DNA of 64,000 nt from Prorocentrum cordatum (Eukaryota; Sar; Dinophyceae; Prorocentrales; Prorocentraceae), in NCBI GenBank assembly GCA_963575745.1, contig CAUYUJ010019336.1, positions 104,501 through 168,500 of the forward strand, written 5' to 3'. The notes beneath the pieces were generated by a model. It ran no database searches. It was not told the DNA's origin and worked only from the letters and a program-made list of their open reading frames with translations. The stretch's first letter is position 1, and each line of letters begins with the position of its first letter. Position numbers and translations under genes: made by a program. This document shows, piece by piece, positions 1 to 64,000 of this stretch.

Positions 1-621
1 ACGTTTATCGCTGACGGTATTCCCGGTAAAGCTCTGGGATCCTGTTTGTGATGCTCCAGCCATGGTTCTGGGAGTAACTTGTAAATTCAACATGTCCTGC
101 TTCATCTCGTTGATAGCATTCTCCATGTTGACAGCACGTATTTGCAGGTCTTCAATGTCATTCGTCACCGCCCGCGTCCTGCAATTGATCAAGATCCTCA
201 CGCAGTGGGCCAACAATATGGTTTAGGTATTCATGCCTAACGCCGTGCTGCTTAATGGCCCGGATGTCGCTTTTGTTCGGCTCCAAATGCTTATTCAGAA
301 TGGCCTCCAACGTAGCCGCGGTAAGTGTAGCACCCGATGTTTCCAGAAGGCGTGCTTGAAAATGCCGTTGTCGAATGTTTGCTAATGCCTCTGCCCCGCC
401 ATCGGGTTATGCTGCACGTCGTGATTGTTCTGCTGGTGCTGATGCTCCATCGTCCAAACCGTCCATCTCGTTCAGCGGGCTGTTGACGCGAGCAGTTTTG
501 GCTGCTGGAGGGATTGCTGGTAGGATGACGGCGAGGCGATGTTGTGCTTTTCTCCCTTGAACAACTGACGCACAGGGGTACCTGGCACGCGAGTGTCGCC
601 ACAAGCACCCGAAGAAGACAT
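1..621 (-). pseudogene. Decayed retroelement ORF1-like coding sequence (5' part, runs off left edge)
   Basis: Minus-strand translation gives protein-like sequence only if the frame is changed. ATG at 619-621 opens MSSSGACGDTRVPG...VRQLFKGEKHN. After a frame change, sequence rich in Gln, Asn and His follows. Then comes a helical stretch ending ALANIRQRHFQARLLETSG (about 280-390), followed by KHLEPNKSDIRAIK and LREDLDQLQD. A stop near 165 and another frame change lead to VTNDIEDLQIRAVN and NEMKQDMLNLQVTP, which reach base 1. The heptad-like pattern suggests a coiled coil, as in many LINE ORF1 proteins, but no domain is certain. A spliced-leader relic lies 80 bases upstream on the same strand, so this is probably a reinserted cDNA. 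The family is unidentified and could instead be a cellular retrogene. Some frameshifts could be assembly errors. Confidence 0.55.
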
Positions 622-701
622 CGCAGCCCACAGAGGTGACGTAAGTGTGGAGGGAATGTTCCCGGACACGGGTCTCTGAGAGTTCCCCTAATGTTCTTAG
701 C

Positions 702-722
702 CTTGAGCCAAAATGGCCACGA
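702..722 (-). other. Relict dinoflagellate spliced leader (SL)
   Basis: On the minus strand this reads TCGTGGCC-A-TTTTGGCTCAAG, matching DinoSL (CCGTAGCC-A-TTTTGGCTCAAG) at 19 of 21 positions. It lies directly upstream of the decayed coding sequence at 1-621 in the same orientation. SL is added to mRNA by trans-splicing and should not be in genomic DNA next to a gene unless a mature mRNA was copied back into the genome. The next bases outward (minus CGTGGCCGTT, about 727-736) may be a second, truncated SL. Confidence 0.8.
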
Positions 723-1830
723 ACGAACGGCCACGACGAAAATAAAAGGTTCCAGGGGCGTGGGCCGAGGGGGACGAAGGAACAGGGAGGGGGGGGGCCG
801 AGGGGGACGAACGACGACAGGACACGACGAAAATAAAAGGTTCCGTGGCCCAGGGGGGCTGCCCTGGGAAGCCTGGACGGAAAGAGGGCTGCCAAGGGGC
901 CCACGGGGGATGTAGTCCCGCAAGGGGCCCGCAGGGGTCCAGGGGAGCTGGTTCGCCGGGAGGGGGGGGGAGCGAGCCCAGGGGAGCTGGGTCCTCAGGG
1001 AGGGGGGGTGACTATACGGGGGGGGGCGAAAAGGGGGACGAACGGAGAGGAAAGACGACACACACATACACACGACGAGAATAAGGGTTTCCGTGGCCCA
1101 CGGGGGCTGCCTAGGGAAAGCTGGACGAAGGGTGCTCCCAAGGGGCCTGCGGTGAGGGGGGGGGGGCCCAGGGGAGCTGGGTTCAGGGGAGGGGTGGGGC
1201 CGAGCGGGATGAACGACGACACGACACGACGAAAATAAAAGGTTCCGTGACCCAGGGAGGCTGCCCTGGGAAGCCTGGACGGAGGGGGGCTGCCAAGGAG
1301 CCGTCACGGGGCACGGGAGGGGGGGGCCCAGGGGAGCTAGGTCTCACGGGGCGGGAACCACGGAAAAAAAAAAGGGGAAGCTCCAGGGGGGCTGCCACGG
1401 AAGCCTGGACGGAGGGGGCTGGCCAAGGTCAGGGGGGCAGTGGGGGGCACAGGGGGGGGGGGGCCAGGGGGCCTGCCCTGGGAAAAAAGATAAAAAAAAT
1501 AAACCCAGCGGTAGCCTGGACGGTGAGGGGCTGCAAGGAGCCCACGGGGGGGTGGCCCATGGGAGCTAGGTCTCGGGGGGGGGGGGGGGAGGGGGGGGGC
1601 ACGCCCAGGGGAGCTGAGTCTCAGGGGGGGGGGGAGGCCGAGGGGGACGAACGACGACACGACACGACGAAAATAAAGATGTCCGAGCTCTAGAACACAG
1701 CTGTGCAAGAGAACAAAGAGCCCAGGGGGGCTGGGTCCAGGGGCAGGGGAGGAGGCACGGCCCAGGGCCAGGACCAGAGGGACGACGACGAGCGAAAATT
1801 AGCCTGACGAAGGACCCAACCATGTGCAGT
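723..1830. repeat. G-rich dispersed repeat field (left block)
   Basis: The plus strand is very G-rich, with runs of 8-11 G. Two recurring pieces are visible: a CGACGAAAATAAAAGGTTCC-like segment (near 736, 825, 1071, 1219 and 1666) and a CTGCCCTGGGAAGCCTGGAC-like segment (near 858, 1260, 1390). Long proline-rich frames on the minus strand are shadows of the G runs. No gene seen. Confidence 0.8.
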
Positions 1831-3712
1831 TGTGAGTACCGCATTGTGGGTACCGGTTTCGGTGAAGCTCCTATGGGGCCACGAAACTTGTGAGGGGTGC
1901 GCCGAAATTGGTGGCGCGAACGCATGTGGACACTGCCACTGGGGCCTTCGGTGTAGCTCCCTATGGGGCCAAGGAACGCTGCCCTGGGCGAGGGAGACGC
2001 ATGCGAACTGCGCCATTGGGACCTTCGCTGGAGCTCATTCTGGGGCCACGAAGCGCTGTCATGGGCGGGGGAGACGCATGCGAACAGCGCCTCTGGCGCC
2101 TTCGGTGGAGCTCCCTATGGGGCCACGGAACGCTGTCCTGGGCGGGGGAGACGCATGCGAACACCCCGATTGAGGCCTTCGGTGGAGCTCCCTATGGGGC
2201 CACGAAACGCTTTCCTGGGTAGGGGAGACGCATGCGAACACCCCCACTGGGGCCTTCGGTGGAGCTCCCTATTGGGCTACGCAACGCTGCCCTGGGTGGG
2301 GGAACCGCATGCGGGCACCCCTACTGGGGCCGTCGGTGGACCTCCCTATGGGGCTACGAAACGCTGCCCTGGGTGGGGAACGCATGCGGCAACCCCCAAC
2401 TGGGGCCTTCGGATGGAGCTCCCTATGGGGCCACGAAACGCTGGCCCTGGGTGGGCACGATAACGGGGGAACCGCATGCGAGGCACCCCCGCTTGGGCCT
2501 TCGGTTGGAGCTCCCTATGTGGCTACGAACGCTGCCTGGTGGGGGAACCGCAATGCGGGCTGTGCCATTGGGGCCTTCGGTGGAGCTCCCTATGGGGCGA
2601 CGAAACGCTGCCCTGGGTGGGGGAACCGCATGCGAACACCCCCACTGGGGCCTTCGGTGGAGCTCCCTATGGGGCCACGAAACGCTGCCCTGGGTGGGGG
2701 AACCGCATGCGAACACCCCCACTGGGGCCTTCGGTGGAGCTCCCTATGGGGCAGCGAAACGCTGCCCTGGGTGGGGGAACCGCATGCGAACACCCCCACT
2801 GGGGCCTTCGGTGGAGCTCCCTATGGGGCTACGAAACGCTGCCCTGGGTGGGGGACACGCATGCGAACACCCCCACTGGGGCCTTCGGTGGAGCTCCCTA
2901 TGGGGCCACGAAACGCTGCCCTGGGTGGGGGAACCGCATGCGAACACCCCCCCTGGGGCCTTCGGTGGAGCTCCCTATGGGGCCACGAAACGCTGCCCTG
3001 GGTGGGGGAACCGCATGCGAACACCCCCACTGGGGCCTTCGGTGGAGCTCCCTATGGGGCTACGAAACGCTGCCCTGGGTGGGGGAACCGCATGCGGGCA
3101 CCCCCACTGGGCCCTTTGGTGGCAAGCTCCTTATGGGGCCACGAAGGGGAAACCTGCCATGCGGGCACCCCCAGTTGGAGCGTTCGGTGGAGCTCCTTAT
3201 GGCTAATTAAACCAACGTTTTGCCCTGGGTAGTAAAGAAACCGCATGCGGTCACCCCGATTGAGGCCTTCGGTTGAGGAGCTTCCCTATGGGGCTACGAA
3301 ACGCTGCCCTGGGTGGGGGAACCGCATGCCGGCACCCCCACTGGGGCCTTCGGTGGAGCTCCCTATGGGGCCACGAAACGCTGCCCTGGGTGGGGGAACC
3401 ACATGCGGGCACCCCCACTGGGGCCTTCGGTGGAGCTCCCTATGGGGCTACGAAACGCTGCCCTGGGTGGGGGAACCGCATGCGGGCACCCCCACTGGGG
3501 CCTTCGGTGGAGCTCCTTATGGGGCTACGAAACGCTGCCCTGGGTGGGGGAACCGCAGGCGGGCACCCCCACTGGGGCCTTCGGTGGAGCTCGCTATGGG
3601 GCAACGAAACGCTGCCCTGGGTGGGGGAACCGCATGCGGGCACCCCCACTGGGACCTTCGGTGGAGCTTCCTATGGGGCCACGAAACGCTGCCCTGGGTG
3701 GGTGAAACGCAG
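1830..3712. repeat. 77-bp tandem satellite, about 24 copies
   Basis: The unit contains CGAAACGCTGCCCTGGG, GAACCGCATGCG, CACCCCCACTGGGG and CCTTCGGTGGAGCTCCC. Measured starts of the CGAAACG core at 2601, 2678, 2755 and 2832 give an exact 77-bp period. Copies at 2520-2560 and 3110-3270 are degraded; the centre (2600-3100) and 3290-3690 are almost identical. Because 77 is not a multiple of three, each frame cycles every 231 bp, and all plus frames stay open because the unit lacks stops. These open frames are by-products. Confidence 0.95.
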
Positions 3713-6700
3713 GGGAGAAGGGGAGGAGGGAGGAGCGGGAGGAGGAGGGGGAGGAGGAGGTGGAGGAGGAGGAAGGAGGAAGGAGGAAGGTGGGACGCGG
3801 GGCGCTGTCTCTTCAAAACGAGGACCCAACACCATAGGATGGTTGGGAATAAAGGGTCCAGGGCGAGGGGGACTGGGGCCAGGGCCAGGGGGGGGAGGCT
3901 GGGTCTAGAGCCAGGGCCAGCGGGGCAAGGGGGGCTGGGGCCAGGACCAGGTGGGGAGGTTGGGTCCAGGGCCAGGACCGGACCAGGGACGACGACGAAC
4001 GAAAATAAAGGGTCCAGGGCGAGGGGGGCTGAGGCCAGGGCCGGAGGGGGGGGGGAGGCTGGGTCCAGGGCCAGGGCCAGCGGGGCAAGGGGGGCTGAGG
4101 CCAAGACCGGGGGGGGAGGTTGGGTCCAGGGCCAGGACCAGACCAGGGACGACGACGAACGAAAATAAAGAGGGGCCGGGGCCAGGGCCGGAGGAGGAGG
4201 CTGGGTCCAGGGCCAGGACCAGAGGGGCGACGACGAACGAAAACAAAGGGTCCAGGGCGAGGGGGGCTGGGGCCAGGGCCAGGGGAGGTGGCAGGGTCCA
4301 GGCTGGGCCAGGACCAGAGGGACGACGACGAACGAAAATAAAAAATCCAGGGCGAGGGGGACTGGGGCCAGGGCCGGGGGGGGCTGGGTCCAGGGCCAGG
4401 ACCGGACCAGGGACGACGACGAACGAAAACAAGTGGCACGCGTGCCCTGGCTCTTGCACAAAGGAGCTGCGAAGGACTGGAGGCCCGGCCCAGGGGGGCT
4501 GCCCTGGGAAGCCTGGACGGAGGGGGGGTCCCAAGGAGGGGTGGCCCAAGGGAGCTGGGGCTCAGGCTCGGGGGGAGGGGCCGACAGGGACGAACCACCA
4601 CGAACCACGAACCACGACGAAAATAAGGATGTCCGCGGCCCAGGGGGGCTGTCCTAGGAAGCCTGGACGGAGCAAGCCTCCGAAGGTGGGCTGCCCAGGG
4701 GGTCTGGGGCTCAGGCTCAGGGGAGGGGCCGAGGGGGGCGAACCACCACGAACCACGAACCACGACGAAAATAAAGATGTCCGAGCTCTAGAGCACAGCT
4801 GTGCAAGAGAATAAAGGGTCCGGAGCGAGGGGGGCTGAGGCCAGGGCCAGGGGTGCGGGGGCCGGGGGGGGGGAGGCCAGGGGCGGGCCAGAGCCAATGG
4901 AGGGAGGGCGAGGACGACGACGAACCACGAACCACGAACCACGAAAATAAAGGAACCGGAGCGAGGGGGGCTGGGGCCAGGGCCAGGAGGGCCAGAGCCA
5001 GGGCGGGGCGAGGCGAGGGGGGCCGGGGCCAGGGCCAGGGGGGCCAGAGCCAAGGGAGGGGGGCGAGGGGAAGCTGGGGCCCAGGCCAGGGGGGCTGGGA
5101 CCAGAGCCAGGGGGGGTGGAGGGGGGCGAGGACGACGACGAACCACGAACCACGAAAATAAAAGGTCCGGGGCGAGGGGGCTGAGGCCAGGGCCAAAGGC
5201 GCCAGAGCATGGGGCGAGGGGGGGGGGCTGAGGCCAGGGCCAGGGGGGGCCAGAGCCAGGAGGGGGGGCGAGGGGACACTGGGACCAGGGCGAAGGGGGC
5301 TGAGGCCAGGGCCAAGGGGGCCAGAGCCAAGGGAGGCGAGGGGGCCAGAGCATGGGGGGCGAGGGGAGCTGGGGGCCAGGCCGGGGGGCCAGAGCCAAGG
5401 GGGGGAAGGCGAACCACGACCACTAACCGCGAAAATACAAGGGTCCAGAGCGAGGGAGGCTGGGGCCAGGGGCCAGGGTGGCCAGGAGCCAGGGGGGGCG
5501 AGGCGAGGGGGGGACTGGGGCCAGGGCCAGGGGGGCCAGAGCAGGGGGCGAGGGGGGGGCTGAGGCCAGGGCCAGGGGAGCCAGAGCCAGGGGGGGGGGC
5601 AAGGGGAAGCTGGGGCCAGGGCGAGGGGGGCTGAGGCCAAGGCCAAGGAGGCCAGAGCCAAGGGGGGAGCGAGGGGGGCCAGAGCGAAGGGGAGAGCGAG
5701 AGGAAGCTGGAGCCAGGGCCAGGGGGGCTGGAGCCAAGGGGGGCAAGGGGAAGCTGGGGCCAGGGCCAGGGGGGCCAGAGCCAATGGAGGGAGGGCGAGG
5801 ACGACGACGAACCAAAAGGGTCCGGAGAGAGGGGGGCTGGGGGCTGGGGCCAGGGTGGCCGGAGGCAGGGGGTGGGGCGAGGCGAGGGGGGCCGGGGCCA
5901 GGGCCAGGGGGGCCAGAGCCAAGGGAGGGGGGCGAGAGGAAGCTGGGGCCAAGGCCAGTTGGGCTCAGGCCAGAGCCAGGACGGGGGGGAGGCGAGGACG
6001 ACGACGAACCACGAACCACGAACCACGAAAATAAAAGGTCCGGGGCGAGGGGGGCTGAGGTCTGGGCCAAGGGGGCCAGAGCATGGGGCGAGGGGGGCTG
6101 AGGCCAGGGCCAGGAGGGCCAGAGCCAGGGGGTGGGGGGGGGTGAGGGGAAGCTGGGGCCAGGGCGAGGGGGGCTGAGGCCAGGGCCAAGGGGGCCAGAG
6201 CCAAGGGGGGGCGAGGGAATAGCAGGAGGCACAGCTTGCTCATGTCCCTGGATGAATGAAGAGTCTGACGTGCGGGGCAAGTATATATAGTATAGAACGT
6301 ACGCCCCAAACGGCGGCTTGAGCCCGAGCCTTGAGCCAGAGCGAAGGGGGGGCGAGGGGGGCCAGAGCGAAGGGGGGGCGAGAGGGGGGGCGAGGGGAAG
6401 CTGGGGCCAGGGCCAGGGGGACTGGAGCCGAGGGGGGCGAGGGCCAGAGCACGGGGCCAGGCAAGGGGGGCTGGGGTGAAGGCCAGGGGGGCCAGAGCCA
6501 AGGGGTGGAAGGGAGGGGGGGCGAGGACGACGACGGGGCGAGGGGGGCTGAGGCCAGGGCCAGGGGGGCGCGAGGGGGGCCAGAGCGAAGGGGAGGGGCG
6601 CTGAGGCCAGGGCCAGGGGGGCCAGAGCCAAGGGGAGGGCGAGGGGAAGCTGGGGCCAGGGCCAGGGGAAGCCGAGGACGACGACGAACCACGAACCACG

Positions 6701-7735
6701 AACCACGAAAATAAAGAGGTCCGAGCTCTAGAGGACGACGACGGGGCGAGGGGGCTGAAAATAAAGAGGTCCGAGCTCTAGAGGACGACGACGGGGCGAG
6801 GGGGCTGAGGCCAGGGCCAGGGGGGCGCGAGGGGGGCCAGAGCGCAGGGGTGGCGCTGAGGCCAGGGCCAGGGGGGCCAGGGCCAAGGGGAGGGCGAGGG
6901 GAAGCTGGGGCCAGGGCCAGGGGAAGCCGAGGACGACGACGAACCACGAACCACGAACCACGAACCACGAAAAGAAAGAGGTCCGAGCTCTAGAGCACAA
7001 CTGTGCAAGAGAATAAAGGGTCCAGGGGGGCTGGGGCCAGGGCCAGGGGATGAGGCAGGGTCCAGGGCCAAAACCAGAGGGACGACGACGAACGAAAATA
7101 AAGGGTCCAGGGCGAGGGGGACTGGGGCCAGGGCCAGGGGGGGGAGACTGGGTCCAGGGACAGGGCCAGCGGGGCGAGAAGGGCTGGGGCCAGGACCAGG
7201 TGGAGAGGTGGGGTCCAGGGCCAGGACAGGACCAGGGACGACGACGAACGAAAATAAAGGGTCCAGGGGGGCTGGGGCCAGGGCCAGGGGAGAAGGCAGG
7301 GTCCAGGACCAGAGGGACGACGACGAACCAAAATAAAGGGTCCAGGGCGAGGGGGACTGGGGCCAAGGGAGGCTAGGGCCAGCGGGGCGAGGGGGGCTGT
7401 GGCCAGGACCAGGTGCGGAGTTTGAGTCCAGGGCCAGGGCCGAACCAGGGACGACGACGAACGAAAAAAGGGTCCAGGGCGAGGGGGACTGGGGCCAAGG
7501 CCGGGGGGGGAAGGCTGGGTCCAGGGCCAGGGCCAGCGGGGCGAGGGGGGCTGGGGCCAGAGCCAGGTGGGGAGGTTGGGTCCAGGGCCAGGGCCAGCGG
7601 GGCGAGGGAGGCTGGGGCCAGGACCAGATGGTGGGTCCAGGGCCAGGACCGGACCAGGGACGACGACGAACGAAAATAAAGAGGTCCGAGCTCTAGAGCA
7701 CAGCTGTGCAAGAGAATAAGATTCCAGGGTACCAG
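3713..7735. repeat. GGGCCAGGGCCAGGGG-type G-rich repeat field (right block)
   Basis: Dense irregular repetition of GGGGCCAGGGCCAGGGG, GGTCCAGGGC and GGGGCGAGGGGGGCTG on the plus strand, punctuated by ACGACGACGAACGAAAATAA. At about 3715-3790 there is a GGA-rich stretch. A conserved block with GTCCGAGCTCTAGAG followed by CACAGCTGTGCAAGAGAA recurs at 4780, 6978 and 7682 (and 1680), with partial copies at 6719 and 6768. Runs of four or more GGG tracts make G-quadruplexes likely. Minus-strand Pro/Trp-rich frames are artefacts. No gene seen. Confidence 0.85.
7682..7718. repeat. Conserved palindromic block of the G-rich field (representative copy)
   Basis: This short block holds GAGCTC, TCTAGA and the 12-bp perfect palindrome GCACAGCTGTGC, followed by AAGAGAATAA. 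It is the best conserved piece of the 0.7-7.7 kb field, with further copies near 1680 (one substitution), 4780 and 6978, plus truncated copies near 6719 and 6768. Its role is unknown. Confidence 0.6.
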
Positions 7736-8080
7736 GGGCCTAGGCCCCAGGCCGGCACACCCTCCCAGATTTCACCCACCCCCCTTTTGCCCCTCTCCCC
7801 TCCCGGGACCTCAAGGCCTCCTGGGACCAAGTGGGAGAACTGCAACTCACATTTCGACTCCTCCGCCCCGAGTGGACCCCCCAGACCGCCAGCAGGCCCC
7901 CAAGAGGCCCGCAAAAGGCCCAAAAGAGGCCACAAGAGGCCCCCAAACAGCCCCCAAGAGGTTTTAGGTTGGCTCCAAGAGGCGCCCGGGAAGCATGCCA
8001 ATCCCAACAGGCATCCAAGAAGCCTTTGACCCACAACCCATGTACGGTGGCGGTATGAGCCGAAGACCAATAGACCTGGG
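7736..8080. other. Transition segment, no gene seen
   Basis: About 7740-7890 is moderately pyrimidine-rich sequence without recognisable coding. From about 7890 to 7990 it turns into CCCAAGAGG-type decamers, the reverse complement of the decamers that dominate from 8380 onward. It therefore marks a polarity switch at the left border of the large satellite. Confidence 0.5.
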
Positions 8081-10380
8081 CCGGCACAGAAACGGAAAGA
8101 GCGCTTCAGAAACAGAAACCGAAATTACTCACACCACCGTTCGTACTGGGAGCCTTGACGTTGAGAGCTTGTTACGTCACCCCTCGCTCTTGGGAGCCTT
8201 GGTGTTCAGAGATTGTTGCGTTGCCGCCCGTTCCTGAGCCTTGGCTGGGCCTTGGTGTCAGGAACTTGTTACGTCACCGCTCTCTGCTGGGAGCCTTGGT
8301 CGTATCAGCTTGTGTACGTCACCGTTCGCTCTTGGGAGCCTTGGTGTGAAGAGCTTTTTGCGTTACCGATCGCTCTCTATTTGGCGTCTCTGGGCCTTCT
8401 TGGGAGTCCTATTGAGGCCCTTGTCGGGCCCTTTTGGAGGCCTCTTGGGAACCTCTTGGGGGCCTCTTGGGGCTTCTTGGGGGGCTCTGGGGGCCTCCTG
8501 GGAGCTTCTTGGGGCGAAAGGCTAGACTTTTCGGTTCGTGGTCCCCCTCTTGGGGCCGTCTTGGGGCCCTCTTGGGCCGTCTTGGGCGCCTCTTGGGCCG
8601 TCTTGGAACCCTCTTGGGCCGTCTTGGAACCCTCTTGGGCCGTTTTGGGGGCCTCTTGGGAGCCTCTTGGGCCGTCTTGGGGCGGTCTTGGGGGCCTCTT
8701 GGAGCGTCTTCAACGCAGTGAAAGCCGAAAAGCCTTGTATATTAAAAATGTACATTTTTCACATAGTAAATCAATGATTTTCGCCTCCCGGTGGCCTCTT
8801 GGGACGCCTCTTGCGGGCCTCTTGGGGCTTCTTGGGGGGCTCTGGGGGACTCCTGGGAGCGTCTTGGGGCGAAAGGCTAGACTTTTCGGTTCGCGGTCCC
8901 CCTCTTGGGGCCATCTTGGGGCCCTCTTGGGCCGTCTTGAGGCGCCTCTTGGGCCGTCTGGGGGCCCTCTTGGGCCGTTTCGAGGGCCTCTTGGGAGCCT
9001 CTTGGGCCGTCTTGGAGCGGTCTTGGGAGCCTCTGGGGCCGTCGTCAACGCCGTGAAAGGCGAAAAGCCGTAGATGCTAAAAATATACCTTTTCCTTTGG
9101 AAAATATATGATTTTGGCCTCTTAGGGCCCTCTTGGGACGCCCCTTGGGCGCCTCTTGGGGGCCTCTTGGGGGCCTCTTGGGCCGTCTTGGGCGCTCTTG
9201 GGCTCTCTTGGAGCGCTCTTGGGCCGTCTTGGGGGGGAACCCGAAAAAAACCGAAAAACATGCAAAAACCTAGGGAAAATCCCAAAACGGCCATTAACAC
9301 CCATATGGGCACGCTACCCCCCTCTCCTGGAACCCCTCCCTTTAGGGCTTCGCCCACACCAGAACGTCATCACTCGTACCTCGCTCTTTCCGTTACCTGG
9401 GCCGGCACAGAAACGGAAAGAGCGCTTCAGAAACAGAAACCGAAATTACTCACACCACCGTTCGTACTGGGAGCCTTGGCGTTGAGAGCTTGTTACGTCA
9501 CCCCTCGCTCTTGGGAGCCTTGGTGTTCAGAGATTGTTGCGTTGTCGCCCGTTCCTGAGCCTTGGCTGGGCCTTGGTGTCAGGAACTTGTTACGTCACCG
9601 CTCTCTGCTGGGAGCCTTGGTCTTATCAGCTTGTTTACGTCACCGTTCGCTCTTGGGAGCCTTGGTGTGAAGAGCTTTTTGCGTTACCGATCGCTCTCTA
9701 TTTGGCGTCTCCTCTTGGGAGTCCTATTGAGGCCCTTGTCGGGCCCTTTTGGAGGCCTCTTGGGGGCCTCTTGGGGGCCTCTTGGGGCTTCTTGGGGGGT
9801 TCTGGGGGCCTCCTGGGAGCTTCTTGGGGCGAAAGGCTAGACTTTTCGGTTCGTGGTCCCCCTCTTGGGGCCGTCTTGGGGCCCTCTTGGGCCGTCTTGG
9901 GCGCCTCTTGGGCCGTCTTGGAACCCTCTTGGGCCGTTTTGGGGGCCTCTTGGGAGCCTCTTGGGCCGTCTTGGGGCGGTGTTGGGGGCCTCTTGGAGCG
10001 TCTTCAACGCAGTGACAGCCGAAAAGCCTTGTATGCTAAAAATGTACATTTTCTCATAGGAAATCAATGATTTTCGCCTCTCGGTGGCCTCTTGGGACGC
10101 CTGTTGGGAGCCTCTTGGGGCTTCTTGGGGGCTCTGGGGGCCTCCTGGGAGCGTCTTGGGGCGAAAGGCTAGACTTTTCGGTTCGTGGTCCCCCTCTTGG
10201 GGCCGTCTTGGGGCCCTCTTGGGCCGTCTTGGGCGCCTCTTGGGCCGTCTGGGGGCCCTCTTGGCCGTTTTGGGGGGCCTCTTGGGAGCCTCTTGGGCCG
10301 TCTTGGGGCGGTCTTGGGAGCCTCTGGGGCCGTCGTCAACGCCGGGAAAGGCGAAAGGCCGTAGATGCTAAAAATCCGCC
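8081..10380. repeat. Higher-order satellite, units 1 and 2 (about 1.3 kb)
   Basis: Each unit begins CCGGCACAGAAACGGAAAGA (8082, 9402). It continues with five degenerate 52-54 bp monomers, several with TTACGTCACC, then long arrays of 10-12 bp CCTCTTGGGG / CCGTCTTGGGG elements. These are interrupted by AT-richer spacers such as AAAGCCGAAAAGCC...TAAAAATGTACATTTTT. Marker spacing is 1320 bp. Leu/Gly/Pro/Trp-rich frames here repeat GPSWGPLG-like motifs and come directly from the decamer, so they are not reported as genes. Confidence 0.9.
8744..8759. other. Palindromic AT-rich spacer core of the satellite
   Basis: AAAAATGTACATTTTT is a perfect 16-bp palindrome inside otherwise GC-rich repeats. Related spacers (AAAATGTACGTTTT, AAAATATACGTTTT and similar) recur near 9080, 10040, 11315, 19076, 20375, 21304, 22586, 22920, 23850 and 25000, usually just after an AAAGCC-AAAAGCCGT segment. 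Confidence 0.6.
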
Positions 10381-10589
10381 GGCCCACTTGTGGGGCCACC
10401 AGGCTGTAGGCGCGGGTTCGCAGTTTCCTATACCAGTTGTAGCTTGTAGTTTCCAGTGTTACAGTTCTGCTTCTTGCTGGTTACTGTAACTAGTTGATTG
10501 ACCGCGCGAGGGGGGGGGAGGCCCAAACCAAGACTTTTAGCGTCTCCTGGGCGCGTTGTCTGAATTGCTGCGGGGGCTCGAAATCGACA
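10381..10589. other. Unique-looking linker, no gene seen
   Basis: Mixed-composition sequence between the satellite and the 73-bp repeat, containing AGTTGTAGCTTGTAGTTTCC and a G run near 10510. No open frame looks convincing and no RNA gene was recognised. Confidence 0.4.
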
Positions 10590-11040
10590 CCCCTCACGCA
10601 GATCCGCGGGGTCAGGGTCCAAAAACACAGGAGATTTGCCACATTTCTGAAATTCGGTGCCACCCCTCACGCAGATCCGCGGGGTCAGGGTCCAAAAACA
10701 CAGGGGATTTGCCACATTTCTATAATTCGACGCCACCCCTCACGCAGATCCGCGGGGTCAGAGTCCAAAAACACACAGTATTTGCCACATTTCTGAAATT
10801 CGGTGCCACCACTCACGCAGATCCGCAGAGTCACGGTCCAAAAACACACGGGATTTGCCACATTTCTGTCATTCGGTGCCACCCCTCACGCAGATCCGCG
10901 GGGTCAGGGTCCAAAAACACAAGGGATTTGCCACATTTCTGAAATTCGGCGCCACCCCTCACGCAGATCCGCGGGGTCAGGGTCCAAAAACACAGGGGAT
11001 TTGGTACATTTCTGAAATTCGGTGCCACCCTTCACGCACA
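10590..11040. repeat. 73-bp tandem repeat, six full copies plus a partial
   Basis: CACGCAGATCCGC starts at 10595, 10668, 10741, 10814, 10887 and 10960, with a degenerate copy at 11033, giving an exact 73-bp period. The unit also holds GGGTCAGGGTCCAAAAACAC and GATTTGCCACATTTCTG. Open frames through it reflect a lack of stops. Confidence 0.95.
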
Positions 11041-11310
11041 TCCATCGCAAGGCGTGGTAACCCAAACTGCGAGAACTCCCTCGGCCCTTTAATCGCAAGG
11101 TGTGGTAACCAAGCCCGTAAACCATAAACGTCTTACCAATCGCCAGGTGTGGTAACCCCTCTTGTGATCAGTTGGTTTTGCTGATTGCGAATCGGCTTCG
11201 CATGAAGTTTCGATACTACTGCACGACAGCGCCAAGGCCTCATGACTTAGCTCTTCCATGGCCCATTCTCCGAGAGAGGGGGCCGGCGGCAGGGGGCGAA
11301 GCCCTTACGG
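11041..11310. repeat. Three 47-bp copies followed by a short unique stretch
   Basis: TCGCAAGGCGTGGTAACC-like segments recur near 11045, 11092 and 11139, about 47 bp apart. The rest (11160-11310) contains GATTGCGAATCGGCTTCG and shows no recognisable gene. Confidence 0.7.
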
Positions 11311-14300
11311 ATATACGTTTTCCTTTGGAAAATATATGATTTTGGCCTCTTGGGGCCCTCTTGGGACGCCCCTTGGGCGCCTCTTTGGGGCCTCTTGGGG
11401 GCCTCTTGGGCCGTCTTGGGCGGTCTTGGGCTCTCTTGGAGCGCTCTTGGGCCGTCTTGGGGGGGAACCCGAAAAAAACCGAAAAACATGCAAAAACCTG
11501 GGGAAAATCCCAAAACGGCCATTAACACCCATATGGGCACGCTACCCCCCTCCCCTGGAACCCCTCCCTTTAGGGTTTCGCCCACACCAGAACGTCATCA
11601 CTCGTACCTCGCTCTTTCCGTTACCTGGGCCGGCACGGGAACGGAAAGAGCGCTGCAGGAACTGACCCGGGAGGGCTCCTGACACCCTTTGCTCTGGGGA
11701 GCCTTGGCGCTTTGAGCTTGTTGCGTCACCGCTCTCTGTTGGGAGCCCTGGTGTTCAGAGACTCTTACGTTGCCGCTCGCTCTTGGGAGCCTTGCTGCTC
11801 AGAGCTCTTTACGTCACCGCGCTCTGAGGGGCCTTGGTGTTCAGAGCCTGTAACGTCACCGTTCGCTGCGGGGAGCCATGGTGTTACTAGGCGTCCCTGG
11901 GGCTGCTTGGGAGTCTTTGGGGGGCCCTTTGGGGCCGTTTTGGTGCTTTTGGGCCGTCTTGGGGCCAGGCCAGTCCCCACACCCAAGCAGCCCAGTCCCC
12001 GCACCGCCTCTTCGGGCCCTCTTGGGAGACTCTTGGGGCCATCTTGGTGCTCTCGTGGGGCCGTATTGGGACCCTTTCGAAAACTTAAGGGTAATCAATG
12101 CTTTTGGCCTCCTGAGGCCCTCTCGAGGGCCTCTGGAGCCGTCTCGAAGCTCTCTTGGACCGTCTGGAGGCCAGCTGAGGCTCCCTTGGGGCCGTCTTTA
12201 GGGCCCTCTTGGGCCGTCTTGGGGCCCTTGAGCCGCTTCCTCTAAAAAATACATGGAAACAGGCCATGAAAGACGCTCGCGAGCTGCTTCATTCGAAAAA
12301 ATAAAATGGAAGCGGCCCCCAGGCAGCCATTGCAACCAATCCTTGCCCGCCTCGCCCCTCCCCTGGACCCCTCCTTAGAGGGCTTCGCCCCAACCCAACG
12401 TACATCGCTCATATCACGCTCTTTCCGTCACCTGGGCCGGCACGAGAACGCAAAGAGCGCTGCAAGCACTTGCCCGAGATGGCGCATGGCACCTTTACGT
12501 CACCGCGCTCTGGGGAGCCTTGGTGTTCAGAGCTTCTACGTCACCGCTCGCTGTCGGGAGCCATGGTGTTCCTTGGCGTCTCAAGGGATTCTTGGGGGTA
12601 TTTGGGAAGCCCTTTTAGGCCAACACGGAAATCTGGGCCGGCACGGGAACGGAAAGAGCGCTGCAGGAACTGACCCGGGAGGGCTCCTGGCACCCTTTGC
12701 TCTGGGGAGCCTTGGCGTGAAGAGCTTGTTGCGTCACCGCTCTCTGATGGGAGCCCTGGTGCTCAGAGACTCTTACGTTGCCGCTCATTATTGGGAGCCT
12801 TGCTGCTCAGAGCTCTTTAGAACCGCTTTAGGACTCGTGGGCCGTCTTGGGGCCAGGCCAGTCCCCACACCCAAGCAGCCTAGGCCCCACACCACCTCTT
12901 CGGGCCATCTTGGGAGCCTCTTGGGGCCATCTCGGTGCTCTCGTGGGGCCGTAGGGGCTCTCTTGGGCCGTCTTGGAGCCCTCATGGGCCGTTTGGGGTG
13001 CCCTCTTGGACAATTTGGGGGCTTTCGGGGGGCCTCTGGGGCCTCTTGGGCCGTCTGGGGTCCTTCTGGGCCCGAAAAAGCAAAAACCCTAAAAACCGTG
13101 AGAAGCCGAAGGAATAACAAGGTTTGTGGGCTCCTCAGGCCCTCTCGGGGGCCGGTCTGGAGGGCCGTGGTGGGACTCTTGGGCCGTCGTGGGGCCAACC
13201 CCACAAGCAGCCCATTCCCCACACCGCCTCGTCGGGCCCCCTTGGGAGTCTCTTGGGAGCCTCGGAGGGGCCCCTTGGGGCTCTCTTGGGGCCGTCCTGG
13301 GGACCTCATGGGCTGTTTTGGGCCCCTCTGGGACCGTCCAGGGGCTCTCTTGGAAAATGTTCGGATCCTTTGGGGGACCCTTGGAGCCGTCTTGGGACGG
13401 GGTCTTCTGAACCCGAAAAGGTGACAACCAAAAAAACCTTGAAAAACGTAGATAAGTGAGCGCTTCCGGCCTCCATCCAAACGCCCTCTCGGGGGCGCTC
13501 TGAAAGGCCTCTGGCGCCGTCTCGAGGCTCTCTTGGACCGTCTGGAGGCCATCTGAGGCTCTCTCGGGGCCGTCTGTGGGCCGTTTCGGGGGCCCTCTAG
13601 GACCCTCTTGGTGCCCTCTGGCCGTTTCACTCGAACAAATACATGGAAACAGGCAATGGGAGCCGCCTGGGAGCTGCTTCAATCGAAAAAGTAAAATGGA
13701 AGCGGCCCCCAGGCAGCCATTGCAACCAATCCTTGCCCGCCTCGCCCCTCCCCTGGACACCTCCCTAGAGGGTTTCGCCCCAACCCAACGTACATCGCTC
13801 GTATCACGCTCTTTCCGTCACCTGGGCCGGCACGGGAACCCAAAGAGCGCTGCAAGCACTTGCCCGAGATGGCGCATGGCACCTTTACGTCACCGCGCTC
13901 TGGGGAGCCTTGGTGTTCAGAGCTTGTTACGTCACCGCTCGCTGTTGGGAGCCATCTTGGTGTCTCAAGGGCTCTCGGGAGTATTTTTGGAGCCCTTTTG
14001 GGCCGTTTTGGAACTCTTTGGCCGTCTTTGGGCCAGCCCAGTCCCCACACCCAAGCAGCCCAGTCCCCATACCGCCTCTTCGGGCCCTCTTGGGAGCATT
14101 TTGGGGCCCTCTTGGGGCCATATTGGACCCGTTTGGGAGCCCTCTTGGGACGTCTTGGGGCCCTCTAGGACCGTCTGGGGGTACTCTTGGACCATTTTCG
14201 GCCTGTTTGGGGGGCCTCTGGGGCCGTCTTGGGACGATCTTTGAGGCCTTTTGGACCGTCGTGGGCTCGTCTGGGGGCCCTGTTGGACTGTTTTCGGCCC

Positions 14301-14510
14301 CTTTGGGGCGCCTCTGGGGCCGTATTGGGACGATCTTTAGGGCCTCCTGGGCCGGCTGGGGCCCTTCTGGATCCGAAAAAAGAAGAACCCGAAACAGAGG
14401 CAAACACGTAAGGCAAATTAATATTCTTGGCCTCCTCGGGCCCTCTCTGGGGCCCTCTTGAAAGCCTCTGGAGCCGTCTCGAAGCTCTCTTGGACCGTCT
14501 GGAAGCAAAT
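11311..14510. repeat. Diverged higher-order satellite with a duplicated 1.39-kb segment
   Basis: This continues the CCTCTTGGG decamer arrays and ACGTCACCGC monomers in plus orientation but with more divergence. Variants of the marker CGGCACGGGAACGGAAAGAG occur near 11633, 12435, 12639 and 13827. The segment AGGCAGCCATTGCAACCAAT occurs at about 12320 and 13710, so about 1.39 kb was duplicated. Gly/Leu/Trp-rich frames are by-products of the decamer. Confidence 0.8.
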
Positions 14511-14937
14511 TTTTTTGTTTATTTCCAAGCCGGATGTCCCAACGAAGCGAGTTCTAGCGCTTGGACACTCTAATACCAGTTACCACCAGGCGTTGCCAGT
14601 GGATAGTCAGGACGTAGCTGACGGCACCGCGATGTGCATCTCACTCGGGAGCACGCGTACTATGCGCCCCTTTGGGAATGCGCACGTCCGATCCGAGTCC
14701 GTTGAAAAGTACAGGACCGCACAGCGCTGCTCGGGCGGTGCGCGGGCGGTTCGGTCCCGAAAGGCCCGCCGCCGAGCATATACGATGTAAGATGCATGAG
14801 CGCGCGCGTCGCTCCCGGGGGGGGCCGCTCCCGGGGGGGCCGACGCACACATGGTCCCACCGTCCCTCTGGGCGTAGGTAGTTCTCATGACGTTGGAAGG
14901 GTCGAGCGCGTTTGTATATTTGATAAAACTATTCACA
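14511..14937. other. Unique intergenic sequence, no gene seen
   Basis: Composition changes abruptly at 14511 to a mixed sequence. It includes an inverted pair of G/C runs near 14815-14840 (CTCCCGGGGGGGGCCG twice). I see no convincing coding region or RNA gene. Confidence 0.4.
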
Positions 14938-15113
14938 ATCGGGGATGGACAGACCCCCCTTTAGTAAAACGTGGTTTAGTGAAAACGACCTGAGGCCCAA
15001 ACCTGGCGGGCGCAAGGCTGGAAAATAACGGCCACGGCGCCCTCTCGAGAACCGAAAACGGACAATTCACTAATCGACGTGTCACTGTTGGGGGTTCTGT
15101 CCATCCCCGATAC
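14938..15113. mobile_element. MITE-like element with about 48-bp terminal inverted repeats
   Basis: The left end reads CGGGGATGGACAG-ACCCCC from 14940. The right end is its complement, GGGGGTTCTGTCCATCCCCG, ending at 15112. Similarity continues inward: left AGTAAAACGTGGTTTAGTGAA against right, read inverted, AGTGACACGTCGATTAGTGAA. Arms of about 48 bp match at roughly three quarters of positions. The internal region is about 80 bp and has no coding capacity. Flanking AT on both sides could be a 2-bp target duplication. The family is unknown. Confidence 0.6.
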
Positions 15114-15634
15114 CGGCAGCGCCTCCAACCTCGGTACCGCCACCCTCGCTACACGACGAGACAGTGAGACCCCCGCCTCGCTCCAGGCTTCCGCCAAGGG
15201 CGTATGCCTCCGAGCAGTGATCCGAAGACGAGCTTCAAAGACGAGCGATGGGGCTGGGGAGCACCCAAGACGGCGCGTGTTCAACGCGCAGAGAAAGGCA
15301 TCAATGCATGCAGCGCGCTTGAGGGCGGCTGAAACAGTATCAAACGCAAGAAGGAGACAGGAGGGGAACCAGTGGAATGTTGCCTCACTCATGTGAACGT
15401 GGAGGGAGGAGGGGGAAGAAGAGAAAAGGCGAGGAAGCGCAGGAGAAAAGCAACGAATTCCAACGCTGCACGCTGCCACCCACGGCCCCTATGACCAGAT
15501 ATCGAAATGTCTTGGAAAGCGCTACGCCGACAGACCCCTCACGGGACGCCAACATAGCCCTCAAATTCAGGTTCAGCTTTCTACTCCCGGGGAAGGCTCC
15601 CCAGAGAATTGCAAAGATGGCAGTTTAGCTAAAC
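15114..15634. other. Intergenic / probable 3' flank of the next gene
   Basis: Mixed composition. A 137-codon minus-strand frame (ATG at 15392, ending at 14976) and shorter plus frames overlap each other with no recognisable domain, so I do not call a gene. The region lies directly downstream of the minus-strand gene at 15635-17062. Confidence 0.35.
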
Positions 15635-17062
15635 TCACTGGCCGCACGACTTCTGCCGATGTGCGAGAAGATTCATGTCGACATCGTTTACTGACGAAGC
15701 GTGCATAAACACCTTATTAGCATACCTGCGAAGACATGATACGTATTTGCCGTCGGCAGCTCTGTATGGGTGGCAAAACAAGGACGGCATTCTCGAGTGC
15801 AAATCAAGCATTACGCTCTGGTCGACCTTCTGCGGGACTTGGGCGAGCAAATCAGCAGGAGCCAGGTACTGGTCCCATAGCTGGTTGCGCAGGAACCCTG
15901 ACTGGAAATAAGGGCCTGGGGCAAAGATCGACTGTGGCGGGTCGTTCCAAAACACAGTCCAACGCAACGTCATCATATCGATAAGTGTGAAGCGCGAAAC
16001 ATTATGAACCGCCTCCAGGTAGAATATGTCTCCCTTTTGAAAAGCACACTCCCTAGTGCTATCGATTCCTGACGAGAAAAGGCTGCCAGTCAACCATTTC
16101 AATCCTATTTCACTCCAGTCCAGAGTGGGTGGTCTTACGTACGGGCCAGGTTTTACATTCAGCTCCTGGCTGTGCGACCCTGGTTTCACAACGAACACGG
16201 GGTGCTGCATTGTGAACAGAAGCTGTGGCGTAGCAAAATATTGGCCACCCAAGCGTTTCGCAAAGAGCTTTAATGACTTCGCGCCGGGATGCGTATGAGA
16301 ACCAAGGCTGTCTGGATCAAACGAGCCTGCCCCTGGTGTTTCGTATTCTTTCGAGAAGAGTGTGGTGGTTCCGGTTGGCAAATTGTACCCTACCTGCCCT
16401 GTGGTCGTGCCTTCCCAATAAGCGGTGCTGAGGGGACGGAAACCGTAACGCCGATCAGCATCAATAACAAGATCCATAATGACTACTAGCTTGTATTCTT
16501 GAGCGTCCCCCACCAAACGATCATCATCAATGCGCAGTCCACAGGTGACTTCAGTCTGAGCGGGGTAATACTCTGCCCAACCGTCTGTCCTGTTCAGTAC
16601 AGTGTAGCGGTGGGAGAACTTGCTCATGCCGCCAGCGCCAGCCACTGTTAGGAAAGAAGCACGGTGCTCAAACACCTCCTGCTCGTACCACAGGTCTGCG
16701 ATATTGGTCCTGCACACGATGTGATGCACGTGAATGGGCGGCCACGAAAAAAGCTGGCTACCCGTCTTATCTGTAACCATTAGGTGTGCCGACTTCAACC
16801 AGAAGCCATCGTCAGGGATTGGAAAAGACATGGCACCCGATCGACCGTCTCGGCTTTGAAATTTCTTGCCGGGGCCGAGGGTCAAATCAAACTTGACGGT
16901 CCACTGCTCGGAGCCCTCTGCCCCCCCCCCGATATCGCGAGTGCACTTGTCGAGATAGAACTGAGATCGCTGTTTGCTATGGTGCAGCAGCGACTTCGTC
17001 GCTGGACAGCTGAAGGCTAGCTGGAAGCAGGCACTAAAGCAATACAAACGACAAGGCCGCAT
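15635..17062 (-). CDS. Secreted HVHH/HTH-motif protein, possibly copper monooxygenase- or SURNod19-like
   Basis: Uninterrupted 475-codon frame. The first in-frame ATG is at 17062; the frame extends further upstream only from non-ATG codons. The N-terminus (MRPCRLYCFSACFQLAFSCPA) resembles a signal peptide, so the product may be secreted or enter the ER. Two histidine clusters stand out: PPIHVHHIV at about residues 109-116 (His111, 113, 114) and GSHTHPG at about 254-260 (His256, 258). Type II copper, ascorbate-dependent monooxygenases (PHM/DBH family) use a His-His pair and an HTH pair to bind two coppers. Plant SURNod19-type proteins share a similar HH segment. The match is by motif only and the overall fold is unproven. 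No introns are evident, and satellite DNA flanks the gene on its upstream side. Confidence 0.6.
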   Translation of the reverse strand: MRPCRLYCFSACFQLAFSCPATKSLLHHSKQRSQFYLDKCTRDIGGGAEGSEQWTVKFDLTLGPGKKFQSRDGRSGAMSFPIPDDGFWLKSAHLMVTDKTGSQLFSWPPIHVHHIVCRTNIADLWYEQEVFEHRASFLTVAGAGGMSKFSHRYTVLNRTDGWAEYYPAQTEVTCGLRIDDDRLVGDAQEYKLVVIMDLVIDADRRYGFRPLSTAYWEGTTTGQVGYNLPTGTTTLFSKEYETPGAGSFDPDSLGSHTHPGAKSLKLFAKRLGGQYFATPQLLFTMQHPVFVVKPGSHSQELNVKPGPYVRPPTLDWSEIGLKWLTGSLFSSGIDSTRECAFQKGDIFYLEAVHNVSRFTLIDMMTLRWTVFWNDPPQSIFAPGPYFQSGFLRNQLWDQYLAPADLLAQVPQKVDQSVMLDLHSRMPSLFCHPYRAADGKYVSCLRRYANKVFMHASSVNDVDMNLLAHRQKSCGQ

Positions 17063-17109
17063 CGTGGTTGGGAAACTCTGAGCAGCAAAGGCTCCAGCCA
17101 AAGCCCCCT

Positions 17110-18169
17110 TCTTGAGTCAAGATGGCTGCGCTACGGAACCGTCTGGAAGCCATCCGAAGCTCTCTTGGAGCCGTCTTGGGGCCCTCTGGGGCCGTTTGGG
17201 GGCCCTCTTGGGCCGTCTTGGGGCCCTCTGGCCGCTTCACTCGAAAAATACATGGAAACACACCATGGGAGCCGCCCAGGAGCCGCTTCACTCGAAAAAA
17301 CAAACCGCCTCGCCCCTCCCCTGGAACCCTCCCTTGAGGGCATCGCCCCAACTCAACGTACATCCCTCGTACCTCGCTCTTTCCGTCACCTGCTTGCCAT
17401 GGGGACGGAAAGCGCATTTATCTTGTGAGGGCGCGAGTTCGTTGGCTTAGTGTCTTGGAGCCCTGTTTGTGTTAAGGCTTCGGTAAGACATGCAAAAATC
17501 TACCAACCAACCTTGCGAACATCCATACGTGTTACATTTCCAGGCCTTCCTGGGTGTCCTTTTGGGGCTCTTTTGGGCCGTCTTGGGGCCCTTTTGGGCC
17601 GTCCGGGGCCTTCCTGTGCGTTGGTGCGACATACAAAATTCGAGCAACAAACTTTGGGTCTGGGCATTCCTGGGGGTCCTTTTGGTGTTCTTTTGGGCCG
17701 TCTCGGGGCCCTTCTAGGCCGTCCCGGGGCCCTCTCGGGCCGTCTTGGCGGGCTTGGGCCGTCTTGGGACCTTCTGGGGGCCCTCCTGGGTCGCCTTAGG
17801 GACCTCGTGTGGTAGGAACCTTTTGGGACCATCAGGGAACTCTCTTGGGCTCTCTTGCAGCTCTCTTGGGCCGTCTTGGGGGCCTCTAGGGCCGTCTCGG
17901 GGCGGTCTTGGGGACCTCCTGGGCCGCCTCGGACGCTGTGAAGACCAAAGAAGCGAATATGCTCAAAAATGCACGCTTTTCAAAAGGAATGGGACGAGTT
18001 TTGCCTCTTGGGGTCCCCGTTGGGGGCCTCTGGGGGCCTCTTGGGCTGTCTTGAAGCCGTACTGGGCCCTCTTGGAGCGCTCTTGGGCCGTCTTCGGGCC
18101 CTCTTGGACCTCTCCGACGCCGTCTTGGAGGTTTCTCGGGCACTTTGGGGCTGTCTTCGAAATTAGGGC
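17110..18169. repeat. Diverged decamer satellite, plus orientation
   Basis: CCGTCTTGGGGCCCTCTTGGG-type arrays, with one weak copy of the TTTCCGTCACCTG marker near 17385 and a segment 17460-17660 in which TTGGGTCTGGGCATTCCTGG-like pieces alternate with decamers. No gene seen; long frames follow the decamer. Confidence 0.75.
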
Positions 18170-18440
18170 CATTTCGCCCCAAGACGCTCCCAGGAGGCCC
18201 TCACAGACCCCCAAGAAGCCCCAAGAGGCCCCCAAGAGGCCTCCAAAAGGGCCCGACAAGGGCCCCAATAGGACTTCCACGAAGGCCCAGAGACGCCAAG
18301 AGTGATCAGTAACGCAAAAAGCTCTTCACACCAAGGCTCCCAAGAGCGAACGGTGACGTACACAAGCTGATAAGACCAAGGCTCCCAGCAGAGCGGTGAC
18401 GTAACAAGTTTCTGACAACAAGGCCCAGCCAAGGCTCACA
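18170..18440. repeat. Inverted satellite block
   Basis: From 18170 the sequence reads as the reverse complement of the neighbouring units: GCCCCAAGACGCTCCCAGG, then CCCAAGAGG decamers, then GGTGACGTAC and GGTGACGTAA monomers. At about 18440 (GGCTCACAGGAACGGAAAGA) it flips back to plus orientation in the middle of the marker element. It is therefore a 270-bp local inversion or inverted insertion. Confidence 0.8.
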
Positions 18441-21400
18441 GGAACGGAAAGAGCGCTGCAGAAACAGAAACCGAAATGACTCACACCACCCTTCGTACCG
18501 GGAGCCTTGGCGTTGAGAGCTTGTTACGTCACCCCTCGCTCTTGGGAGCCTTGGTGTTCAGAGATTGTTGCGTTGCCGCCCGCTCCTGAGCCTTGCCTGG
18601 GCCTTGGTGTTAGGAACTTGTTGCGTCACCGCTCTCTGCTGGGAGCCTTGGTCTTATCAGCTTGTTTACGTCACCGTTCGCTCTTCGGAGCCTTGGTGTG
18701 AAGAGCTTTTTGCGTGACCCATCGCTCTTTATTTGGCGTCTCTGGGCCTTCTTGGGAGTACTATTACGGCCCTTGTCGGCCCTTTTGGAGGCCTCTTGGG
18801 GGCCTCTTGGGGGCCTCTTTGGGATTTCTTGGGGGGCTCTGGGGGCCTCCTCGGAGCTTCTTGGGGCGAAAGGCTAGACTTCTCGGTTCGTGGTCCCCCT
18901 CTTGGGGCCGTCTTGGGGCCCTCTTGGGCCGTCTTGGGCGCCTCTTGGGCCGTCTTGGCGCCTTCTAGGGCCGTTTAGGGGGCCTCTTGGGAGCCTCTTG
19001 GGCCATCTTGGGGCGATCTTGGGGGCCTCTTGGACCGTCTGCAACGCCGTGGCAGCCGAAAAGCCGTGAATGCTAAAAATGCACGTTTTCCCATAGAAAA
19101 TCAATGATGTTGGCCTCCTGGTGGCCTCTTGGGACGCCTCTTGGGGGCCTTTGGGGGCTTCTTGGGGGGCTCTTGGGGCCTCCTGGGAGCGTCTTGGGGC
19201 GAAAGGCTAGACTTTTCGGTTCGTGGTCCCTCTCTTCGGCCGTCTTGGGGCCCTCTTGGGCCGTCTTGGGCACCTCTTGGGCCGTCCGGGTGCCCTCTTG
19301 GGTTGTTTTGGGGGCCTCTTGGGAGCCTCTCGGGCCGTCTTGGGGCGGTTTGGGGGCCTCTTGGGCCGTCGTCAACGCCGTGAAAGCCAAAAAGGCCGTA
19401 TGCGCAAAAAATATACGTTCTCCTCCGGAAAATTGAAGATTTGGGCCTCCAGGGGCCCTCTTGGGACGCCCCTTGGGCACCTCTTAGGGGCCTGTTGGGG
19501 GCCTCTTGGGCCGTCTTGGGCGGTCTTGGGCTCTCTTGGAGCGCTCTTGGGCCGTCTTGGGGGGGAACCCGAAAAACATGCCAGAACCCGAGGGAAAACC
19601 CGAAAACGACCATCAACACTCATTTGTCCCCCCTACGCCCCCCCCTGGACCCCCCCCCTTTAGGGCTTCGCCCACACCAGAACGTCATCACTCGTGAATC
19701 GCTCTTTCCGTTACCTGGCCCGGCACAGAAACGGAAAGAACGCTGCAGAAACAGAAACCGAAATGACTCACACCACCCTTCGTACCGGGAGCCTTGGCGT
19801 TGAGAGCTTGTTACGTCACCCCTCGCTCTTGGGAGCCTTGGTGTTCAGAGATTGTTACGTTGCCGCCCGCTCCTGAGCCTTGCCTGGGCCTTGGTGTCAG
19901 GAACTTGTTGCGTCACCGCTCTCTGCTGGGAGCCTTGGTCTTATCAGCTTGTTTACGTCACCGTTCGCTCTTGGGAGCCTTGGTGTGAAGAGCTTTTTGC
20001 GTGACCCATCGCTCTTTATTTGGCGTCTCTGGGCCTTCTTGGGAGTCCTATTACGGCCCTTGTCGGCCCTTTTGGAGGCCTCTTGGGGGCCTCTTGGGGG
20101 CCTCTTTGGGATTTCTTGGGGGGCTCCGGGGGCCTCCTGGGAGCTTCTTGGGGCGAAAGGCTAGACTTTCGGGTTCGTGGTCCCCCTCTTGGGGCCGTCT
20201 TGGGGCCCTCTTGGGCCGTCTTGGGCGCCTCTTGGGCCGTCTGGGGGCCCTCTTGGGCCGTTTTGGGGGCCTCTTGGGAGCCTATTGGGAGCCTCGTGGG
20301 CCGTCTTAGGGCGGTATTGGGGGCCTCTTGGGCCGTGGTCAACGCCGCGAAAGGCGAAAAGCCGTAGATGCTAAAAATATACGTTTTCCTAAAGAAAATC
20401 TATGATTTTGGCCTCCTGGGGCCCTCTTGGGACGCCCCTTGGGCGCCTCTTGGGGGCCTCTTGGGGGCCTCTTGGGCCGTCTTGGGCTGTCTGGGGCTCT
20501 CTTGAAGCGCTCTTGGGCCGTCTTGAAGGAGAATCCGCCCCCAAAACGGCCAGTAACACTCATTCGTCCGGCCTACCCAACCCCCCTGGAACCCCCCCTT
20601 TAGGGCTTCGCCCACACCAGAACGTCATCACTCGTACCTCGCTCCTTCCGTTACCTGGCCCGGCACAGAAACGGAAAGAACGCTGCAGCAACAGAAACTG
20701 AAATTACTCACACCACCGGTCGTACCGGGAGCATTGGCGTTGAGAGCTTGTTACGTCACCCCTCGCTCTTGGGAGCCTTGGTGTTCAGAGATTGTTGCCT
20801 TGCCGCCCGCTCCTGAGCCTTGCCTGGGCCTTGGTGTCAGGAACTTGTTGCGTCACCGCTCTCTGATGGGAGCCTTGGTCTCATCAGCTTGTTTACGTCA
20901 CCGTTCGCTCTTGGGAGCCTTGTGTGAAGAGCTTTTTGCATTACCGATCGCTCTCTATTTGGCGTCTCTGGGCCTCCTTGGGAGTCCTACTGGGGCCCTT
21001 GTCGGGCCCTTTTGGAGGCATCTTGGGAACCTCTTGGGAGCCTCTTGGGGCTTCTTGGGGGGCTCCGGGGGCCTCCTGGGAGCTTCTTGGGGCGAAAGGC
21101 TAGACTTTCGGGTTCGTGGTCCCCCTCTTGGGGCCGTCTTGGGGCCCTCTTGGGCCGTCTTGGGCGCCTCTGGGGCCGTCTTGGCGCCCTCTTGGGCCGT
21201 TTTGGAGGCCTCTTGGGAGCCTCTTGGGCCGTCTTGGGGCGGTCTTGGGGGCCTCGTGGACCGTCCTCAACGCCGCGAAAGCCGGAAAGCCGTGCATGCT
21301 AAAAATGTACGTTTTCCAATGGAAAATCTATGATTAGGACCTCCAGGTGGCCTCTTGGGACGCCCCTTGGGCGCCTCTTGGGGGCCTCTTGGGGGGCTGT

Positions 21401-24400
21401 GGGGGCCTCCTGGGAGCGTCTTGGGGCGATAGGCCAGACTTTTCGGTTCGTGGTCCCCCTCTTGGGGCCGTCTTGGGGCCCTCTTGGGCCGTCTTGGGCG
21501 CCTCTTGGGCCGTCTGGGGGCCCCCCCGGGCCGTCCTGGGGGCCTCTTGGGAGCCTCTTGGGAGCCTCTTGGGCCGTCGTGGGGCAATCTTGGGGGCCCC
21601 TTGGGCCGTCGTCCACGCCGCGAAAGGCGAAAAGCCGTAGATACAAGAAATATACGTTCTCCTCCGGAAAATCGAAAACCCCGCCCCCCCCCCCTGGGAC
21701 GCCCCTTGGGCGCCTCTTGGGGGCCTCTTGGGGGCCTCTTGGGCCGTCTTGGGCGGTCTGGGGCTCTCTTGAAGCGCTCTTGGGCCGTCTTGAGGGAGAA
21801 TCCGAAAAACATGCAAAAACCCTAGGGAAAAACCCCAAAACGGCCATTAACACTCATTCGTCCGGGCTACCCACCCCCCCTGGAACCCCCCCTTAAGGGG
21901 CTTCGCCCAACACCAAAACGTCATCGCTCGTACCTCTCTCTGTCCGTTACCTGGCCCGGCACAGAAACGGAAAGAGCGCTGCAGCAACAGAAACCGAAAT
22001 TACTCACACCACCGTTCGTACTGGGAGCCTTGGCGTTGAGAGCTTGTTACGTCACCCCCCGCTCGTGGGAGCCTTGGTGTTCAGAGATGGTTGCGTTGCC
22101 GCCCGCTCCTGAGCCTTGCCTGGGCCTTGGTGTCAGGAACTTGTTACGTCACCACTCTCTGCTGCGAGCCTTGGTCTCTATCAGCTTGTTTACGTCACCG
22201 TTCGCTCTTGGGAGCCTTGGTGTGAAGAGCTTTTTGCGTGACCGATCGCTCTTTATTTGGCGTCTCTGGGCCCTCTTGGGAGTCTTATTGGGGCCCTTTA
22301 CGGGCCCTTGTGGAGGCCTCTTGGGGGCCTCTTGGGGGCCTCTTGGGGCTTCTTGGGGGGCTCTGGCGGCCTCCTGGGAACTTCTTGGGGCGAAAGGCTA
22401 ACTTTTCGGTTCGAGGTCCCGTCTTGGGGCCCTCTTGGGCCGTCTTGGGCGCCTCTGGGGCCATCTTGGCGCCCTCTTGGGCAGTTTTGGGAGCCTCTTG
22501 GGAGCCTCTTGGGCCGTCTTGGGACGATCTTGGGGGCCTCTTGGACCGTCGTCAACGCCGCGAAAGCCGACAAGCCGTGCATGCTAAAAATGTACGTTTA
22601 CCCATCGAAAATGTATGATTTTGGCCTCCTGATGGCCTCGTGGGACGCCTCTTGGGAGCCTCTTGGGGCTTCTTGGGGGGCTGTGAGGGCCTCCCGGGAG
22701 CGTCTTGGGGCGATAGACTAGACTTTTCGGTTCGTGGCCCCCCTCTTGGGGCCGTCTTGGGGCCCTCTTGGGCCGTCTTGGGCGCCTCTTGGGCCGTCTG
22801 GGCGCCCTCTTGGGCCGTTTTGGGGGCCTCTTGGGAGCCTCGTGGGCCGTCTTGGGGCGGTCTTGGGAGCCTCTTGGGCCATCGTCAACGCCGTGAAAGG
22901 CGAGAAGCGGTAGATGCTAAAAATATACGCTTTCTTATGGAAAATCCAAAATTTTGGCCTCCTGGGGCACTCTTGGGACGCCCCTTGGGCGCCTCTTGGG
23001 GGCCTCTTGGGAGCCTCTTGGGGGCCTCTTGGGCCGTCTTGGGCGGTCTGGGGCTCTCTTGGAGCGCTCTTGGGCCGCCCCGGGGGGAAACCCGAAAAAT
23101 ATGCCAAAACCCGAGGGATCACCCCCAAAACGGCCATTAACACTCATTCGTCCGGCCTACCCACCCCCCCTGGAACGGCACAGAAACGGAAAGAGCGCTG
23201 CAGCAACAGAAACCGAAATTACTCACACCACCGGTCGCACGGGGAGCCTTGGCGTTGAGAGCTTGTTACGTCACCCCTCGCTCTGGGGAGCCTTGGTGTT
23301 CAGAGATTGTTGCGTTGCCGCCCGTTCCTGAGCCTTGGCTGGGCCGTGGTGTCAGGAACTTGTTACGTCACCGCTCTCTGCTGGGAGCCTTGGTCTTATC
23401 AGCTTGTGTACGTCACCGTTCGCTCCTGGGAGCCTTGGTGTAAAGAGCCTCTTGCGTTACCGATCGCTCTGTATTTGGCGTCCCTTGGTCTTCCTATTGG
23501 GGCCCTTTTCGAGCCCTTTTGGAGGCCTCTTGGGACGCCTCTTGGGGGCCTCCAGGGGCTTCTTGGGGGGCCCTGGGGGCCTCCTGGGAGCTTCTTGGGG
23601 CGAAAGGCTAGACTTTTCTGTTCGTGGTCCCCCTCTTGGGGCCATCTTGGGGCCCTCTTGGGCCGTCTTGGGCGCCTCTTGGGCCGTCTTGGGGCCCTCT
23701 TGGGCCGTTTGGGGGGCCTCTTGGGAGCCTCTTGGGCCGTCTTGGGGCGGTCTTGGGGGCCTCTTGGAGCGTCTTCAACGCAGTGAAAGCCGAAAAGCCC
23801 CTTGGAGCGTCTTCAACGCAGTGAAAGCCGAAAAACCGTGTATGCTAAAAATGTACCTTTTCCCATCGGAAATCCGTGTTTGGGGCCTCTTGGTGGCCTC
23901 TTGGGACGCCTCTTGGGGGCCTCTTGGGGCTTCTTGGGGGCCTCTTGGGGCTCTTGGGGCGAAAGGCTAGACTTTTCGGTTCGTGGTCCCCCTCTTGGGG
24001 CCGTCTTGGGTCCATCTTGGGCCGTCTTGGGCGCCTCTTGGGCCGTCTTGGGGCCCTCTTGGGCCGTTTTGGGGGCCTCTTGGGAGCCTCCGGGGCTGTC
24101 GTGGGGCGGTCTTGGGGGCCTCTTGGGCCGTCGTCAACGCCGTGAAAGCCGAAAAGCCGTATATGCAAAAAAAAAAAAAAAAAAAACGTTTTCCGGTGGA
24201 AAATCCATGATTTGGGCCTCTTGGGGCCCTCTTGGGACGCCCCTTGGGCGCCTCTTGGGGGCCTCTTGGGGACCTCTTGGGCCGTCTTGGGCGGTCTTGG
24301 GCTCTCTTGGAGCGCTCTTGGGCCGTCTTGGGGGGGAAACCAGAAAAGCATGCAAAACCTGGGCCCGGCACAGAAACGGAAAGGGCGCTGCAGCAACAGA

Positions 24401-25519
24401 AACCGAAATTACTCACACCACCGGTCGCACGGGGAGCCTTGGCGTTGAGAGCTTGTTACGTCACCCCTCGCTCGTGGGAGCCTTGGGGTTCAGAGATGGT
24501 TGCGTTGCCGCCCGTTCCTGAGCCTTGGCTGGGCCGTGGTGTCAGGAACTTGTTACGTCACCGCTCTCTGCTGGGAGCCTTGGTCTTATCAGCTTGTGTA
24601 CGTCACCGTTCGCTCCTGGGAGCCTTGGTGTAAAGAGCTTTTGGCGTTACCGATCGCTCTGTATTTGGCGTCTCTGGGCCTTCGTGGGAGTCCTATTGGG
24701 GCCCTTGTAAAACCCTTTTTGGACGTCTCTTGGGGGCCTCTTGGGGGCCGCTTGGGGCTTCTTGGGGGGCTGTGGGGGCCTCCTGGGAGCGTCTTGGGGC
24801 GAAAGGCTAGACTTTCGGGTTCGTGGTCCCCCTCTTGGGGCCGTCTTGGGCGCCTCTTGGGCCGTCTTGGCGCCCTCTTGGGCCGTTTGGGGGGCCTCTT
24901 GGGAGCCTCTTGGGCCGTCTTGGGGCGGTCTTGGGGGCCTCTTGGAACGTCGTCAACGCCGTGAAAGCCGCAAAGCCGTGCATGCTAAAAATGCACGCTT
25001 CCCAATAGAAAATCTATGATTTGGGCCTCCTGATGGCCTCGTGGGACGCCTCTTGGGGGCCCCTTGGGGCTTCTTGGAGGGCTGTGGGGGCCTCCCGGGA
25101 GCGTCTTGGGGCGATAGGCTAGACTTTTCGGTTCGTGGTCCCCCTCTTGGGGCCGTCTTGGGGCGTCTTTGGCGCCTCTTGGGCCGTCTGGGGGCCCTCT
25201 TGGGCCGTTTTAGGGGCCTCTGGGGAGCCTCTGGGGCCGTCTCGGTCTTGGGGGCCTCTTGGGCCGTCGTCAACGCCGTGCAAGGCGAAAAGTCGTATAT
25301 GCTAAAGATATACGCTTTTTTCTAGAAAATCGATGAGTTTGGCCTCTTTGGGCCCTCTTGGGACGCCCCTGGGGCCCCTCTTGGGGGCCTCTTGGGGGCC
25401 TCTTGGGCCGTCTTGGGCGGTCTTGGGCTCTCTTGGAGCGCTCTTGGGCCGTCTTGAAGGAGAACCCGAAAAATATGCAAAAACCCATGGGAAAGCCTCC
25501 CTAAAACGGCCATTTACAC
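18441..25519. repeat. Higher-order satellite, about six units of 0.94-1.3 kb
   Basis: The marker GGCACAGAAACGGAAAGA occurs at about 19722, 20662, 21958, 23177 and 24367, with a truncated one at 18437. Spacings are 1290, 940, 1296, 1219 and 1190 bp. Each unit has the ACGTCACC monomers, the CTTGGGGCGAAAGGCTAGAC segment, CCTCTTGGG decamer arrays, AT-rich spacers and a CGCCCACACCAGAACGTCAT end piece. A 20-base A run lies near 24167-24186, and a 35-bp local duplication near 23765-23835. Frames repeating PSWGPLGPSWA are by-products. No gene seen. Confidence 0.9.
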
Positions 25520-25925
25520 TCATTCGTCCGGCCTACCCCCCCCCTGGAACCCCCCCTTTAAGGGCTTCGCCCACACCAGAACGTCATCACTCGTACCTCG
25601 CTCTTTCCGTTACTCATTCGTCCGGCCTACCCCCCCCCCTGGAACCCCCCCCTTAAGGGCTTCGCCCACACCAGAACGTCATCACTCGTACCTCGCTCTT
25701 TCCGTTACTCATTCGTCCGGCCTACCCCCCACCCTGGAACCCCCCCTTAAGGGCTTCGCCCACACCAGAACGTCATCACTCGTACCTCGCTCGTCCTGTT
25801 AACCCGAGGGAGAACCCGAAAACGGCCATTTACACTCATTTGTCCAGGCTACCCCCCTCCCCTGGAACCCCTCCGTTTAGGGCTTCGCCAACACCAGAAC
25901 GTCATCACTCGTACCTCGCACAGGG
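25520..25925. repeat. Tandem copies of a 94-bp satellite end piece
   Basis: CATTCGTCCGGCCTACCCCC starts at 25521, 25615 and 25710 (period 94-95 bp), with a diverged copy at about 25835. Each copy ends CAGAACGTCATCACTCGTAC. This is an expansion of the segment that closes each larger unit upstream. Confidence 0.9.
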
Positions 25926-25939
25926 GTGCCTGGCATGCT

Positions 25940-26705
25940 GAGGTTCTGATGTTGTTGGGTTATCTTTAAAACTCCCCCTGGGGCCTTCGGCTCCTTTCGC
26001 CGCCCACCCGGAAGGCCGCATATGCCGCCGAAAAAATTGCCCAATTGCTTCCAAGACGGCCAAGATGGCCTTCAAGTTCGCCCAAGGTGGTCCAAGATGG
26101 CTTCCAAGACGGCCCAAGATGGCCAAGAAGCCTCCAAGTCCGCACAAGAAGCAGCCAAGACGACCTAAGATAAGCCCGAGATGGCATAAGAGGGCCCCCG
26201 AGGCCCCCAAGAGACCTCCAAAACGACCCATGAGGCCCCCAAGAGGCCTCCAGGAAGGCGCGCAGAGACAAAAATCATTGCATTCGCTTCAGGTTTGACA
26301 GATTCTAACATTTGTTTATTGTCGGCTTTCCGACTGCTCCAGAAGGCCCAAGAGTCCCCAAAGATGGCCTCAAGATCGCCCACGAGGCCTCCAAGATGGC
26401 CCCAGAACGGCCCAAGATGTCCCCAAGACGGCCCCAAGAGGGCCCCAGGCCAGCCCAAGAGGCCTCCAAGACGCCCAAGATGGCCTCCAAGACGCCCTGG
26501 AGCACCCCAAGAGGGCCCCAAGTCGGTTCAGGGAGGCCCCAAGACGGCTCCCGACGGCGTCACACGGGCCAGGAACGCTCGAAGTCAGCCAAAGAAGCCC
26601 CCCCAAAGGCCCCAAAGAGGCCCAAGGAGGTCCCGGGTGCATCCAAGAAGCCCCCAGGAAGCTGCTCCGCGGAGGCACCATGAGTGCCCCCAGAGGCTCC
26701 TAAGA
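25940..26705. repeat. Decamer satellite in opposite orientation
   Basis: From about 25940 the arrays read CCAAGATGGCC / CCCAAGAGGCC, the reverse complement of the decamers upstream, with AAGACGGCCCAAGATGG as a frequent variant. No gene seen. Confidence 0.8.
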
Positions 26706-26826
26706 TGCCCTCATCCTCCTCCTCCTCCTCCTCCTCCTCCTCCTCCTCCTCCTCCTCCTCCTCCTCCTGCTCCTCCTCCTCCTCCTCCTCCTCCTCATCC
26801 TCCTCCTCCTCCTCCTCCTCCTCCTG
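26706..26826. repeat. (CTC)n microsatellite
   Basis: About 120 bp of CTC/TCC repeats with single CAT, CTG and GAT interruptions. Confidence 0.95.
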
Positions 26827-26970
26827 ATCTTCCCCGCCATCCTCTCCAAAGTGTTTCCCAAAGGGTATACATGACCCCGGGCTCCGGGCCCACGGGCCCC
26901 CCCCCACTCCCCCCCAGATGGCATGGTCCCAGGATTCCTCGGGCCCCCCCCCCCCAGATGGTATGGTCCC

Positions 26971-26973
26971 AGA

Positions 26974-27032
<59 letters not shown>

Positions 27033-27245
27033 CGACGGCGACAACTACGACGACGGCGACGACGACGACGATGACGACGACCACGACGACGACGACGACG
27101 GCTGCGGCGGCGACGACGCCGGCGGCGGCGGCGGCGACGACGACGATGACGACGATGACGACGGCGACGACGACATTAACGACGACGACGACAACGACGA
27201 CGACGACGAGGACGACGAGGACGACGACGACGACGACGACGACCT
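26971..27245. repeat. (GAC)n microsatellite
   Basis: About 270 bp of GAC repeats with GGC, GAT and GAG interruptions. It encodes poly-Asp in one frame and poly-Thr or poly-Arg in the others; none is taken as real. CCCCCAGATGGTATGGTCCC-like copies precede it (26915, 26953). Confidence 0.95.
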
Positions 27246-27529
27246 CTGAACCACCACAGCACCACACCACATCCACAGGGGGGGGGGCACCGCAGCGCAG
27301 CACCACGCCACGCCCACCTCTGAACCACCACAGCACCACACCACATCCACAGGGGGGGAGGGGGGCACCGCAGCGCAGCACCACGCCACGCCCACAGGGT
27401 GGGGGCGGGGGGGGGACCATCGCGCGGGGGGGGGGCCCAATGGCATCAGCATTGGGGGGAGGGGGGGGGCCAAGCCCTGGACCATACGTGGTCCGATAGC
27501 TTGGCAGAGCTCTGGCCACAACGGTCGGC
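27246..27529. repeat. Duplicated 72-bp segment plus G runs
   Basis: TCTGAACCACCACAGCACCA occurs at about 27245 and 27318, followed both times by CACATCCACAGGGGGG and CACCGCAGCGCAGCACC. The rest (27400-27480) is G runs. No gene seen. Confidence 0.75.
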
Positions 27530-28800
27530 CACATGGGCGATTCTAAAAGGCAGGGGGCGGCGGTGATTCGCCGTAGGCGTCTTCGATCCGCCGACCCCTG
27601 GGGATCTATCACAGGGGCGCCTGGCGTGCTGGGTGCCCGGATGGCTTTTGGCTCTGTTCTAAAGACCTCCCAGTGGGGTCTCGGCCCAGCCCATCGACCA
27701 CCCAGAACGCCCTCCAGAGGTGGCAGGCAAGGGTTGTTCCACCCAACATGGTTCGCAGATAGTCTCCAAGACGGCCAAGGTAGCCCAAGATGGCCTTTCA
27801 ATTTACCCACGATGGTCAAGATGGCATCCAAGACGGCCCAAGAGGATCCAAGATGCCTCTGAGTCCGCCCAAGAAGCAGCCAAGACGGCCAAGATGGCTC
27901 CAAGATGGCTCAAGACGGTCCAAGGCCCCCAAGAGACATCCAAGACGGCCCATGAGGCCCACAAGAGGGCCTCCAAGAAGGCACGCAGAGACAAAAATCA
28001 TTAATTTGCTTCAGGTGTTTGACAAAGTTTGGCATTGATTTCTGTTCGGCCTTTCCACTGCCCGAGACGGTCCAGGAGCCCCAAAGATCGCCTCAAGATC
28101 GCTCTAGAGGCCTCCAAGATGGCCCCAGAACGGCCCAAGAGGCTCCCAAGACGGCCCCAAGAAGGCCCCAAGCCAGCTCAAGAGGCCTTCAACAAGAGAC
28201 CCAAGGTAGCCTCCAAGACGCCCTGGAGCACCCCAAGAGGGCCTCCAGGAAGACCCGAAGGGGCCAAAATCAGTGATGGTCCTTAGGTTGTTGAACGATG
28301 TTATCATCCTCGCGTTTTCGGGCTTCCGACGCTCCAAGACGGCCCAAGAGGCCCCCAAGATTACTTCCAGATCGCCCAAAAGACCTCCAAGATAGCACCA
28401 GGGCGGCCAAAGAGGCTCCCAAGACGGTCCCCAAAGGGCCCCAAGACGGCTCAAGAGGCCTCCAATACGCCCAAGATGGCCTTCAAGATGACCCTGAAGA
28501 GCTCCGAAAAGGCCCCAAGACGCCCCATAGAGGCTCCCATCCCAAGACGGAAGCACCCAAAGGCCTGAGGCCCAAGGAGGCCCCCAAGAGGCCTCCAAGA
28601 GGTCCACAGGAAGCGCCCAGGAGGCCCCAAGAATGACCCAAGAAGCTCCCAATCCTCCCCCACGTGTTCCCCGAAGAGCTTCCACAACGGCTGGGGGAAC
28701 GCATGGTCCAATAGCATGGCGAAACGTTGCCCAAACGTTTGTCAATGTAGGCGTATCCTACAAGGCAGGGGGCGGCGGTGATTCACCGTAGGCGTCGTCG
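27530..28800. repeat. Decamer satellite (opposite orientation) bracketed by a duplicated 45-bp element
   Basis: AAGGCAGGGGGCGGCGGTGA, followed by TTC-CCGTAGGCGTC, occurs at about 27548 and again at 28762. It brackets about 1.2 kb of CCAAGATGGCC / CCCAAGAGG decamers. The repeated flanks suggest a unit that ended at this element twice. No gene seen. Confidence 0.75.
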
Positions 28801-29931
28801 ATCAGCAAACAAATCGCCTGGCGCCAGGCGCAAACCTCCGCATTGCTAGGCCCTCTCTGCATACACCGAGCGCCGCAGCTGCTGATTGTAGAGCACGGTC
28901 CGCGTGGAGAGATTGCCTAAGAATATGGATGCACCCGCTGGAGCACGCCCACTGACGCAGCATGGTGCATGGATGTTTGCGGGGAGAAGTGGACCTCCGG
29001 ATGCCTGGATACATGATTTCACGAGCGGGTCACGTGTGATTTCTCGGCTGCTCGGATGAAGGTGTTTGAGAGCGAGAAGACGACGTGGCGGGCTAGGCCT
29101 GGCACATGCTGTGTCGCGCAAGTCTGCGGATGAGGTGCACATCCCATGTGCTGTGATGCTCCGAGAAAAACGTGGCGGGCCAAGGCAGGCACACGCCGTG
29201 TCGCGCGAACCTGCCAGCACAAGGGACGCAAGCGCGCCTCGGAATGAGGAGGGAAATTGGAAGCTGGATGGGATGGGAAGCTCCATGGCAGGGAGAGGGA
29301 GGAGGCATGGAGGACTGACAGCATCCTCCGTCTACGGTCCGCCAACAGCGCACATCTGACCTGTCGCGTCCTGAACCGTCGATGTGTTGACACCGGGCCG
29401 CTGTGAGGTCACGCTCGAACAGCGAGTGGCTGCGCGGCGGCCGCAAATGACTGATTTGGAGATGCTGACGTGGGACGCCGCCCCGAGGGGAAGGAGGAGG
29501 GCCCTCGTGGGCCGTCCTGATGCCTCCTTGGGCCTCCTCGGGCAGCTCTTGGGCCGTCTCCGAGGGCCCCGGCTCTCGCCGACTCGTGCACGTCAGGCAG
29601 GGGCTCCAAGAAGGACGCACGCGCCCAGGCACCTGCACGAATGTGCCCCCCCCCCCGCAATCCGCGAGGCAACCCTCATGCCGGGAACGCTCGCGCCATG
29701 CGCTCTCTCGAAGGCCATGTCAATTCGCCAGAGGGAGAGGCGACGCCACGAGCACCACCAGCGCAAGGCGCCAGGGAGGGCCCTCCTGGCGGTGTGGTCC
29801 CCCCCCCCTCTCGCTCGAGACGCCCCTTGCGCCCAGCTCGGGGAGGTGTCGTGCACCCCCTCGCTGGAGGTGGCCCCCCCTGGTGGGGGTGGGGGTGGTA
29901 TCGCCTCGCCTTCCCAAAGTCCTGTGGTGAG
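28801..29931. other. Non-coding region with an 88-bp direct repeat
   Basis: ACGTGGCGGGCTAGGCCTGG (29081) and ACGTGGCGGGCCAAGGCAGG (29169) start related segments, both containing TGTCGCGC, 88 bp apart. Overlapping frames on both strands show no recognisable domain. I see no gene. Confidence 0.45.
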
Positions 29932-30165
29932 CGTGTTTGTTATTCGGCGTTTCGACATTGGGCGGAAGGGGGGGGGGTCTGGCTCCGGACCTCTGCTTCG
30001 TGCGACTGTTTGCAGCAGTGTGTCACAAGGGGGGGGGACTCCACCCGCTCGAAAAAAACGCCAAAAACAGCCAAGATCTACTCCATGGGGGGGGGAGGGG
30101 GGGTGCGAGGGCCCGCGCCGGTCGTCAAAACAGTGAATCGAAAAACGATCACCTGTGCTGGCGCG
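29932..30165. repeat. Dispersed repeat, copy A
   Basis: Matches the segment at 41462-41835. Shared pieces are TTATTCGGCGTTTCGAC, GGGCGGAAGG, GTTTGCAGCAGTG, ACAGCCAAGATCTACTCCAT and AGGGCCCGCGCCG. Copy A lacks the roughly 140 bp inserted in copy B before the final piece. Confidence 0.8.
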
Positions 30166-30960
30166 CACGTCGCTGTGTCGCTCCTGGGCCCAAAGCTCTC
30201 CCTGGGCCTGCCCGGCACAGCCTCGCAGCTGCCGCGCACCAGAGGCCGGGCGCCGAGCCTCGGCCCCAGCGCCCCCCGAACGTCCCCATGGGACAGGTCC
30301 CTCCTCCTGCTCCAAGGTGGAGCGTGGCCGATCTGCTCCAGGAGGAGGAGGAGGAGGAGGAGGAGGAGGGGGAGGGAAGAGAGGGAGGAGGAGGAGGAGC
30401 AGGAGGAGGAGGAGAAAGACCAAGATTCATCAACGATACCGCAATAAACCCCCTCCAAATTCCCTTCTCCTAGGATACTACACAAATTCGTTTTCACTGA
30501 ACGACATGCCTGTTTGTAAGAAAACCGTTTGGTGATCTGGAATTGTGCCAGAACACCATTCCTGGGACTTCAACGCCGCGAATCACCGTTACTGTTGCGT
30601 CTTGACGATCCTGAATCTTGCCAGAACACATCAACACAGCGAGTCAACGTGGCGATTGCGCCCTGACGTTCCGACATCGCACCAAAACACCATCTCTGGG
30701 ACGGTAACCATGAGAATCCTTGGAACGGCTGCAAACTCTTAACACGAATGTGCGCGTCGCTACGGCGAGAGCCATCTTCTGAAAAAGGACCTCTCTCCAT
30801 CCGCGAAACCCCTGCGAACTTTTAAGACGAATGTGCGCGGCGCTAAACCGAGCCATATTTTGAAAACAGGCCGACCGAATGTGCGCGGTGCTAAGACGAA
30901 AGCCACATTTTGAAAGCGGGCCGCCCTCAATCCGTGAAAGTGTTGCAAATTTCAAGTTTC
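30166..30960. repeat. GGA microsatellite and three copies of a GAATGTGCGCGG element
   Basis: 30340-30421 is GGA-rich. From 30740 the element ACGAATGTGCGCG-CGCTA followed by AGCCA-TTTTGAAAA occurs three times (about 30743, 30828 and 30878). Before it, two CGTTACTGTTGCGTCTTGAC / CAACGTGGCGATTGCG-type segments (30520-30690) are loosely repeated. No gene seen. Confidence 0.6.
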
Positions 30961-31779
30961 ATGATCAGAAGACGTGAAGAAGTTTCAGGCGAAACGCCTG
31001 GTCCGCCCTTTCGATCGGCCTCGGGGTGCGACAGGGAGGAGGAGTTATATTTAAGGAAAAGGAACGGGGCAGACTGAGGATGAGGAGGAGGCGGAGGAGA
31101 CGGAGTAGGAGAACGAGAGCGTAGGAGAAGGTGGAGGAGCAGCAGCAGCAACAGCTCCCCACCAGCCCCGTGTCCCTCCTCCTGCGCGTCATAGGGCACG
31201 TTGCCGACGAAGATTGAGCAGCTGGGGCCCCCAGAGCTCCGGCTCATCGTCAGAGCCTCGGCCTAGCCGGGCGGAGCCCCGACGGGGAAAGAGCGCGGGT
31301 GGACGGTAACGTGGTGGTCGCTTGGCCTAAAGGCCGCCGCAGTGGGGTCGGCGTGCCCAAAGGTCGGAGGATCATCAGCGGAGCATCGGTAACGTCGACA
31401 TTCCGAAAATCGGGCCCCGGATTCGCGCCGCATCGCCGACACGTCGCCGACGCGGCGCGATCCTCCGACCCCGTCTGCCCGGACCCCGTGCGGGCGGTGC
31501 GTGGCCACTCTGGTGAGCTTTCGGGGGCCCAAAACCAAACGAGCAGATCCTCCCCGGGCGGGCAAGAGTCAAGGTCTGGCAACTCTTGGCCATTGTGATT
31601 GCTCTCTGGCATGCGTGGGCTCGGTCTGCTTGCTCGTGGGGCCCCCGTGGCCCCCGGAGTGGCCAAGCGACCGAATAGGAACCAGCCCAATTACGCTACC
31701 GAGGAGCCCCACATACTTATTTGATGCCACGTGTGTTCACAAACCATGTCACATCTCGCTTCGCCATCCTGACGAGAGA
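30961..31779. other. Non-coding region, nothing recognised
   Basis: GC-rich with a GGA/AGC-rich patch near 31075-31150. Several overlapping frames exist, but none has a recognisable domain or a convincing start. No RNA gene seen. Confidence 0.35.
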
Positions 31780-31985
31780 CTGACCAGACCAGCCAGATCA
31801 GCCAGACCAGCCAGACTGACCAGACCAGCCAGATCATTCGTTCCAGCCATAACCAGCTAAAGTAATCAGACCAGCCAGCCAGGCCAATCAAGCAGACCAG
31901 CCAGACCAACCATGTTATTCATGCCAACAACCGCAGCCAGAATCAGCCGGACTAACCACACGAGCCAACCAGGCCAACCAACCTG
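31780..31985. repeat. ACCAGCCAG degenerate tandem repeat
   Basis: Irregular repetition of GACCAGCCAGA, ATCAGCCAG and CCAGGCCAACCA over about 200 bp. The minus strand would read Trp/Leu-rich, which is a composition effect. Confidence 0.8.
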
Positions 31986-32210
31986 GACCATCCGGTTCAA
32001 GAGAATGGTGCACGGAGGTGGCAATTCGGCCATTGCACATTTGGGGGGGCATGCCTGTGGGCGCCTGCTGTCTTTGAGCCTGCTTGAGCCGAGGTGTCTA
32101 CAGTTAACCTTGCTGAGAATACTTCTGCCGCATACACGCCTGAGGCACCGGTGCATACTGCCCAAGATATAGACTCCAGAAAATGTGAAGGCTGCTACGC
32201 TACCTACGTA

Positions 32211-33360
32211 CCCTCTCTGCTGTCAAGCCCCCTTGTAGCGTCGAGGAAATGGCACGCCTGCCACGCCCTGGGAGCCTGCAACGCACAGGGCCCCCACCCC
32301 GAGCGCACCCCTGTGGCGTCGAGGAAATGCCACGCCTGCCACGCCCTGGGAGCCTGCAGCGCACCCCTTCTGGTGTCGAGGAAATGCCACGCCTGCTAGG
32401 CCCTGCGACATTGGCGCGTATAGAGACCGCGGTGGGCCCCCACCCACAGCGCACCCCGTGGCGTCGAGGAGACGCCACTCCTGCTAGGCCCTGCGACATT
32501 GGCGCGTATAGAGACCGCGGTGGGTCCCCACCCCCAGCGCACCGCCCGTGGCGTCGAGGAAATGCCACGCCTGCTAGGCCCGGCGACATTGGCGCGTATA
32601 GAGACCGCGGTGGGCCCCCACCCCCAGCGCACCCCCTGTGGCGTCGAGGAAATGCCACTCCTGCTAGGCCCTGCGACATTGGCGCGTATAGAGACCGCGG
32701 TGGGCCCCCACCCCCAGCGCACCCCCTGTGGCGTCGAGGAAATGCCACGCCTGCTAGGCCCCTGCTACATTGGCGCGTATAAACCGCGGTGGGCCCCCAC
32801 CCCCAGCGCACCCCCTGTGGCGTCGAGGAAACTGCCACTCCTGCTAGGCCTGCACATTGGCCGCGTACACCGCCCCCCACCCCCAGCGCACCCCCTTGTG
32901 GTGGCGTTGAGGAAATGCCACTCCTGCTAGGCCCTGCGACCCGCGCGTATAGAGACCGCGGTGGGCCCCCACCCCCAGCGCACCCCTTGTGGCGTCGAGG
33001 AAATGCCACGCCTGCTAGGCCCTGCGACATTGGCGCGTATAGAGACCGCGGTGGGCCCCCACCCCCAGCGCACCCCCTGTGGCGTCGAGGAAATGCCACT
33101 CCTGCTAGGCCCTGCGACATTGGCGCGTATAGAGACCGCGGTGGGCCCCCACCCCCAGCGCACCCCCTGTGGCGTCGAGGAAATGCCACGCCTGCCACGC
33201 TTTGCGAGACCGAAACGCATAGGGCCCCCACCCACAGCGCACCCCCTGTGGCGTCGAGGAAATGCCACGCCTGCCACGCTTTGCGAGACCGAAACGCGTA
33301 GGGCCCCCACCCCCAGCGCACCCCCTGTGGCGTCGAGGAAATGCCACGCCTGCCGAGCTC
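32211..33360. repeat. Tandem repeat of 57-90 bp, 14 copies
   Basis: GCGTCGAGGAAATGCCAC-type starts occur at about 32238, 32316, 32373, 32461, 32551, 32641, 32731, 32820, 32904, 32992, 33082, 33172, 33251 and 33330. The dominant unit is exactly 90 bp and contains GCGACATTGGCGCGTATAGA and CCGCGGTGGGCCCCCACCC; shorter variants lack the central piece. As 90 is a multiple of three, both strands carry long repetitive open frames with a 30-residue period. Coding is unproven. Confidence 0.9.
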
Positions 33361-33740
33361 AGGGACCATCCCCCTGCACACCTGCTCTGGTGCGAGAAAG
33401 AGAAGGGGAGGGGGAAGGTGAGGAGACGCGGGTGCGCCTCGGCAGGGAAGAAAACCAGAACCCCACGAAACATGTGGGGAAAAAACGCGGAGTACATGAA
33501 ACTGGCCCTCAAGTGGCCCTGAAATGGCCAATAAACTGCCACCCCACGCGTCCCAGAAGCGGTGCAAGAGTGAACCTCTCGATGCCGCCTATGCCCCCGC
33601 TCATTGCCACCCCCCGTTGCCATCCACCCGAGGGTTGCGCCCGCGCCAAGCGGGCCGTGGCCCCGGGGCTGGACGGTGCCGACGACACAAATGAACTCCG
33701 ATAGTCAAAGAAGCGGGCCTGGGCTCTGGCGGAGCTGGGT
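33361..33740. other. Linker, no gene seen
   Basis: Mixed sequence between the tandem repeat and the microsatellite. It contains GCGAGAAAGAGAAGGGGAGG and TGGCCAATAAACTGCC; no gene recognised. Confidence 0.4.
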
Positions 33741-36118
<2,378 letters not shown>

Positions 36119-36267
36119 CAAGGAAGAGGGCAGGAGGAGGCCGCCCCACCAGGGCCGCGGCGCCCCCCGCCCAGCCCCGAGGCGGCTGTCCGCGCCCGGC
36201 CCCCCACCGCCGCAGCCCGGCCCCGAGGCTGCGGGAGCGGCGAGGCCGCAGGGGTGCGCCGAGGACT

Positions 36268-36298
<31 letters not shown>

Positions 36299-36990
36299 GA
36301 GGAGGAGGAGGAGGAGGAGGAGGCTGGATCAGGAGGATGGATGAGGAGGAGAATGGAGGAGGAGGAGGAGGAGGAGGAGGAGGAGGAGGAGGAGGAGGAG
36401 GAGGAGGAGGAGGAGGAGGAGGAAGAGAGGAGTGAGGAGAGGAGGGAGTAGGAGGGAGGAGAGGAGTGATGAGAGGAAGAGGAGGAGGAGGAAGGAGGCG
36501 TAGGAGGAGGAGGAGGAGGAGGAAGAGGAGGAGGGAGGGGGAGAGGGGGGGGGGGCACGGGCCGGCAGAGGCAGCGGCACCACAAAAAACATGGGCAGTG
36601 GGGGCTGCCGGTTCACGGGGGAAGGCGAGTGGCGGGAGGGCGGGCGGGGGCGCGGGAGCCAGAGGGTGTCTGCTGCCCTCGGGGCGCCGGGCCCGCAGAC
36701 ATGCCCCGCGGCGGCAGGGGAGGAGGAGGAGGAGGAGGAGGAGAGGAGGAGGAGAGGAAGAAGGAGGAGGAGGGGGAGGAGAGGAAGGAGGAGGAGGAGG
36801 AGAGGGAATGGGGGTGGGCAGGGTGAGGAAGACGGAGAAAAAGGCGAGAGTAGCAGGAGGACGCAGGAGGAGGAGGAGGAGGAGGAGGAGGAGAGGAGGA
36901 GGAGGAGGAGGAGGAGGAGGAGGAGGAGAAGGAGAAGGAGTAGGAGGAGCAGGAGGAGGAGCAGGAGGAGCAGGTGGAGGGGAGGGCCAC
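36119..36990. repeat. (GAG)n microsatellite blocks, opposite polarity
   Basis: Purine runs of GGA/GAG on the plus strand occupy 36268-36330, 36347-36425, 36478-36540 and 36718-36990, separated by GC-rich linkers. They are complementary to the CTC blocks at 33744-33925 and 35641-36118, so the two fields form a long imperfect inverted arrangement. Confidence 0.93.
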
Positions 36991-37259
36991 GTGCGGGCGG
37001 GAACTCTTCCCCGCGCGCTCGCCCCGTGCGCGGCGCGCGGAACGGGCCAAGCGCTCGCCTCGTCGCCTCCGGCCGCACCAGCTGCTGAGCCGTGGCAGCT
37101 GCGCGATGGCCGCGGGTGAACGCGAGGGGACTATTCTTTCGAAGACTTTGAAGGGCGACCTATTCTTTCGATGGGACTTCTTCCCTCCTCAGCGAAATGT
37201 TCTGAAGGCGTCTTGTATCAAGAGTCGTTTGGCGCCTTTGTGTTCATCGAGTTTCGGCC

Positions 37260-37889
37260 ATGGAAACGCCGCCGCTGTCCCCTGCCCACCCTCAGTGCGG
37301 CCCTCTCGGCGAGCGCGAGAGACTGCTGCGCTGGGGGCCGCTGCGGCCGGGCGCGCCGCGCGCCGTCGACGCCCGGCTTCGGCCGAGGCGGCCGTGCGCC
37401 GGCTCTCGCAGAGCTGTCGTGGCTGTCCGCGGCTGCGGCCGAGGCGGCAGAGCGCCAGCCGAGCAGACCGGGGAGGCGGCCGAGATGACGAAGAGTGTGC
37501 GCTTCTCGGACCAGCTCGCGGAGATCAAGCATATCGCCTCTGCAGGTCGAGAGCTGCCAGCCCTTCAACGGCGACCTGGCCTACGACGGCTGCGCCGGTT
37601 TCTGTGCTCTCCCTCCTCCCCCTCTCCTTCTCGCCCCCCTCCCCCTCCCTCCCCCCCCCCGCCCGTCCACGGGCGAACCGTTTGCTCTGACCGGGCCTCT
37701 GCTCTGCTGCTGCAGGACGATGGCTACCAGGGCTGCTACTGGGCCTGCATAGCGCCGTCTGTGACGGGCGTCGAGGCACACCAGGTTCGCGGACGTCTCG
37801 CCCGCAGGAGTCGCTGCTGCCCGAGGAGTGTGCTGCGCCCGGTACTTTTGAGCGGGCTGCGACGGCCACGGCAGCAACGACGGCGGTGA
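37260..37889 (+). CDS. Candidate gene fragment with a KSVRFSD (PP1-docking-like) motif
   Basis: A plus-strand frame from ATG 37260 (inner ATG 37485) contains MTKSVRFSDQLAEIKHIAS, which looks like real protein; KSVRF resembles the RVxF docking motif for protein phosphatase 1. Further on, the same frame contains QDDGYQGCYWACIAPSVTG. Between them, a different frame reads VESCQPFNGDLAYDGCAG (about 37548-37601), followed by a pyrimidine-rich tract and CTGCTGCAG (37708-37716), typical of an intron 3' end. A small cysteine-bearing protein split by introns is plausible, but I could not find a fully phase-consistent model. The GC-rich composition makes open frames cheap here. Function unknown. Confidence 0.25.
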   Translation: METPPLSPAHPQCGPLGERERLLRWGPLRPGAPRAVDARLRPRRPCAGSRRAVVAVRGCGRGGRAPAEQTGEAAEMTKSVRFSDQLAEIKHIASAGRELPALQRRPGLRRLRRFLCSPSSPSPSRPPPPPSPPPPVHGRTVCSDRASALLLQDDGYQGCYWACIAPSVTGVEAHQVRGRLARRSRCCPRSVLRPVLLSGLRRPRQQRRR

Positions 37890-38562
37890 CGATTCGGTGG
37901 CAACTCGCGGGAGCCGCCCATGCCATCTTGCTGGCTCTTGCGAAGCGACGCTGAAAGACGCACATCCACACTCATCGACGCTGAAGCGACGCAACTCGAC
38001 GCTTCTCGGCGCCAAATCGGCGCTCTCTCTCTCTTCGACGACCAGACGCCAGCGCCCGCTGGGGCACTCTGAAGATGGAACTTCGAGGACATGCAAGGCT
38101 CCAATGATTTGCCACCGGATGACGACGAGGAGTCCGTGAGAGCGACTGGGCGACACGCCCCGCCGCTGCAGCGAGCCGCGTCGGCGAGGGCGGGACCGGC
38201 GGCAGCGTCGGCGACAGCGGGAGCAGCGTCGGCGGCGAGACGGAGGGCAGCGTCGGCGACGACACGCTGGAGGGCGCGGGCAGCACGAGGGCGCGGGCGC
38301 GTGCCCCGCCCCGCCCCGTGGCCGGAGGGAGGAAAAACACAGCGCGGCGCACGCGAGCCTTCGGAGCGTTCCGCGCGGAGCTCCTCCGCGCACGCAGCTC
38401 CGAGAGCGCCTGCGGCCGTGCAGGCGAGCGCCGCTGCTGCGGGCGAGCGAGGAGGGCGCCAGCGGCCCCGACGCCCGGGCCCCTGCGCCTTGGCCACGTC
38501 GAGTCCGAGGGCAGCGACGGCGAGGCGGAGTCCGGAGGCCAGGGCGCCCCGGGCCCTGCGCA
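37890..38562. other. GC-rich region, no gene seen
   Basis: Very GC-rich, with many overlapping frames on both strands made of Arg/Ala/Pro/Ser. No recognisable domains. It could be 3' sequence of the candidate at 37260-37889. Confidence 0.35.
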
Positions 38563-38717
38563 GGGGGGCCACGTGCGAGCCCTGCCCCTGCCCCCCCCAC
38601 GATTTCCGAGGGGGAGGGCGGGGTTCGCTCCGTTCGGGAGCTCCCGAGCGGAGTGAGCCCCACCCTCCCCCTCGGAAATCGTGGGGGGGTAGGGGCAGGG
38701 CTCGCACGTGGCCCCCC
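38563..38717. repeat. Long near-perfect inverted repeat (foldback hairpin)
   Basis: The left arm starts GGGGGGCCACGTGCGAGCCC at 38563 and contains CACGATTTCCGAGGGGGAGGG. The right arm is its complement, ending GGGCTCGCACGTGGCCCCCC at 38717. The arms are about 70 bp with only a few mismatches, around a short centre near TTCGGGAGCTCCCGA. It has the shape of a foldback element or a strong hairpin. Confidence 0.85.
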
Positions 38718-39034
38718 GCTGCGGCACACGAGGAGATCGAGGGCGAGTTCCGCACCGCGAGGGGCCCCGTCCGCGGGGCTGCCTGCAGGCGCCGCCGGCC
38801 AGCCGCGCCGCGGAGCCCTGCCGTCCTGGTCGCCTGCTCCGGATTCCATAATAAAGTCGGGGGGGGTCACATTTTTGGAGGGCGCATCCCTAAGATTGTC
38901 ATCGCCTTTTGGCGTGCCAATCTTAGGGATAGGGATAAGTTCGAGGCTGGTAAACAGTTGGCGTTCTCTAAGCGGCCCTGGGCGTTTACTCCGGATTCCA
39001 TAGTAAAGTCGGGGGGGTCACATTTGGGGGGGGG
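38718..39034. repeat. Direct repeat pair enclosing a hairpin
   Basis: CTCCGGATTCCATAATAAAG followed by TCGGGGGGGTCACATTT occurs at about 38839 and, with one change (ATAGTAAAG), at about 38991. Between them, ATCCCTAAGATTG (38886-38898) pairs with CAATCTTAGGGAT (38918-38930), a perfect 13-bp stem whose loop contains an inner CGCC/GGCG stem. Confidence 0.8.
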
Positions 39035-39297
39035 TCTGATTTGAGCTGTCTTGGAAGCTTCGGGGGGAACTGGGCAGAGGGCCGCCCTTTCATGGATGGT
39101 CTGGGAGGGTCTAAAACTTCTCGTCTGGGAGGGTTGAGACCCAATCCCTTTTATTACGAAATCTGGAGTAGACGCATCTACTGCTCCCTGGCCAGGCCCA
39201 CCCTGCAGCAGCGGCGTATACGCCGAGCTCCTGCCTCGGGCAGGAGGGCGCGCACACGGCTCCTTGGCCCAGAAAGGGCCCGGCCAGAGGGCAATGC

Positions 39298-39430
39298 ACA
39301 CAAATAAAAAGATTCCCCATATTTTCCCATATTCTCCGGGTTTTTGTCTTCCCCCCCCACTTCCCACATTTTTGCATATTTTCCTGGGAGTCGACGATTA
39401 ATTGTGTCTGTGTTTCTTTCCCTCCTGAAG
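39298..39430. repeat. Dispersed 130-bp repeat, copy 1
   Basis: Shares AAAAAGATTCCCCATATTTT, TTGTCTTCCCCCCC, TATTTTCCTGGG and TTGTGTCTGTGT...TCCCTCCTGAAG with 40146-40281. Both copies run in plus orientation. It is AT-richer than its surroundings and ends at a possible 3' splice-like pyrimidine tract. Confidence 0.8.
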
Positions 39431-39887
39431 GTACAGATTCAGTCTCACGACGCTCGAGAGCCGAGCTCCGCACGGTCAACAGCTCAGTGGCTGCTCTGCA
39501 CTTGCTCCAGTTCTACTCGGGAGGGCGCGTTCGCCTTCCGCCTGCGGCACCCGCACGACACCCCCGAAAGACTTGGGCGTGCAGTGCTGGTTCTGATGCA
39601 TGCTCCGCGTGCGGATCATGCATTAAAAAATGCACGGATCCAGTATTAAAAACAACGATGAGTTCGTGCATGAATTTACTCACAGATCAATCATGCATCA
39701 AAACCCTATGTGTTTAACCATCCTATGTGTTTAAAAAAAACTGCCCTGTGCGTGCTGCACCCGGCGAACTCGGGCCCCCGTCTGCGGGCACCCCCCGCGC
39801 GTCGTCGAAGAGTCCGCGCGAGCGGGCGGCCGCCGGATTGTTCCGGCGCGGACAATAGGCCTTCTTCCGGACGATCCCCCTGGTGGC
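39431..39887. other. Intergenic, nothing recognised
   Basis: Contains a locally AT-rich patch (39600-39745) with repeated ATGCAT-type words and TTAACCATCCTATGTGTTTA. No gene recognised. Confidence 0.35.
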
Positions 39888-40092
39888 TTTCCGCTGCGCG
39901 GGCTGGCGGCACAAGGGGGTGGGGGGAGGGGGGAGGGCTTCTTAGAAGCAGGCTGCTTCTCAGAAGGCGCCGGCCTTACATCTATAGATGAGGCCCGCGC
40001 CTTCTAAGAAGCAGGGGTGCTTCTGAGAGGCCCTCCCCCCTCCCCCCACCCCCCTCTGCGCGTGGCTGATTTCCGCTGCGCGGGCTGGCGGC
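39888..40092. repeat. Foldback element flanked by 23-bp direct repeats
   Basis: TTTCCGCTGCGCGGGCTGGC followed by GGC occurs at 39888-39910 and again at 40070-40092. Between them lies an inverted repeat (39915-40053). The left arm is GGGGGTGGGGGGAGGGGGG then AGGGC-TTCTTAGAAGCAG; the right arm is GAGAGGCC-CTCCCCCCTCC then CCCCACCCCC. The centre also holds inverted GGCGCCGGCC / GGCCCGCGCC pieces. Confidence 0.8.
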
Positions 40093-40145
40093 GCGTGGCG
40101 ACCCTATGCGTCGAGGGGCACTCCAGGCGTAAAGGGGCCCCAGGA

Positions 40146-40281
40146 CGCACAAAGAAAAAGATTCCCCATGTTTTCCCGTATTTTATGGGTGTGTGTCTTC
40201 CCCCCCGCTTCCCATATTTTCCTATATTTTCCTGGGGATCGTCGACTAGTTGTGTCTGTGTGTTTTTTTCTCCCTCCTGAA
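40146..40281. repeat. Dispersed 130-bp repeat, copy 2
   Basis: Second copy of the segment at 39298-39430, with AAAAAGATTCCCCATGTTTT, GTCTTCCCCCCCGCTTCCCA and TTGTGTCTGTGTG...TCCCTCCTGAAG. Between the two copies lies the foldback at 39888-40092. Confidence 0.8.
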
Positions 40282-41461
40282 GTCGGGCGGGTGAGCTGCT
40301 GTCACGGCTGCTGGGAGTGGCTCCGGAGCTTGCGAACCTCCTCGAGATGGGCGGCTTGCAGCGCCTGCTGTCTGGCGGTGCCCAGAGGGGTGGGCATGCA
40401 GCAGCAGGCCCAAAGGAGAGCTGGCGATGAGCCGCGTCGGCCGCGCAAGCCGCCCGCACCACGCGGAGAGCTGGCTGAGCGCAGCCGCCCGCACCAGCCC
40501 TGCCCAGCCTCCGAGGCCTGCCGGGAGTGCCTTAAAACTTCCCTGATCAGCGCTCCCCGGGCCTGCCCGACGGGAGCCCGAGCTCCTCGCCCGGGCTAGC
40601 CCGCGCCCCAGACAGAACTCCCGCCTCGAGCCCCTGGCCATCGCTCGGACGTCCATTCCCTGTGTTTTTTGTTGGGTTTCGTGCGTGGCTTTTTCGCCTA
40701 ATGATCAAGGATGCTCCTCGATGGTCCTCGCCGAGGAAAAAGCGCACACGTCGGAGCGATGCCAAGGCCCTGGCTTGAGCCTCGGACGCTCTCAGGGGTC
40801 CCCCCCAGGCCTGCCCAGGGCCCCTGGCCGTGCCAGACGCGCTCACGTCGGCCGCAGCTGCCCTGGCCTGGGCGCCGCCGTGGTGGCCACGGGCGGCCCG
40901 CCCGCTCGCCGCTGCCTCGTGCTGTGTTCGCCCGCCCGCTGCTCGGCAGGCTCGGCCGGCGAGCGTGGGCCCAGCAGCTGCCTTCCGGGTGGCCGCCGCC
41001 GAGTCTTGCCTCTTCGGATCGGAGGCCTGGCCCCCCTTTTGGCGGCCCCTGCTCCGCGGACCGCGCCAAAGAGGTGCTGCTGCCGCAGCTCCGGCCCGAC
41101 CGGATCTCGGGCAGCCGGAGGCGCCTCCGCCCCGATCTGCGCGCTGCTGCACCGCAGCAGCGCGCTCTCCCGACCAGCTCTGGGCGTCGCTTCATCGAGG
41201 GGCGATACATGGGAGGGGAACACAGGTACAACTTTCCGGGCCCTAAGGGACCCTTTTTGGGCCCTGAAGGGCCCGCCCCTTTTCTGCGGCCCTCGCTGCC
41301 AACCTACTGATCGCCCCCCATGACGCGACGTGCCGTGGTGCCGGTGGGGGAGCTGGAGGAAACAGTCGGTGAGGTGGATGGGTGGTATGATGCCCGCGTT
41401 CCGGCGCGGGCCCTGGCCCTTCTGGCGCGGGTTCCTGCGCACTCCTGGACAATGTGGCGAT
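40282..41461. other. GC-rich region, no gene supported
   Basis: Several long frames on both strands overlap each other, all Ala/Arg/Pro/Gly-rich, with no recognisable domain or convincing start. Nearby GGGCCCTAAGGGACCC and GGGCCCTGAAGGGCCC (41239-41272) are small palindromic pieces. I see no supported gene. Confidence 0.35.
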
Positions 41462-41835
41462 CGTGTTCTTATTCGGCGTTTCGACGTTGGGCGGAAGGAG
41501 GGGGAGGGGGGTGGTCTGGCTCTGGACCTCTGTTTAACGCGACGGTTTGCAGCAGTGCGTCCTATGGGGGGGACCCCATCTGCTCGAAACGGGCGCCAGA
41601 AACAGCCAAGATCTACTCCATGGGCGGGGGGGAGGGGGGTTCGACAGAGCTGGACCTAAACGTTGTCTTTCGTTTTGTTTTCGTTTTGCTCTACCTGTCT
41701 TCCTGTACGTTCCCTGCCGAAGCGAAAACCAAAACAATGCCGAAATCCAGCTAAACAGTGTTCTGGTCCAGCCCTGGGTTGCAAGGGCCCGCGCCGACCG
41801 GCAAGACAATGATGAAAAAGAAAACGCTCACGCTG
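41462..41835. repeat. Dispersed repeat, copy B, with inserted hairpin-like segment
   Basis: Copy of 29932-30165. It differs by about 140 extra bases at 41645-41785. The core of this insert begins CTGGACCTAAACGTTGT and ends CCGAAATCCAG, imperfect inverted ends. Internal TTTTGTTTTCGTTTTG faces CGAAAACCAAAACAATG. Confidence 0.75.
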
Positions 41836-42599
41836 CGGCGGTTGGACGGGGGTCTGCCTTGGTTGGGGGTGGCTGCTCCAGGGGAGGCTCACGCTTCGAG
41901 GATATCCCTTCGGCCGCTCTCTTCGCGGGGCGGCCAAGTGGCTGCTCCTGGGGAGGCCCAAGCTTCGAGGATCCCTCTTCGGCGGCTCTCTTCGCGGGGC
42001 GGCCAAGCCCAGGGACGCTCCACGGAGAGGCCACTCGCCCCTCCGCGGGCGAGCCCCCCCCCGAGGGCGTCGGCTCGGGGCGCGCCTCCCCGGGCGAGTG
42101 GCGGTGCCCCCGAGTCAGCCTGCGCGTGAACTCCGGGACGCCTGCTACCCGCAGGCGGCAGAGCCCACCTGCGCCTCCATCGGCGGCTCGAAAGAGCCTC
42201 GAGAAAGAAAGGGGGAGGAGAAAGAAAGGAGGTGGTGGAGGCGGAGGAGGATTACGAGGAGGACGAGGAGGAGGAAGACGAGGACGAGGAGGAAGGTGAG
42301 GAAGACGAGGAGGAGGAGGAGGAGGAGGAGGAGGAGGAGGAGGAGGAGGATGGCAAGTTGCACGTTGGCCCGTGGGGCCCTTGTAATAAGGTGGTTCTTG
42401 CGCGCTCAACAGCCACGGGGCGCGACTACGCGCATTAAGCTCACACGTGCACTTTCACCCACCAGGGAACAGGAAATCATATGATAATTCAAATAATAAC
42501 ACTGAAACTATCGCGAGCGCCCTGAAGTGCCAGCAAACACCTTATCGTTCCGTTTTGCTCCTCCTATTTCTTCCTCATCGGCTATCATGTTACTCCATG
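41836..42599. repeat. Duplicated GGGGAGGC-AGCTTCGAGGAT segment and GAG microsatellite
   Basis: GCTCCAGGGGAGGCTCACGC (41876) and GCTCCTGGGGAGGCCCAAGC (41944) start a 68-bp tandem pair, each continuing CTTCGAGGAT and CTCTCTTCGCGGGGCGGCC. 42240-42356 is a GAG-rich microsatellite. 42450-42600 is AT-richer and is the 3' flank of the next gene. Confidence 0.65.
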
Positions 42600-45500
42600 T
42601 TATTTTTGGCCCTCCCCTCCCACCCCGTCCCTCACAAACATCATTTTCAACTCACCTACGCTCCTGCGCCCTTCACGCTTCACGCTGGGTGCTTGCGCCA
42701 GCCCCACTGGCGCAGAAAGGAGCAGCAGCGGCCTGTGGAAAAAAGAAAACAGTCGAGCTGTCTTCCACTTCCTCCTCCTGCCTCCTCGTTCCCTCCACCC
42801 CCTCATCTCCTTCTCTGTAACCACCTCCTCCTCCTCCTCCGAGGCCGCACGGCCGCCGGCCGTCGCGGCCAGCTCTACATAAGATCGAGGATGGCGCTCA
42901 TCCTCGAGGTGTCCTTTTTTCATCAGCTCGAACAGCTTGGCGACGGCAACGTACCGCTCCTTCGCGACATCACCCGCCGCCACTGTGCTCTTGCGGATCC
43001 CGTAGTTCAGCTGTTCGCTTTTCTCGCACATCTCCACGACGATCCAGCCAACTGGGACGTACAGTAGGCTCTTGGCCGTCTGCGTCGCCTTGACGATGGG
43101 GATGGCCGACGCGACGATCTCCTTCAAGCCGCTGTCGTCCAGGGTGGCGATCGCCTCGATGGTAGACGAAGGGTCGGCTGGTGTCGCGATCTTCTTGAGG
43201 ATATAAGGGCAAGTCTCACTGCTGAGGGCCTCGAAGAGCGCCTTGGTATCAATCAGGAGACTGTGAACCTTGCCAGCAGCGAGAAGCCTTTCCATGGCGA
43301 CGCAGTTCGGCGTGAAGCCCGACCACATCATCGTCTCCTTGTACCCCAGCTTCCAAACAGAGTTCATGAACGCGGAGCCACCGCCCACAGAGCTGATGTC
43401 GATCGTAGGCGGCTTCCACGTGTCGAGGAAAGCCTGAACCTCAGTCAAGCCGTTGCCCGCCGCCTTCCCTGGGCCAACGAGTTGCTTCTGGCCTCTCTCT
43501 TCCACGGCGTTCCTGAAAGCCGTCGCCCACGAGGCCAGCTCCTTCTGAAGGCCACTGTTGCCGACGAGGAGCGCGATGTTGTCGGACTCCTGCACCAGGA
43601 AGGGCGAGTTCCATGTCTCAGAGTCGCAGTCAGGCACCTCGGCGATGATATCCACACTTTTCACATCAGCCCACGTAGCCTCGAAGATCGGCCTTCTCGT
43701 CTGAACTTCATCTTGAAGTGGTTGCTTGGCCTTGGCCCTGATCGCAGCTGCCGCCTGCGCCGCCTCCTCTCTGACTTTCTGGAGGGCCAACTGCTGGGCC
43801 TTCTTCTCCTGATCCTTCCTCTCGCGTTCAACTCGTTTCCTCTTCTGTGTCACATGAGATTCGATATACCCGCATGTAGTCTTGACAGATCCAATCAGCT
43901 CGGTGGCGATGGAGATGCACTGCTCCCATGTCTCCATGAAGTCGCCGAGCTCATCGGACGTGTTGACTTCCCAGATGCCCTCCTCCTGCATGGTCTGCAT
44001 CTCGATGCGCGACTTGATGTTCGCCGGGTCGCCTCCGAACGGTTTCCTGGCCTTCTCCCTCTCGGCGAGATCCTTCAACGATATCTCCATCATCTCAGTG
44101 TCTGACAGGATCGCAGGCGAGCATCCGCCAGGAGTCGAGGCAGCAGACGCGCATCCAGGCGATGTCGCAGCGGAATTGCCATCGTCCGCGCCGAGGTTGA
44201 ACAGCTTGACGACCTTGTGCAGGCCCTGCCATTTGAGAGCGAGCTGCCAACGAGACTGGAGACTCCTGATGTATGACAACAGTGGCTTGTCGTCGTTCGT
44301 CTCCGTCACGGGGATGGCCTTCAATATGTTCATGATCTGCTCCGCCTCGGCCTTGTTCGATGAGAACCTGTTGTCGATCTTCACGAGGTCTGTCGTCATG
44401 GTGCCGTGGACCTTCGGGATGTCGCGCTCGATCACGTAGGACTTGCTGGTTCGCCTCTTCTTCCCAGAACTTGATCCAGGATCTCGCGGTGAGTCTTTCT
44501 TGCCACCAGACGTTTGTTCGAGGATATCTTTTCTCTTCATCACCCTTTGCAGCTCCAACTTGTTCGTGAAGAACCCGTCAGCAGTCGAAGCAGTCGACTC
44601 CTGGACGAACTCCTTGATCGAGTCGGCCTCGCCCTCGGACATGTTCTTCTGCTCCGCGCCCTTCTCCACGAAGGCGTTCTCGATGCTCCTGCGGCCCCCC
44701 CGCTCGCGCTCAGGACCGACGGGAATCCAGAGCTGCTTTCGACCTTTAAAACCCTTGTTGTCCCTGTCCACCCTGGGGTTCGAGTCCAGCTCCTCCCACC
44801 ACTCTGTCTCCTCACTCTTAGTGAGGCCCAACACGGTCATACAGTGGCAATGGAAGGCTTGCCGGGTCATTGGTTTGTCGACGTCTCTGTCGGTGGTGAA
44901 CGTGTCGGACTTATGCGATTTCTGAAACTGGCTTGATTGAATGATGTTCTTCCTGGCGTACTTCTTATCAGAAGGGTTCGCCTTCGCAGCTCCGCAGGCA
45001 AGGGTTCGGATTGCGCCCAGGGCTCTCTGGGGTCGATTTTCGGTCGGTCGAAAAGCCGAAAACACCAAAAGTTCAGTCCAAGACCAGTCCAGAGAACACG
45101 GTACACAACAGTACAGATTGCACACATTGGTGTGCTACCAAGTCCCCTTTGAGAGCCCTTGCGCAATCCGAAGATTTGCCCCGACGCCTCAGCAAACGCG
45201 TTGGTCTTCTCAGCCAGGGAGGTGTCGTCCTTCTTGGCCTCCTGCGGCGGGAGAGCAAGCAGAATCTAAACACTGCGCGTGGCCCTGGGCACCAGTCCTC
45301 CAACGAAACCATTTTCAAACATTCAAACATTCGGCCCAGGTCCCGACGGCGGCCAACGTAGGAACGATACGTTTCAACTCCGCTCGCTCCTCCCACTCTG
45401 CCTTGGACTCATCTGTCGCCGTCTTGGCTCTCGCCATCTTCCACTCCAGCGTGTCGTGGTAACGCTTGTGGATATCGCAGAACTTGTAGCGCTCCCCCAT

Positions 45501-45704
45501 GCGATCCAGCGGGCAACAGATGCACGCCTTCACCGTGTCCGAGGTGGAAGAAGCAGCTGCTTTCCGTCCGCCGCGGCCGCGGCCGCGGCCGCGGCCGCGG
45601 CCGCGCCCTAGTTGAACTTCCTGACCCGCACCAGCGTGCTGCGACTCTGACAGCGATGGCTGCTCTGATGCATCCCCGCCAAACGTCAGCTCCTCTTCGC
45701 CCAT
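42600..45704 (-). CDS. Three-exon RGG-box / zinc-finger-like protein, 943 residues, SL-tagged
   Basis: Exons are 45366-45704, 45139-45241 and 42600-44989 (minus). Both introns are GT..AG with matching phases: 45242-45365 (124 nt, phase 0) and 44990-45138 (149 nt, phase 1). The joined frame is exactly 944 codons. ATG is at 45704. Residues 33-47 are an Arg-Gly run encoded by a GGCCGC repeat. CICC at 61-64 with Cys76 and His79 (KFCDIHKRYHD) could bind zinc. The conserved-looking region LGLTKSEETEWWEELDSNP and DRDNKGFKGRKQLWIPVGP follows, then a basic patch (GKKRRTSKSY) and a charged helix, probably a coiled coil, at about 525-566. The C-terminus after about 870 is low-complexity and may be unreal. 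The RGG box and finger suggest nucleic-acid binding, but function is unknown. From memory, similar proteins are multi-copy in dinoflagellates; I could not check this. An SL relic lies 70 bases upstream. Confidence 0.7.
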
Positions 45705-45773
45705 GGTGTCTGCACCAGCCGGGAAGCAGCAGCGTTCGGGTCGGGCGCGCACAAGGAAGTGCCGAAAACAATA

Positions 45774-45794
45774 CTTGAGCCAAAACGGCTACGC
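45774..45794 (-). other. Relict dinoflagellate spliced leader (SL)
   Basis: The minus strand reads GCGTAGCC-G-TTTTGGCTCAAG, 19 of 21 matches to DinoSL. It sits 70 bases upstream of ATG 45704 in the sense direction, exactly where the SL sits in a mature mRNA. This marks the gene at 42600-45704 as a probable product of mRNA retroposition. Confidence 0.85.
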
Positions 45795-46419
45795 CACAGT
45801 GACCAATGATATGACCATATGACCCCCTGCAGACACTGTAAAACAGACAGCCACTGAGCACTGAGAGTGGTGCTAATTGACGAGAGTCTTGGAGAGAAGC
45901 CTCAGAATCCCTGGACATTCCTCTCCCCCCTCTTCCCCATTCTGCGACAGAACGCCCATTCAGACTCTGGCTCTGGCTAGCGCCGCCGTTGCTCATCGAG
46001 GCTCATCCGAGGCTCATCCCCTGCCCTCGTCAGGCTCTAGCTGCGTGGGGCCTGGGTGACTTAGGCGGGGACCTGGAACCAGGAGGGGGTCTCACAGGAG
46101 TCAAGACATAATCACAAGTCTGAGCTTTCGATGGGGCAACAGGCGAATGTTGTCTCAACCGATATTGTTTTGCAGATTGCGGGAGGCCCACCAAAAATCT
46201 GGAGCCTCGTGAGCCACGCGTGGCTCAAAGTTTACAGATTGCGAGTGCACTGCCCCTCGCGATCACTGCATGGTCGACGGTCATCGTCGCGTGAGGGTGC
46301 TGCACTGCTGCTCGTGGAGCTCAGTCCGCCTCGAGGGTGCTGTTCGGCGAAGCCACTGGAGACTCCACGAGGCAGAACTCATCCGCGGATCGCTGGGAAG
46401 AGAAGTCTTTCCACTTGGA
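45795..46419. other. Intergenic between two minus-strand genes
   Basis: 625 bases without a supported gene. It holds repeated GGCTCATCGAGGCTCATCCG-like words (45993-46017). Any promoter for the downstream gene would lie here, but no motif is recognised. Confidence 0.4.
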
Positions 46420-47031
46420 TTAGTCCCTCACCTTCCAGCCGTAGGGGACCCAGCTCTCTGGGTTCTTCTGGTCCCATGGGATGGTCGGCTCAAGCCCGTG
46501 CTGTGGCTTGGTCGCCGCTGTCGTATAGTCGATCCAGCCCTTACTGTCCTTGATCTGCCAGCCGTACGGGACCCACGTCTTCTCGTCATCTTTGTCCCAC
46601 CAGTGAAGCGCAGGCGGTGGTGGTGACTTACGCTTAGTGAAGTCATGCTCGTCCTCCTGCGGCAGCGAGAAGTCACGCTCCATGCCGAAAGGCCCGACGA
46701 TCGAGGGGTTGCCGTCGTCCATGAGTGCGGTGGCGTACATCAGGTGCGTGATCACCTTGCCGATGTCCTCGAGCTGGCATTTCATCGCCATCGCGTTGGT
46801 GCTCTGCGCCAGCTGATGATCCGTCCTGGCACAAGCCTGGGCCTCGCAACGAACAATGGACATCTTGAGCGCGGCCTGGAGCTTCCTCAACTGCGCGAGC
46901 CCGTCCTCAACTCGATCCGATACGTCGTAGAACACGTCCGTGGTGGACCGCAGAATTTTCTGCGATGTCTGGAGGCGGAATTGGTCAGTTCCGACCTGCT
47001 GCTTGTACGTCTGATCGTACCCACGGTCCAT
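46420..47031 (-). CDS. Small protein with paired WVPYGW repeats, possibly secreted
   Basis: The first in-frame ATG is at 47031 (203 residues). The open frame extends to 47184 without an ATG, and that extension reads LRFLSVVTSLVVTTALATNP, a good signal-peptide-like segment. An upstream exon or a near-cognate start may therefore supply it. The middle contains a helical, Cys-bearing stretch (YDVSDRVEDGLAQLRKLQAA, then CEAQACAR). The C-terminus has two copies of a short module, WDKDDEKTWVPYGWQIKD and WDQKNPESWVPYGWKVRD, separated by about 30 residues and ending the protein. I recognise no family. It lies 390 bases downstream of the methyltransferase-like gene on the same strand, in typical unidirectional spacing. 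Function unknown. Confidence 0.55.
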   Translation of the reverse strand: MDRGYDQTYKQQVGTDQFRLQTSQKILRSTTDVFYDVSDRVEDGLAQLRKLQAALKMSIVRCEAQACARTDHQLAQSTNAMAMKCQLEDIGKVITHLMYATALMDDGNPSIVGPFGMERDFSLPQEDEHDFTKRKSPPPPALHWWDKDDEKTWVPYGWQIKDSKGWIDYTTAATKPQHGLEPTIPWDQKNPESWVPYGWKVRD

Positions 47032-47420
47032 GCTGCTAGCTGTTGGCACTGCAGATGTCGGTTCGATACTCGTGGGCTCGCGGGGTCGAAATGCAAAGCG
47101 AGTTTGAGCCCAAATGTTTGCACCTGGATTGGTCGCGAGTGCTGTCGTGACGACGAGTGAAGTCACCACGGAGAGAAATCTCAAGCTGCGAGCTGCGGCT
47201 CTGTGAGTTTAGTTGCAGGGGGAGAGGGGAGGAGGAAGGGGGGGATTCCTGGGACGACGAGCCGCAGGAGGCAGGATCTCTGTACTCCCCGTCCCTGAAG
47301 GTCGATCTATCTGGCAGCTGGCAGCACCGGGGAATCGCATCGCAGGTCTGATCGAGCTCTGAGCTTCGAACAAGTGTGTGGGTGTCTAGGGCCATTATGT
47401 TTTGTATTTTTTCTCTGGCG

Positions 47421-49142
47421 CTAAACGTCATCTCGATCCTCTTCGCTAGCAATGTCTGAGGACCGCTGAGCTGCGGGCACTGCGGTCTGGGCCCCCTCGG
47501 GTGTCGAGGCGGCGGCTGCGGCTAGCGCGTTCTCTTCGAAGAGTTTGGCGCCCTCGATCCTCACCACGTTGCTGAAGCAATAAACCACCCATGCAGCTAG
47601 CGCAGAGATGCACATCCCATTGCCTGACAACTGTTTGATGCACGCCTCATCCAGGTTCTCGAAGAATGGCTGCATGCGGCTGCGGTAACGAGATTGCATT
47701 CCACCAAGAACATGGAGCCCCTGGGCTGCAAGATGTTCCAGACCAATCGCAGCACGTTGCAACTCCCATGACCAGACGCAGCCATGCTTGAGCTGGCATG
47801 GGAACCCCCTGCCGTGAGAAGACCGCGTGCTCGGCCAGTGGTCCAGGTCCGCAAGGAATTGATTGTCTGAGTCACCAGGCTTGATCGCATCATAAGCCGC
47901 ATACCGCTGTCGGTTACCAGGACACAGTGACTCGAATACTTCATCACCGCTGATAGGTACTGCGTTCAGGTCGTCAATGTGAATGTGTCGCATCGCCAAG
48001 TTCTTCGCTGTGACCTTCTTCAAGTAGTCAAGGTTGGCGCCCATGTACATCGAGCCGCTGCCGACGACTCTGGCCCCGAAAATGCTCTCGAACTCCTTCT
48101 GAACCTCCTCGTGGCTCTCTGGGCCGATCCACTTCAACCGCTGGCGACAGCACCCAAATGAGAATACCCTTGGACGGTGGTGCGGCTCACCTTGTTGAAG
48201 AGGCCCCCATTGTACCCAACTGACTTTGATCCACTCCTGCATCGGACTGGCGAGCTTTTCCTGGACTGGATACCGATGGGAACACTCCTGGAAGAAGCAG
48301 TCCTCCTCGCCAAGCTCTGCGAATCTGACCTTCTGGGCAATCCACACGTTGTTAACACGTTCCGATGGGTGGGAGAACTCCTTTAAAGTACTTTCAGAAA
48401 CAGGGCTCCAACCCACGCACGTGTTGCCTGCCCAGTTCACCCGTAATTTCCGTTGGTCGCTGTCGGCCTCCATCGACAGGTTCGTTGGGCAGGGTCGGCG
48501 ATGGCACAGGCAACTTGTCGTAGATCCTTTCGGCCAGAGCCAGCCCCTGCTCGACAGCAGCCAACTGAGCATGTCCTTGTAGCACTTCGCGGCGCACAGC
48601 CTCGCGTCCGCCACGTCCGAGCCTTTGTCGATGGTGGGCATCATCATGTCTAAGTATGCCCTGGCCACGGCTGGCATCGTGTCCTCGATGTCGCCAAATA
48701 CGCAGGAGACCCCTCCATGAAGATGGGCAGCGGTCCACAGCAGTGCCCTTTGAGGTAGCTTACCATTGTCGCACGACCTCTTGAACTCGAAAGTCAGGTG
48801 ATGGATCGAAGGCTCGTCTGGGAAGGCGTAACGCAACCCTGCAAATAGTTGCTCACACAGCTCCCGCGGCATCTCGCATCCAGAATAGTCGCCAGTGTTG
48901 ATGGCGCCATGTCCAAGCAGCGCGCGCAGATGGTCAGCAAAAGCGGCACCTCCGCGCAGGTCTGCCATGAGCATCCAGGGACGTTCAGGCCAGCGAGCAA
49001 ACTCCTCAATGGTCGCTGGGCCAGGGCGTCCTACCTTGAACCTGCGAGTGTGGTAGAACGGCTGCTTGGCACACGAGGCGAAGTCGTCGTCGCATATCGA
49101 TGCGCTGGCGTTGGCCCTTCTCTTCTGTGGTCTCCCTGACAT
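47421..49142 (-). CDS. C5-cytosine DNA methyltransferase-like protein
   Basis: Single 573-residue frame with ATG at 49142. The order of motifs fits a C5-methyltransferase that transfers a methyl group from S-adenosylmethionine to cytosine. Motif I-like AdoMet loop: INTGDYSGCEMPRELC (81-96). Motif IV-like catalytic loop: AGNTCVGWS (238-246), with Cys242 in the place of the Pro-Cys cysteine. Motif VI-like: FFQECSHRYP (283-292), with Glu286 where ENV is usual. Motif VIII-like: HHRPRVFSFG (321-330). Motif X-like: IKQLSGNGMCISALAAWVV (502-520). The classic PC, ENV and QxRxR signatures are all altered, so activity is uncertain. The target-recognition region would be about 340-480. The C-terminus is Ala-rich and acidic. 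DNMT genes carried by retrotransposons are known in dinoflagellates, so this could be a mobile-element gene, but no RT is adjacent. Confidence 0.72.
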   Translation of the reverse strand: MSGRPQKRRANASASICDDDFASCAKQPFYHTRRFKVGRPGPATIEEFARWPERPWMLMADLRGGAAFADHLRALLGHGAINTGDYSGCEMPRELCEQLFAGLRYAFPDEPSIHHLTFEFKRSCDNGKLPQRALLWTAAHLHGGVSCVFGDIEDTMPAVARAYLDMMMPTIDKGSDVADARLCAAKCYKDMLSWLLSSRGWLWPKGSTTSCLCHRRPCPTNLSMEADSDQRKLRVNWAGNTCVGWSPVSESTLKEFSHPSERVNNVWIAQKVRFAELGEEDCFFQECSHRYPVQEKLASPMQEWIKVSWVQWGPLQQGEPHHRPRVFSFGCCRQRLKWIGPESHEEVQKEFESIFGARVVGSGSMYMGANLDYLKKVTAKNLAMRHIHIDDLNAVPISGDEVFESLCPGNRQRYAAYDAIKPGDSDNQFLADLDHWPSTRSSHGRGFPCQLKHGCVWSWELQRAAIGLEHLAAQGLHVLGGMQSRYRSRMQPFFENLDEACIKQLSGNGMCISALAAWVVYCFSNVVRIEGAKLFEENALAAAAASTPEGAQTAVPAAQRSSDIASEEDRDDV

Positions 49143-50990
49143 CGCGGGATCATCGCCTCAGCACCGCAGCGAAGGTCCAATGGGCACGAAGCGCGGCAGG
49201 GTGGCCTTAGGCCGTAGGCCGCCGCTCGAGCCCAACTAGCAATGGAGGAGTACTGAGTGGGGGACGGCACAGGCGGAGGCCTCGGATTAGGAGGACGGAA
49301 GCTTTGGGGCCTGGGGATGGCGGAATGAACAAGGTCACATCAATACAGGCCCTTCCGCTCCCGCAGCGAAACTGTGGGTTGGTGTGACAGTTTCCAAGGA
49401 CCACCTCCTCCATTTTCTCTCTCCTCCTCCTCCACGTCGTCTTCCTCGTCCCTTCTTACCATATCCAGTGCCCTGCCTCATCCCGTCATCTCCCTCCCCC
49501 ACGCTACCACCCCCCACATCGTCGTCTCCTGCCACATCGTCATCGTTTCAGCGCCGAACCCCTCCAGTGTTCCCAAAGTCCCCGAGTTCTGCGGCACGCC
49601 CAACACAGGCCGTGTCAGCTGCGATGTGTCTGGTATCATTGCGTATTGTCGTGTTTTTGTCAGAAATAAGGGTTTTTGTCATTTTGAGCAATTCCCCGAG
49701 TTTCCCCGAGTTTCCCCGAGTTTCCCCGAGTTTCCCCGAGTTGTAAACTCGGGGGACAACGTTGCCCGGGAGACTTTGGCGTTTTGGGCTAGGTTTTCAA
49801 TCAGATCTGATAAACGTTTTCATTTATAAGCCCTAATCGTGCTCAGTTAGAGTTCATTTCCGATGGATTTGGAGGCCCTGGAGGGCCCAAAATGGCATTG
49901 CCAGCCGGGAAACGTTATTCCCCCGAGTCCCCGTGTTTCCCCCGAGTCCCCCGAGTTGGGGGGGTCGCCATTTTTAGGATTTCTATCACTTTAGCTGTTT
50001 TCCACGGTGTGCAGCTATTCCGACATAGTTTCGCTGTTTTGCTGCATATCACACACTAACTGCGCATGACAGCGCATGGCCTGCCCTTGCCCCTTCGTTT
50101 CAGATCTCGCAGGGCGTGCGAGGGCGTCTGACGGGTCTGACGTCGTGAAGGGGAGAAGAGAGCAGCGGCGGCGGTCATACTTCGTCGACGGCCAGCTGCT
50201 CTCAGTTGAGCACCAGCTGGTTGATCAGCTGGCCGAGGTCCTGGCGGGGGCGCCCTCTCCCCCCACCCCCAGGACGGCCGAGGGGTTGAAGGCCCAAGAG
50301 GACTGGAGAGGCCCGAAAAAAAACTACAAGAGGTTCCCAACCATGATGGCTCCAATCTGGCTCCAACTGGTGGTACCAGGATCCGTTGGGATCCGTAGGG
50401 GGGTCGTCTAGGCTTCTATGGGTTGGGCATTATTGGGCATTAGGCCCTAGCCCTGAAACCTGAAAGGAGTCCGAGAGGTTCCGAAAGGAGGGGGCCTTCA
50501 GGCCTTGAAAAGCACCAGCAAGATGACTCCAGGACCTGCCCTGGTCATCTATCTTGCTCCTCGCCCTCATCCCACTCGCCCTCACTCGCACTTTCGCGAC
50601 CTTGCAAACGAATGCAGTCCTCGCTCTCATCCCTCACACGTCATCCTCCTCCTCGCAACTGTCGCTAGCTAGCGGTCGCTCCCTCGTCACCTCCCTCGCC
50701 CTCCTCCCTGGTCTCCCTCATCCTCTTGGCGGGCCGCGCTGTCCTCCAGCAGCCCTGGCGGACTCCGGGCTCCAGCCAGCGGTGGGGGCGAGAGCTTGGC
50801 CACCTGGGAGCGGCTGGAGGCTCGGGGGGAAGTGCGCCGAGGTGGATGGCAAGAAGGGAGGAAGAGGGCGAGAGGGCGAGGGGAAGAGGGAAGTGGGGAT
50901 AGGACGTGCATGTGCGAGAAGAGAGGAAGAGGGCGAGAGGGCGAGGGGAAGGGGTGATAGGGTGTATTGTTTTCTGCTGCATGTCACCTG
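49143..50990. other. Intergenic region with TTTCCCCGAG repeat; one weak open frame
   Basis: 49692-49743 is five copies of the 10-bp unit TTTCCCCGAG, and related words recur at 49918-49960. A plus-strand frame 50076-50411 contains RREQRRRSYFVDGQLLSVEH followed by QLVDQLAEVLAG after a TCGTTTCAG acceptor-like site, and might be an exon. It is short and unsupported, so I do not call it. 50540-50960 is pyrimidine- or purine-rich, with a GAGAGGGCGAGGGGAAG duplication (50869, 50932). Confidence 0.45.
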
Positions 50991-53900
50991 CTAGTCCGTC
51001 TTGCAAGCCTCGACCTCCAGGACGGCCAGATCAGAGATCTCGTCGTTGTCCCAGGCCGTCACCACGGTGCTCCACAGCTCCTTGTGGTCCGCCTTGCAGT
51101 CGACCGTGTGGCCGAGGCTCCCCCAGTAAAGGAGACGGCGCTGCGCACCCTCGTCACCTCCGTCGCCATTCACCGTATGCGACTTGGTGCACTTGGCCCT
51201 GCCAACCGAGTGGCCGCACCTGGCGCAGTATGCGTTCCACCCGTTGTGGTTGCCTGTCACCTTGTTCCAGTACTTGTACAAGCTGATGTGCCGATAGTAC
51301 TTGTTCCCGTGCTCGTCCTCACGGCATGCGAAGTCGCCCGCGTCGTCGTCCGTGGCGCCGCCGTCGTCGCCTCCAGGCGACCCATCTGATTCCGAATCCG
51401 ACGTAGTAGACGACGAGATTGAAGAAGACGAAGTCGAAGTCGAAGAAGAAGAGCTCGACTCGGACTCTGATTCCTCCACGTCCGTCTCCACCAAGTGGCC
51501 CTTGCCGTCGTCGACGTCGTCGGACCCGACGACCACACCGTCATCTGCGCCCGCCGAGGGCTTCAGCTTCCGACCACCTCCGCCAAGGTAAACGCCCTTC
51601 GAAGTCTTCGCCTTTTTGAGAGCTGGCAGGCTGTCCTCTGGCCAATCCACGTCGCCTATAATGGCCGCTGGCGCATTGCCAGGCGGCGGCTGCAAGCCCA
51701 AGATCTCCATGTACGTCGCGTTGGTCCCGACATGCGGTACCTCGTGGATGTGGGTGCCTGCCATCGGCTCGTTGGCTATCAGCAGCGCCATCAAGTAGTA
51801 CCTGCTGACCGAGTGCGCCTTGAACGAATACCATTTCTTGTCTGCCAAAGCTCTGAAAGGGTTGGCAATGGCTGCCCTTTTCCCCCTGGGGTTGGGCTGA
51901 AACATGTCCTGGCTCTGAACCCCTTCTTGCCACGTCCCCCATCAGTGGACCCTGGACCCTGGACTCCTGGACCGCGCCCTGGACCCCCGAATCTCGCTGA
52001 CAGTCCTGGACTCCAAACTCCCTCCTAGACCCTTGGGCCCCCGGGCCCCTGAGCTTCCCCCCTGGACAGCACCCCATCAGTACCGATCATTGGCCAGGCA
52101 CGTTTCTCGCTCAACGCATTCCTCGAAGTCGACAGGTCGGCGCGCAGCCAGCCGTCATGCTCCATCCCCAGGATCAACTCTGCCAAGGTCGCCTTGTTGA
52201 TGTCTCCGCCGACGAACGCATCGAAGCGCTGAAGCAGGTACGTGGGTCTCCCCAGCGATATGCCGATCTCCAAAGCTGCCTCCCCTTGGATCGTGAACTT
52301 ATATGGCGGGCCGTCCAAGAAGCCTAGCTCGAAGAACGCGTCGACGAGCTTCTCGATGTGTGGGTTGAGGGAGTGCGTCGGCACGATGGCGTCGCGCGGC
52401 GCACCGTCCGGGTACCTCAAGATGCCCCTGACAACCTCATCAAGGCAATCCAGTTGCTCTCTCGGAATATGCGCCTTGAAAGGCTGGCGGAGACCTGCTG
52501 TTATGCCAGTGCTGGTAGGGCTCCACTTACGTACCTTCGATAAGATCTCTGGTGGCAGCATGGCTGGGTGCATGGTGTATGGTGTAGCACAGTCGTCGAT
52601 AGCATTTCCAAGAGCATTTGCGCTCACCAAGCATTCTCGAGCCTCTTCGTCATACCGTAATAGCTTGTGTAAGACCAACGTTTTGACGCCAGTGAGCTTT
52701 GGTTGGCCTGGTACCTTCGGCCTTGGAATGCGAGTAATGTCCGCCATTACCACCTTGAAGAAGAAGTACTCTGCAAACTCACAGTCCTGCTCAGCGAAGG
52801 CATCATCAGGAATGAGATCATCCTGGCAAACTTCAGAGAGACCCCAACCGTGCTCACAATCGTCTGATGTCTCAGGTACTGCACGTCGTACTTGGAGAAG
52901 TTTCCTCAAGGGCATGAGCGCGGTGAGCTGCATGGGCATGCAATACATTGTGCCATCTGCAGACAGCTTCTCGATCACGTGGCTCACGAAAGCGGCCCGC
53001 TTGCACGCGGCATCAGCCGTATCGATCGGAGGGGCCTTGCCATTCAGCTCAACAGCCTCGACTTGCTTAACCTTGATCTTAGGCAATGGCATCCTGTACT
53101 TGGTGTAGGGGTCTGCGCGGTAGATCACATCCCAGAACAGCTTGTCTGAGGAATGCATCGTCTCCAGCTGCTTTGCCTCTGGATGGCGCTCGAGTCCCAA
53201 TAGCTTCACAGCGGCCTTGCCAGAAGATACCTTAGCAACCATTTGAGTAAAGCGCCAGAACGTGTCCACGCTTGCGGTCATGCACGGGCTTAGGTTGGAC
53301 ATCCTGTTAGCCAAGCTGACCAAAGCATGTCCGTGATTGCGGGCCCGCGAAACTTCATGATGTATCAGAGCATGGGCACCCTCAACCACTCTCTCTGCGC
53401 TGTTCGCAAAACGCAGAGTCGCCAAGCAAAGACGAAGCCCGGGCTTGTCGTCTGTTGGATCGCTTTCTGGATCGAATCCCACGTCTACCCACTCGTCCAC
53501 TTCCGTTCTGAGTGTCGGGTGAATCGCGAGATGATCAGCAACAGGATGACAGTCAGAATCGCCTAGAACTTTGAGCCAACATTCCCGTGCCCTCTGATGG
53601 CTGCCGCATGCCATTCCAATGGGGCCGTATGCAGACGAATCGCAGTGTGCCAGTTTGATCGTGTAATATGCGACAATATGGGTCCTGCCGCTCTCCATCT
53701 GATCGAGGATGCGCTTCGCGTCTCCCCTCGAAACGTCCGATGGGATGTTGCTGGCGAAGTCTGCGATGTGGTAGCGCAGACGGTCCTTCACGTAGTCGAG
53801 CAGCATACCCGCGCACACGTCGTGGCATCGCATGCCTCTCAGTGGGCATTTTGAAGCATGTTCTTTCATGGTCTTGATCTGTTCCTCTGCAAGGTTGGAT

Positions 53901-56628
53901 GCACACTCTTGGCCTCGAAGGCTTTCGAGCAAGTCGGAATGACAAGAGCACGAGTCACACCACCTGATAACATCGAACAGCGCCTGTGCGATCTTCTCAA
54001 GCATACCCCAGTAGGCCCACCAGTATGGCGCGTTGATTGTATCATCCAGAACTCCCAACTTGACGTTAAACAGTTCCTCTCTACCTTTCTTTTTGCCATG
54101 AGTGTACTTGGGAGCATCCCACGCATACCGCAAGGCTGCCTCGACGTTACCAGTAATATTCAGCAGAGCGTTGGCAACTGTGCCCCATCGTTCGACATGA
54201 CAATGTCCTTTGAATTTCTTGATGGGCTCGACTAAAGCTTTCAGTGCTGGCGAAGATGAGAAGCATGTCGCATCCAACCGTTCTTTCGATTCAGGATCGT
54301 CCAGAAGCTTCGACACCTTGCTGAGCCTCCAGACAGCGTCTTTGTAGTCTGGCATCACGTCCTCCAGGTGATTGCCCGCGTTGCGGCACAGGTGCAACGC
54401 CCCGTCGAACTCCAGGCTCCAAGTCAATTTGATAAAATCCCTGCTCGGCGCTGCTGCAGGCTGAGCGAAGTCAACCTTCCGCCGACTGTCGGCCCCAACT
54501 ACTGCCCGAAGCCCATTCCCCGACCCCTGACCCAGGACCCAGGACCGAGACCCCTGGAACTTCCTGGAACACTGATTTCGGGCTTCAAGCTAGTTCGGAT
54601 CAAGGTCGGCGGCACCTCGCCGTCGTTCACCTCGCACCCCCTCGTGAACTCCAGCACGTCCTGCACGGCGATGGGCTCGATGCGCGCCAAGCCGCTTTCC
54701 GTGCCCTGATCCGACAGCCAGACGGGGACAGAGCCGACAAGTTTGCAGAAGTGGTCGACGGAGGGGCTGAGCAAGAACAACTGGTGCATGATCGCGTGGA
54801 ACTTCGCCGAAAGATTCGTCCGCCCAAAGCCCAGCTGCACTGCTGGGGCGACGTGCCTCATGATCTTCTCCTCGATCTTCTTCACGATGAGAGCTTCGGA
54901 GGTCCAGTCGGCGGCGCGCTGCTCTACAGTCATGGTGTTGTTGCGGCGATCCAGGTCGCTTGAAAGCCCGCGCAATGCAACGAGGTTCTGGCGGCTGATG
55001 ATGGTCAGAACTGCGTTCTCGTAGTCCCTGCCTCCTTGGGGGCTTGAGTCTGGGATCGGGAACACGACGATGCCGTCCACGTCAAGCATGTTCTGGAATA
55101 GATCCCGCGCTGTGAGCATCCAGGCCACGTCGACTCTTCCCCTCATCCGCGACAGAGTCGACTTATGTGGAAACCGCCCCGTGACAGACTCCATCTCGAG
55201 CGAAACGCAGTACTCGTGAGCAAGCTCAGGCGGGAGCACTGAACGAATTGCCCAAAAGCAAGCCCTCTTCAGATGAGCATCGTTCTTCAGAAACTGGGAC
55301 GCGTTGAACATGTTCACGATCTCAATCGCGTCGTACTTGGACCTCGCCCCGTTTCCTTCTCTTGCTGCCTTGTGGCACAGCATCTTGTCACCATGGTGGA
55401 TCAGCAAAGCCAAATGCATGTGGGCTCGGATCGCGTGGCTCATACTCCCTTGGCCCAAAACATTGATACCGTCATACCAGAGGTCCAAGGGCACCTTGAA
55501 ATTGTTCGCGATCTCGTAGGCTGCGCCGGCATTCAAGGTCTTGTACATATCCAAGAACTCTTCAGAGGGCTTGGCGAATCGTTGAGGCAGAAATGAATCT
55601 TTCAACATAGTCAGCGGTTGTGCTCGATCTCCAGGTCGCGATTTAGGCCACACACTCGCCCATCTTATCTGCGTCGGCCCTAACAGGTTCAGGTCGCACA
55701 GGCTGAACGACGACTCTTGGTGACAACGAACTTGGCGATGTATCATATTCGCCCAACTCCTCGGTAAATGCACTGCGAGAGTTGGCAAGCCGTCTGTGGA
55801 GGTCCCTGCGCGTGAAACCCAATCTGGTACACGTCCACCATGCTGCGTTTCAAGGAGATCGATCATGTGTTCGACTTTCGCACCCGGTAGAAGCTTGAAG
55901 AAGCCCTTGGTCTTCACCTGTTCGAAGGTCTCGTCGATCCAGATGGGCTCGTCATCCCCAAAGGTGATGAAGTTCTTTACTCCGAAGTAGCGCAGGTGTC
56001 CAACATTGCATTCGCCTTCCGATAGGATCGCCCAGAACTTCCTCTGTTCTTCTTCGAACCTGTTCAACTTTCTCATAGCATCCCATATGAATTTAGCTTT
56101 GACGCGCATCACACCTTTGACTTCGACCTTGTCGGCCGTTGGCTCCACGTACTCCGTCGCTTCGTAATCTGACAAGATCGTGCGCAGCGTCGCCGTCAGT
56201 GCCAAACTGTTTGGTTGAATTATGACTCGCTTGGTGCCGCCTTGGCCATCGTCTCTGCCGATGGGCACTCTGACGACGTCTGGCCACGCCAAAAGCCACA
56301 TGCCGACTTCGACGTTGGCGTTCATGGAACGGCTCGTCGACAATCTGGCGCTGGCGACGAACTCAAACAGCGTTAGGATGAGGTAGATGCAACCAACCAA
56401 CATCCTTGGACATGAAGGGGCCGAAGCGGCCCTATAAATCGGTTCGCTGCCCTCCCACAGCAAATCTGCGAGCCCAAACAGGCTCTGAGGATGGATGCCG
56501 GCATGGGCGCGGCGGCGAAGTGGGACCAGAGGGGGAAGAGAAGTAGGAAGAGGACATGGACGATGGCTGCCCCGAAAATCCCCAAACATTCCTACAACAT
56601 CCGTGTTTGAGCCCAAGACTTGTACCAT
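50991..56628 (-). CDS. Large three-exon protein (about 1784 residues), possibly transposase-derived
   Basis: Proposed exons are 54573-56628, 52073-54453 and 50991-51908 (minus). Introns are 54454-54572 (119 nt) and 51909-52072 (164 nt; the acceptor may be 6 nt earlier), both GT..AG, and the joined frame is divisible by three. Both introns start GTG-T-TCCAGG and are rich in CCAGGGTCC words. ATG is at 56628. Exon 1 carries PIPDSSPQGG (Asp527) and VPVWLSDQGTESG (Asp640), spaced and shaped like the first two acidic residues of an RNase H-fold (DDE) transposase; this is inference only. Exon 2 has a Cys/His cluster (WCDSCSCHSD...KCPLRGMRCHDVC, about 850-905). Exon 3 has an acidic Ser/Asp/Glu tract and a C-terminal YCARCGHSVGRAKC / HTVDCKADH cluster, probably zinc-binding. 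Exon joins are supported by phase, not by cDNA. The exon 1 donor is the least certain point. Confidence 0.6.
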
Positions 56629-57869
56629 TGAGAGTTCGAATCCCTAACCTCCACAATCAACACATTTGCCTACCTGGTTTGAAACATCGAGTCCTGAACC
56701 GCTACAAGAGGCGACATGTATAGTCATGTTGATACGGGCCCATAGGCGTGGTCCTTTAAAGGGTTCTACTTGGCACCAAACCTCTTCTTAGGACCCCTTC
56801 AACCTCTGGGCCCCCCTAAAACGCTGAAAGCGATAAGAAAACCCTCGTCCAGGAGCCCGAGAGCCGCTGACCCTCCTAACACAACGAAGCTGGCCAACGT
56901 GCAACTTACCAGAGGAGAAGGAGGAAGAGGAGGAGGAGGAGGGGGAGGAGAAGTTGTTGCTTTTCTCCCCGCGGCGCACGCAGCACGTCCCATCATCCGC
57001 AATCCCTGTCAAGGCGCGCCGCCAGGCGGGCACGCGCCCAATGGAAACAAACAGGCGGAGGAAGCAGCATAGGAGGAGGAGGAGGAGGAGGAGGAGGAGG
57101 AGGAGGAAGAGGCAAAGGGGTTGTCCGCCACGCGGTACCCACTGAGGCACCTGGCGCGCGGGCGGGGCAGCACGGCGAGGCCCCCCCCCCCAAGGAGGCG
57201 GCAGGAGGCCACGACCGAGGGGAGGGGGCGCACTCGTCTCAGTGGGAGGACTGCAGTCGCCCGACAAGCGGGGTCCATGTCCCACAAGGCGCAGGAGCCA
57301 GTCGCATCCGCCTGCGCCCAACTGAGACTGGGACCCACAACACCAGGCACGTGGACGGGCGAAAACGAACGGGCCGACTCCTCTAGAGAGCGAGCAAGGG
57401 GCACCTCATCACCCCGAGAAAGCAAGCACGGCGGCGGGGGCCACGGCGGGGCGGCGGGGCGGCGGGGGCGGCAGCACGCGCGGCTCGCGCCGTCGCTCAC
57501 CCCAAGCCTTCCCACCCACCCCGCAGGCGAGAGAGGCAGCAGCAGGAGCAGGGACGGAGAGAGACGCAAACATAGGGAACAATCCCACAAATCTCCCGTG
57601 ATTCAGCAGCCCGATGGCCCAATACACATTGGGACACAATGCATACTCGGCGCGACACATGACACTGGAAAAGAAAACAAAACGCGGGCTCCACGGCGCC
57701 CACCAACGGGGCAAGGATGCAAAGAGTCAACCCGCGCGGAAAAAGAGGAAGGAGGCAAGACCCAATGGCAGGCGAAGCCAGAAGAGCGACCGCCGAGGGC
57801 AGGGGGCGCGACCACAGGTGCCTGGCCACAAGCCTCGAGAGGGGCCGCGTTGCCGAATCAGCACTCCGA
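56629..57869. other. Intergenic, purine-rich microsatellites, no gene supported
   Basis: 56917-56952 and 57071-57112 are GGA-rich. The remainder is GC-rich with overlapping frames on both strands and no recognisable domain. The left part would contain the promoter of the gene at 50991-56628, but no motif is recognised. Confidence 0.4.
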
Positions 57870-58030
57870 GGGCGATAAGCATCACGGCGTCGACTGTACC
57901 AGGGAACAGGGTGCACACAGCGCGGGTGCTCCACTCGCTCCACGCTGGAGAATCGGAGAGGGAGGATCCCCGCACGCGGGCCACGGCACGGCCAGGCACA
58001 ACACGACCATGGCGAGAGGGGAGACAAGAC
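57870..58030 (-). pseudogene. Second LINE 5' fragment (start of ORF1)
   Basis: Imperfect copy (about three quarters identical) of 63636-63785, the 5' leader and ORF1 start of the LINE. Shared words are CATGGCGAGAGGGGAGA, CGCGGGCCACGGCACGGCC and GCGGGTGCTC. The minus-strand frame starts M-VVLCLAVPWPACG, parallel to M-EESRQAVPWPAHG in the LINE. No SL relic is visible upstream. It is either a neighbouring degraded copy in the same orientation or a remnant of a tandem insertion. Confidence 0.6.
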
Positions 58031-58389
58031 CGGGGGCCAGAACCGAACTCGCGGAAGACCCAGAACAGCAGAAGCAAAAAGGACAGACAAACTGTTCAGG
58101 ACCCCGAGGAACGGAGGACACAGTCATTGGCGCCCCCCCAAAAAAACCCGGGACACTTTCTTATTCCTGGCCAGTAGCCTCAGACGAGCATGGAAGACCT
58201 GTTCAGGTGGAAGAGCAGCGCCCAAACGGCGGCGGGAGTGCGTCTTCAGAAATGCACCCAGGATAGCCCCCGCAGCGACACCACGATCCAGCCCCCACTT
58301 CGGGCCCAGAAGGGCCGACATCAAAAACCACTGGTCATCGTTCTACAAGATGTCCTTCCGCCGCCCTGGCAGACTCGAAACGCCTAGGG
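58031..58389. other. LINE 3' flank / spacer, nothing else recognised
   Basis: Between the second ORF1 fragment and the LINE C-terminal region. It may contain the LINE 3' untranslated sequence; no poly(A) tail or target duplication is recognisable. Confidence 0.35.
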
Positions 58390-62765
<4,376 letters not shown>

Positions 62766-63789
62766 TGCCAGCCGACGGGCCGTCGTCGTGAATCATCGCT
62801 CTCAAAACAAGGACAGGGATGGACCCGTTGATCACATAGATAGCACCCCCAAGCCCCGTAGATCCGACACGCTCCTGGCCGAAGATATGCGCCAATGCCT
62901 GCCTCATGTTCCCCAGGTAGTAAAGTAGTTCGCGAGGCGACTGTGGGAGGTCACAGCGGGCGCGGAGCTCAAGGTCAGGGCCGCCCGCAGGATTCGGAAA
63001 CATGAACGGGCCTTCCGTCATCGTCTTCGCATGAAACGTACCAGTCATCAGATTGTTAGGGACGTCGAGACAAAAAAAAACGTAGCACTACAGTCAAAAC
63101 GCCTTGGCCTGGATCTGGACACGGTCAGCCTCAGGAGCACACTTGCCCACAATGCGGGCGACTGCAGCACGCAACGGTGGCTCCAAGAAGTGGACGCTTG
63201 AAACCAAATACTACCAACCTCGTGGGATTGCCGACATCATTGAGCTCGGCCCGACGGCGGACCTGACGCGGAAAGTCATCTTCAGGGGGCGGGGTAGGAC
63301 ACGAACCCCGAATCGCCGCCAAATCCTCCTTCATCACCTTAAACATCGCAACCAACTCTTCCTTCATCTCCTTCTCTGCCACCTCACGATCCTGGATAGC
63401 CTACACCAGAGCCTGTTCCTGGATGGCCCTGAGTTGGTCAAAGTTCCGCTGGGTATCTTGGACAAGATCGGCGCGAGCCTTCTGCAACGTCTGGAAATTC
63501 TGTTCTGCTAAGATCATCTGGCCCTGGATTCCCGAGATATGTCTGTTTATACCCTTCACCCCAAGATCCAGCTGCGATGTCAGTGAATCAACACTGGAGG
63601 AGAGAGGCTGAATCAGCTTTTTGGGGGGCGTTCAGCATCGCGGTGTCGACCGTGCCTGGGGACGGGGTGCACGCGGTGCGGGTGCTCCCCTCGCTCCCCG
63701 CTGATGAAGTCGGACAGGGGAGACCGTGCGCGGGCCACGGCACGGCCTGACGCGACTCCTCCATGGCGAGAGGGGAGAGAAGACAGAGG

Positions 63790-63810
63790 CTTGAGCCAAA
63801 ACGGCTACGG
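63790..63810 (-). other. Relict dinoflagellate spliced leader (SL) at LINE 5' end
   Basis: The minus strand reads CCGTAGCC-G-TTTTGGCTCAAG, 20 of 21 matches to DinoSL; the single difference is the same A-to-G seen at 45774-45794. It is followed by a 25-base leader and ATG 63764. The SL marks the 5' boundary of the retrotransposon. Confidence 0.9.
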
Positions 63811-64000
63811 AGGAGGAGGAGGAGGGTGAGGAGGAGGAGGAGGAGGAGGAGGAGGAGGAGGACGAGGAGGAGGACGTGGGAGGAGGAGGAGGAGGAGGAG
63901 GAAGAGGAGCGCCAGCTCGGCGAGCGGCCGTCGCGCCCGAGCCAGGCAGGGCACAGGGGAGGAGGTGGAGGGCAGGGAGGGGCAGGGGGCGGAGGGAGCG
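63811..64000. repeat. (GGA)n microsatellite at right edge
   Basis: GGA/GAG repeats from 63811 to about 63907 directly abut the LINE 5' end, then GC-rich sequence runs to the end. No gene seen. Confidence 0.9.

Follow-up and report, generated by a model that had tools for sequence, protein, structure and literature searches.

The DNA analysed here is a single stretch of 64 kb (the window; 60.7% GC) that is rich in tandem repeats. Its minus strand carries a nearly full-length, dead copy of what is, judging from its sequence, an L1-like LINE in DNA of dinoflagellate type, and the 5' end of this copy coincides with the spliced leader (SL) of dinoflagellates, DinoSL. The features of the element and its surroundings, in the 5'-to-3' direction of the element, are as follows.

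63812 to 63902, minus strand: CCT-rich simple repeat adjoining the SL, the 5' flank of the element, with arrays of (CCT)≥6 at 63879 to 63902 and 63830 to 63862
63790 to 63811, minus strand: DinoSL, 21/22 positions; exon boundary ...CTCAAG intact, next bases CC, no GT donor
63765 to 63789, minus strand: 25-nt 5' leader, CCTCTGTCTTCTCTCCCCTCTCGCC, between the SL and the ATG
62662 to 63764, minus strand: LINE ORF1, disrupted (frameshifts and a stop), as located by tblastn with the protein P0050; stop codon TGA at 62664 to 62662
58124 to 62661, minus strand: LINE ORF2, broken; APE-type endonuclease, reverse transcriptase (RT) and, by eye, a Cys/His motif near the end
59320 to 60105, minus strand: simple-repeat block (CT/CTGT-rich) interrupting ORF2; approximate limits, set by eye
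57870 to 58030, minus strand: segment B, a second leader and ORF1 start (ATG at 58010) with no SL in front; 129/162 identities
57072 to 57107, minus strand: (CCT)12 array ~1 kb past the ORF2 stop; presumed placement

The ORF2 frame, the start of which is not fixed, enters the repeat block at ~60.1 to 59.3 kb and then resumes up to a TGA stop at 58126 to 58124, both placed by eye. Of the 7995 candidates scored in a search with the stitched ORF2 (703 aa), a single one matched at E ≤ 0.001, the 1163-aa protein P0001 (E 3.1e-36; 27% identity over 73%), in which Pfam identified endonuclease and RT domains (RT, PF00078). When P0001 was aligned to the minus strand by tblastn, an APE-type endonuclease was found ahead of the RT at 62393 to 62118 (E 2.9e-6), followed by RT segments at 61781 to 60828, 60810 to 60679, and 60363 to 60202 (E 0.024 for the last). 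P0001 belongs to a set of 49 proteins related at E ≤ 1e-20 (itself included; 7990 candidates scored), 41 of which match the element by tblastn at E ≤ 0.01, while none of the 49 matched the window outside the element. The PDB structure closest to a profile of 23 P0001 relatives is the LINE-1 ORF2 protein (E 1.2e-76). On the endonuclease ORF of the window itself, Pfam family PF03372 remained below its cut-off (E 0.089; 13 bits against 24.5), the ORF covering the RT region (61805 to 60996) had no Pfam match on its own, and none of ten long window ORFs could be assigned to a Pfam family at E ≤ 0.01. The copy is therefore well decayed, and its identity as a LINE rests on the metagenomic relatives. 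Stops, frameshifts, and the long simple-repeat block break the element, a condition absent from the initial annotation of the locus, as are the other SL relics and the second ORF1 start described below. A collection of viral contigs scanned with P0001, the alignment of 23 relatives, and P0050 gave 2, 9, and 2 pattern matches, respectively, and no relative of the LINE.

ORF1 is likewise broken, and 361 aa were stitched by eye for the protein search. The only match at E ≤ 0.1 among 5667 candidates was P0050, a metagenomic protein of 380 aa (E 1.2e-97, 50% identity, 94% coverage; BLASTP alignment from query residue 21). ORF1 comprises a disordered N terminus, a long coiled coil, and a C-terminal part for which the P0050 model is of low confidence; the AlphaFold model of P0050 has a disordered N terminus and one long helix (residues 39 to 167), with low confidence for the rest (mean pLDDT, 54). 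Pfam identified neither an RNA-binding domain nor a DNA methyltransferase in P0050. The two-ORF plan, the coiled-coil ORF1, the APE endonuclease, and the RT are those of L1-type elements.

The ATG at 63764 to 63762 lies exactly 25 nt past the SL. On the DNA, P0050 residues 1 to 48 were aligned by tblastn at 63764 to 63627, residues 9 to 218 at 63766 to 63155, and residues 208 to 380 at 63186 to 62665, the match continuing to the last residue of P0050. The alignment of residues 1 to 48, which starts from base 63764, has an E value of 3.6e-5 on the 1501-base 5' stretch; on the whole window, with composition adjustment switched off, the value is 0.003. With the default adjustment, these residues gave no alignment at E ≤ 10 on the whole window, and the P0050 alignments obtained cover residues 26 to 218 and 207 to 380, residue 26 corresponding to base 63697. 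Seven of the first 14 residues of ORF1 are identical to those of P0050 (for the 13 residues behind Met, P is ~8e-5, a post hoc figure). Because residues 1 to 48 align there, half of the first 14 residues are identical, and the stricter alignment reaches residue 26, this ATG is likely to be the start of ORF1. The initial annotation had proposed a 25-nt leader followed by the ORF1 start, and the placement of Met1 of P0050 on the ATG at 63764 supports this.

The minus-strand sequence from 63811 to 63790 is TCCGTAGCCGTTTTGGCTCAAG, and the DinoSL reference is DCCGTAGCCATTTTGGCTCAAG. With D read as T, 21 of the 22 positions agree, and among the fixed bases, 20 of 21 do, the single deviation from the canonical leader being an A to G change. 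DinoSL occurs three times in the window at ≤3 mismatches (at 63790, 45774, and 702), always on the minus strand, and a fourth time (at 17111) if ≤4 mismatches are allowed. No match at ≤3 mismatches was obtained in 100 dinucleotide shuffles of the window. Since the window is rich in tandem repeats, a control with letter-shuffled leaders on the unshuffled window was added, in which none of 1000 shuffled leaders matched at ≤3 mismatches and 8 matched at ≤4. A chance match at 63790 is ruled out by these two controls, and the 20/21 DinoSL match at 63790 to 63810 reported in the initial annotation is thus confirmed.

The bases that follow the SL at 63790 are CCTCTGTC, so that the leader extends just to the splice boundary and has no GT donor behind it. 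By contrast, what appears to be an SL RNA gene on metagenomic contig L003 runs on from the SL into GTACGCAACC. As the SL at 63790 stops at the splice boundary and both the GT donor and the SL RNA body are absent, a DinoSL RNA gene at this position is ruled out. LINE enzymes are known to make template jumps onto small RNAs, and the RT could by this precedent have switched from the LINE RNA to free SL RNA during insertion; however, such a jump should often carry over bases of the intron or break off at random within the exon, whereas the junction here is the exact end of the SL exon, and we regard a template jump as very improbable. No tandem SL relic, in the form of a second match at ≤6 mismatches, was found in the 25-nt leader or in the flank up to position 64000.

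Segment B, which begins 113 nt past the ORF2 stop, is 80% identical to positions 63784 to 63626, and on the element side the similarity reaches to 5 nt from the SL. A blastn comparison of the sequence upstream of the SL with that upstream of segment B yielded nothing in register and only short out-of-register matches (best E value, 0.027). Homology running upstream past the SL, the observation that the initial annotation had named as speaking against its reading, was accordingly not seen in this comparison with one fragment. In the 34 nt upstream of segment B, the best alignment to the SL scores 6 against a background mean of 5.0, a score that 29% of 4000 random windows reach, so that the idea that segment B starts with a decayed SL is unsupported. 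Within the window, one of the two 5' ends of the family carries an SL, and this is a single SL. Direct repeats at both ends occur in the Dictyostelium element TRE5-A. Segment B would be explained by a 5' region of the family that was never spliced, by a head-to-tail neighbour, or by a repeat in the 3' end of the LINE, and it may also be a chance fragment.

We estimate a probability of roughly 85% that the copy at 63790 was reverse-transcribed from an SL-trans-spliced LINE mRNA, inserted, and later decayed. An SL-trans-spliced template is proposed because the SL stops at the exon boundary, the 25-nt 5' untranslated region (UTR) and the ORF1 start follow it, and the homology to segment B ends within 5 nt of it. 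A source LINE would have been transcribed, and the host spliceosome would have trans-spliced the 22-nt DinoSL to a 3' splice site that lay 25 nt ahead of ORF1. The mature LINE mRNA would then have been reverse-transcribed to its very 5' end, and the cDNA would have been inserted, apparently at a CCT-rich microsatellite, where the copy decayed. The parts and their register, from the SL with its exact exon boundary to the remains of both ORFs, are seen in the DNA; that the template was trans-spliced and capped, that the enzyme of the LINE itself carried out a target-primed insertion, and that a microsatellite was the target are presumptive elements of this scheme. The evidence comes from one near full-length element in the window. 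Counted against an SL-bearing template are, besides this single copy, the lack of an SL and of a junction AG at segment B, the weak N-terminal alignment of P0050, the one differing SL base, the lack of a fixed target-site duplication, and the below-cut-off Pfam score of the window's own endonuclease ORF. The initial annotation had made SL-bearing RNA the template for LINE insertion in this organism; the exact SL boundary, the register of ORF1, and the end of the homology to segment B 5 nt away support this for the copy at 63790 and for that copy only.

On its other side, the SL adjoins the CCT-rich repeat, and the TCC before GTAG can be assigned either to the repeat or to the SL. CCT arrays of six or more units occur 25 times in the window, on both strands, and they flank the element on both sides; the (CCT)12 array at 57072 to 57107 is possibly the 3' limit of the element or a duplicate of the target. 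These arrays would fit insertion of the LINE into a CCT-rich microsatellite, but their abundance in the window weakens this reading. Because the flank is a microsatellite, a target-site duplication could not be fixed. The junction thus lies in the kind of sequence where assemblies err, and an assembly or cloning artefact might have joined a cDNA to genomic sequence. The decay of the LINE through stops, frameshifts, and inserted repeats nevertheless implies that it is genomic and old, and the other SL relics in the window share the pattern, which leaves to an artefact a probability close to nil.

These other relics are all on the minus strand, and each stands upstream of an ORF. The SL at 45774 to 45795 has two mismatches and lies 69 nt ahead of an ATG that opens a glycine/arginine-repeat protein, an arrangement resembling that of a retrogene. 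The SL at 702 to 723, also with two mismatches, is located 80 nt before the ATG of a broken ORF in which coiled-coil-like stretches were seen by eye and which extends beyond the window edge. This ORF could be the ORF1 of another retroelement; a copy of the ORF1 of the present LINE is unsupported, as the best BLASTP match to P0050 has an E value of 0.25. The SL at 17111 to 17131 has four mismatches, a level that 8 of 1000 shuffled leaders equal somewhere in the window, and it stands 48 nt before the ATG of an intronless ORF of 488 aa (15635 to 17101, minus strand) with no Pfam match; the two together are likely to be an older retrogene. The window thus seems to contain retroposed messages of several kinds, which share one strand. 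The A to G change is common to the relics at 63790 and 45774; this suggests that the host has a variant leader, coincidence being the alternative.

With four SL relics at ≤4 mismatches in 64 kb, the SL at 63790 could have belonged to another retroposed mRNA that merely neighbours the LINE. However, it is on the same strand as ORF1 and 25 nt before it, whereas by our own estimate the chance of finding one of four relics in the 100 nt ahead of a particular ATG is ~0.3%, and the P0050 alignment leaves scant room for an intervening gene. A neighbouring retrogene is disfavoured on these grounds, and we consider it very improbable as the source of the SL.

The trans-spliced template leaves open two possible roles for the SL-headed form. 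In the first, the LINE mRNA underwent retroposition just as other dinoflagellate mRNAs do, and the copy was dead on arrival, while a promoter and a splice acceptor persist in the unspliced 5' region of the progenitors; to this we give even odds. The three SL relics upstream of other ORFs (the one at 17111 with four mismatches) speak for it, in that mRNA retroposition seems to be common here. An unspliced region of this kind may be represented by segment B: in its spacer, the 40 nt richest in pyrimidines have a pyrimidine fraction of 0.775 (top 5% of windows) and a T fraction of 0.525 (top 0.3%), and this T-rich stretch is compatible with a putative splice-acceptor region. Against this, the 40 nt immediately before the segment B junction are ordinary, with a pyrimidine fraction of 0.65 that 16% of windows reach, and the matching junction lacks an AG (TTCTGG followed by CCCCCGG). 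No intact progenitor was seen in the window, and segment B is a fragment of 160 bp.

In the second, the SL-headed form itself replicates, the host adding a leader to each transcript at or inside the inherited SL, and the element's own 5' UTR or promoter is reduced to ~25 nt or less. This refines the proposal of the initial annotation that the element acquires a host-supplied 5' end at every cycle, and it does not exclude the other readings; we think it possible but unlikely. ORF1 immediately follows the 25-nt leader, which leaves little space for a conventional 5' UTR promoter, and DinoSL has been proposed to carry a promoter-like TTT(G) motif that is retroposed together with genes (PMC6050394, in the portion consulted). 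However, a single copy was found, and fragment B has no SL. In addition, the acquisition of a new DinoSL by retrogenes is described in the consulted part of PMC12014239 as leaving a 15-nt relic of the old one, whereas the copy here has one SL and no such relic, so that it records no earlier cycle. A still more doubtful extension is that the LINE has lost its own 5' UTR and promoter altogether. Its live copies would then begin at the host SL, which would be restored in each cycle and would bring a cap and a leader for translation, together with a splice acceptor, the AG being either within the SL or at its end; a TTTT-type promoter box might come with it as well. Segment B would perhaps be a trace of head-to-tail copies that trans-splicing has cut apart.

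DinoSL relics are established marks of retroposed mRNAs (PMC12014239, PMC6050394, PMC7245778, and PMC8045281, as far as their consulted portions go), and their presence on dinoflagellate retrogenes is credited to Slamovits and Keeling (2008) in the relevant passages of the first three. As in those retrogenes, a genomic DinoSL heads here a sequence copied back from mRNA, but the cargo in the passages concerned consists of host genes, whereas the present cargo is the message of the LINE itself, with the remains of both ORFs. The trans-spliced transcripts of retrotransposons have been considered in other hosts. In flatworms, 597 loci with partial SLs, primarily LTR elements and LINEs, were set aside as possible insertions of trans-spliced transcripts (PMC12582326, in part), and six SL-merged transposable elements were noted in Schistosoma mansoni, for which chimeric assembly was also allowed (PMC5832876, in part). 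The cause proposed in the two excerpts, insertion of SL-trans-spliced retrotransposon transcripts, is the same as here. The differences are that the hosts belong to another phylum, that the loci were discarded from the analysis of SL genes and trans-splicing, and that no complete SL before an ORF1 start is described in the excerpts.

In Hydra, an SL is present on ~30% of the Iso-Seq reads from transposable elements (30.9% in one strain and 29.7% in another), according to the excerpt of PMC12220107, and host trans-splicing therefore acts on the RNA of such elements there too. That evidence is from transcripts, and the excerpt describes no genomic SL-headed copies, whereas the copy here is genomic. 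The trypanosomatid elements ingi and L1Tc are likewise LINEs in hosts that trans-splice their mRNAs, but in the account taken from part of PMC8190864 they have a 77-nt promoter and a hepatitis delta virus (HDV)-like ribozyme at the 5' end and unspliced, translatable transcripts, while the 5' end here is the SL, 25 nt from the ATG.

Among dinoflagellates, LINEs are abundant in Symbiodinium (SymbioLINE; PMC5890265, in part). SymbioLINE-Dnmt differs from the present element by a DNA methyltransferase in ORF1, of which P0050 has none by Pfam, and the term "spliced leader" is never mentioned in the main text of that article as far as it was available. In endogenous viral elements (EVEs) of Symbiodinium derived from RNA viruses, a dinoSL was found ≤500 bp from 6 of 26 RdRp ORFs, and LINEs were proposed as the machinery (PMC10235124, in the portion available). 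The SL is a mark of retroposition in both cases, but in the portion cited it lies within 500 bp of the viral ORFs, whereas in the present element it coincides exactly with the 5' end. In the open-access literature, as far as its consulted portions extend, we found no description of a dinoflagellate LINE starting at an SL. The general idea has thus already been published, in the parts of those articles cited above, for flatworm and schistosome retrotransposons, and the SL-headed dinoflagellate LINE is an apparent addition.

To propagate by inserting RNA copies, a LINE needs a working 5' end each time, and in a trans-splicing host the leader could supply one. An SL-headed LINE is in principle ordinary for such a host, although the present one is unusually clean in its register. 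One fossil with the SL, the leader, and ORF1 in register indicates that the LINE message was trans-spliced and could be copied to its very end. This bears on the question of which RT makes the many SL-tagged retrogenes of dinoflagellates, since the LINE message has the same mark; in the consulted section of PMC6050394, the type of element behind dinoflagellate retroposition was called unknown and LTR elements were favoured. The value of the finding is that renewal of the 5' end by the host becomes directly countable in a full genome.

Large families of tandem and interspersed repeats were also identified in the window, at positions 1920 to 3711, 8074 to 10375, 18437 to 25613, and 32357 to 33354. 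On a contig with 22% GC from a viral collection (IMGVR_UViG_3300045993_001077; L001), two exact DinoSLs lie 147 nt apart in the reverse-complement orientation, in the region of ~4244 to 5380. Pfam identified one glycosyltransferase ORF on this contig. The second DinoSL heads a stretch of ~50% GC that contains a 254-aa ORF and ends in a short A-run, within AT-rich DNA; it has the appearance of a dinoflagellate mRNA inserted into viral DNA by retroposition, unless the contig is chimeric.

A prokaryote collection was scanned with the SL pattern only, and two contigs binned as Dehalococcoidia are of note among its matches. In L002 (CAJXDJ010000191.1; positions 1 to 52), an exact DinoSL adjoins a (CAT)n array at the contig end, again an SL beside a triplet repeat, and this is probably a chimeric join. 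The SL RNA gene-like sequence of L003 (JAKUNN010000063.1), with its DinoSL at 4334 to 4354, is likely to represent eukaryotic contamination of the metagenome-assembled genome.
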